Assembly (NCBI GenBank): GCA_025966365.1
Contig: JAICWV010000016.1
Span: 1-37,324 of the forward strand
DNA from: Chloroflexota bacterium
GTDB taxonomy: Bacteria > Chloroflexota > UBA5177
Direction of reading: 5' to 3'
Length of the DNA: 37,324 nt
Made by a program: the position numbers and the translations under genes. Shown in pieces: positions 1 through 37,324 of the stretch (its first letter is position 1; every line of letters begins with the position of its first letter). The notes below the pieces were generated by a model that worked only from the letters and a program-made list of their open reading frames with translations, did not search any database and was not told the DNA's origin.

Positions 1-2
1 AC

Positions 3-104
3 GCGGAACTGCAGAGCGCTGCTTCCGGTGCGGGCTTCGAGCTCGAGCGTCACGCCCTGGAGATTTACGGACGCTGCCCGGATTGCCGGAGCCTCCAATC
101 CTGA
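3..104 (+). CDS. Fur-family metalloregulator, C-terminal fragment (5' end outside window)
   Basis: Frame 3 is open from the window edge and ends at TGA 102-104, giving about 33 residues. They read ...GFELERHALEIYGRCPDCR..., which is the characteristic C-terminal end of Fur/Zur/PerR proteins: a beta-strand with conserved His and Glu, followed by the CxxC (CPDC) pair that binds the structural zinc. Fur-family proteins are cytoplasmic DNA-binding repressors that sense Fe, Zn, Mn or peroxide. The metal cannot be told because the sensing residues lie upstream. A metal ABC importer with a palindromic operator lies 2.7 kb downstream, so a Zur- or Mur-like role is an inference. Identification rests on a short tail, but the pattern is distinctive. 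Confidence 0.72.
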   Translation, partial: AELQSAASGAGFELERHALEIYGRCPDCRSLQS

Positions 105-128
105 CTCGACCTGCTGAGTTTCCCACGG

Positions 129-162
129 GCATCCAGGCGGGAGCATGCTCCCGCCTGGATGC
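129..162. repeat. 34-nt perfect palindrome after the Fur-family gene
   Basis: Positions 129-162 are a perfect inverted repeat with a core of GGGAGCATGCTCCC and flanks of GCATCCAGGCG/CGCCTGGATGC. It lies 24 nt after the stop of the Fur-family fragment. It could act as a terminator hairpin, although no T-run follows, or be a dispersed palindromic element. Confidence 0.55.
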
Positions 163-263
163 CCCTTGCGGAAGGCCTGCATCACCTCTTCTCGGGCTGC
201 AGGGTGTGAGACCCTCGCTCCGGGACGCGTCGAAAATGTGGTGCCGTACCCGGAGTGAACCGG

Positions 264-292
264 TTGACAAGTTCCAGGGCCGCACCTAAGCT
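264..292 (+). promoter_or_regulatory. candidate promoter of the SBBP gene
   Basis: A consensus -35 box TTGACA (264-269) is followed after 17 nt by TAAGCT (287-292), a weak -10. It points at the ATG at 319, which has a strong purine-rich ribosome site (GGAGGAGTGGAGG) just upstream. The -35 is convincing and the -10 is poor. Confidence 0.35.
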
Positions 293-318
293 TGTCCCAC
301 GGTTTGGAGGAGTGGAGG

Positions 319-2793
319 ATGCACCGCCCAGTTCCTATCCGTGCAAATCGCGCGCTTTTCTCGGCCACACTCCTGCTGGCCATGCTTATCTCCGGGCACA
401 CGCTCGTGTCTCACGCTCAGCAAGCAGCTCAGCCCGGTTCTGCCATCCACATTCCCCTGGCCTTTGAAGAGAACGAGGGCCAGGCGCCACACGCTGTTCG
501 GTATGTAGTCCACGGCGGAAACATGTCTGTGCTCCTTACTCGCCACAGCATTGAGCTGGTGCTCGCCCACAACCGGCAGGTTTCGGCTCAGCTACGGCTG
601 AAGTCTTTTCCTCAGTCTCCGCTCGGTCCGCGGGGGCTGCGTGTTCGGCCGCGGTTCGGCACGGCAGCACAGCTCTCGCATATCTCCCTGACCCTCACTG
701 GAATGAATCCGCATGCGCGGATCGCGCCGGTGGACCGGTTGCCCGGGCGAGTCAACTACTTCATTGGAAACAACCCGGCACAGTGGCACGCGAATATCCC
801 CACCTACGCCGGCCTGCTCTATCAGGGCGTCTACCCCGGTATCAACCTACGCCTCTACTTCGATGCTTCGGGGCTGGAGTACGACTGGCTGGTCGCTCCC
901 GGCGTCGACGTTGGCCGTATTCGGGTGCATGTATCCGGTGCTGCGATTGGGATGGGCCCGAAGGGGACCCTGGAACTCCGTCGGGGAGGCACCATCCTGC
1001 GCCAGGGAGCGACGCGAACCTACATCGCGCGATCCCGACAGCCCACAGCCAGCAGCTACCGATACTATGGCCCCCATGACTTCGGTTTCCATGTGGCCGC
1101 GCGTGCCTGGAGGCACCCGCTTGTCATCGATCCTACCCTTGTCTTCGCAACGTATCTGGGCGGGGGAGGGTCGGAGGGTGGCTACGGGCTGACGATCGAC
1201 AGCCAGGGCAATACCTACGTCGTCGGTGACACGCAGTCAGAGGGTTTCCCGCTCGCCAATCCAGCGCAGGGGGAGCTCCGGAGCGACCCTTCATGCCAGG
1301 TGGGCTTGGCACAAGATTGCTCCGAGGGCTTTGTCTCCAAGATCAGCAGCGATGGGAAGACGCTGCTGTACAGCACCTATCTGGGCGGGACCTTCGATGA
1401 CTTTGCCCACGGCATTGCTGTAGATAGTGCCGGGAATGCATATGTTACCGGAAACACGCTGTCCCCCGACTTTCCGACCGTAGGTTCCAGCACCCGGTAC
1501 GCCGGCGGCGGGGTGCTCGGGGATGCCTACGTCACCAAGCTGAGCCCTCAGGGCAACAGTATCCTCTTCAGCCAGTACCTGGGAGGCTCGGGAGATGATG
1601 ATGGCGAAGCCATCGTCGAGTCGAGCGGCAGTATCTACATCGCCGGGAGCACCGCCTCGGTGAACTTCCCCATTGCCCATGCGTGGCAATCCTCACTTGG
1701 CGGCGGATCGTGTGGCGCGCCTACGACCACGGACACCGCGTCCGGCCCCTGCTCGGATGCCTTTGTCACCAAATTTTCGGACTCCGGTGGTTCGCCGGTC
1801 TACAGCACCTATATCGGTGGCGCGAATGCCGATGCCGGTACCTCGATTGCAGTGTCCAACGGCCAGGCATACGTCGTGGGCGGAACCCTGTCCGGCAACT
1901 TCCCTACCGTCCACCCCGTCCAGGCATATGGAGGAGGAACGTGTGGGCTGTCGGATCCGGGCCCGTGTGAGGACGGCTTCCTGACCATTCTTGCGGCGGA
2001 TGGGAGTCATGCGCTTGCCAGCACGACGCTTGGAGGCTCGGCCGACGACATCGTCAATGACATCGCGCTTGGCCCGCAAGGAGCCATCTATCTCGCAGGG
2101 ACCACCCAGTCGACCAACTTCCCGCTCTTGCATCCCTTGAAGTCGACCCTGAGTGAGGATGACCAGGATGCTTTCGTCACCGAACTCGATCCCGCCGCCT
2201 CCCAATTGCTATACAGCAGCTACTTCGGCGGAAACGACCTGGATGATGCCTACGGCGTTGCGGTGGATTACGGTGGTGATATTTACCTCACCGGCTCGAC
2301 TCAGTCCACCGACTTCCCCGTACGCAACCCCATTCAAGCGACGTTGCCCACCCAGCCCGATGTCTCAGCCGACGAGGCGGCCCTGCAGACGGCCTACGTC
2401 TCGGTGCTTTCCCCGGACGGATCACAGGTGCTATACGGCACCTATTTTGGGGACGATGGACAGGCGACGGATAACGTGCTGCTCCCCAACACGCTGGGCG
2501 CCGATATCGCCGTCGACCATGATGGGAATGCCTATGTTGTCGGATTCACCATGTCGGATCGATTGCCGATTCCCTCGTCGGCGCTGCAGGGCACCTATGG
2601 AGGGGCATTTATCCTGAAGATCCATGATGCGGTCCCTCCCCCTGCAATACCCACAGTTGTCCCGACCGCAACCTCAACCCCGCTCCCAACCGCACGCCCG
2701 GCCCCCACGTCTCCTCCCGTCCACCGGGTGAAGTGCAAAAAGGGCTACAAGCTGTCGCACGGGAAGTGCGTCAAGAAGAAGAAAAAGCACTGA
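319..2793 (+). CDS. exported SBBP (seven-blade beta-propeller) repeat protein with Cys/Lys tail
   Basis: An exported protein of 824 aa. ATG 319 is chosen over an upstream in-frame TTG because GGAGGAGTGGAGG directly precedes it and a signal peptide follows at once (basic N-terminus, hydrophobic stretch, cleavage near SHAQQ). Residues of about 35-270 resemble the N-terminal module usually found in front of SBBP repeats. About 275-765 holds seven copies of the SBBP pattern (YSTYLGG...D...IAVD..GNAYVTG.T.S..FP), enough for a closed seven-bladed propeller. The tail is Pro/Thr-rich (linker-like) and ends in CKKGYKLSHGKC followed by a run of lysines. Such proteins sit on or outside the cell surface; ligands and any enzyme activity are unknown. 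It is convergent with the metal transporter, with only 25 nt between stop codons. Confidence 0.9.
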   Translation: MHRPVPIRANRALFSATLLLAMLISGHTLVSHAQQAAQPGSAIHIPLAFEENEGQAPHAVRYVVHGGNMSVLLTRHSIELVLAHNRQVSAQLRLKSFPQSPLGPRGLRVRPRFGTAAQLSHISLTLTGMNPHARIAPVDRLPGRVNYFIGNNPAQWHANIPTYAGLLYQGVYPGINLRLYFDASGLEYDWLVAPGVDVGRIRVHVSGAAIGMGPKGTLELRRGGTILRQGATRTYIARSRQPTASSYRYYGPHDFGFHVAARAWRHPLVIDPTLVFATYLGGGGSEGGYGLTIDSQGNTYVVGDTQSEGFPLANPAQGELRSDPSCQVGLAQDCSEGFVSKISSDGKTLLYSTYLGGTFDDFAHGIAVDSAGNAYVTGNTLSPDFPTVGSSTRYAGGGVLGDAYVTKLSPQGNSILFSQYLGGSGDDDGEAIVESSGSIYIAGSTASVNFPIAHAWQSSLGGGSCGAPTTTDTASGPCSDAFVTKFSDSGGSPVYSTYIGGANADAGTSIAVSNGQAYVVGGTLSGNFPTVHPVQAYGGGTCGLSDPGPCEDGFLTILAADGSHALASTTLGGSADDIVNDIALGPQGAIYLAGTTQSTNFPLLHPLKSTLSEDDQDAFVTELDPAASQLLYSSYFGGNDLDDAYGVAVDYGGDIYLTGSTQSTDFPVRNPIQATLPTQPDVSADEAALQTAYVSVLSPDGSQVLYGTYFGDDGQATDNVLLPNTLGADIAVDHDGNAYVVGFTMSDRLPIPSSALQGTYGGAFILKIHDAVPPPAIPTVVPTATSTPLPTARPAPTSPPVHRVKCKKGYKLSHGKCVKKKKKH

Positions 2794-2818
2794 GCGGTGA
2801 CAGGGCCAGGTGGAAGCT

Positions 2819-3697
2819 CTACCACTCCCTCCCGACCTTCTGAAGCTGGCTAAGCTGCCACCGGACGAAAGACAGCCCCTGCGGCTTCGTCTCCGTGATC
2901 CCGACCTCGGGCACGTGGAACTGGGAGGCGATGCTTCGCATCCGCACCGTCATCGGACTGGACACCTGACTGTTGTAGAAGAGCAGGCGCGCCGTGTGAT
3001 TCTGGAGCGCCTCCTGAAAATCGGCGACGGAACGCGGCGAGGGATCGGTGCCGTCCATGATCGCCTTCTGGAAGGGGGCATCGAGCGAGGTCAGACCCAG
3101 GGCATCGAGCATGTAGCCGTAGACCGGCTCGGAGGCAATCACGGTTTCCCCCACGGTCCGGTGGCGGAGCGTCCGGATCTCTCGCTCGATCGGCTGCAGC
3201 GAGCGAATCCAGGCTGCCTCTCGTGCCCGGTAATACGTCCGATGCCCGGGATCGAGCGTCGAAAGTGCCGCGGTGATGGCCCGAGCAATCTTCGGCCAGC
3301 CGCCCGGCATGTACCAGACGTGCGGGTTGTCTCCGGTGCTGCGGCCGAGCAGCGAGCCGACGGTGATGACCGTGCGGCCGGAGTCGGGGGCGGCACTCAA
3401 GAGCCGGTCGAGCCAGGAGTCATAGCCCAGGCCGTTCTCGATGACCAGCTTCGCGCCGGCGACCGTCCTCGCCGTCGAGGCACTGGCCTCGTACTCATGG
3501 GGGTCGGTGTTGGGATTGGTGAGCAGGCTGGTGACGTAGACGTATTTGCCGCCGATGGCGGCGGCGATGGACCCATACTGATCTTCGGCCGCGACCACCG
3601 AGATCAGGCCCTTGGGGACGGTGGTGGCCGAACTACCGCAGGCCGCGAGGCTCAGGACGAGAGGCAGCAGGAAGGCCGCCCGGCGCGCGCGAGTCAC
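2819..3697 (-). CDS. metal (Zn/Mn) ABC transporter substrate-binding lipoprotein
   Basis: A cluster A-I (ZnuA/PsaA-type) solute-binding protein of 292 aa. The start is GTG 3697, which overlaps the permease stop in a GTGA arrangement. It gives a short basic N-terminus and a clean lipoprotein signal with lipobox LAAC (Cys20). The upstream extension in the open frame runs into the permease gene. Metal-ligand positions visible are His67 (DPHEYE), His126 (NPHVW), Glu190 (SEPVYGY) and an acidic residue near 269 (ITETKP). Known zinc binders usually have His at the third position, whereas manganese binders of the PsaA type have Glu there. No His-rich loop is present, so the metal is uncertain. It is the last gene of an ATPase-permease-lipoprotein operon and would deliver metal at the outer face of the membrane. 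Confidence 0.9.
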   Translation of the reverse strand: MTRARRAAFLLPLVLSLAACGSSATTVPKGLISVVAAEDQYGSIAAAIGGKYVYVTSLLTNPNTDPHEYEASASTARTVAGAKLVIENGLGYDSWLDRLLSAAPDSGRTVITVGSLLGRSTGDNPHVWYMPGGWPKIARAITAALSTLDPGHRTYYRAREAAWIRSLQPIEREIRTLRHRTVGETVIASEPVYGYMLDALGLTSLDAPFQKAIMDGTDPSPRSVADFQEALQNHTARLLFYNSQVSSPMTVRMRSIASQFHVPEVGITETKPQGLSFVRWQLSQLQKVGREW

Positions 3698-4548
3698 GAA
3701 CCGAGGCTGCCCTCGATAGCCTGGGCTGGGAGCACGTTGCCGATCACGCCCATCCATACGAGCAGCCGAACCAGGAGATAGGCCGCCACCGCGGCGCTGG
3801 CGATAAAGAAGCTCACCGAGTAGTCGGTGTAATAGGCAAGAATCAGCCCGAACCAGGTCTCGAGCACCCCCAGCCCCACGGCGAGAGAGAGTGCCGGATA
3901 CAGGCGCGGCGTCAGGTACATGGCGGTGGCCGGCGGCGCCACCAGCAGCGCGAAGATCAGGAGGACGCCCACCACCTGCACCGCCTCGGAGACAGCCAGC
4001 GCCACGATCAGCAGGAAGACGGCGGAGAGGAGCCGGGTGGGAACGCCGCGCGCTTCGGCCGCGATGGGGTTCATCGACATGAACAGCAGGGGGCGTGAGA
4101 TAAAGCTCAGCGCCACCAGCACCACGATCCCGATGCCCAGGCTGAGGGCGACGTCACTCCGGCTGATGCCCATGATGGAGCCGAAGAGGATGCTGAACGC
4201 CTCCGAGGCGTAGGCCGTGTAGAGCTGGAGGAAGAGGATGCCTAACCCCAGGGCAAAGGCGAGCACGATGCCGATGGCCACATCCCGCCCTTCAAGCCGC
4301 TCCCCCAGCAGCCCCATGGCCAGCGCCGCCAGCAGGGTGAAGGCAAGCAATCCCCAGATAGGGCTCACTCCTACCAGGACCGCCCCCGCCGCGCCCGAGA
4401 ACCCGATGTGTGACAGCGCGTGGCCGGCAAAGGTCACATGGCGCAAGACCACGAAATAGCCCACCACCGAGGCCACGATCGCGACGATCGTTCCCGCCAG
4501 AAAGGCGTTCTGCATGAACTCGTATTGCAGAATCTCCGTCAATGGCAC
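3694..4548 (-). CDS. metal ABC transporter permease (ZnuB/MntB family)
   Basis: An integral membrane protein of 284 aa with about eight hydrophobic segments. It carries the ABC-3 family pattern near the N-terminus (FVVLRHVTFAGHALSHIGFS, residues of about 33-52), which forms the coupling surface and the pore-lining His/Ser region. It forms the membrane channel of the metal importer together with the neighbouring ATPase and lipoprotein. Its start overlaps the 3' end of the ATPase gene by 10 nt, and its stop overlaps the start of the binding protein, so all three are likely translationally coupled. The length is normal for the family. Confidence 0.93.
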   Translation of the reverse strand: MPLTEILQYEFMQNAFLAGTIVAIVASVVGYFVVLRHVTFAGHALSHIGFSGAAGAVLVGVSPIWGLLAFTLLAALAMGLLGERLEGRDVAIGIVLAFALGLGILFLQLYTAYASEAFSILFGSIMGISRSDVALSLGIGIVVLVALSFISRPLLFMSMNPIAAEARGVPTRLLSAVFLLIVALAVSEAVQVVGVLLIFALLVAPPATAMYLTPRLYPALSLAVGLGVLETWFGLILAYYTDYSVSFFIASAAVAAYLLVRLLVWMGVIGNVLPAQAIEGSLGS

Positions 4549-5366
4549 TCATCCCCATCCGCGGTGGACACCAGCACATGGCCCTCGGCCCGGATAACGT
4601 GGACGGGAAAACCGAAGAGATCTGAAAGCACGTCGCTGCGGACGATCTGGTCCTGGGGACCGATCACGGCCCGACCGTTGGCGATATAGAGCACCCGATC
4701 CATGCAGCCGAGCAGGGGATTCACATCGTGCGCCACAAAGACGACGGCGATGCCGCGCACCCGCGAGATGTCTCGAACCAGGTCAACCACCTCGCGGCGG
4801 CTGCGAATGTCCAGGTTGGCCAGCGGCTCGTCCAGGAGCAGGAGCTCCGGGTTTCCGACCAAGGCCTGCGCCAGCATGAGCCGCTGCTGCTCGCCGCCCG
4901 ACAGACGGGCCACCGGCATGTCGGCATAGGCGGTTGCGCGCACATCGTCCAGCGCCTGCTGCACCGTCGCCGACTGCGCCCGTCCCGGCGTCGGAGGTCC
5001 ATAGCGGGTGCCGTCCACCCCCAGCGCCACCATGTCGCGCCCCCGCAGTGGCGTGGACTCATAGAACGTCTGGTGCTGTGGAACGTAGCCGATGCGCGGA
5101 TTGCCCCGGTCCACCGGCTGCCCCAGGACGCGTACCGATCCCGCCGTCGGCGGGATGAGCCCCAGCAGCACGCGCAACAGCGTGCTCTTCCCGGCCCCGT
5201 TGGGGCCGATCAGCGCCACAAATTCTCCTGCTCTGAGGGAGAAATTCACGTCCTCGAGCACGGGCCGCCCGCGCAGAACCACGCTCAGATGGCTGGCCTC
5301 GGCGACGACCTCATCTGACATCTGAGGATGGACGGGGCTACGAGTCCGGGAGATGGGCGATTGCAT
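4539..5366 (-). CDS. metal ABC transporter ATP-binding protein (ZnuC/MntA family)
   Basis: The ATPase of the metal importer, 275 aa. Visible motifs: Walker A GPNGAGKST (54-62), the Q-loop glutamine in YVPQHQ (about 94-99), the signature LSGGEQQR (155-162), Walker B LLLLDE (175-180) and the switch His in VFVAHD. It is the first gene of the operon. ATG 5366 is given as the start; an AGGAGA ribosome site is present but about 13 nt away. The in-frame ATG at 5321 (MSDEVV) would also leave a whole domain, so the first 15 residues are uncertain. A perfect palindrome (5387-5403) sits directly upstream and probably controls the operon. Confidence 0.93.
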   Translation of the reverse strand: MQSPISRTRSPVHPQMSDEVVAEASHLSVVLRGRPVLEDVNFSLRAGEFVALIGPNGAGKSTLLRVLLGLIPPTAGSVRVLGQPVDRGNPRIGYVPQHQTFYESTPLRGRDMVALGVDGTRYGPPTPGRAQSATVQQALDDVRATAYADMPVARLSGGEQQRLMLAQALVGNPELLLLDEPLANLDIRSRREVVDLVRDISRVRGIAVVFVAHDVNPLLGCMDRVLYIANGRAVIGPQDQIVRSDVLSDLFGFPVHVIRAEGHVLVSTADGDECH

Positions 5367-5386
5367 GAGTGCGGGATGGTCTCCTG

Positions 5387-5403
5387 TTGATACATGGTAT
5401 CAA
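5387..5403 (-). promoter_or_regulatory. candidate metalloregulator operator (7-3-7 perfect inverted repeat)
   Basis: TTGATACATGGTATCAA is a perfect inverted repeat (TTGATAC - ATG - GTATCAA) located 21-37 nt before the ATPase ATG. It lies just before the AGGAGA ribosome site, where a promoter would be. A/T-rich palindromes of this size are typical sites for Fur-, Zur-, Mur- or MntR-type repressors. The regulator is not shown; the Fur-family gene ending at 104 is the obvious local candidate. Confidence 0.6.
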
Positions 5404-5450
5404 TTAGCCGCCACGTAGCAGCACCGACCGCTGCACAACCGATGTGTGAG

Positions 5451-5549
5451 GCCGATTTGCACTCGCGGGGGTGAGATGTTGGGCCGGTTTGCACTCGCGG
5501 GGCAGGGTGTAGGGGCGATTTGCAATCGCCCGCCGGCCCTCAGGCCGGC
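5451..5549. repeat. short degenerate repeats and two hairpins
   Basis: Two near-identical copies of GCCGATTTGCACTCGCGGGG occur at 5451-5470 and 5483-5502 (one mismatch, A/G at the fifth base). A third, related unit forms the perfect hairpin GGGCGATTTGCAATCGCCC (5513-5531). A second hairpin (GCCGGCC-CTCA-GGCCGGC) follows at 5532-5549. The block lies upstream of the metal operon and has no coding signal. It looks like a dispersed noncoding repeat family, but a second location is needed to prove that. Confidence 0.55.
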
Positions 5550-5838
5550 TCTCTGCTCGTGCCTCCAACGGTTATCCGGTGTGCCGCTCCCCCGCTGGTT
5601 TCTTCCCACCCGCCTGGTCCATTCCCCACCGTCCCACGGAGGGACCGGCTACCGGGAGGCATTGTTTGGATCACTAAACATGCCGGTTCAGGGATTGCGG
5701 ACACAGGCAGGCAGTGGCCGGATGAACCGACATACGGGTTGCGGGCTGCCGGCCATGGAAGAACCGTCCTCCATGGGGTGGATCAAAGGGCCGAACCACG
5801 AAACAGCCGTCTCTCCATCTGTTCGTGAAATCCTTCGT
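5550..5838. other. noncoding stretch, nothing recognised
   Basis: Between the repeat block and the MFS stop codon I see no gene with a plausible start, ribosome site or protein pattern. The short open frames here are unconvincing, and I found no clear terminator for the MFS gene. Confidence 0.5.
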
Positions 5839-7113
5839 TTAGGCGCCCTGTCTCTCGACTCGAGCCGTTTCCGGCGGCAAAACCACTCGACTTTCAAGGG
5901 TGAAGCGCGGGAGGGTGAGGAGCAGGATGAGCGAGGCCACCAGGTATCCGCCGCCCTGGAAAATGTTGAGCATGGCAACCGGGCCCAGGATGCTGCCCGC
6001 GGCCCCGGCCAGCAGAGAGCCGATCAGGCTGGCGAGCGCGGAAACGGTTCCCCGGGCGCCGAAGACGCGGCCGCGAAAGGCATCTGGTGCCGACAGCTGC
6101 AGCAGGGTGGTATAGCTCGATCCGACTGCGGCGGCCGGGAGCCCCACTAACGCGATCAGCACCAGCCCCAGCCAGACGCCGGGGACCACCAGCGGGGAGC
6201 TGAAGAGGGCGATATCCAGCAGGCCGAAGCACAGCCCACCGATCCAGGCCAGACGTCTGGGCACCACCCGGCTCCCGATGGATCCAATCACCAGCCCGCT
6301 CAGAATCCCGCCCACCGCCTGGGCGCTCATGAACCACCCCAGCTGGAGTGCCGTGCCGTGAATAACCTGCTTGACCCAGATGACGAACATGGTTGCCATC
6401 ACGCCCTCACCCACGGCCATCAGCGCAAAGAGGCTGAAGAGGATAGTGAGCGCCGTGCTCCGGCGCACCAGGCGCATGCCTTCTACCCACTCTTGCCGGA
6501 TCCCCTGCGGCGGCTCGGCAGCGCCTGTATGCGGCTGGGTGACACCTCGGGGGAGGGACATACAGGCGACCAGCGCTGCCGCCACCAGAAATGTGGCCGA
6601 ATCGATCACCGTTACCCCACGGATCCCGGCAGCTGCCGCGATGAGGCCGCCGAGGGTGGGACCGACCAGGCGGGAGACGTTCATGTTGAGCGAGGACAGT
6701 GAATTGGCGGTTACCAACTGCTCCTCGCGCACCAGGGTGGGCAGGAGGGCCGCTTCGGCCGGATTGGCGAACTGCGCGACGGTGGACTGGACGAAGCCCA
6801 CCAGATAGACGATCCAGACGAAATCGGCGGAGTGGACCAGGAGGAGAGGGAGCAACGTGATCGCCAGGATCAGATTGGACGCCAGCATGATGGTCTTGCG
6901 CGGCCAGCGATCGGCGTACACGCCGGCGACGGAGCCCAGCAGCAGCGCGGGAGCAAGCTCGGCGATGACCGCTCCACTGGTCGCCATGGGCGATCCCGTG
7001 ATGGTGTAGACGTAAATGGGGAGCGCAATGTACAGGATCCAGTCGCCGGTCATGGAGATGAGGCCGGAGACCCAGATAAGCAAGAAGTTCCGCTGCCGCA
7101 GGACTGCCAGCAT
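5839..7113 (-). CDS. MFS transporter (EntS/MFS_3-like exporter)
   Basis: A major facilitator protein of 424 aa with about 12 hydrophobic segments. The start is ATG 7113, preceded by GAGGG 2 nt upstream of the start codon; an ATG 21 nt further up has no ribosome site. The N-terminal pattern (FLLIWVSGLISMTGDWILYIALP) and the loop 2-3 motif GVYADRWPRK are typical of the MFS_3 group, which contains the enterobactin exporter EntS and macrolide/multidrug effluxers. The central cytoplasmic loop (PHTGAAEPPQGIRQEW) separates the two six-helix halves. The substrate is unknown. A plausible promoter lies at 7192-7220, so it appears to be transcribed on its own. Confidence 0.9.
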   Translation of the reverse strand: MLAVLRQRNFLLIWVSGLISMTGDWILYIALPIYVYTITGSPMATSGAVIAELAPALLLGSVAGVYADRWPRKTIMLASNLILAITLLPLLLVHSADFVWIVYLVGFVQSTVAQFANPAEAALLPTLVREEQLVTANSLSSLNMNVSRLVGPTLGGLIAAAAGIRGVTVIDSATFLVAAALVACMSLPRGVTQPHTGAAEPPQGIRQEWVEGMRLVRRSTALTILFSLFALMAVGEGVMATMFVIWVKQVIHGTALQLGWFMSAQAVGGILSGLVIGSIGSRVVPRRLAWIGGLCFGLLDIALFSSPLVVPGVWLGLVLIALVGLPAAAVGSSYTTLLQLSAPDAFRGRVFGARGTVSALASLIGSLLAGAAGSILGPVAMLNIFQGGGYLVASLILLLTLPRFTLESRVVLPPETARVERQGA

Positions 7114-7191
7114 TGCCCTCAACACTCCGCACATTGTCGGAACCGCCCGTCACTCCAGAGAAATCAGTGACAGTCGCCCCGCCTTGAAACA

Positions 7192-7220
7192 AGAATAACA
7201 GCAGGTTAGATAATGCGCAA
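7192..7220 (-). promoter_or_regulatory. candidate promoter of the MFS gene
   Basis: On the minus strand TTGCGC (7220-7215), a 17-nt spacer and TATTCT (7197-7192) make a reasonable sigma-70-type promoter about 80 nt before the MFS start. The region is markedly more A/T-rich than its surroundings. Confidence 0.45.
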
Positions 7221-7229
7221 GGAGTATTT

Positions 7230-7259
7230 AAGGAAACAGCTGCAGGGCCTTATTTCCTT
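7230..7259 (-). terminator. possible terminator hairpin after the small exported protein
   Basis: AAGGAAA (7230-7236) and TTTCCTT (7253-7259) form a 7-bp stem with a 16-nt loop, immediately after the stop codon at 7260-7262. It would end the respiratory transcription unit. The loop is long and the T-run is weak, so this is tentative. Confidence 0.3.
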
Positions 7260-7574
7260 TTAGTGTTCCCGGGGGCCCGACGCTCGGGGAGCGCAGAGGG
7301 CCCGAGGTGGGCAGGTTGGGAAGGGCCAGGGCGTGCTGGTCGGAATCACGGCCTGCGGCCACGCGGCCGAGCACGGCGTTCCGGGGGTACAGGTTGGGCG
7401 CAGCGCGTCACAGCGGGTGCCGTAGCCACAGGGGAAGGCACCAGGCTGGAGCGTGGCGGTCGGAGTCGGCTCGATCGTACTCGGGTTGGTATGCTCGCGT
7501 GCGACTGCGCCGCCATCGGCGATGACGAGAACCGCTACCGCCAGGGAAGCGCTCATGCCGCGCCGAAGAGACAC
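7260..7574 (-). CDS. small exported Pro/Thr/Cys protein downstream of cytochrome b
   Basis: A hypothetical protein of 104 aa from GTG 7574; an internal ATG at 7556 would remove the basic residues needed for export, so the GTG is preferred. Residues 1-25 look like a signal peptide (basic start, ASLAVAVLVIADGGAVA). The mature part is rich in Pro and Thr and has seven cysteines in about 75 residues (FPCGYGTRCDALRPTC, TPCSAAW, FPTCPPRALC), consistent with disulfides or metal binding outside the membrane. It starts 7 nt after the cytochrome b stop, so it is probably the last gene of the respiratory unit. I do not recognise a family; an accessory or copper/haem-handling role is only a guess. Confidence 0.6.
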   Translation of the reverse strand: MSLRRGMSASLAVAVLVIADGGAVAREHTNPSTIEPTPTATLQPGAFPCGYGTRCDALRPTCTPGTPCSAAWPQAVIPTSTPWPFPTCPPRALCAPRASGPREH

Positions 7575-7581
7575 GCGCTGC

Positions 7582-9030
7582 TCAGGGACTGTTGCCGGCC
7601 GCTGCCTGAGGGAACTGGGTGAGGGTCTGCAGGAAGGCGACGATTGCCGCCGCCTTCTTCGGCGTCAGCGTGTTTCCATAGGCCGGCATGCCGCCGCCGC
7701 CGTTCATGATGCGCGTGACCAGCTGGTTGTAGGTATTGCGGTCGGCGATGTAGGTCAGGTTGGGACCGCGCAGGCCGCCCACGTTGTCAATCATGTGGCA
7801 GGCCATGCAGCCTTCCGTGTGCAGCAGGTGTGCCCCGAGGAGCTGCTGCGCGTTGAGCCCTCTCGTTGCCTGCTGCGGCACCGATGGAATGCCGCTGTTG
7901 GTCGGGCCCACGAAAACCGGAGACCAGGGGGACTCATACCCCTCGAAGACCAGAATGGCCGTGATTATGGCGGCGAATGCGACAATCGCCACTGCCCACG
8001 GACGCTTGGAGTAGTGCCGCTCCCCCTTGTTGGCAAGCGGAATAAGGAACAGTACGCCAAACGCCAGCGCCGGGAAGAGGATGATGAAGTAGTCCTCGCT
8101 TGACGGCGGAATGAGCGCCAGCAAGGCGAAGTACCAGATCAGATACCAGTCCGGACGTGGATTGGCCGGTAGCGTGGGATCGGCGGGGTGACCCAGGGTG
8201 GCGGCGCCGGCGAAGACGGCGAGCGCCAGAACCACGACCCCGGCCAGGAGACCCATGAAGGCATCGCGGGAGGTGCCGACCGGGAAGAACGGCTCGCCGT
8301 CCTCATGCAGGATGCGCTGATAGTTGGGCCAGTAGGTTTTGGGATCGACCGGCTCGCCGGGGATGGGCCACTCAGAGACGCCCTTGTAAATGACCAGGTA
8401 GAGGTGCATGCCAATCAGGCCCAGCATGGCACCCGGAACCAGGAAGACGTGGATGGCGTAGAAGCGGGTAAGCGTGCCGCCTCCGACGACAGGGCCGGCG
8501 GTGAGAAGCTGCATCACCCAGCCGCCGATGAAGGGGGTTCGGGCCGCCTGCTCCGCGCCCACGACCACCGCCCAGTAGGCGTCCTGGTTCCAGCGCAGGA
8601 GCTGGCCGGTAAAAGCCATCAGGATGGTGCAGATCAGCAGGAGCGAACCGCTGATCCATTGCAGCTCGCGCGGAAACTTGTAGGACCCGGTGAGATAGTG
8701 CGCGGTCATATGGATAAAGACCACCAGCACCATGGCCGATGCGCCCCAGTAGTGGATGCCGCGGATCACATTCCCCAGAACCTCTTTATGGGTAATCCAG
8801 TACAGGCTCTGATAGGCGTGATCCGGGGAGGGGATATAGACAAAGGCCAGGAAGATGCCGGTGATGATCTGGAAGGTAAAGGCAAAGAGCGCGCAGCTTC
8901 CAAAGACGTACCACCAGTTGACGCTGCGCGGCACCTTGTGGCCCATGGTCGCGTTCCACATCATGCCGAGCCCCAGACGGTCGTCGAGCCAGTCGTACAC
9001 GCCGAGACCGGCCAGTAGCATTTTCTCCAT
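7582..9030 (-). CDS. qcrB: menaquinol:cytochrome c reductase cytochrome b fused to a c-type cytochrome domain
   Basis: A protein of 482 aa combining a complete cytochrome b with a monohaem cytochrome c. The N-terminal half is b6-like: it begins VYDWLDDRLGL, and the haem His pairs are His93/His107 and His194/His209. The 14 residues between the second pair are the b6-type spacing. The Cys that carries the extra haem ci in b6f complexes is replaced (Val42 by my alignment). The quinol-oxidation motif appears as PDWY (293-296), as in Gram-positive menaquinol enzymes. After eight or so membrane helices, residues of about 390-482 form a cytochrome c domain with CMACH (408-412) and a likely Met ligand at 448 (GGMPAYG). 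It is transcribed just after the Rieske gene, with 10 nt between them. Confidence 0.95.
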   Translation of the reverse strand: MEKMLLAGLGVYDWLDDRLGLGMMWNATMGHKVPRSVNWWYVFGSCALFAFTFQIITGIFLAFVYIPSPDHAYQSLYWITHKEVLGNVIRGIHYWGASAMVLVVFIHMTAHYLTGSYKFPRELQWISGSLLLICTILMAFTGQLLRWNQDAYWAVVVGAEQAARTPFIGGWVMQLLTAGPVVGGGTLTRFYAIHVFLVPGAMLGLIGMHLYLVIYKGVSEWPIPGEPVDPKTYWPNYQRILHEDGEPFFPVGTSRDAFMGLLAGVVVLALAVFAGAATLGHPADPTLPANPRPDWYLIWYFALLALIPPSSEDYFIILFPALAFGVLFLIPLANKGERHYSKRPWAVAIVAFAAIITAILVFEGYESPWSPVFVGPTNSGIPSVPQQATRGLNAQQLLGAHLLHTEGCMACHMIDNVGGLRGPNLTYIADRNTYNQLVTRIMNGGGGMPAYGNTLTPKKAAAIVAFLQTLTQFPQAAAGNSP

Positions 9031-9040
9031 GGAATTTCCC

Positions 9041-9586
9041 CTACGAGTAGATGGGCAGTGGGTGTGTCTTGATCTGGACGCGGCCGTTTACCACGCGCGT
9101 CTCATAGTGGAAGAGCGGCCGTGGCGCAGGGCCGCCGGCCACCGTGCCGTCGGCGTTGAACACGCTGCCGTGACACGGGCAGAGAAAGATTTTGGGTTCG
9201 TTGAGCCAGTGGATCGGGCAGCCCAGGTGCGTGCAGTACACGGCGTAGGCAATGAACGAATTCTGGCCGGTGCGTCGAAGCCAGGCGGCCTGGACCGCCG
9301 TCCGGCCGGCCCAGGGCACGGGGCCGTTGGCCTCGAAAGAGGCCTCGACCGTATCGCCCACCGCTATCTGGCTGAGGGTGATTGTCTTCCCGGATTTGGG
9401 CCCGTTGGAGAAGGTGACCGTCTGCCAGCGTTCCGCCGGCTGCTTGAACAGGGGGACAAAGATGTAGCCGATGATGGGGATGCCGACGGCCAGGCCGCCC
9501 AGTGCGCCGAAGCTCAGCGTAAAAATGCCCAGGAAGCCCTCCCGGGTCATGAGCTTCCTAGTGAGAGTGGGAATGCTGATGCTCAT
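9041..9586 (-). CDS. qcrA: Rieske iron-sulfur protein of the bc complex
   Basis: A Rieske protein of 181 aa. ATG 9586 has an AGGA ribosome site at suitable spacing and gives a family-like N-terminus: a short basic stretch with TRKLMTREGF, then one membrane anchor (about 18-45). The [2Fe-2S] motifs are CTHLGC (Cys118, His120, Cys123) and CPCHGS (Cys136, Cys138, His139), including the disulfide pair Cys123-Cys138. The domain faces outside the membrane and carries electrons from quinol to the haem c of the neighbouring cytochrome b-c protein. Its start lies inside the 3' end of the previous gene (29-nt overlap), which suggests coupled translation. Confidence 0.95.
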   Translation of the reverse strand: MSISIPTLTRKLMTREGFLGIFTLSFGALGGLAVGIPIIGYIFVPLFKQPAERWQTVTFSNGPKSGKTITLSQIAVGDTVEASFEANGPVPWAGRTAVQAAWLRRTGQNSFIAYAVYCTHLGCPIHWLNEPKIFLCPCHGSVFNADGTVAGGPAPRPLFHYETRVVNGRVQIKTHPLPIYS

Positions 9587-9818
9587 GCCGTAATTCCTGG
9601 ATCCAGTAGATGATAGCGACGATGGAAACGATGATGCCGGCAATCAACACGGGCGCGGTGGTGATGACACCGGCGCCGGTGACGGTGATCCCAAGCGCGA
9701 GAGTTATCGGCCATATGGAGAGCGGGGGCAGATGGACCGGCTGCTCCGCAACCTCGTACTCCTCCACGGGGGGCGCCGTCGGTGGAGGAGCGATGTCCTC
9801 CCGCGCATCCCTGTACAT
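9558..9818 (-). CDS. small membrane subunit of the oxidase (COX IV-like)
   Basis: A protein of 86 aa from ATG 9818, which has a strong GGAGG site 10 nt upstream; the longer open frame would extend into repeats. After a proline-rich, acidic N-terminus come two hydrophobic segments (about 33-50 and 54-74), starting with PPLSIWPITLALG. The protein ends in a His-rich tail (HEHQHSHSH). A one- or two-helix protein with a PxSIWP start next to COX I-III is the usual form of the small, poorly conserved fourth subunit of bacterial aa3 oxidases. The assignment rests on this pattern and on location. The His-rich tail could bind copper or another metal. Confidence 0.7.
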   Translation of the reverse strand: MYRDAREDIAPPPTAPPVEEYEVAEQPVHLPPLSIWPITLALGITVTGAGVITTAPVLIAGIIVSIVAIIYWIQELRHEHQHSHSH

Positions 9819-9851
9819 CCTGTTATTCCTCCGTGAGAAAAATGTAGTGCA

Positions 9852-9934
9852 GGGCTTTAGCCCGGTCGCCCGGCGCAGTGACGCTTGCACCCCGCGGTCC
9901 CTGAGAGATTGGGGGTGCCCCCGCACTAAAGTGC
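9852..9934. repeat. REP-like palindromes (CTAAAG type) between oxidase genes
   Basis: Three perfect short palindromes lie between the COX I-III stop and the small-subunit gene: GGGCTTTAGCCC (9852-9863), GGGGGTGCCCCC (9911-9922) and GCACTAAAGTGC (9923-9934). The first recurs as an inverted pair at 28821-28888. They may form hairpins that stabilise or partly terminate the COX I-III message and lower expression of the downstream bc genes. Confidence 0.55.
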
Positions 9935-9956
9935 TGCCCTAGGCTTACGTCGTAGC

Positions 9957-12242
9957 TCATAGCAATGTGCGCAAATACACGATCGAGAAGATGAAGACCC
10001 AGACACCGTCGACAAAGTGCCAGTAGTAGCCTACCGCTCGCACCGGTGTGTCGTGCTTGGCGGTCCAGTCGCGCGACAGCAGCAGGATGGTGCAGAGCGC
10101 GATCAGTCCCACAAAGACGTGGAACCCGTGGAAGCCGGTCAGGGTGAAGAAGGTGGTCCCGAATTCGCCGGCCGAGCTGATGGTCGTCTTCTCGCTGTAC
10201 AGCTTGGCGTACTCGGTGATCTGCCCGATGAGGAAGGTGGCGCCCAGGATGATGGTGCCGATGAGCAAGGCCCTGAACATCCGCTTGTTTCCGTTGCTCA
10301 GGAAGCGCTCGGCCAGGATCATGGTGCCGCTACTGGCAAACAGCGCGAGGCTGAACCAGTAGGTTCGCGGAATGTCGAGCTGACGCGAGGTGAAGTGGAA
10401 GGAGTACACCGAGTACATCACGATCAGCGAGACGAAGAAGATGGACTCGGAGCTGATGAAGAAGAGCACCAGCATCCGGCCCGGCGAGATGGAAAACTTC
10501 GGTTTCTCGACGGCTCCCGGCCGCGCCGCCACCGCGGTAGCGGCTCCGGCCGGCACGGCGGCAGGAATCGGTTGAGAGGTCGCCGTTCCGTGGTGCTCGT
10601 AGCGCCAGTCGGGCATGTCGGGGTGAGCCAGATCCCAGAGCGGACGGCGGCTCCGAACCGTGGGCGTCTCCACGAAGCCGTAGGCGGGCGGCGGGGAGGG
10701 TAGGAGCCATTCCAGGCTATACGCGTTCCACGGGTTTGGTCCCGCCTTTTCCCCGCGCCGGAGGCTCTGGAGGATGTTGTAGGCCAGGAGCAAGAACGAT
10801 ACGGCCAGCATCAACGCCCCGAAGGTGGCCAGGAGGTTATACCCGGTCCATTCCGTATTGGTATAGGTATAAACCCGGCGGGGCATCGCCACCAGGAAGT
10901 GCATGGGGAAGAAGGTCAGGTTAAAGCCGATAAAGAAGATCCAGAACTGGTAGGTGCCGAGCTTCTCCGAGAGCATCCGGCCCGTCATCTTGGGGAACCA
11001 GTAGTAGAGGGCTGCCATCAGCAGGAACATGGTGCCCCCGAAGAGCACGTAGTGGAAATGCGCCACCACGAAGTAGGTGTCGCTGCTGGCGTAGTCGAGC
11101 GGGACCACCGCGAACATGACGCCGGAGATGCCGCCGATGGTGAACATGACGATGAAGGCGGCAGCGAACTTCATGGAGGTGGTCCAGCGAATCTTCCCGC
11201 CCCACATGGTTCCGATCCAGTTGAAGATCTTGACGCCGGTCGGAACGGCGATCACCATGCTGGTGGCGGCGAAGAAGGACTGCTCACTCTCCGTCAGGCC
11301 GGTGGTGAACATGTGGTGCGCCCAGACGATGAAGCTGATGAAGCCGATGGCCACGCCGGAAAACGCGACGAAGGTGTAGCCGAAGAGCGGCTTGCGCGAG
11401 AACACGGGGATGATCTCCGAGGCCATGCCGAAGGCGGGCAGAATCATGATGTACACCTCTGGATGTCCGAAGCCCCAGAAGAGGTGCTGCCACATCACGA
11501 CGTTGCCGCCCTGCTGCCAGACGAAGAAGTGGGTGCCCAGGAGGCGGTCGAAGATCAGCAGAATCGAATCGGCGGTCAGGAAGGGCATGGCCCAGATGAT
11601 GAGGAAGGAGTTGACCAGCACCATCCAGACAAAGAGCGGCATGCGGTTGAGCGACATACCAGGACAGCGGTAGACGATGATGGTGACGATCAGGTTCAGG
11701 GAGGTGGCGATGGATCCGGCTCCCAGGACGGTCAGTCCCACCGCCCAGAACAGCGGGCCGTTGTCCATGGTGTAGGGCTGCTCCCAGAGGTTGGCGTACG
11801 CGAACCAGCCGACGGCGGGCAGCGAGCCCTGGAGCAGGCTGAAGTAGAGCAGCAGGCCGCCAAAGAGCAGTAGCCACAGACTCATCGCATTCAGCCGCGG
11901 GAACGCCATGTCGCGATAGCCGATCATGATGGGAACGAAATAGTTGGCGAAGCCGATCAGCGCCGGCATGACCACCAGGAAGATCATGGTGACGCCGTGC
12001 ATCGTCATCAGCTGGTTGTAAACGTGCGCCGCGATCACGCCGTTTTGCGGCACAGCAAGCTGCCAGCGCATAAGGAGCGCCTCGACACCGCCGAGCAGGA
12101 AGAAGAACGCAACGATGATGAGATACATAATCCCGATCAGCTTGTGATCGGTGGTCTTGACCCACGCCAGGGCCCCCTCGAAGCTGTTGATCCGGGGTAA
12201 GGGATGGGTTCGGATCTCGTCAGTAATGGTTGCGGTTGCCAT
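9957..12242 (-). CDS. ctaD: cytochrome c oxidase subunit I-III fusion
   Basis: A protein of 761 aa in which COX I (about 1-550) is joined to COX III (about 590-761) by an Ala/Pro linker. The haem-copper motifs are complete: MHGVTM for low-spin haem a, WGFGHPEVYIMILP with the cross-linked His/Tyr and the A1-type channel Glu, WAHHMF for CuB, and HFHYVLFGG for the two haem irons. D-channel residues (YRDMAFPRLN) and the K-channel Lys (AVPTGVKIF) are present, so this is an A1-type proton-pumping oxidase. The COX III part contains FHGFHVFVGL and ends YYWHFVDGVWVFIFSIVYL, the family's usual end. ATG 12242 follows a purine-rich GAAGAGGAA site, and the gene lies 13 nt after ctaC. Confidence 0.97.
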   Translation of the reverse strand: MATATITDEIRTHPLPRINSFEGALAWVKTTDHKLIGIMYLIIVAFFFLLGGVEALLMRWQLAVPQNGVIAAHVYNQLMTMHGVTMIFLVVMPALIGFANYFVPIMIGYRDMAFPRLNAMSLWLLLFGGLLLYFSLLQGSLPAVGWFAYANLWEQPYTMDNGPLFWAVGLTVLGAGSIATSLNLIVTIIVYRCPGMSLNRMPLFVWMVLVNSFLIIWAMPFLTADSILLIFDRLLGTHFFVWQQGGNVVMWQHLFWGFGHPEVYIMILPAFGMASEIIPVFSRKPLFGYTFVAFSGVAIGFISFIVWAHHMFTTGLTESEQSFFAATSMVIAVPTGVKIFNWIGTMWGGKIRWTTSMKFAAAFIVMFTIGGISGVMFAVVPLDYASSDTYFVVAHFHYVLFGGTMFLLMAALYYWFPKMTGRMLSEKLGTYQFWIFFIGFNLTFFPMHFLVAMPRRVYTYTNTEWTGYNLLATFGALMLAVSFLLLAYNILQSLRRGEKAGPNPWNAYSLEWLLPSPPPAYGFVETPTVRSRRPLWDLAHPDMPDWRYEHHGTATSQPIPAAVPAGAATAVAARPGAVEKPKFSISPGRMLVLFFISSESIFFVSLIVMYSVYSFHFTSRQLDIPRTYWFSLALFASSGTMILAERFLSNGNKRMFRALLIGTIILGATFLIGQITEYAKLYSEKTTISSAGEFGTTFFTLTGFHGFHVFVGLIALCTILLLSRDWTAKHDTPVRAVGYYWHFVDGVWVFIFSIVYLRTLL

Positions 12243-12255
12243 TCGTTCCTCTTCT

Positions 12256-13338
12256 CTACTTCAGGCTCATGAGATACGCGGCGAGCGACTTGATTTGATG
12301 ATGGGATAGGAGCGGGTATCCGGGCATGAGCACGCCCGGCTTGAAGTGGCTGGGCTGATGAATCCAGCCCATGGCATCGGCCATGTTCATGCGGGCCGCT
12401 CCGGCGCCGATGGTCCAGCGGCTGGCAAGATGCGTCAGATTCGGCGCGGCGGTCCCACTTGCCTTGCTGCCCGGCATATCGATGGTATGGCACTCCACGC
12501 AGGTGGACGCCATAAACAGCTTCTCCCCGGCGAGTGCCAGACCGCCTTTGGGTTTGTTGGCGGAGGATCTCATATGCGCGGCCCAGGCGTTAAAGGCGCC
12601 TTTGGGCTGGACAACCATCCGGAACTTCATCCAGGCGTGGGCGTCGCCGCAGTACTCGTAACACATGCCTCCATAGATGCCCGGCGTATCCATCTCGGCG
12701 AAGACGGCGTTGTCCTGCCCGGGGTTGGCGTCGATCTGACGCTGGAGCTGCGGGACCCAGAACGAGTGAACCACATCGGCCGACTCCACGTGAAAGTGCA
12801 GCGGGACATTGGCCGGGACGTGGACTTCATCGTCGGTGGTGATGTTGAGCGTGGGGTATTCGAACTCCCAATACCACTGGTGTCCCTTGGCCACGATGTC
12901 GAGCGGATGCGACCCGGCCGGTGGCGTGTTGATGTCGTGGATGTACTTCACGGTGATGCCGAACGCGACCACCAGAATGATGAACGGGATGGCCGTCCAG
13001 GTGATCTCGATCGGCCGACTTCCATAGAGCTGGGGCGGAGGCTCGTCGTCGCCCGGCCTGGCCGAGTTGTGCGTGATGATGTAGAGCAGCGCGCCGACGA
13101 CGCCAATAAAGATGATCGCGGAGAGGATGAGCATGATCCAGAAGAGATTCGAGATCATGTGCATCTCGCCCGACTTCGGATCGAGCGGAGCCCAGGGCGG
13201 CCCCGGATTCCAGGAGGGACGAGGGAGCGCGAAGGCGACAGCCGGCCATAGGGCCACCACGCCGCCGAGGAAAGCGGGAAGTGCGAGAACGCGCTTCTTC
13301 TTCAAGATGCGTAGACCGGTATGCACGACCGTAGGCAT
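12256..13338 (-). CDS. ctaC: cytochrome c oxidase subunit II with fused cytochrome c domain
   Basis: A protein of 360 aa. ATG 13338 is preferred to upstream ATG/GTG codons because GGGAG lies 5 nt before it and a signal/anchor segment follows directly. There are two membrane helices (about 62-88 and 108-132), the aromatic patch KGHQWYWEF, then the CuA site His191, Cys226, Glu228, Cys230, His234, Met237 (CYEYCGDAHAWM). Residues of about 262-360 are a monohaem cytochrome c with CVECH (280-284) and a probable Met ligand in GVLMPGYP. This makes it a caa3-type subunit II that can take electrons directly from the bc complex. It lies 31 nt after ctaG. Confidence 0.96.
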   Translation of the reverse strand: MPTVVHTGLRILKKKRVLALPAFLGGVVALWPAVAFALPRPSWNPGPPWAPLDPKSGEMHMISNLFWIMLILSAIIFIGVVGALLYIITHNSARPGDDEPPPQLYGSRPIEITWTAIPFIILVVAFGITVKYIHDINTPPAGSHPLDIVAKGHQWYWEFEYPTLNITTDDEVHVPANVPLHFHVESADVVHSFWVPQLQRQIDANPGQDNAVFAEMDTPGIYGGMCYEYCGDAHAWMKFRMVVQPKGAFNAWAAHMRSSANKPKGGLALAGEKLFMASTCVECHTIDMPGSKASGTAAPNLTHLASRWTIGAGAARMNMADAMGWIHQPSHFKPGVLMPGYPLLSHHQIKSLAAYLMSLK

Positions 13339-13369
13339 CGACACTCCCATCCTTCGTGTCCGCGTGCCT

Positions 13370-14200
13370 CTAAGAGAGGTGCGGTCCAATTGTAGGTGAT
13401 TGCGCTGGATTGGCCTCCTCGCCCCCCTCGAACCATTTGTAGAAGGCGGCGATGAGTGAAACGGCGTATGGAATGTTTCCCGGGTACCACATGATCAACC
13501 CGCCGAGCTGCTGGTCCGTGAGTGCCGAGATGCCCCAGACCCGCGGAGCCGACAGATATGGCGTGTAGAACACGATAGGCGAGAACGTGAAAACAATACC
13601 TAAGACCATCATAAACATCCCGTCCGCGAACAGGTACAGCACCTGCAGCGGATACGACAGGCGCTGCTCCTTGATGGGGCTGAGGATCGGCCACCAGTTG
13701 ATGACCCCGAAGGCCATGAACGTCAGGTGCTCGAGGATGTGGACCGCCTCATTTTCCAGCGTCAGGTCGTAGAGGGCGGGAATGTGCCAGAGGTAGATAT
13801 CGACGTTGAAGAAGATGATGGCGATGGCAGGGAGAACGAAAAATTGAGCCAGCGACGCGGTTGGTCTCCAGCGGAAGACTGGCGCCACCAGCCAGCCGGG
13901 CAGGGAGAGCAGAATGAGCGGCGGCCAGAGGGACGCGAGGAGCAGGTGCTGCACCATGTGGGCACTGAAGAGGTACTCGTCCCCCAGCTCGTCGAGCGGG
14001 GACATCAGCGCCAGCACCAGCACGAGCTGGGCGGTGATGAAGAGGGCAATCCGCCCGCGCCCGAAAGGCGGCTCTCCCCGTCGCCGACGCAGCGGACCCG
14101 CGGCATAGGCATAGCCCAGACTGATCAGGGCGATCCCGATGACGATGCTGGGTTCCCAGGTCCACTGGGTCAGCACCTCTCCTGTTGTTGGTGCTGCCAA
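13370..14200 (-). CDS. ctaG: caa3 oxidase assembly factor CtaG
   Basis: A multi-helix protein of about 276 aa from the CtaG_caa3 family, which is needed for copper delivery and assembly of caa3 oxidases. Seven hydrophobic segments are visible, with conserved patterns FSAHMVQHLLLASLWPPLI, VDIYLWHIPALYDLTLENE and AVHILEHLTFMAFGVINWW. The His pairs are the likely copper ligands. TTG 14200 is chosen because AGGAAGG precedes it by 5 nt and a candidate promoter (14233-14261) would place the transcript start downstream of the alternative GTG at 14242. It is the first gene of the respiratory unit. Confidence 0.92.
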   Translation of the reverse strand: MAAPTTGEVLTQWTWEPSIVIGIALISLGYAYAAGPLRRRRGEPPFGRGRIALFITAQLVLVLALMSPLDELGDEYLFSAHMVQHLLLASLWPPLILLSLPGWLVAPVFRWRPTASLAQFFVLPAIAIIFFNVDIYLWHIPALYDLTLENEAVHILEHLTFMAFGVINWWPILSPIKEQRLSYPLQVLYLFADGMFMMVLGIVFTFSPIVFYTPYLSAPRVWGISALTDQQLGGLIMWYPGNIPYAVSLIAAFYKWFEGGEEANPAQSPTIGPHLS

Positions 14201-14232
14201 TCGATCCTTCCTGGCTGCGGGTCTCCTGCCCG

Positions 14233-14261
14233 ACCATAGCACAGCATTTTGAGGGCTTCAC
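14233..14261 (-). promoter_or_regulatory. candidate promoter of the respiratory operon
   Basis: On the minus strand GTGAAG (14261-14256), a 17-nt spacer and TATGGT (14238-14233) form a moderate promoter. Transcription would begin near 14227, leaving a leader of about 27 nt that contains the AGGAAGG ribosome site of ctaG. Confidence 0.4.
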
Positions 14262-14262
14262 T

Positions 14263-14366
14263 CCTCACCCCCAACCCCTCTCCCTCAAGGGGAGAGGGGA
14301 GATGGATATCCGGCATCTGTTCCCCCTTCGCCCCGTGAGGGAGAAGGGGGTTAGGGGGATGAGGGG
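14263..14366. repeat. C/G-rich composite inverted repeat (CCTCACCCCCAACCC type)
   Basis: An imperfect outer inverted repeat joins CCTCACCCCCAACCC at the left to its near-complement ending in GGATGAGGGG at the right. Each arm holds an inner hairpin: CCCTCTCCC/GGGAGAGGG on the left and CCCCCTTC/GAGAAGGGGG on the right. It lies between divergent genes and close to the ctaG promoter. Similar C/G-rich units are dispersed in many bacterial genomes; mobility is an inference. Confidence 0.6.
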
Positions 14367-14468
14367 TGCCAAATTTTGCGTTTTAAGGGCATCCCCGGTA
14401 CCGTGGATGGTGTACCCGGGGTTTGAGGCGACGCTCAGCCCGGGTTTCGCTACGTATGCTGGAGGCAT

Positions 14469-15023
14469 TTGAGTAGGGTCGGGTACTTGCTCCTGCTGGT
14501 CATGCTGGTTGCAAGTACTCAGATCGCGCAGGCACAGACCGGCAACCGCACGCCCCTTCTGGGTCACTCGCTCACGCGTGCGCTGGATGCCCCTACCCTG
14601 ACTCCGGTGGTGCCGACGGTTCAGGTGCCGAACGAACCGGTGGCGATTCCCACCGTCTCAGTTCCCCAGCCGACGCCGAAACCGGTCCACAAGCGTCACA
14701 AGAAGAAGGCCAAGGGGACGTCTAAGGGAACGGCCGGAAACGCCTCGCTGCGAAGCCAGAACGAGACCTGGGTCTGGGCCTATCTCACGTCGTACTGCCC
14801 CGGCAGCGCCGGCTGGCTCTCGTCAAGCGGCCTGCCCGTCTTTTACGGGATGCTGGCCAACGACTACTACCCGTTCGGCACACGAGTCTATATCCCCGTG
14901 ATCGGAATGGTGGGCGTGGTTGAAGACCACGTGGGCGACTACTCCTGGAACCACTTCGACGTCTGGAGCCCGGTCTGCTACGGGACGCCGACCGGGTGGT
15001 TCAAGGTCGCGATCGAGGGCTAG
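14469..15023 (+). CDS. secreted 3D-domain (double-psi beta-barrel) protein
   Basis: An exported protein of 184 aa from TTG 14469, with GGAGG 3 nt upstream (rather close); TTG 14487 is an alternative. A signal peptide (YLLLLVMLVASTQIAQAQ) is followed by a Thr/Pro/Val linker and a basic patch (HKRHKKKAKGT). The C-terminal domain of about 90 residues has the pattern YPFGTRVYIPVIGMVGVVEDHVGD...NHFDVW. This is the 3D domain known from resuscitation-promoting and MltA-type lytic proteins; its acidic residues (Glu/Asp in VVEDHVGD, and FDVW) are the likely active site for peptidoglycan cleavage. It has its own upstream region and is convergent with, and overlapping, the next small gene. Confidence 0.72.
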   Translation: MSRVGYLLLLVMLVASTQIAQAQTGNRTPLLGHSLTRALDAPTLTPVVPTVQVPNEPVAIPTVSVPQPTPKPVHKRHKKKAKGTSKGTAGNASLRSQNETWVWAYLTSYCPGSAGWLSSSGLPVFYGMLANDYYPFGTRVYIPVIGMVGVVEDHVGDYSWNHFDVWSPVCYGTPTGWFKVAIEG

Positions 15024-15181
15024 GCCGCCTTCTCGCCCACGATCTCTTCCACCAGAAGCTGTTCCGGCGCATAGCCGAGCGCAGTGTAGATGGCGATCAT
15101 CTCGTTGAGCTCGGCTCGCGTTGCGCAGGGGTGATAGGCGAGGGTGCTGTTGCGCGCCCCCTTGATTTTCAGCAGATACAT
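15020..15181 (-). CDS. small conserved-looking protein, 53 aa, unknown function
   Basis: On the minus strand ATG 15181 opens a 53-codon frame (MYLLKIKGARN...EEIVGEKAA) ending in TAG 15022-15020. The stop overlaps the stop of the convergent 3D-domain gene. A ribosome site AAGGGA lies about 6 nt upstream. Codons use G/C heavily in third position, as in neighbouring genes, and residues of about 23-50 (RAELNEMIAIYTALGYAPEQ...) predict two amphipathic helices with a small hydrophobic core. There is no signal peptide or membrane segment, and one Cys. I do not recognise the family. Coding potential is supported by composition and the ribosome site only. Confidence 0.6.
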   Translation of the reverse strand: MYLLKIKGARNSTLAYHPCATRAELNEMIAIYTALGYAPEQLLVEEIVGEKAA

Positions 15182-15334
15182 GGGTTTCCCTTTCGAGGCA
15201 CTTCCAGGGCAGCCTACCGCCCGTTCATTAGATGAGCGTGTGAATGTCGCGCTTCATCCCTACAACGCACACGTACGCCTGGATGTAACAGCGCGCCGCA
15301 TAATGGAACCGCCCTCACGAGGCAGGAGGTAGAC

Positions 15335-16210
15335 ATGTTCCCAGTGCTCCGAGAGTTTATCAAGACGCAGTCCTGGTTGGATACCCTGGGTGACCCGCTC
15401 CAGAAGCTGCTCATGGGGTTCTTTCCCCAGGACGACCCCACGCGCAAGCAGCTTCAGAACTTCCTGAACGGAGTCTGGCTCGGGCATCCGCTCCACCCCA
15501 TGGTGACCGACGTGCCGGTGGGCGCGTGGACCTCAACCTTTGTCCTGGATGTCGCCGCCTCGGTGACCGACACGGACGGCCTGGAAACGGCAGCCGATCT
15601 GACCCTGCTGGTCGGCCTTCTGGGCGCCTATAGCTCCGCCGCCAGCGGCCTGACCGACTGGATGGACACCTACGGCGAGGAGCGGCAGCTGGGTCTGCTG
15701 CACGGGGTGACCATGCTGACGACGACGGCTCTGTATTCGCTCTCACTCCTGGCCCGCCTCTCCGGCGCCCGCTCCACCGGCGTGAACCTGGCCCACCTCG
15801 GCTACCTGCTTCTTGCCGGCGGCGCCTATCTCGGTGGGGATGAAGTCTACGACGTGGGCTACGGCGTGAACCATACCGCCTTCCAGCACGGACCCGGAAA
15901 GTTCACGGCGGTCATGGCCGAGGCGGAGGTCCCCGACGGCGGCCTGACCAAGGGCGAGGCGGGCGGCGTGCCCGTTCTTCTGGCGAAGGTGGACGGTCGG
16001 GTCTATGCCCTGGATGATACCTGCGTGCATGCCGGCTGCTCCCTGGCTGGAGGCAGCCTTTCCGGCACGGTCGTGACCTGCCCCTGCCACGGCTCCCAGT
16101 ACGACGTCCGCGACGGCCGGGTGCTGAACGGTCCCGCCACCATGAACGAGCCGTCGTACGAGGTGAAGATCGTGGAGGGCGTGGTGGAGGTCAAGCAGCG
16201 ATCGGGATAA
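15335..16210 (+). CDS. DUF2231 membrane domain fused to a Rieske [2Fe-2S] domain
   Basis: A protein of 291 aa. ATG 15335 has a near-perfect AGGAGGT site. Residues of about 45-170 are the DUF2231 module with its signature HPLHPMVTDVPVGAW and four hydrophobic segments. Residues of about 195-288 are a Rieske domain with CVHAGC (Cys230, His232, Cys235) and CPCHGS (Cys249, Cys251, His252). The Rieske part resembles ferredoxin components of dioxygenases rather than the bc complex protein. It is likely a membrane-tethered electron carrier; partner and substrate are unknown, and no oxygenase is nearby. Confidence 0.9.
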   Translation: MFPVLREFIKTQSWLDTLGDPLQKLLMGFFPQDDPTRKQLQNFLNGVWLGHPLHPMVTDVPVGAWTSTFVLDVAASVTDTDGLETAADLTLLVGLLGAYSSAASGLTDWMDTYGEERQLGLLHGVTMLTTTALYSLSLLARLSGARSTGVNLAHLGYLLLAGGAYLGGDEVYDVGYGVNHTAFQHGPGKFTAVMAEAEVPDGGLTKGEAGGVPVLLAKVDGRVYALDDTCVHAGCSLAGGSLSGTVVTCPCHGSQYDVRDGRVLNGPATMNEPSYEVKIVEGVVEVKQRSG

Positions 16211-16284
16211 GGCGCCGTAATCGCTGTTGGTGGCACACCGCGTCTATCGTGCCGCGGTACTCTCTGGTGGCATCCTACCCAGTG

Positions 16285-16428
16285 ATGGGCAAGAATATGG
16301 CGCGTGAGCTGCGGGTCGGGCGACAGGGCAGAGTCGCCATTCCGGTATCGCTGAATGTTCTCGACGCCTCGGCTCTCCTGGCGGTGCTCCATGGTGAGCG
16401 AGGGGCGGAGTCAAGGTTGCGCGGTTAA
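16285..16428 (+). pseudogene. collapsed vapB-vapC toxin-antitoxin remnant (in-frame fusion)
   Basis: A 47-codon frame begins MGKNMARELRVGRQGRVAIP, which is the N-terminal beta-hairpin of AbrB/SpoVT-type VapB antitoxins. It passes without a stop into NVLDASALLAVLHGERGAE, which is the first strand and helix of a VapC PIN-domain RNase, including its first catalytic Asp. It then ends at TAA 16426-16428. About 50-60 antitoxin residues and the last three quarters of the toxin are missing. The best reading is an internal deletion that joined the two genes in frame and a second loss of the 3' part. The product cannot form a PIN active site. It is not certain that it is expressed. Confidence 0.7.
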
Positions 16429-16439
16429 AGAGACCTGGC

Positions 16440-17267
16440 CTAGCTGCCGTTGGAGCCGTTCTGCGGGGCAGTCGGTCCTGAGGTTCGCCCCGCGTTCACG
16501 AAGGCCAGCGCATCATTGCTGACGACTTCGTACATGCGGGCCAAATCCCCGTGCCATTCCTCCGGCAGATCGTGGAGGGGAATGGGGCCGAGGCGCTTCA
16601 AGATCGCCTGCGGGACCGGCGGGGGGGTGACGCGAATGGTGATGTCTTCCAGCTCGTCGCCCGCCTCCCAGTAGTCGGCGATGTGGTCCTCCAGCGGCTC
16701 GGAGCTGACCTTGGGGGCACGCGCCTGCGGGGGGCGCTCCAGCCGCTGCCCGCGGAGGGCCGCCATCAGCTGCTCGCGGCTCTTGCCGCGAAGCTGGAAG
16801 AGGAGGAAGGGGTCGCGGTCGAACTCGGAGCCCAGGACGTAGTACACCGCCGCCACGTGCTTGCAGGGACTGGCCCAGTCGGGGCAAGTGCAGGACATGA
16901 TCAGCTCGTCGCCCGATTTGGGGAAGAGGGAGACCTCGGCGGAGGCGAAGATCTCTTCGATATCGCGCGGCATCTCGCCCGAGAGGAGCCTCGCCCCATA
17001 GATCGCCTTCCGCCGCAGGAGGCCGATTACCCGGCTCCAGTCGGCCCGGCTTAAAGGCTTGAGGCCGATCTCGACCCGGTAGGGCTTGTTGCGCGATCCC
17101 TGCACCCTGGCGCGCACCAGGCCCGGCTGGATGTCCACGTCGAGGACGTTGCCGTGGCGCGCGTAAGAGCGGCCGCGGTTGAGGCGAGCGCTCCATCCGA
17201 AACGTTCCAGCACCCGGATCCAGCGCTGCGCCCACCAGGACTGCGCGAATTCCGTCTTGCGTGACAT
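16440..17267 (-). CDS. SWIM zinc-finger protein, partner of the SNF2 helicase
   Basis: A protein of 275 aa with a SWIM zinc-binding motif CTCPDWASPCKH (Cys126, Cys128, Cys135, His137). The N-terminal region begins FAQSWWAQRWIRVLERF, the usual start of bacterial SWIM proteins encoded beside SNF2 helicases. The last 90 residues are Pro-rich and acidic, with no known domain. It starts 5 nt after the helicase stop; the helicase stop region itself provides the GGAG and GGGGA ribosome sequences. SWIM domains bind DNA or protein, so a joint role with the helicase in DNA remodelling or repair is inferred from this widespread pairing. Confidence 0.88.
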   Translation of the reverse strand: MSRKTEFAQSWWAQRWIRVLERFGWSARLNRGRSYARHGNVLDVDIQPGLVRARVQGSRNKPYRVEIGLKPLSRADWSRVIGLLRRKAIYGARLLSGEMPRDIEEIFASAEVSLFPKSGDELIMSCTCPDWASPCKHVAAVYYVLGSEFDRDPFLLFQLRGKSREQLMAALRGQRLERPPQARAPKVSSEPLEDHIADYWEAGDELEDITIRVTPPPVPQAILKRLGPIPLHDLPEEWHGDLARMYEVVSNDALAFVNAGRTSGPTAPQNGSNGS

Positions 17268-17271
17268 TCCC

Positions 17272-20250
17272 CTACTCCACCATGACCGCTTCGCGCCGCA
17301 GCTCGAAGAGGCTCCGCAGTTCGTCGGTGGAGAGTTCGGTCAGCCAGGACTCGCCCGCGCCCACGATGCTTTCCACCAGCTGCTTCTTGCTCTCGATCAG
17401 CTCATCAATCCGCTCTTCCAGCGTGCCGGAACAGATCATCTTGTGGACCTGCACGTTGCGCGTCTGGCCGATACGGAAGGCGCGGTCCGTTGCCTGGTCC
17501 TCGACGGCGGGATTCCACCAGCGGTCGTAATGGAAGACGTGGCTGGCCCGCGTCAGGTTGAGACCGATGCCGCCCGCCTTGAGCGAGAGGATAAAGACCG
17601 GCGGGCCGCGGCGGTCGTTCTGGAAACGGGTCACCAGCCGGTCGCGCACATGGCGGGGAGTGCCGCCGTGCAGGTAGAAGATATCCCGGCCCAGCCGCTC
17701 GCGCAGGTAGCTCTGGAGCTCGCGGCCGAACTCGGCGTACTGGGTGAAGACGAGGGCGCGATCGTCCGCCGCAACCACTTCGTCCAGCATCTCCTCCAGG
17801 CGCGCCAGCTTGCCGGAGCGCCCGGGCATGGTGCTGCGGTCGCCCAGGAAGTGGGCAGGATGATTGCAGATCTGCTTGAGCTTGGTAATGGAGGAGAGGA
17901 CCAGCCCTTTGCGCTTGATGCCCTCCGAGGATTCGATCTGCTCCATCATGTCGCGCACCACCGCCTCGTAGAGGGAGGCCTGTTCCGGCATCAGCGAGCA
18001 GTAGACCTTCATCTCCAGTTTTTCGGGCAGGTCGGAGATGATGGTCGGATCGGTTTTGACGCGGCGGAGGATGAAAGGCTGGACCAGGGTGCGAAGCTGG
18101 GCTTTGGTTCCGGCATCGTTGCCGCGCTCGATGGGAATGGAGAAGTCCTTGCGGAAGCGGTCGGCGGAGCCGAGATAGCCGGGATTCAGGAACTCCATGA
18201 TCGACCACAGCTCGGAGAGGCGGTTTTCGACCGGCGTGCCGGTCAGCGCCACGCGAAAGTCCCCCTTGAAGGAGCGCACCGCCTGCGCCTGCTTGGTGCT
18301 GGCGTTCTTGACGTTCTGGGCCTCGTCCAGCACGATCCCCTTCCAGCTCAGTGATTCCAGCAGCTCGCGATCACGCGCCGCCAGGGCATAGGTGGTAATG
18401 ACCATATCGTGCTTCTGGGCTTCCAGGGCGAACTCGGGACCGTTGAGCCGGCCCGGACCGTGATGCGTCATCACACTGATGGAGGGGGCAAAGCGGCGCA
18501 GCTCGTGCTCCCAGTTGCCAACCACCGACATGGGGCAGATGAGGAGGACAGGCCCGTTGAGGGTGTTGCTCTCCTTCATATTCAGCAGCATGCTGGTCAG
18601 CTCGACCGTCTTGCCCAGGCCCATGTCGTCGGCCAGGCAGGGGCCGAGGCCGCGCTCGACCAGGAAGTGCAGCCAGGAGACGCCGCGCCGCTGGTAGGGC
18701 CGGAGCTCGCCCACGAAGCTCCCGGGCTGCGGCAGGTCGGGGATATTGCCGTCCTTCTCGAAGAGAGCGTTCAGCCAGCCCTCGGTCTCGACCGATTCGA
18801 TGGGCAGGTCGCTGTCCAGCTCGCCGGTCCCGGCAGCCAGTGAAAGTGCCTTGGAGAGCGGGAGAGTATCGCCACCGTTCTTTTCCCAGAAGGTCTGGGC
18901 CTTCTGCACGTCCTCGGCATTCAGCTCCACCCACTCGCCGCGAACACGAACCAACGGTGACTTGAGGGCGGCCAGGCGGGCAAACTCTTCAGGATTCACG
19001 CCCTTCCCGCCCAGCGAGAGCTGCCAGTCGTACTTGACCAGCGTATCCAGCCCCACGATGCTGGACTGTCCATTGGACTCGCCCTCGCCCGGGCGCAGCC
19101 GGATGCGGGCAGCCAGGCCGCGGCGCCGTTTGGTCCACCAATTGGGAACGATGACACCCATCCCCGACTCTTCCAGCACAGGTCCGGCCTCGCGCAGGAA
19201 CACATGTGCCTGATGGACGGAGAGGTGCGCGACCTCGGGATGAGCGGTCTTGAGGGCTTTTTCCAGCGGCGGGAAGATGCGCATGGCGGTACCCAGGTCG
19301 GCCAGGAGCTTCTCCTGAGCCCGGCCCTGCTTGGCACGGACGATATTCCAGCCGTGGCCGCGCTGCTTCCATATCTGGCCGACCGGGACCAGGACGCTGG
19401 GATCCTCAACTGATTGCAGGAAGAAGCGGAGGAGCCAGGGCGCGCGGGGATTGTTGGGCGCCTCCAGCCGGAAGGTGGTGCGGAAGGCCTCGTTGGCAAC
19501 CACCTGCAGCGGCTCCAGCCACTTTTTGACAGCACCGCGCAGTCGTTGGTCGATCTTGATGGTGGTCGGCTGCTCCTCCTCCCTCGGGCGGGCCAGGCTG
19601 AGAAGCCAGATATATGCCTGCGCGCGATTGCCCTGGCTGATGCGCGAGGGAACGCTGGGCTCCCATCGCTGCAGCGACTGGCGGCAGAGGGCATCGATCG
19701 TGGCCTGGAGGAACGAGTCCAGCACGGTCGTGGCCGAGGGCGGTGCGCCAAAGGGGAGCATGGCGCGGCAGACCGGCGGCATGGAGCGCGCCAGGCGGGT
19801 GAATCGTCCCCGATCGTCGCCGGCCAGAACCGGCTGCCAGAGCGCTACATTGCGGTCGTTGATGGTGGGCACGTAGCGCTCGCGAGCAAGCAGCTCGAGG
19901 ATAAAGCGCGCCGCGGTCTGCCAGAAGCGCAGATCGTCCCCCATGTTCTCGTCGGGCGAGAGCGTCAGCAGGTGGAACATCGCGTCCACCGCCGAAAGTT
20001 TGAGCGCGCTGATCTCGACTGGCTGCAGCGTCACCTCGTCGGCCGAATCGTTGGAATCGGACGAGGAGAGCGGACGCCCGCCGGCACAGGGCATGAGCAG
20101 AGAGATAGGCGAGGGCTCTCCCTGAACCAGGGGGAACCGCTCGCGGAGATCGTCTGCTCCTACGATGCGATCGTTGTCTTCGTCCAGTCGCTCGGCCCAC
20201 AGATAGAAGGAGCCGCCACACGACTCAGGACGCCAAAGCCCGTGAAGCAC
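17272..20250 (-). CDS. SNF2-family DNA helicase/translocase
   Basis: A 992-aa protein. A SNF2-associated N-terminal region (about 1-500) is followed by two RecA-like domains. Visible motifs: DDMGLGKT (motif I, about 540), DEAQNVKN (motif II, about 638), LTGTPVENR (motif III), SLKAGGIGLNLT (motif V, about 887) and a motif VI region ATDRAFRIGQ. It uses ATP to move along double-stranded DNA and displace proteins; the biological target of the bacterial Rad54-like members is not settled. GTG 20250 is the only early start in frame, with a stop six codons above. LHGLWRPES right at the N-terminus matches how related proteins begin. It is transcribed before the SWIM gene. Confidence 0.94.
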   Translation of the reverse strand: MLHGLWRPESCGGSFYLWAERLDEDNDRIVGADDLRERFPLVQGEPSPISLLMPCAGGRPLSSSDSNDSADEVTLQPVEISALKLSAVDAMFHLLTLSPDENMGDDLRFWQTAARFILELLARERYVPTINDRNVALWQPVLAGDDRGRFTRLARSMPPVCRAMLPFGAPPSATTVLDSFLQATIDALCRQSLQRWEPSVPSRISQGNRAQAYIWLLSLARPREEEQPTTIKIDQRLRGAVKKWLEPLQVVANEAFRTTFRLEAPNNPRAPWLLRFFLQSVEDPSVLVPVGQIWKQRGHGWNIVRAKQGRAQEKLLADLGTAMRIFPPLEKALKTAHPEVAHLSVHQAHVFLREAGPVLEESGMGVIVPNWWTKRRRGLAARIRLRPGEGESNGQSSIVGLDTLVKYDWQLSLGGKGVNPEEFARLAALKSPLVRVRGEWVELNAEDVQKAQTFWEKNGGDTLPLSKALSLAAGTGELDSDLPIESVETEGWLNALFEKDGNIPDLPQPGSFVGELRPYQRRGVSWLHFLVERGLGPCLADDMGLGKTVELTSMLLNMKESNTLNGPVLLICPMSVVGNWEHELRRFAPSISVMTHHGPGRLNGPEFALEAQKHDMVITTYALAARDRELLESLSWKGIVLDEAQNVKNASTKQAQAVRSFKGDFRVALTGTPVENRLSELWSIMEFLNPGYLGSADRFRKDFSIPIERGNDAGTKAQLRTLVQPFILRRVKTDPTIISDLPEKLEMKVYCSLMPEQASLYEAVVRDMMEQIESSEGIKRKGLVLSSITKLKQICNHPAHFLGDRSTMPGRSGKLARLEEMLDEVVAADDRALVFTQYAEFGRELQSYLRERLGRDIFYLHGGTPRHVRDRLVTRFQNDRRGPPVFILSLKAGGIGLNLTRASHVFHYDRWWNPAVEDQATDRAFRIGQTRNVQVHKMICSGTLEERIDELIESKKQLVESIVGAGESWLTELSTDELRSLFELRREAVMVE

Positions 20251-20719
20251 GGAAAGAAGGCCACCTCATATGGCTGAATTCAGTGATAGATGGAAACGGT
20301 GGACAGTCCGCTCGCTATCATCCTTTTGATGGACGCGCTTGCCGGGGAAAGCGTGTCCGTGGAATCGGGTACTCGTTCGACGGTGCCCGGGTTTGCCCAT
20401 TGGCGGCACAGATCAAGGACGATCCTCCCGCCACTCGGTGCAGCTCCTACCTACCCCCGTTGTGGAACTACTCGCTGCACTGTATACAGTTTAACACGGA
20501 ATATCAAGGGGTGGAGGATTTTGGGGATTTTGTACCCGCGCGCTACACCGGCTTTCGGCGATCGATCTCGTAGCGTGGTTCCTCCGTGGCCCGCGGTGGG
20601 CATCCCCTATGTTCGATGACCCCCGAGGATGTTCCCTCTGTAGCCGGAGCCTCCGCGCTCCGGTGTGTCGCTACCCTTTCGGTTCCTTCCCACCTTCTGG
20701 CGCAAGACCAGCCGGCCCA
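20251..20719. other. 469-nt intergenic region upstream of the SNF2 gene
   Basis: The open frames here lack ribosome sites and protein-like composition, so I call no gene. A possible SNF2 promoter lies at 20479-20507, and a small hairpin (CCGGAGC-N7-GCTCCGG, 20644-20664) lies 3' of the M50 gene, where it may help end that transcript. The middle of the region is more A/T-rich than its flanks. Confidence 0.5.
20479..20507 (-). promoter_or_regulatory. candidate promoter of the SNF2-SWIM pair
   Basis: On the minus strand TTGATA (20507-20502), a 17-nt spacer and TACAGT (20484-20479) form a fair promoter, about 230 nt before the helicase start. The -10 lies inside the palindrome ACTGTATACAGT (20479-20490). 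Confidence 0.35.
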
Positions 20720-21832
20720 TCACACCCGTTCGCATCGCTGCCGCATCCGTAACAGGCGCCGCTCCCAGGAGCGGAGGGTTCCCCAGGCACCAAGACGCTC
20801 GATGTCTTGCCGCACCACCGCCAGTGCCCCATCGATCTCGCTTGCCGCTTCCTCCGCCCGTCCCTCAGCCAGGAGAATCGCGCCCGCCATGGTGCGCCGA
20901 TCATCCACGTCGATGCGTGACCCCGCGCGCCGGCGCCATAGGGATGCCGCGTCGATATCGCCTCGCTCTGCCTCGAACAGCGCCTTGAGCACATAGGGGG
21001 CGTTCCAGTGGGATTCGGGGTGCTGTTGCCGCCAGGTGACCAGATCGTCAAGGCGGCGCTCGGTAGCAGCTGGATCGGCGCGGTCGTATGCGTGTAGGTA
21101 GGCAAACAGGAGGGCGTTCATATCGGAGGCGGAGCCGTCCTGGTAGGAGAGTGCGGCGTCGAGGACGCGCTCATCCCAGGCCTCGGGAAGCGTGCCCCGG
21201 ATCTGATCCTCGGCATTGAGCAGGGCCAGCGCCTCCTGCCGCTTCCGATCTGGGTTGGGCCGAAGATAGGTGATGATCTGCCGCCCATCGGGCGTGAAAC
21301 TGCGGGCGGAGCCGCGAAAGGGCAGGAGGTTCGCGGGGACATATACCAGAGAGAAGACGGCCACGGCGGCGAGAAAATATTCCGCTGGAGAGGCGGCAGT
21401 GCTGTGTGGGTGGCCGCCGGTGACCGCCAGGAGCAGTAGCCAGGCGGCCACTGCCAGGAAAAGGTTCCCGGCGGGCCCTCCAAGCGTCGTGAGTGCCAGA
21501 CGTCGGGTGATGTGCTCGCCGCCGAGCGGGAGCGAGACAGAGTAGCCGGCCAGTGGGTTGCGCCGATTGCGGCCAAGATGGAAGGAGCTTCCGTTCCACA
21601 TCAGCCGTATCGGTCCCACCGCCACCTCACGCAGCCGAAAGCCGACCAGGTTTCCGGCTAGTACATGGCCCGACTCGTGCGCCAGTACCGTGATCAGCCA
21701 GGCGCCGATGATGGATACCGCCGCCACGCCGGCCGACATCATGGCGCCTGACGGCATGAGCGCAAACACCGCCCCCACGATCAGGATGACGCTGAAGGCG
21801 AAGAGCGATCGCTCGATGAAGCCGGGCGTCAT
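20720..21832 (-). CDS. M50 (site-2-protease-like) membrane metalloprotease with C-terminal helical region
   Basis: A 370-aa protein. Membrane helices surround a zinc motif HESGH (His52, Glu53, His56). LGGPAGNLFLA (about 117-127) and a later NLLPF...TPDG (Asp182) supply the remaining M50 features, the Asp being the likely third zinc ligand. These enzymes cut substrates inside or next to the membrane. Residues of about 195-370 are soluble and helical with a TPR-like look, perhaps for substrate binding. Its ATG overlaps the stop of the ADP-ribosylglycohydrolase gene in an ATGA arrangement, so it is the last gene of a coupled three-gene operon. Its substrate is unknown. Confidence 0.85.
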   Translation of the reverse strand: MTPGFIERSLFAFSVILIVGAVFALMPSGAMMSAGVAAVSIIGAWLITVLAHESGHVLAGNLVGFRLREVAVGPIRLMWNGSSFHLGRNRRNPLAGYSVSLPLGGEHITRRLALTTLGGPAGNLFLAVAAWLLLLAVTGGHPHSTAASPAEYFLAAVAVFSLVYVPANLLPFRGSARSFTPDGRQIITYLRPNPDRKRQEALALLNAEDQIRGTLPEAWDERVLDAALSYQDGSASDMNALLFAYLHAYDRADPAATERRLDDLVTWRQQHPESHWNAPYVLKALFEAERGDIDAASLWRRRAGSRIDVDDRRTMAGAILLAEGRAEEAASEIDGALAVVRQDIERLGAWGTLRSWERRLLRMRQRCERV

Positions 21833-23133
21833 GCCATGGGTTCTCCCACGGAGCGCATGGCCAGCAGCGTCGTGCGGCTCCCAAGAGCAGCGATGTGGGT
21901 ACCTCCCGCGCCCACGACCGCGGTTTCGATCCGGTCATCGAGCGGTGCGGTCCAGTGGTTGGGGATTCCGGTGGTGCCGTGCAGGGCGCCCAGGATGGAG
22001 CCGGCCGTGGCCCCATTGCAGTCGGTGTCCCACCCCGCGGTGACGGCGAGACCGATGGTCCGGGAGAAATTCCCCTGGCCGTGGAGCAGGGCGGCGACCA
22101 CCACCGCGGCGTTGTTGATGGTGTGGATCCAGTGATAGGTGCCGTATTCCCGGGAGATGGCGTTCAATGTCCGGTCCCACGTCTGGCCCTCGGCATGTTG
22201 GGCGCGGACGGTCCGCACCATGGCCGCGAAGCGGCTCTCCGGCGGGATCACCCCTTCTGCCCGATCGAGCGCGTCGTCGAGCGTCGTTTCTCCCAGGGCG
22301 GCGGCGATGAGACCCGCAAAGAACATGGCCCCGTAGAGGCCGTTTTTGGTGTGGGAGATGGAGGCGTCGATCCAGGCCAGGCGAGCCGCGCCGGCGGGAT
22401 CACCGGGGCTGATGTAGCCCCAGAGATCGGCCCGGATCTGTGCGCCGATCCACTCGCGATAGGGGTTATAGCGCACGGCCGACGCGGGCGGCGCGAACCC
22501 GTCGACCAGGTTGTGGTACGCCTGCCGCTCGGCGGTATAGACCTGCAGGTAGGGTAGTTTTTCCAGCCAGGCAACTGCCACGTCCTCCGGCGTCAGTGCG
22601 CGGCGGCATCGCTCGGCGATCCCGAGGTTGAGGATGGTGTAGTCGAGGTCGTCGTCCCTCGGCATGCCGTCGATGGAGCCGCGCGTGGTTCCCTTATATG
22701 GAAACGGGCCATCCTCTCCATTGGTTGGCGGTGGGACGTAGTCGAGCAGAGGGTAGGCGTCGTGGGCATCCAGATACTGACGGATGGCGTCGCGATCCAG
22801 CCCTTCGAACGGTTTACCCAACAGGCAGCCGGCACAGCGGCCCAGCCAGGCCGCGTGAATGCGGTCGGGAAGTGAGGCCCGATCTATGGGAAGCGGCTCG
22901 TCTGGATGAGGCATCTCCTCGACTCGCGACGGCTCTCGGAACGGCCAGTCCGCCCGGATCGGTACCGCCCGCAGCCGTTCCCATGCGGCCCTGAACGCGC
23001 CCTGAGACGGCGAGGGCGGCACGTCCGCCAGGATCTGCTCAACCTCCAACGGCTCGGCCCCTTCCTCGACCCGCTCCACTCCCTCGGCCAGCAGCAGGTC
23101 GCGATTGCGGTCGTGGCTGAGCGGGGGAGTCAT
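21829..23133 (-). CDS. ADP-ribosylglycohydrolase (DraG/ARH) family protein
   Basis: A 434-aa protein. ATG 23133 overlaps the sulfatase stop in an ATGA arrangement; the longer open frame would run backward through the sulfatase gene. The ARH core starts near residue 92 with RIHAAWLGRCAGCLLGKPFEG and has the metal-binding acidic cluster RDDDLDYT (159-166). The late metal/phosphate motif is GWDTDCNGAT. The family removes ADP-ribose from proteins or small molecules using two Mg ions; several members act on other N-glycosidic or unknown substrates. The first 90 residues are an unrecognised acidic extension. Cotranscription with a sulfatase suggests a sugar- or sulfate-related substrate rather than protein ADP-ribosylation, but that is inference. 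Confidence 0.9.
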   Translation of the reverse strand: MTPPLSHDRNRDLLLAEGVERVEEGAEPLEVEQILADVPPSPSQGAFRAAWERLRAVPIRADWPFREPSRVEEMPHPDEPLPIDRASLPDRIHAAWLGRCAGCLLGKPFEGLDRDAIRQYLDAHDAYPLLDYVPPPTNGEDGPFPYKGTTRGSIDGMPRDDDLDYTILNLGIAERCRRALTPEDVAVAWLEKLPYLQVYTAERQAYHNLVDGFAPPASAVRYNPYREWIGAQIRADLWGYISPGDPAGAARLAWIDASISHTKNGLYGAMFFAGLIAAALGETTLDDALDRAEGVIPPESRFAAMVRTVRAQHAEGQTWDRTLNAISREYGTYHWIHTINNAAVVVAALLHGQGNFSRTIGLAVTAGWDTDCNGATAGSILGALHGTTGIPNHWTAPLDDRIETAVVGAGGTHIAALGSRTTLLAMRSVGEPMA

Positions 23134-24599
23134 TGCCAGGCCAGATCCTCCATGTGCTCCGCCAGCAGATGCTCCGCTGCCGCGGTGCGGCCGGTGGCGC
23201 GAAGCCGCTCGATGTAGCCCGAGAGCCGGCCGCGGACCTGCCACGGACCTCCCTCGCGCAGCACCGTCATCATGGGGTCGACGTTGTGGTCGCTGCTCAG
23301 CATCTGCTTCTCCTGCCACTCCGTCAGCATGGCCATCCCCTGGTTGACCGTTTCAGGCTGTTCTCCGGCCAGATTCCGCTGCTCGTGCGGGTCTTCGCCG
23401 AGATCAAAAAGCATGATCTCCGGCATGTCCTTGTAGCCGTCATGGTAGACACGCGCGCAGAGGTAATCGCCCCAGCGGACACTGCGCATGCACGACCACG
23501 CCCCCATGCTGAGGACGAGATACTCCCGTCCCTCATCCCGCCCCTCTCGGAATGACGGGGCGAATGAGCGTCCGTCCCAGTTGTCCGGCACCATTCCTCC
23601 GGCAAGCTCGATGGTGGTCGCGGCCCAGTCGAACTGGTAGTGCAGGGCCGTCTCCACGCGGCCGCCGGGAAGGCCGGGCCAGCGGACGATGAGTGGGACG
23701 CGCGAGGTGATGTGGTCAGACGCCTGGTGATCGCCCCAGACGTTCAGCTCGCCCTGCATCTCGCCGTGGTCGGCGCCGATCATGATGGCGGTCTCCTCCA
23801 GCACGCCCTCGTCCGCCAGCGCGTTCAGAATCTGGGCGATGTGATCGTCGGCGTAGCGGATGCCGGTGTCGTAGCTGTTGAACCAGCGCCGCACCGCATC
23901 CATGGAGTCGATCTGCAGCGGCTCCCGTGGATGTCCGGTGTCGGCGGGCCAGAAGCCGTTGCCGGTCGGCTCCTGCGCGCTGTGCGGTCCGTAGCCGTGC
24001 CAGCATCGCTCCCGCACCTCCTCGGTCAGCCAAGCGGGCGGCGGCTCATCGGCAAACGGATCGCCGTAGGACAGAGGGGTGCGGTAGGGCGTGTGCGGGT
24101 CCCAGTAGTTGATGTGGAGGAACCAGTCCTCCTCGCGCGCGTGCTCGCCGATCCACTGCAGGGCAAGGGGATTGACCTCATCCGCCGTCTCCATTCCGGC
24201 CAGGCCCGGGTTGAGCATGTCGCGATAGCCCGCGTACCAGTGCCAGGCGCTGTGTCGTCCGGCGAACGAGCTGACGGTTGCGGTGCGCACGCCGAGGTTG
24301 CGAAAGGCTTGCATCCAGGAGGTGAGCGAAAATATGTCCTGGAAGCTCCGATGGGGCCCCTGGATGAAGGGCTGTGCCGCCGTTCCGCCGTGATTGATGA
24401 CACCGGTGTGGAAGCCCGTCCGTCCGCTCCACAGTGCCGTACGCGAGGGGAGACAGGGAGCATCGCTGATGTAGCAGTTCTCGAAGCGGATCGCGTGGCG
24501 GGCGACGGCATCAATGGCGGGGCTGGTGTCGCGGTGATAGCCGTAGCAGCCCAGGTGATCCGGCCGGAGGGAGTCGATGTCGATGTAGAGGATGCGCAT
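23130..24599 (-). CDS. type I sulfatase / alkaline-phosphatase superfamily
   Basis: A 489-aa protein. The N-terminal metal motif DIDSLRPDHLGCYGY is complete, and Cys49 lies in CLPSR, the sequence that is oxidised to formylglycine in type I sulfatases. GADHGEM supplies later metal ligands. There is no signal peptide, so it appears cytoplasmic. It would hydrolyse sulfate esters or, less likely, phosphonates; the substrate is not evident. No formylglycine-generating enzyme is in the window, so maturation depends on a gene elsewhere. It is the first gene of the sulfatase-ARH-M50 operon and has a -10 box 6 nt before its ATG. Confidence 0.92.
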   Translation of the reverse strand: MRILYIDIDSLRPDHLGCYGYHRDTSPAIDAVARHAIRFENCYISDAPCLPSRTALWSGRTGFHTGVINHGGTAAQPFIQGPHRSFQDIFSLTSWMQAFRNLGVRTATVSSFAGRHSAWHWYAGYRDMLNPGLAGMETADEVNPLALQWIGEHAREEDWFLHINYWDPHTPYRTPLSYGDPFADEPPPAWLTEEVRERCWHGYGPHSAQEPTGNGFWPADTGHPREPLQIDSMDAVRRWFNSYDTGIRYADDHIAQILNALADEGVLEETAIMIGADHGEMQGELNVWGDHQASDHITSRVPLIVRWPGLPGGRVETALHYQFDWAATTIELAGGMVPDNWDGRSFAPSFREGRDEGREYLVLSMGAWSCMRSVRWGDYLCARVYHDGYKDMPEIMLFDLGEDPHEQRNLAGEQPETVNQGMAMLTEWQEKQMLSSDHNVDPMMTVLREGGPWQVRGRLSGYIERLRATGRTAAAEHLLAEHMEDLAWQ

Positions 24600-24605
24600 G
24601 GGCCG

Positions 24606-24611
24606 ATTGTA
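24606..24611 (-). promoter_or_regulatory. -10 box of the sulfatase operon, probable leaderless transcript
   Basis: TACAAT on the minus strand is separated from ATG 24599 by exactly 6 nt, so transcription would begin at or next to the start codon. No ribosome site is present in the gap. No good -35 box is visible. Confidence 0.5.
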
Positions 24612-24652
24612 GTGCGCGAGAATCGGGGGACTTCAGGAGAGAAGAAAGAGGC

Positions 24653-24943
24653 TCAGTGGTCGCCGTTACCCTCGCCGGGCATGTAGGCAACGATTCGATC
24701 CTTTCGGCGGCGAACCACCAATCCGTCGATGCCGAGCGAGTCAGCCGCGCGTTTAATGCGATTGCGCACCGTTAGCGGCTTATCGGAGGGATCCAGCTCG
24801 ACCACCAGCGCTTCGTGTTTGTACAGAACCGCGTCACGAAGGGCTTCCTGATACTGCTTGCGCACTTGAGATCGCTGGGATGGCTGACGTTGCCGCCGTT
24901 TTGGAGCAACCTGTTCGACTGGAGCAGTGGTAAAACGCGGCAT
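24653..24943 (-). CDS. small basic hypothetical protein
   Basis: A 96-aa protein from ATG 24943, which has GGAGGG at good spacing; two in-frame upstream ATGs have no such site. The N-terminal 30 residues are strongly basic and Gln/Arg-rich (PKRRQRQPSQRSQVRKQY), then a compact alpha/beta region of about 60 residues follows (LVVELDPSDKPLTVRNRIKRAAD...GLVVRRRKDRIVAYM). No known motif. The basic N-terminus and the small fold suggest nucleic-acid binding. It is transcribed toward the sulfatase operon but stands apart from it. Confidence 0.65.
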   Translation of the reverse strand: MPRFTTAPVEQVAPKRRQRQPSQRSQVRKQYQEALRDAVLYKHEALVVELDPSDKPLTVRNRIKRAADSLGIDGLVVRRRKDRIVAYMPGEGNGDH

Positions 24944-25079
24944 GACACCCTCCATGAATCGATGCGATGAGCACGTTTGCACGCTATGCCTCATACTCGC
25001 ACTAATCGAGGAGAAATGACACCCGTTCTGGAACCCATGCCGTCAGTTCCAGCGGAACACGGCAAGACGAGGCTGCAGA

Positions 25080-26636
25080 TTACATATTGGGAGCAGTAGT
25101 GCGCGGGAGCCGAACCACAAAGGTGCTGCCGCGGCCCTCGATGCTGAAGGCGGTGATGGTGCCTCCATGCTGCTCGATGATCCGGCGGGCCATGGAGAGC
25201 CCGATCCCCGTACCTGCCGTCGCGGCAACCGCATTTGCTCCCCGGTAAAAACGCTCGAAGATACGCGGGAGATCGCCGGCAGGGATGCCCATTCCCGCGT
25301 CACGGACGGAGAGGACCGCCTCGTCGTTTCCCTCACGCGTCACCTGGACTGTAATCTGCCCGCCATCCGGGCTGTACTTGACGGCGTTGCCGATGAGACT
25401 GACCATGACCCGGGAAACACGCGCCATGTCCCAGAAGCCGATCAGCGGTGCTTGCTCGATATTGACCAGGATCTGATGGCGAGGGGACATCTTCTGTTGC
25501 TCCATCACAGTCTCTCTGGCCAGCGCAGCGAGGTCCACCATCTCGCGTCGAAGCACGACCTCATCGCCCGCGTCGACACGTCCCGCATCCGCCATCTCCT
25601 CGACTGCCGCCGTCATCAACCGTGCCCGGCGCTCGATGCTCTTCAATCCTTCACTGATCCGGCCGTCGGTGCCCGTGGTGTCCCGCGCCAGCATCTGGGC
25701 ATAGCCAAGAATGACGGAGAGTGGTGTCTTGAGGTCGTGCGAGGCGGCAATAAGAAAGTCGTTGCGCATCCGGAGTGCTTCCTGCGCCTCCCGCACCAGG
25801 GTTGCCGTCTGCTGCTGGAGCCGGGCGATGGCAAGCAGGCGCTCGTCCTCGCTGTCCATGACACTGCCGGTCTCGGCCGGGTACACGCGGGAATGCTCGG
25901 CGCAGACCTGGCCAAAGCCCACTTCCATCGATCGCCCTGCAAAGCCGCTCATCGGATACCCGCAGCAGAGAGAGAGCGGGTGGTGCTCCAGCAGAGTGTT
26001 CCAGAGCTCTTCCAGCCTGATTGCGGCGGTTTGCCGGCCCTGAGCCCAGAGGGTGGAAACCATCTCGCCGTAGACTCGCACCGATCGGCCGTCCGATGCG
26101 GCGTTGGCCACGATCTCTCCTATCGCTGACTCGAATAGGGTTGCGTCCGGCATGCCGTCCTGCATAAACACGGATAGAAGCATGTCGGTATCGAGCGAGA
26201 CGTAGCGGCCGGCTGCAGTAAGCCCGGGAATGTCGAAGCCGTCCTGTTCCAGCAGACGAGCCAGTCCCCGGCGATGCGAGCCCGTTGCCACCACCACCGC
26301 ACTGTCACCGTTCCGGAGACCCTCCCCGAATAAGGTGCGCAACGACTGCAGGAGGTAATCGTCGCTTTCGTAGAACTGGACCGCGTGATGGTGGTGAGCT
26401 GTGACCTCCCTCTCGGAGCCGGGAGGATGATGGCTCAACCGTGTATCGCTTGCGAAATTCAACCGGATCCCGATTCCAGGGCGTACGGAAATGCGTCGCG
26501 CTCCCCCGACATAGCCGGCCCATACCTGGTGAGCGCCGCATCGCACGCCTGCTGTCTCTCTTCGAGTATAGGAAAGGTTGTATCGAAACCCACTATGCCG
26601 CGGGCCGTTCTCCTCCTGGTCCGACGTCCCGGGCAT
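25080..26636 (-). CDS. MEDS-domain sensor histidine kinase
   Basis: Residues of about 81-250 (from the outermost ATG) form a MEDS domain (HHAVQFYESDDYLLQSL), a sensory module first described in DcmR-type proteins. A coiled region (262-292) leads to a HisKA domain with phosphorylated His300 (ASHDLKTPLSVILGY), then a HATPase with NAVKYSPDGG and GTGIGLSMARRI. There is no membrane segment, so it senses inside the cell. The start is uncertain: 26636 is the outer limit, but TATACT (26570-26565) followed by GTG 26546 suggests a shorter form, and conserved sequence begins only near residue 80. No response regulator is adjacent. It is divergent from the MarR gene. Confidence 0.85.
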   Translation of the reverse strand: MPGTSDQEENGPRHSGFRYNLSYTRRETAGVRCGAHQVWAGYVGGARRISVRPGIGIRLNFASDTRLSHHPPGSEREVTAHHHHAVQFYESDDYLLQSLRTLFGEGLRNGDSAVVVATGSHRRGLARLLEQDGFDIPGLTAAGRYVSLDTDMLLSVFMQDGMPDATLFESAIGEIVANAASDGRSVRVYGEMVSTLWAQGRQTAAIRLEELWNTLLEHHPLSLCCGYPMSGFAGRSMEVGFGQVCAEHSRVYPAETGSVMDSEDERLLAIARLQQQTATLVREAQEALRMRNDFLIAASHDLKTPLSVILGYAQMLARDTTGTDGRISEGLKSIERRARLMTAAVEEMADAGRVDAGDEVVLRREMVDLAALARETVMEQQKMSPRHQILVNIEQAPLIGFWDMARVSRVMVSLIGNAVKYSPDGGQITVQVTREGNDEAVLSVRDAGMGIPAGDLPRIFERFYRGANAVAATAGTGIGLSMARRIIEQHGGTITAFSIEGRGSTFVVRLPRTTAPNM

Positions 26637-26640
26637 CCGC

Positions 26641-26661
26641 TATAGTATCTCTGTGACAGAG
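26641..26661 (+). promoter_or_regulatory. -10 box and MarR-type operator over the marR start
   Basis: TATAGT (26641-26646) is 6 nt from the GTG start at 26653, which suggests a leaderless transcript. The perfect inverted repeat CTCTGT-G-ACAGAG (26649-26661) covers the transcription start and GTG, the place where a MarR protein would block its own operon. Confidence 0.5.
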
Positions 26662-27105
26662 GTAATTTCGATAGCTGAGACGGCCTGGAAGGTGATCGCG
26701 GCCTCCTCCGGCCTGCGCCGCGCCCTTCGGCGGCGACTTCGGAGCGACGATGTGTCCGGACTTTCCGATGCTCAGCGGGAGCTGGTCCGCACCGTTGGCC
26801 GGAATCCCGGAATCCGGGTCGGCGAGGCGGCGCTCGAGCTGCATCTGGCTGCCAACACGGTGAGTACGCTGGTCACAAGTCTGGCCGCGTCCGGCTGGCT
26901 TCGCCGCGACACCGACCCCCAGGACGCCCGCTCTGCCCGGCTCTCGCTCACGCCAGGAGCGGAGCGGAGCATCGAGGAGCGGCGCGACCGCAGGCTGGCG
27001 ATCGTGACCGACGCCATGGGGGCGCTCAGCACTGACGATCAGCGCCGAATCGTGGCGGCCCTGCCTGCGCTTGACCGGTTAGTCGAGCGGGTACAGGCGG
27101 ACTGA
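26653..27105 (+). CDS. MarR-family transcriptional regulator
   Basis: A 150-aa winged-helix protein from GTG 26653. The longer open frame upstream would cross the -10 box and lacks family similarity. The recognition helix region (GIRVGEAALELHLAANTVSTLVTSLAASGWLRRDTDPQDARS) and the wing (SARLSLTPGAE) are typical. It is a dimeric repressor that usually releases DNA when a drug-like ligand binds. Its stop and the next ATG share one nucleotide, so it forms an operon with the ABC exporter it presumably regulates. A palindrome over its own start supports autorepression. Confidence 0.88.
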   Translation: MTEVISIAETAWKVIAASSGLRRALRRRLRSDDVSGLSDAQRELVRTVGRNPGIRVGEAALELHLAANTVSTLVTSLAASGWLRRDTDPQDARSARLSLTPGAERSIEERRDRRLAIVTDAMGALSTDDQRRIVAALPALDRLVERVQAD

Positions 27106-27953
27106 TGGTATCCAGGCAGGCCGAGGTGCCGGCCGCTGTCGAGGAGTCCTCGGTCCAGGCGGTCTCCGTTCGCGATCTGCGGATTCAGTTCGAGTCGGTG
27201 CGGGCGGTGGACGGGATCTCGTTCGAGGTGCATCCGGGCGAGGTCTTCGGCCTACTCGGTCCCAACGGGGCCGGGAAGACGACCACCATCCGGGTGCTGA
27301 CCACACTCCTGCCGCCGCAATCCGGCGGCGCCCATGTCTTCGAGCTCGACGTGCGGCGCAATGCCATGGCAATCCGCCAGATCATCGGCTATGTACCGCA
27401 GCAGCTTTCGATCGATGGCACGCTGACCGGCTGGGAGAACATCTGGCTCTTTGCGCGGCTCTTCGACGTCCCCGGCCGCGAGCGCAAGGGACGGATCGCC
27501 GAGGTGCTGGAGATCGTGGGGCTACAGGACGCCGCTGACCGGCTGGCGCGGACCTATTCCGGGGGCATGGTGCGGCGGCTGGAGCTGGCGCAGGCGCTGG
27601 TCAACCGGCCTCGCCTGCTCATTCTCGACGAGCCCACCATCGGGCTGGATCCGGTGGCGCGCTCCAGCATCTGGGATCGGGTCGAGGCACTGCGGCGGCA
27701 GTATGGCATGACCGTGCTGGTGACGACGCACTACATGGACGAAGCGGACGAGCTCTGTCACCGTCTGGCGGTCATGCATCACGGCCACATCGTGGCCATG
27801 GGCACTCCGGCCGAGCTGAAGGACTCGGTCGGACCGCAGGCGACGCTCGACGACGTGTTCCGCCACTATGCGGGTGGCGATCTCCGGGACGAGGGCGCCG
27901 AGTCGCTGCGGCAGGTGCGCAGCGTGCGCCGGACGGCGGGGCGCGTTGGCTAG
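27105..27953 (+). CDS. ABC-2 drug exporter ATPase (DrrA-like)
   Basis: A 282-aa ATPase: Walker A GPNGAGKTT (52-60), the Q-loop in YVPQQLS, signature YSGGMVRRLELA, Walker B LLILDEPTIGLD and the switch His in TTHYMDEAD. The pattern and a C-terminal extension of about 60 residues (TLDDVFRHYAGG...) match the daunorubicin-resistance DrrA group, which powers export of hydrophobic drugs together with DrrB. Its start overlaps the MarR stop by one nucleotide and its 3' end overlaps the permease start, so the three genes are coupled. Confidence 0.93.
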   Translation: MVSRQAEVPAAVEESSVQAVSVRDLRIQFESVRAVDGISFEVHPGEVFGLLGPNGAGKTTTIRVLTTLLPPQSGGAHVFELDVRRNAMAIRQIIGYVPQQLSIDGTLTGWENIWLFARLFDVPGRERKGRIAEVLEIVGLQDAADRLARTYSGGMVRRLELAQALVNRPRLLILDEPTIGLDPVARSSIWDRVEALRRQYGMTVLVTTHYMDEADELCHRLAVMHHGHIVAMGTPAELKDSVGPQATLDDVFRHYAGGDLRDEGAESLRQVRSVRRTAGRVG

Positions 27954-28764
27954 TGCCGACGCGGCGGTTGCTGTGGCTCCGCAACGGATCGTCTCCACCT
28001 GGCGGGTGCTGCCCAGCCGGGTCCTGACCTTCTGTCTGGTCGAGCTTCGGCGCATCCAGCACGACCGGACAGAGCTGTATACCCGCGCCATCCAGCCGAT
28101 CCTCTGGCTGCTGATTTACGGGGAGACCTTCACGCGCATCCACGTCATCCCCACCGGCAACCGGCCCTATATCGACTTCCTGGCGCCCGGAATCATGGCT
28201 CAGTCGGCCCTCTTTATCGCCATCTTCTACGGGATTCAGATCATCTGGGAGCGGGATGCGGGAATGCTGACCAAGCTGCTGGTGACGCCAACACCACGCG
28301 TCGCATTGATTACCGGCAAGGCATTTGCGGCCGGTGTTCGTGGCCTGAGCCAGGTCATCGTCATCCTGGTCCTCTCCGCCATCCTGCGGGTGGGGCTGGA
28401 CTGGAACCCGCTGCACCTCATTGCCGCCGCGCTGGTGGTGGTGATCTCGGCCGGGTTCTTCGCCTGTCTCTCCATGGTCCTGGCCGGGATCGTCATGTCT
28501 CGCGACCGGCTCATGGGCATCGGACAGGCGATCACCATGCCGCTCTTTTTCGCCTCCAGCGCCCTCTATCCCATCAGTCTCATGCCCGGCTGGGCACGGG
28601 CCATCACCGTGGTCAATCCCCTCACCTACGAAGTTGAGGCCCTGCGCGGCCTCCTCATCGGCGCGCCCACCAACCTGGCTCTGGACATCGGCGTACTGCT
28701 GATCTCCCTCATCGCCGGAATCATCGTCGCCGCCTCCCTTCTCGGCCGCCTCGGCCGAGGATGA
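27946..28764 (+). CDS. ABC-2 exporter permease (DrrB-like)
   Basis: A permease of about 272 aa with six hydrophobic segments and the ABC-2 pattern (ELYTRAIQPILWLLIYGETF, FLAPGIMAQSALF, PLFFASSALYPISLMPGW, VNPLTYEVEALRGLL). TTG 27946 is chosen; it overlaps the ATPase stop by 8 nt. A longer frame starting at 27868 would lie inside the ATPase gene, and a GTG at 27973 is a weaker alternative. It forms the membrane channel for the DrrA-type ATPase. The exported compound is unknown. An inverted repeat just after its stop probably ends transcription. Confidence 0.9.
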   Translation: MASADAAVAVAPQRIVSTWRVLPSRVLTFCLVELRRIQHDRTELYTRAIQPILWLLIYGETFTRIHVIPTGNRPYIDFLAPGIMAQSALFIAIFYGIQIIWERDAGMLTKLLVTPTPRVALITGKAFAAGVRGLSQVIVILVLSAILRVGLDWNPLHLIAAALVVVISAGFFACLSMVLAGIVMSRDRLMGIGQAITMPLFFASSALYPISLMPGWARAITVVNPLTYEVEALRGLLIGAPTNLALDIGVLLISLIAGIIVAASLLGRLGRG

Positions 28765-28818
28765 GAGCGGGTCCGTCCAGGAGGCGAAAAACTGCACGTT
28801 TCGCCGGGGAAGCGTACG

Positions 28819-28890
28819 GCGGGCTAAAGCCCTCGGCTACGTACCCGTCGTCATAGCTGGTAGATAGCGTAGCGGAGGGCTTTAGCCCGC
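28819..28890. repeat. inverted repeat of CTAAAG-type elements between convergent genes
   Basis: The 22-nt arms at 28819-28840 and 28869-28890 are complementary with one mismatch, around a 28-nt loop. Each arm contains the palindrome GGGCTAAAGCCC (28821-28832) or its reverse reading GGGCTTTAGCCC (28877-28888), the same core as at 9852-9863. Placed between two convergent stop codons, the hairpin is a likely bidirectional terminator and a member of a dispersed repeat family. Confidence 0.65.
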
Positions 28891-28913
28891 ATTCTCCCCA
28901 CGTGTTTGGTGGA

Positions 28914-30598
28914 TTACCTGGCTGGGTTTTCTCCGGTTCCCGCCAATCGAGCGGCACGGGTGATCAACCGGTACACGTCAGTTCCCGGCCAGTGCACGGC
29001 AAGAAACAGGGCCGATTCGATCCCTTTCCGCCAGCGGCTCCAGACGACAACCTCATCCTGACCGCGGTCTGTCTCCGTCCAGCCGTTGGCGCTAAACTGC
29101 TGACCGTACCATCCCAGAACCTCACCGGGATCAGGCGTCCCGAACAGGTAGCCGTTCGACCCCAGGAGTCCTCGCCACTGTGGTCGCCTCCTCCGCAGAA
29201 GTCCACATCCGGTGGCGCCGGAAGCAACGGGAGTGGAGACTGTCGGCTCCATCGGCCGCCTTCCGTACGTCCCCGCCGGTCCCGGCAGGGGCTCGTCTCC
29301 TCGTCCCCGAAGACATGGATCTTCGCCTCCGTCCCCTCTGACCTGAAGTAGGCACTGACCCGGAAAGCGATACCTGAGCCACGCGGACAGAAGAGATAGT
29401 CGATTTCGGCTCGGCTGGGTCGGGCGGTGAACCCATTGAGCCGATGTGACTCGTCCCGGACGGTCCAGCCGGTGGGCGGAAACTGCGTCCTATAGAAGGC
29501 CTCGAACTCGTGCGGCTGCGCGTCGCCGCCGAGATAGACGCTGGCTGACCTCCCGGTGACGAGGCTTCCCAGAAGGCGGGTATGGGGCGGAAGCGCAAGC
29601 CAATTCTGGAGATCATTCGGCATGCAGCCGATGAGCAGCCGGGATGCTTCCGGCGCAGCGATGCGGAGAATCATCTCTTGCAGGGCAGCAGCCGCGTCGT
29701 CTTCCTGGAGGTCGACCTCGACCCGGGCGGGCCGCCGCTCCATCTGCCGGGCCGCTGCTCTCGCATCCTCACGGTCCGTGCGCTCCGCCTCCTCCCGCGA
29801 GCCGGGTGCAATATCGCGATTGACCTGAAGCGAGTAGCGGTGCTCGCCGTACTCGAAGACGAGAAATGTGCCCTCAACCGGCTCGCCGCTTTCATCGCGG
29901 CAGCTCCAGGTGCTCCATGCCACCGGCCCGGTTCTCCCGCTCCGAGCCACTTGCCAGGCCGACTCCTGCAGCGCGCCCGAGAAGTACTCGACCATGCCGG
30001 CGAGGTCGAGCCCGCTCGTCATCTCGGCAGTCGAGTTGTATTGTCCGAGGGCAGGGCCGCGTCCGTGCATTCCCATCGTCGAGCCGGGTGGCGCCGCGAG
30101 TACAGGAAGGGGAGAGCTTCGCCCGCCCCGCCGCCCTCCGTTCTGGGGACGCCCGCACGGGCCTCGCTCCGGATCGGTTTCTAGCTGGAGGGAGACCAGG
30201 GATCCTCCCTCCCGCTGAGCGACGCGGAGGTACAGGGCCGGTCCCTGCGTGCTCCTGCAGAATTGAAGCCAGAACTCCGTCTGCTCCGGTGGCAGGAACC
30301 CGCCTGACGTATCGCGCTGGTTCCAGCCTGATGATTCCATTTCCCGTGCATAGAAGTGAGCGACGTGAATCGCGATCTGGGTGGTCTCGAAAAGTGTCAT
30401 GCTGAAGCTGCCGGAGGTGTAGCTGCCGATCACCCGACTATCGGGTGGGATGGGAACATCCGGCTGCAGCTGTGGGGACGGGCGGCCGGGGCGAATCACG
30501 CTTGCCTCGCCGAACTGGCCCCACCAAGGTGCAGCTTCCGGGATGAGCCGGTCCGCCAGTGCGATCAGATTTTCGAGCTCGTCAGAGGTTTCGGTCAC
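28914..30598 (-). pseudogene. frameshifted gene with two copies of a two-domain unit, unknown function
   Basis: From GTG 30598, which has GGAGG at good spacing, a frame runs about 460 residues and then loses similarity. The rest continues in another frame down to TAA 28916-28914. The protein is an internal duplication: about 5-235 and 295-561 share the layout of a domain with GSYTSG/GSLVTG and ESSGW/FPPTGW motifs, then SPLPVLAAPP/SPLPLLPAPP, then a domain with ALGQYNST/LLGSNGYLFGT and VEYFSGALQESAW/LGWYGQQFSANGW. Only the last domain lies in the second frame. The switch falls at about 29185-29210, and one added base restores a frame of 561 aa. It is either a real mutation or an assembly error. 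There is no signal peptide and the family is unknown. Confidence 0.7.
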
Positions 30599-30650
30599 GA
30601 CACGCCTCCGAATCGCCGCGTGCCGTAAGCGTAGCACCCGATCTCGCGCG

Positions 30651-30656
30651 TATGAT
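30651..30656 (+). promoter_or_regulatory. -10 box of dinB, probable leaderless transcript
   Basis: TATGAT lies exactly 6 nt before GTG 30663 and no ribosome site is present. Spacing is identical to that of the marR and sulfatase starts. No convincing -35 is visible. Confidence 0.5.
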
Positions 30657-30662
30657 GGCGCC

Positions 30663-31727
30663 GTGCGGACCATCATGCACGTCGACCTCGACGCCTTCTA
30701 TAGCTCCATCGAGCAGCGTGACCATCCGGAGTGGCGCGGGAAGCCGGTGATCGTCGGAGGCGATCCTGACGCCCGCGGGGTGGTTGCCACCGCCAGCTAC
30801 GAGGCGCGCCGCTTCGGCGTCCATTCGGCCATGCCCACCCGCACCGCCATGCGGCTCTGTCCCCAGGGCATCCTGGTACACCCACGCTTTTCGGTGTATG
30901 GCGAGGTGTCCGGCCGGCTGCGTGCCTTGTTCCTGGAGCTCACCCCGCTCATCGAGCCGATCTCCCTGGATGAGGCCTTTCTGGATGTCTCCGCGCTGCT
31001 GCCTTCGCCGCTGGAGGCGGAGCCGGTAGCGCGGGAGCTGAAAGCGCGTATCCGGCAGGAGACGGAGTTGACGGCCAGTGTGGGCGTTGCCGCCAACAAG
31101 CTGGTGGCCAAGGTCGCCTCCGATCGCGAGAAGCCCGACGGGCTGACCATCGTACCGCCCGGCGGGGAGGCCGCGTTTCTGGGCCCGCTGCCGGTGCGGC
31201 GGCTCTTTGGGATCGGGCCGCGAAGCGAGGAGCGGCTGCGCGGAGCGGGCATCGAGCGGGTGGACCAGCTGGCCGGTGCCGCGCCAGAGTGGCTGGTGGC
31301 GCGCTTCGGCCAGACCGGACTGGAGTGGCAGCGGATGGCCCAGGGCATCGACGATCGGCCGGTGACGCCGGATCGTGAGCTGAAACAGATCAGCCGTGAG
31401 CGTACCTTTCCGCGCGACATCGGCCGGCGGGAGGAGCTTCAGGGGATTGTCGAGGCGCTGGCCGAGGAGCTTCGTCCCACGCTCCAGAACGCGCCGCCGG
31501 CACGGACCCTCACCCTCAAGCTGCGCTATCCGGACCTCTCCATCGCCACGCGGCGCCGCACCCCGGGAGTCGTGATCACCGAAGACACCCTGAAGCCGGG
31601 CGCGCTCCAGCTCTTCGACGAGGGCTGGGACGGCCGTCCACTCCGCCTGATGGGTCTGGGCATCTCGAACTTCGTGCTGGAGCCGGAAGGGCAGCTGCCA
31701 CTCTTCGATGACGGCGGCGTAGAGTAA
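30663..31727 (+). CDS. dinB: DNA polymerase IV (Y-family translesion polymerase)
   Basis: A 354-aa Y-family polymerase. It starts VRTIMHVDLDAFYSSIEQR; the first catalytic Asp and the Tyr steric gate are in VDLDAFY, and the later Asp-Glu pair is in SLDEAF. ATASYEARRFGVHSAMP, SVGVAANKLVAKVAS and the helix-hairpin-helix region (LFGIGPRSEERLRGAGIERV) are standard. The little-finger domain is complete. GTG 30663 is preferred because the sequence upstream is antisense to the neighbouring gene, and a -10 box stands 6 nt away. It bypasses damaged template bases. It is divergent from the frameshifted gene, with 64 nt between starts. Confidence 0.96.
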   Translation: MRTIMHVDLDAFYSSIEQRDHPEWRGKPVIVGGDPDARGVVATASYEARRFGVHSAMPTRTAMRLCPQGILVHPRFSVYGEVSGRLRALFLELTPLIEPISLDEAFLDVSALLPSPLEAEPVARELKARIRQETELTASVGVAANKLVAKVASDREKPDGLTIVPPGGEAAFLGPLPVRRLFGIGPRSEERLRGAGIERVDQLAGAAPEWLVARFGQTGLEWQRMAQGIDDRPVTPDRELKQISRERTFPRDIGRREELQGIVEALAEELRPTLQNAPPARTLTLKLRYPDLSIATRRRTPGVVITEDTLKPGALQLFDEGWDGRPLRLMGLGISNFVLEPEGQLPLFDDGGVE

Positions 31728-31755
31728 GACTGAATCAGCCCGGTGGAGGTGAGGG

Positions 31756-32355
31756 GTGTCGGAGAGGCAGCACCAGAAGAGAAGCGGATGGCGGTTCCCG
31801 CCCGAGCGGCGGCACATGTTGTGGGATGAGGAGCGGGAGAAACGGCTGCCGCCCGAGCTGGTGCTGCAGGCGGCGGGAACCGAGCCAGGCGCGACTGTGC
31901 TTGATGTCGGAGCGGGAACCGGCTACTGGACGCTTCCGCTTTCGAAGTTGGTTGGGCCGGAAGGGCGGGTGATGGCCGTGGACGTCGAGCCCTTGATGGT
32001 GGACGATCTGCGGCGCCTGGTCCAGGAGCGTGGCCTGACCAATGTGGAGGTGGTGCAGTCGGACGAGCTGCATATCCCGCTCGAAGACGGAATCGCGGAC
32101 GTTGCCCTCCTCGGCTTTGTCCTCCACGAGCCGCCCGATCCGGTTGCCTTCCTGCAGGAAGTCGCTCGTCTACTCAAGCCGGGTGGACGCGTCGCGATCC
32201 TGGAGTGGCAGAAGTGGGAGACGGAGGTCGGGCCGCCCATCGAGCACCGGATATCCACAGATGAGGCCCGCGACCTGCTGGAGGCTGCCGGATACCGTGC
32301 TGAGCCGATATCGTCGCCACACGAAGACGTCCATGCCTGGCTGGGTATTCGCTAA
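31756..32355 (+). CDS. class I SAM-dependent methyltransferase
   Basis: A 199-aa Rossmann-fold methyltransferase from GTG 31756, directly preceded by GGAGGTGAGG. Motif I is VLDVGAGTGYWTLPL (about 48-62) and the acidic ribose-binding end of strand 2 is AVDVE. A post-I region follows with QSDELHIPLEDGIADVALL, then LKPGGRVAILEW. The short C-terminal part (HRISTDEARDLLEAAGY) resembles UbiE/arsenite-methyltransferase-like proteins, but the Cys residues of arsenite methyltransferases are absent. Substrate unknown. It lies 28 nt after dinB and could be cotranscribed; a hairpin terminator follows. Confidence 0.88.
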   Translation: MSERQHQKRSGWRFPPERRHMLWDEEREKRLPPELVLQAAGTEPGATVLDVGAGTGYWTLPLSKLVGPEGRVMAVDVEPLMVDDLRRLVQERGLTNVEVVQSDELHIPLEDGIADVALLGFVLHEPPDPVAFLQEVARLLKPGGRVAILEWQKWETEVGPPIEHRISTDEARDLLEAAGYRAEPISSPHEDVHAWLGIR

Positions 32356-32380
32356 CCGGTAGCACTCGAGACGACGGGAG

Positions 32381-32411
32381 AGCGGCGCCGAGGAAACTCG
32401 ACGCCGCTTTC
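32381..32411. terminator. GAAA-loop hairpin terminator between convergent genes
   Basis: AGCGGCG-C-CGAG, loop GAAA, CTCG-A-CGCCGCT (32381-32408) forms a 12-position stem with a single C-A mismatch and a stable GNRA loop, followed by TTT. It lies between the convergent methyltransferase and propeller genes and can serve both strands. Confidence 0.75.
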
Positions 32412-32425
32412 CCCCGCGAGTGAGG

Positions 32426-33592
32426 CTAGTTGACGACGATCCCGAAGGCGACCGAGCCTGCCGGCAAGGGTGTCGGCGAAGTCGAGAGCTCGGTGAGGCT
32501 GCCGTCCGCGTTGACCTGTAGACCGGCCACGGCGTTGGCGCCGCGCTCCACCACATACAGGAAGCTGTCCGTGGGATCGATCCCGGCGTCGAGCGCTCCC
32601 AGGTTGCCCGATCCGGTCAGGGTGGCGTTGCCGATGAGATCGAGCGTGCCATCCGAGGCGATGGAGAAGGAGGTGACGCTGCTGCTGCCGGTGTTCACGG
32701 CGTAGAGGTACTGGCCGCTATGGGAGATCTCGATCCAGCAAGCTGCCGTCTGGTCGGTGGGGTAGGGCGAGGCGCCGATGGAGGAGAAGGCCCCGTCTGA
32801 AGCCACGCCGAATGCCGACACCGTGCCGGGAGCCGCTCCACCCGCCGCGTTATGGGCGTTGGAGACATACAGCTGGCTGGAGTCCGTCGGGCGGAACTTG
32901 CTGCCGAACGGTCCGTAGCCCTGAGGTGTAAAGGGCGATCCGCCGGCCGGGCTGAAGGAGCCGTCGGGGTTGACGATGAAGCTGTCGATCAGCGAGCTGT
33001 CTACCCGGGTTCCGATGAGATGCGTCCCGTCGGGGCTGAAGAGCACATCGCCGACGGTCGTGGGTGCTGGGAGGGCAAAGGTTGCGCCGGGAATGGGGGA
33101 GAGCCGGCCGCCCGCGTTGAGGTGGAAGGCGGTGTAGTTCGCTCCCCCCGAGGCATTGCCGTCGTTGCCGACCACGATCTCATCGCCGTGGACGGCGATG
33201 CTCACCGGCTCGATACCGCCGGACCAGACCGGGCTCCCGCTGACAGGACGAAGCGAGCCGTCCCCTTTGATGAACAGCACCGATATCTGGTTGCTGCCTG
33301 CGTCGACTGCCAGGAGGAAGCGGCCATCGGAAGACAGCTGTAGCGCGCCCTGGGATGGGACCGAGGCGCCGGAGCCTCCAATGACAAAGGGTGAGTCGGC
33401 GGTGGGCGTGAGCGATCCGTCGGGGTGACGGTCGAAAGCGGCAACGGTATTGACGGGCGACGAGTTGAGATTGACGTAGACGTGTCCGGAGACATCCGAA
33501 CGGGCCAGGGCGCCGTGAGCGGAGGCGAGTGAGCCGGCCAGAGCGAGTCCAGCGATTGCGGCCAATGCCGCGATTCGTCGAAGTGGGTGCAT
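32426..33592 (-). CDS. exported beta-propeller (lactonase/YncE-like) protein
   Basis: An exported protein of about 388 aa from the ATG near 33592, which is preceded by AGGAAAGGA. A signal peptide (LRRIAALAAIAGLALAGSLASAHG) is followed by repeats of a pattern such as GSLTPTADSPFVIGGSGA..., QLSSDGRFLLAVDAGSNQISVL, and GQYLYAVNTGSSSVTSFSI. These are blades of a seven-bladed propeller of the 6-phosphogluconolactonase/YVTN type. An enzymatic lactonase role is unlikely for an exported member; it may act as a surface scaffold or binding protein. The long upstream extension of the frame has no signal-like or conserved content. It probably stands alone in its own transcript. Confidence 0.88.
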   Translation of the reverse strand: MHPLRRIAALAAIAGLALAGSLASAHGALARSDVSGHVYVNLNSSPVNTVAAFDRHPDGSLTPTADSPFVIGGSGASVPSQGALQLSSDGRFLLAVDAGSNQISVLFIKGDGSLRPVSGSPVWSGGIEPVSIAVHGDEIVVGNDGNASGGANYTAFHLNAGGRLSPIPGATFALPAPTTVGDVLFSPDGTHLIGTRVDSSLIDSFIVNPDGSFSPAGGSPFTPQGYGPFGSKFRPTDSSQLYVSNAHNAAGGAAPGTVSAFGVASDGAFSSIGASPYPTDQTAACWIEISHSGQYLYAVNTGSSSVTSFSIASDGTLDLIGNATLTGSGNLGALDAGIDPTDSFLYVVERGANAVAGLQVNADGSLTELSTSPTPLPAGSVAFGIVVN

Positions 33593-33720
33593 GAGGCTTG
33601 GTCCTTTCCTATCCTGGAATCGTTTGCGTGCATATATAGGTGGGTGTTGTGGCGTTGCAAGCGCCCTCCGCCCATCAGCACGATTCCCTGTCACCATAGG
33701 GACCAGACCTTACCCCACCC

Positions 33721-33756
33721 TGACGAGCATTACGAGAGCCTTACGAGGTCCATAAT
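33721..33756 (+). promoter_or_regulatory. direct repeats of TTACGAG before a -10 box
   Basis: TTACGAG occurs at 33730-33736 and again at 33741-33747 (11-nt period, 4-nt gap), with a related TGACGAG at 33721-33727. CATAAT (33751-33756) follows 3 nt later as a possible -10. Direct repeats with an 11-nt period suit OmpR-type or SARP/BTAD activators. The downstream gene starts at 33792 with a good ribosome site. Confidence 0.4.
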
Positions 33757-33791
33757 CGTGGTTGGAATCCAGGCAGCAGGAGGAACTATTC

Positions 33792-34343
33792 GTGACTGTC
33801 ATCGAGCTTCTGGGGCGAGCCCTTGATCAAACCGACACCATAGTGGACGGCATAAAACCCGACCAGATGGACATGCCGGCCTGTGGCGAGTGGGACGTGC
33901 GGACCGTGATTGCCCATCTGGTGCGCGGCAACCAGAACACCGCCGCCGTCGCCGAAGGAAGGCCTCGCCAGCCCAACCCCATTGCCGACGTGGGCGATGA
34001 TCCCAGGAGCGCATACCGGGCATCGGCCGACGAGGTGAAACGAGCCTGGAGGGACCCAGCCCAGCTCGAAGGGCTCTACGAGACCGCCCTGGGCAAGATG
34101 CCGGGACAGGCACTCCTCAGCCTTCGTCTGTCCGACAACGTGACCCATGGCTGGGATCTGGCGCGGGCGACCGGGCAGGCGCCCGAGTACGACGCGGAGG
34201 TGGTGGCGGCGGCGCTGGCCTTCGCCGAGGCGCAGCTGGCCGGCGGTCGCGCTCCTGGCGGTCCCTTTGCTCCACCCGTACCGGTGTCTGCGGACGCGCC
34301 CGCCATCGACCGCCTGGCCGCCTTTCTGGGCCGCACGCCGTAA
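33792..34343 (+). CDS. DinB/maleylpyruvate-isomerase-fold protein (TIGR03086-like)
   Basis: A 183-aa protein. GTG 33792 has AGGAGG 8 nt before it, which is why it is preferred to TTG 33762. The N-terminal four-helix part has the family pattern (MPACGEWDVRTVIAHLVRGN), and NVTHGWDLARATGQ holds the second metal His, so His46 of the first helix pair and this His are probable divalent-metal ligands. Related proteins are thiol-dependent isomerases or transferases, or have no known activity. Thiol-cofactor use is not shown here. The next gene, 9 nt downstream, encodes a protein of the same fold, so the two probably form an operon. Confidence 0.85.
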   Translation: MTVIELLGRALDQTDTIVDGIKPDQMDMPACGEWDVRTVIAHLVRGNQNTAAVAEGRPRQPNPIADVGDDPRSAYRASADEVKRAWRDPAQLEGLYETALGKMPGQALLSLRLSDNVTHGWDLARATGQAPEYDAEVVAAALAFAEAQLAGGRAPGGPFAPPVPVSADAPAIDRLAAFLGRTP

Positions 34344-34352
34344 GGCACTCCC

Positions 34353-35150
34353 GTGGATAGGAACGGCTACCTGGCCTGCCTTCGCGCCGACTCTGCCGCT
34401 CTGGCAGCCGCAGCCCGCCTGGGTTTGACCGCGCGCGTTCCCTCCTGCCCCGGCTGGAGCGTCGCCGATCTGGTCGTGCATCTGGGAGGCGTTCACCGCG
34501 CCCAGGCCGCCATCGTGGCCAAGCGGCTGCAGGAGCCGTCCGGGATCAAGCGCGAGATGTTCGATTCGGTTCCCGGCCTGCTGGACTGGCTGGAGAGCTC
34601 GGTCCTGATGGGCGGAACCAGCGATCCGGACGCGATTCCTGCCGGGGTGGTCGACTGGTTCGAGGAAGGGGCGGCGCTGCTGGAGGAGGTGCTCGCCGCC
34701 GCCGACCCGTCTGCGCCCGCGTGGGGCTGGGCAAAGAACCAGACCGCCGGTCACTACCTGCGCATGATGCCGATCGAGACGGCGGTGCATCGCTGGGATG
34801 CGCAGCTGGCCCACGGCGTCGCCCGGCCCGTCGACCGCGCCCTGGCCGAGGACGGCATCGCCCACACCTTCGAGGTGATGGCGCCGGCTCGCCGATCATT
34901 CCGCGAGGCACCGGCCGGGCAGGGGGAGCGCTACCGCTTTGTCCAGTCCGACGGTCCCGGCGTCTGGCTGGTCCGATTTGATGGGGAGCCCGCTCTATCG
35001 ACAGATGCCGATCCGGCCGATGTGACGGTTACCGGCACGGCTTCCAATCTGTTCCTTTTTCTCTGGCACCGCATCGGTCCCGACGAACTATCGGTGGAGG
35101 GGGATGCAAATCTACTCCAGCGCTACTTCGAGCTGGTCCCGCCGGTGTAG
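34353..35150 (+). CDS. maleylpyruvate isomerase family (TIGR03083-like) protein
   Basis: A 265-aa protein from GTG 34353. The N-terminal DinB-like metal-binding bundle has VPSCPGWSVADLVVHLGGVH and the ExxxH motif MPIETAVHRWDAQ, matching the His-Glu-His metal site of mycothiol-dependent maleylpyruvate isomerase. The C-terminal domain (FDGEPALSTDADPADVTVTG..., LFLFLWHRIG) is the MDMPI C-domain. These proteins act in the cytoplasm. Their usual thiol, mycothiol, is made by Actinobacteria; whether this organism makes it cannot be seen here. It is convergent with the cysteine synthase gene, with only 4 nt between stops. Confidence 0.88.
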   Translation: MDRNGYLACLRADSAALAAAARLGLTARVPSCPGWSVADLVVHLGGVHRAQAAIVAKRLQEPSGIKREMFDSVPGLLDWLESSVLMGGTSDPDAIPAGVVDWFEEGAALLEEVLAAADPSAPAWGWAKNQTAGHYLRMMPIETAVHRWDAQLAHGVARPVDRALAEDGIAHTFEVMAPARRSFREAPAGQGERYRFVQSDGPGVWLVRFDGEPALSTDADPADVTVTGTASNLFLFLWHRIGPDELSVEGDANLLQRYFELVPPV

Positions 35151-35154
35151 GGGA

Positions 35155-36081
35155 TTAGGAGGCCTCGAAGAGGCCTCCGGAGAGGTACTTCAGCCCCGTA
35201 TCTACGGCGACCGTGACCACTGCATGTCCCGGTCCGAGATCGCGTGCGAGCTGAAGCGCGCCGGCCACGTTCATGCCGCTGGACACCCCGACGAAAATGC
35301 CCTCTTCCCGTGCCAGCAGCCGTGCCGTGCTCCGCGCCTCTTCCTCGTCGATGGCACGAACCTCGTCGTAGATGGACGGCTCCAGGAGCGGTGGCACGAA
35401 TCCCACGCCGATGCCCTCGACGTGGTGCGCCCCGGCCTCGCCGCCCGAAAGTACGGCCGAGGCTGTCGGCTCAAGCGCCACGATGCGGGCATCCCTTCCC
35501 GCCTCACGTATCCCCTTGGCGGCGCCGGCCAGCATGCCCCCGGTGCCGACAGCGCCGCAAAAGGCGTCAATGGGCCCTGCCATCTGCGTCGCCAGCTCCC
35601 GCCCGATGCCCATGTAGCCAATCACCGAATCGGCATTGTGGAACTGGTTCGTCCAGTAGGCGTTTCCCTCAGCGGCGATCGCTTCGGCGCGGGCCATCAT
35701 GCGCGGGATGAGATCCGGCGTGATCCCGCCCTCCCGGCTCGGTATCAACACTAACTCGGCACCGAAGGCCTGCATGGTCCGCAGCTTCTCCTGGGCGAAG
35801 GCATCGGAGGAGACCACCGTGAAGGGATAGCCCTTGACCGCGCAGACGAAGGCCAGGGAGGAGCCGGTGCTGCCGCCGGTGTACTCCACCACCCGCATGC
35901 CCGGGCGCAGATCGCCGCGCTTCTCGGCCCCCTCGATCATGGCCAGAGCCATGCGGTCCTTGTAGGAGCCGGTTGGGTTGAAGTATTCGAGCTTGACCCA
36001 GACCTCGGCACTCTCCGCCGGGACGATCTTCTGCAGCCGGACGAGCGGCGTGTTGCCGATCGCATCAAGGATGGATGCCAC
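35155..36081 (-). CDS. cysK: PLP-dependent cysteine synthase family protein
   Basis: A 308-aa fold-type II PLP enzyme. GTG 36081 is chosen because VASILDAIGNTPLVRL is how CysK/CysM proteins begin. The frame upstream is antisense to the lipid kinase and non-homologous. Lys41 in NPTGSYKDRMA forms the PLP Schiff base; EYTGGSTGSS is the substrate loop and GAVGTGGM binds the PLP phosphate. SSGMNVAGALQLA is the C-terminal PLP-ring site. It normally makes cysteine from O-acetylserine (or O-phosphoserine) and sulfide; close relatives such as cystathionine beta-synthase-like enzymes cannot be excluded. A -10 box stands 7 nt before the GTG. Confidence 0.93.
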   Translation of the reverse strand: MASILDAIGNTPLVRLQKIVPAESAEVWVKLEYFNPTGSYKDRMALAMIEGAEKRGDLRPGMRVVEYTGGSTGSSLAFVCAVKGYPFTVVSSDAFAQEKLRTMQAFGAELVLIPSREGGITPDLIPRMMARAEAIAAEGNAYWTNQFHNADSVIGYMGIGRELATQMAGPIDAFCGAVGTGGMLAGAAKGIREAGRDARIVALEPTASAVLSGGEAGAHHVEGIGVGFVPPLLEPSIYDEVRAIDEEEARSTARLLAREEGIFVGVSSGMNVAGALQLARDLGPGHAVVTVAVDTGLKYLSGGLFEAS

Positions 36082-36088
36082 GGAGTCG

Positions 36089-36094
36089 ATGATA
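36089..36094 (-). promoter_or_regulatory. -10 box of the cysteine synthase gene, probable leaderless transcript
   Basis: TATCAT on the minus strand is 7 nt from GTG 36081 with no ribosome site. It fits the same close-promoter pattern seen at three other genes of this window. Confidence 0.45.
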
Positions 36095-36139
36095 GCAGCG
36101 CTGCCGGGATGATGCTTGACGGTAGGCTGAACACGTGGA

Positions 36140-37033
36140 TCAGAGGCAGACGGGGAGGGCGTGCGGCAGCAGGTCGATCCAGACGGGGGTTGTCCCGGCC
36201 GGCTCTCCATCGGCCTGGACCGTGAGCGGCTCGTCGGAAGCGATATGCAGGGTCTTTGCCGGGATGTGCCCGACCGCTGGATGTCCCATATGAGCCCCCC
36301 GGTAGATGGCGGGGAGTAACCGAAACAGCATGGCGCTTCTGGAGGCTCCCTCCAGCGTGATGACGTCGATGACCCCATCGGTCATGGAGGCCATGGGCGC
36401 GACCAGCATGCCGCCGCCCGCGTACTTCCCGTTGGCCGCGAAGATGAAGTTGACATTCCGGGTAACCATTGGGCCGGCGTCCAGCGAGAATCGGACTCCC
36501 CGCGGGCGATGTCGATATAGAGCCACCGCGGTGCCTCCTGCGTAGGCAAGCCGGCCCGCCCTGGCCTTGAGGCGGTTGGACATCTCGACTGCTTCAGCCG
36601 CCAGGCCCACACCGGCATGAAAGAGCGCGTAGCGCTCGGCCGTATCTCCCACCGTCCCTGAGTAGGAAAGGCGAAGGATATCAACATGGATGGTGCGGTC
36701 GCCCAGACGCGTCGGATCGCCGAGCTGGAACTGGCGGCCCACATCGTTTCCCGTCCCGGCAGCCACAAACGCAACCCGAGCATCCGGAGCCAGAAGCTGC
36801 CCCTGCTCAAAGAGGCCGTTTATGACCTCGTGCGCGGTGCCATCTCCACCGACGGCCACCACGGTGCGGGCACCGCCCTGGATGGCTTTCCGGGCCAGTG
36901 CGGTGGCGTCCCCGGGCCCATACGTGAAGCTGACGGAATAGGACAGAGTGGTGGCGCTCAGCCGCGACGCCAGCTCGCGCCAGACGCGCGCTCCGCTTCC
37001 GTGTCCGGCAGCCGGATTGACGACAAACACCAT
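36140..37033 (-). CDS. diacylglycerol-kinase-family lipid kinase
   Basis: A 297-aa protein of the DgkB/YegS group. It begins MVFVVNPAAGHGSGARVW, then has the nucleotide-binding VGGDGTAHEV (GGDGT at 62-66), AAGTGNDVGR (91-100), and a C-terminal beta-sandwich with GGGMLVAPMASMTDGVIDV, the conserved region around the lipid site. It phosphorylates diacylglycerol or a related lipid or sphingoid base, recycling lipids at the membrane. ATG 37033 is the natural start. It lies 58 nt before the cysteine synthase gene on the same strand. The length is normal for the family. Confidence 0.93.
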   Translation of the reverse strand: MVFVVNPAAGHGSGARVWRELASRLSATTLSYSVSFTYGPGDATALARKAIQGGARTVVAVGGDGTAHEVINGLFEQGQLLAPDARVAFVAAGTGNDVGRQFQLGDPTRLGDRTIHVDILRLSYSGTVGDTAERYALFHAGVGLAAEAVEMSNRLKARAGRLAYAGGTAVALYRHRPRGVRFSLDAGPMVTRNVNFIFAANGKYAGGGMLVAPMASMTDGVIDVITLEGASRSAMLFRLLPAIYRGAHMGHPAVGHIPAKTLHIASDEPLTVQADGEPAGTTPVWIDLLPHALPVCL

Positions 37034-37130
37034 TTCCGCGGCTTGTACGATGAGATCCTCCCCGGTACGTCAGCATCAGTATGGAAGCCCGTGATATGGT
37101 GGTCAAAGGCGAAGCGAGTTCGGAATCGGG

Positions 37131-37324
37131 ATGGATGGTGGCGTTCGCGACGCCCCGGCCGGCACTGGAGTAACAGAGTCGAGCGAAGAAGCGTCACAGT
37201 TGCGCACCTTCCTCATCGCTGATGTGCGCGGCTATACGCGCTTTACCGAAGAGCACGGGGACGAAGCGGCGGCGCGATTGGCGACCCAGTTCGCCGATCT
37301 CGCCGATGAGATTGTCTCTGCCAG
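37131..37324 (+). CDS. class III adenylate/guanylate cyclase, N-terminal fragment (continues past window)
   Basis: ATG 37131 opens a frame that is unbroken to the window end (64 codons). After a short acidic N-terminus it reads LRTFLIADVRGYTRFTEEHGDEAAARL, the beginning of a class III nucleotide cyclase catalytic domain. Asp34 in IADVRGYT is the first metal-binding Asp. A GGAATCGGG stretch before the ATG may be the ribosome site. In Chloroflexota and Actinobacteria such domains are often followed by AAA or TPR regions in large regulators; whether that holds here cannot be seen. It is divergent from the lipid kinase. Confidence 0.85.
   Translation, partial: MDGGVRDAPAGTGVTESSEEASQLRTFLIADVRGYTRFTEEHGDEAAARLATQFADLADEIVSA

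Follow-up and report, generated by a model that had tools for sequence, protein, structure and literature searches.

A bc–caa3 operon with one fused haem c per complex in a Chloroflexota genome with no other class-I cytochrome c domain

The genome of a Chloroflexota bacterium encodes exactly two class-I cytochrome c domains (PF00034, PF13442), and both are parts of respiratory proteins encoded in a single operon, one at the C-terminus of cytochrome b and the other at the C-terminus of cytochrome c oxidase subunit II (COX II). We propose that this block is a bc–caa3 operon of the Bacillus/Thermus kind whose two fused haems probably meet directly in a tight assembly of the two complexes. It is not the fused-haem layout that stands out but the fact that all other cytochromes c have been lost. 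What is new here is the combination of a single-chain b6–IV–c protein with a caa3 oxidase whose COX I and COX III are fused, in a lineage without any other cytochrome c. The window, i.e., the whole stretch of 37,324 nucleotides that was analysed, is an entire contig (C179) of a 3.59-Mb metagenome-assembled genome (MAG) of 253 contigs, which is 97.4% complete and 3.4% contaminated.

The operon consists of six genes, all on the minus strand, that run nearly end to end from position 14242 to position 7582 in the order CtaG, COX II–haem c, COX I–III, COX IV-like, Rieske and b6–IV–haem c (Table 1), with neighbours that overlap or are ~10–140 nt apart. The open reading frames (ORFs) and their Pfam and NCBIfam matches agree with the preliminary description, which had reported a nearly contiguous six-gene block on one strand. 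The same is true of the two C-terminal haems that it had placed on COX II (CVECH at residue 297, Cytochrom_C 48 bits) and on cytochrome b (CMACH at residue 408, Cytochrome_CBB3 38 bits), while the gene identities and motifs support its wider claim of a complete quinol-to-oxygen chain with one fused haem c per complex. The start codons of three genes probably lie inside their longest ORFs. For COX II, the ATG at 13350 or 13338 is likelier than the start of the longest ORF; for the Rieske protein, the ATG at 9586 is likelier than the TTG from which the ORF reaches 9643; and for the small subunit, whose ORF extends to 9926, the ATG at 9818 is preceded by GGAGG and is likely the true start. The PF12270 (COX IV) score of this small subunit, 26.1 bits, is slightly under the cut-off of 26.9.

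Table 1. Coordinates of the bc–caa3 operon genes and of their haem c domains in the window
Feature	Coordinates	Strand	Evidence
CtaG, caa3 oxidase assembly factor (290 aa)	13370..14242	-	PF09678 202 bits, TIGR02737 105 bits
COX II with CuA site and C-terminal class-I cytochrome c domain	12256..13389	-	Pfam COX2, COX2_TM, Cytochrom_C
COX II haem c domain	12259..12531	-	PF00034 51 bits
COX I–COX III fusion (761 aa), A-family haem-copper oxidase core	9957..12242	-	PF00115 504 bits, PF00510 53 bits
Small COX IV-like membrane subunit	9558..9818	-	PF12270, homologues at the same place in relatives
Rieske iron-sulphur protein	9041..9586	-	PF00355 38 bits, CTHLGC...CPCH
Single-chain cytochrome b-c (482 aa)	7582..9030	-	Pfam, NCBIfam, 17-sequence alignment
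Cytochrome b haem c domain	7621..7836	-	PF00034 28 bits, PF13442 42 bits

Upstream of the operon, a gene at 14469–15023 runs in the opposite direction, and downstream an MFS transporter is encoded at 5839–7134, some 450 nt away. A promoter scan of the window returned one site versus two expected, and an Rfam search of the window gave no matches. Other genes of the window include one at 15335-16210 on the plus strand, ~1 kb from the operon, that encodes a DUF2231 membrane domain fused to a Rieske [2Fe-2S] domain; one at 292-2793 (plus strand) for an 833-aa protein with DUF7948 and SBBP beta-propeller repeats; and two adjacent genes at 16440-20250 (minus strand) for a SWIM zinc-finger protein and a DUF3670/SNF2 helicase.

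The cytochrome b-c protein can be divided into a b6 region (residues ~1-225), a subunit IV region (~226-385) and a haem c region (~393-475), with PF00033 at 141 bits and PF00032 slightly above its cut-off. The b6 and subunit IV regions form one continuous 482-aa frame and not separate polypeptides, in this genome as in its relatives. In an alignment of 17 sequences, the four histidines predicted to bind the b haems (H93, H107, H194 and H209) and the residues of the haem c site (C408, C411, H412 and M448) are invariant, and the histidine pairs H93/H107 and H194/H209 are separated by 13 and 14 residues, respectively, which is the spacing of the b6 type. The best NCBIfam match is to the Bacillus-type cytochrome b6 (203.6 bits versus a cut-off of 325). 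When aligned with 1q90, however, the first helix of b6 has V43 at the position of the cysteine to which haem ci is bound in b6f, and none of the 17 aligned sequences has a cysteine there. This is a difference from the Bacillus enzyme, in which that cysteine also binds haem ci. The Qo motif is PDWY (residue 293), a form that goes with low-potential quinones, so the quinol substrate is probably menaquinol. The AlphaFold model of the chain is of fair quality (pLDDT 69.9) with a poorly modelled haem c domain, and a Foldseek search with it returned ordinary cytochrome b chains only, which do not inform the placement of haem c. By sequence, the Rieske protein and the single-chain b6–IV–c thus make up a bc complex that oxidises quinol and has one haem c besides its two b haems. 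Searches of the open-access literature found no direct description of such a single-chain b-c fusion.

The operon COX II (COX2 67 bits) keeps all CuA ligands, with CYEYCGDAHAWM at residue 243 and VVHSFW at 206, and its residues 79-377, haem c domain included, align with subunit II of the Thermus thermophilus caa3 oxidase (2yev_B of 2YEV, E 3e-62), which identifies it by sequence as a COX II-c of the Thermus caa3 type. The GHPEVY motif is found at residue 259 of COX I, which scores 672.1 bits against TIGR02891, the CtaD_CoxA equivalog with a cut-off of 670.75. COX II-c and COX I–III, again by sequence, constitute a caa3 oxidase whose redox centres are haem c, CuA, haem a and haem a3-CuB. The caa3 oxidase of T. 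thermophilus also has a COX I–III fusion; Thermus, however, has a soluble cytochrome c and a bc complex that is differently built.

The preliminary description had noted that no free cytochrome c gene is present in the block, and this turned out to hold for the whole genome, well beyond the window. When all contigs were searched with the class-I profiles PF00034 and PF13442, the further matches (E >= 0.28; C139, C218 and C181) were a thymidine kinase, a DNA polymerase III delta' subunit and frames without coding signal. Codon patterns for CxxCH are not in excess (194 versus 201 in the reversed control), and among 30 places that were read out of the first 100 of these 194, only two lie in convincing genes, one judged by eye as tRNA synthetase-like and the other as DnaJ-like. 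Representatives of four other genera of the family and of one other family of the order have the same two domains, both fused (completeness of the six order MAGs, 97, 95, 84, 88, 82 and 92%); a weak second match in one of them, G035, is its own COX II-c split by an assembly gap. The free cytochrome c elsewhere that, according to the preliminary description, would speak against its proposal was thus found with these profiles neither in this genome nor in its five relatives. A free cytochrome c might still have been missed, either in the few per cent that are unassembled or in a family outside PF00034 and PF13442, given that the MAG is 97.4% complete in 253 contigs, that only class-I profiles were used and that 30 of 194 CxxCH places were read. 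The identical result in the five relatives, the lack of CxxCH excess and the absence of any cytochrome among the places read nevertheless make this explanation highly improbable. One point in favour of direct transfer is that six MAGs would all have to lack, by oversight, a free cytochrome c that is conserved.

Outside the order, the numbers are different. The sister order of the class is represented by G044, which has four cytochrome c domains. A subunit IV chain next to a separate b6 carries two of them, COX II has the third, and the fourth is that of a small, lipoprotein-like cytochrome c. Its bc complex (G044:C711:4332-6794, L097) comprises a Rieske protein, a separate b6 and subunit IV with two haem c domains; the latter resemble the haem domain of its own COX II, which suggests an independent fusion. 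Beyond the class, the best long matches to cytochrome b-c came from eighteen Chloroflexota, which have 4–16 cytochrome c domains each; in at least one of these (G080) the cytochrome b-c chain is split. As the order members have two domains and these Chloroflexota 4–16, the lack of further cytochromes c belongs to the order and not to the cassette. Searches of the open-access literature found nothing direct on cytochrome-c-free Chloroflexota. The host genome retains a System I cytochrome c maturation operon on C114 (CcmC, CcmE, CcmF, CcmG/DsbE, CcmH and CcdA), and we count its retention in favour of the explanation proposed here.

Since neither the genome nor its relatives have another cytochrome c, the hop between the two complexes would be either direct or via a copper protein, and in this genome a direct haem c-to-haem c hop within a tight assembly is most likely. 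In the path that we propose, a low-potential quinol, probably menaquinol, would be oxidised at the Qo site, from which one electron would go through the b haems while the other would pass via the Rieske protein to the haem c of the b-c chain. From there, it would move to the haem c of COX II and on to CuA, haem a and a3-CuB, where O2 would be reduced. The tight bc–caa3 assembly is probably constitutive.

Several features of this operon are shared with known systems. In Bacillus, the bc complex carries one cytochrome c domain and the caa3 oxidase another (PMC11624218, PMC9145763), and the small anchored cytochromes c-550 and c-551 serve between these two fused haems within a supercomplex (PMC11624218; PMC9145763). 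Supercomplexes of bc and caa3 are formed in Bacillus (PMC9145763; Bacillus PS3: PMC8361435), and that of Bacillus PS3, cytochrome c included, has quinol oxidase activity (PMC8361435). The operon resembles those of Bacillus subtilis and Bacillus PS3 (QcrABC plus CtaC-F) in its b6-type cytochrome b, the haem c behind subunit IV, the haem c on COX II and CtaG. Unlike in Bacillus, b6 and subunit IV-c are one chain, COX I and COX III are fused and the small anchored c-550 and c-551 (PMC11624218) are absent. With the actinobacterial bcc-aa3 system (QcrCAB, CtaC-F), it shares the joint location of the genes for both complexes and the small COX IV-like subunit (PF12270), and the lack of any other cytochrome c is shared with C. 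glutamicum (PMC9145763). In the actinobacterial enzymes, however, both c haems belong to a separate QcrC (PMC9145763) and COX II has none, whereas here there is one per complex, and Pfam and NCBIfam searches found no QcrC gene in the operon. The suggestion that this is a different layout is therefore correct in comparison with the actinobacterial dihaem QcrC, but not as a new layout: an arrangement of one haem per complex already exists in Bacillus and on Deinococcus plasmids, and we reject the idea that it is new to science.

The cassette itself also occurs in other genomes. The order COX II-c, COX I–III, small subunit, Rieske and cytochrome b-c recurs, as far as the contigs reach, at ten further loci, of which eight are titled Chloroflexi/Chloroflexota and two Proteobacteria; CxxCH is found in COX II and cytochrome b wherever these genes are present, and the position of CtaG varies. 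L039 and L043, from Centralia MAGs titled Proteobacteria, have a Chloroflexota-type operon (75% and 53% identity, respectively), and the title of L039 is probably wrong. The parts of the cassette are found in altered order in a MAG titled Spartobacteria. Among cultivated bacteria, Deinococcus gobiensis I-0 and Deinococcus sp. D7000 carry on plasmids an operon of the same kind, with COX II-c, COX I, COX III, CtaG, a small protein, Rieske and a single-chain b-c. Their cytochrome b-c is 46% identical and annotated only as a "cytochrome b N-terminal domain-containing protein", and their COX II has CxxCH. Unlike in the Chloroflexota operon, the Deinococcus COX I and COX III are encoded by separate genes and CtaG is elsewhere in the operon. 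Different Chloroflexota families and the Deinococcus plasmids thus share the cassette, and wherever both genes are on the contig, COX II and cytochrome b each have CxxCH. Other Chloroflexota bc operons share the gene order Rieske-b6-IV and differ in how the modules are joined: in many, b6 is a protein apart from a subunit IV that carries two c haems (L106-L111, L116), and in another (L113) a b6–IV chain has a separate cytochrome c gene nearby. The single-chain fusion is therefore one of several arrangements of these modules. The anchored cytochromes c of Bacillus (PMC11624218) and the 4–16 domains of the Chloroflexota outside the class indicate that some hosts may need more than the fused haems.

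A copper protein may substitute for cytochrome c, a possibility that goes beyond the preliminary description and for which the genome holds candidates. PF00127 matches six domains in five proteins, and four cupredoxins keep C-x2-H-P-x-M with complete type-1 copper ligands (one on C43, two on C208 and one on C175). The genome thus encodes four small cupredoxins that could replace cytochrome c, and its gene content stops short of a chain without any free carrier. A second A-family oxidase, with a CtaG, a Sco and a COX III of its own, is encoded on C141 (G000:C141:1-14000, L081, especially 3070-3837 and 2134-3060, minus strand), and its COX II has intact CuA ligands and no haem c. Adjoining it is an anchored, 255-aa COX II-like ORF without a match among Pfam and NCBIfam models, whose conserved SHTF and C-x3-C are reminiscent of a CuA site minus one histidine; the pair is kept in five of the six order members. 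No cytochrome bd was found as a further oxidase in the six order genomes. On C208 (G000:C208:8500-15500, L082), two cupredoxin genes, one with two copper domains, are clustered with genes that, judged by eye, encode a sigma factor of the ECF type and a Rieske protein whose N-terminus is anti-sigma-like, a second Rieske/copper set apart from the bc operon.

The main rival to direct transfer is therefore that a type-1 cupredoxin, secreted or anchored, took the place of the small cytochrome c and now carries electrons to the oxidases from the haem c of the b-c chain, in which case the fused haems need not touch. Besides the four complete copper sites, the C141 oxidase lends weight to such a shuttle, as a CuA oxidase without haem c needs some donor and, in five of the six order members, this one has the anchored COX II-like ORF as a neighbour. 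We nevertheless consider a shuttle to be distinctly unlikely: G035 keeps the cassette without a PF00127 domain at E <= 1 (in a MAG that is 88% complete), all cupredoxins are encoded away from the bc–caa3 operon, with none in or near it, and a carrier that reaches CuA directly would make the fused haem of COX II unnecessary. Because the C141 oxidase has neither haem c nor an obvious cytochrome donor, the bc complex may also feed this oxidase and need not be locked to caa3.

Direct transfer between the fused haems could also proceed without a stable supercomplex, if the bc and caa3 complexes were separate and met by diffusion in the membrane so that electrons passed on collision. The sequence demands no stable contact, and the operon encodes no obvious bridging subunit except the small COX IV-like protein. 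Against this, the bc and (c)aa3 enzymes of Bacillus and Actinobacteria form supercomplexes (PMC9145763, PMC8361435), and across a broad phylogenetic range a single tight operon holds the genes of the two complexes together. Collisional transfer, which overlaps with the reading that we prefer, is therefore unlikely in our judgement, and a tight assembly with direct contact between the two haems remains the probable arrangement. A bolder version, which is conceivable though we regard it as rather doubtful, is that the order has cut its c-type proteome to two haems and has an obligate bc–caa3 supercomplex with direct single-haem transfer that dispenses with the bridging cytochrome c of Bacillus, while a copper protein feeds the C141 oxidase from the same bc complex.

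In other respects the biochemistry is that of ordinary aerobic respiration, and the finding is a useful test case more than a great surprise. A key question is whether fused haems c can pass electrons directly or whether a small carrier is always needed. The small cytochromes c of Bacillus make this difficult to decide in that organism. With only two haem c proteins and a full Ccm pathway, the organism offers a small and tractable system, and a lineage that has both fused haems but no other cytochrome c is a natural test case for this question.
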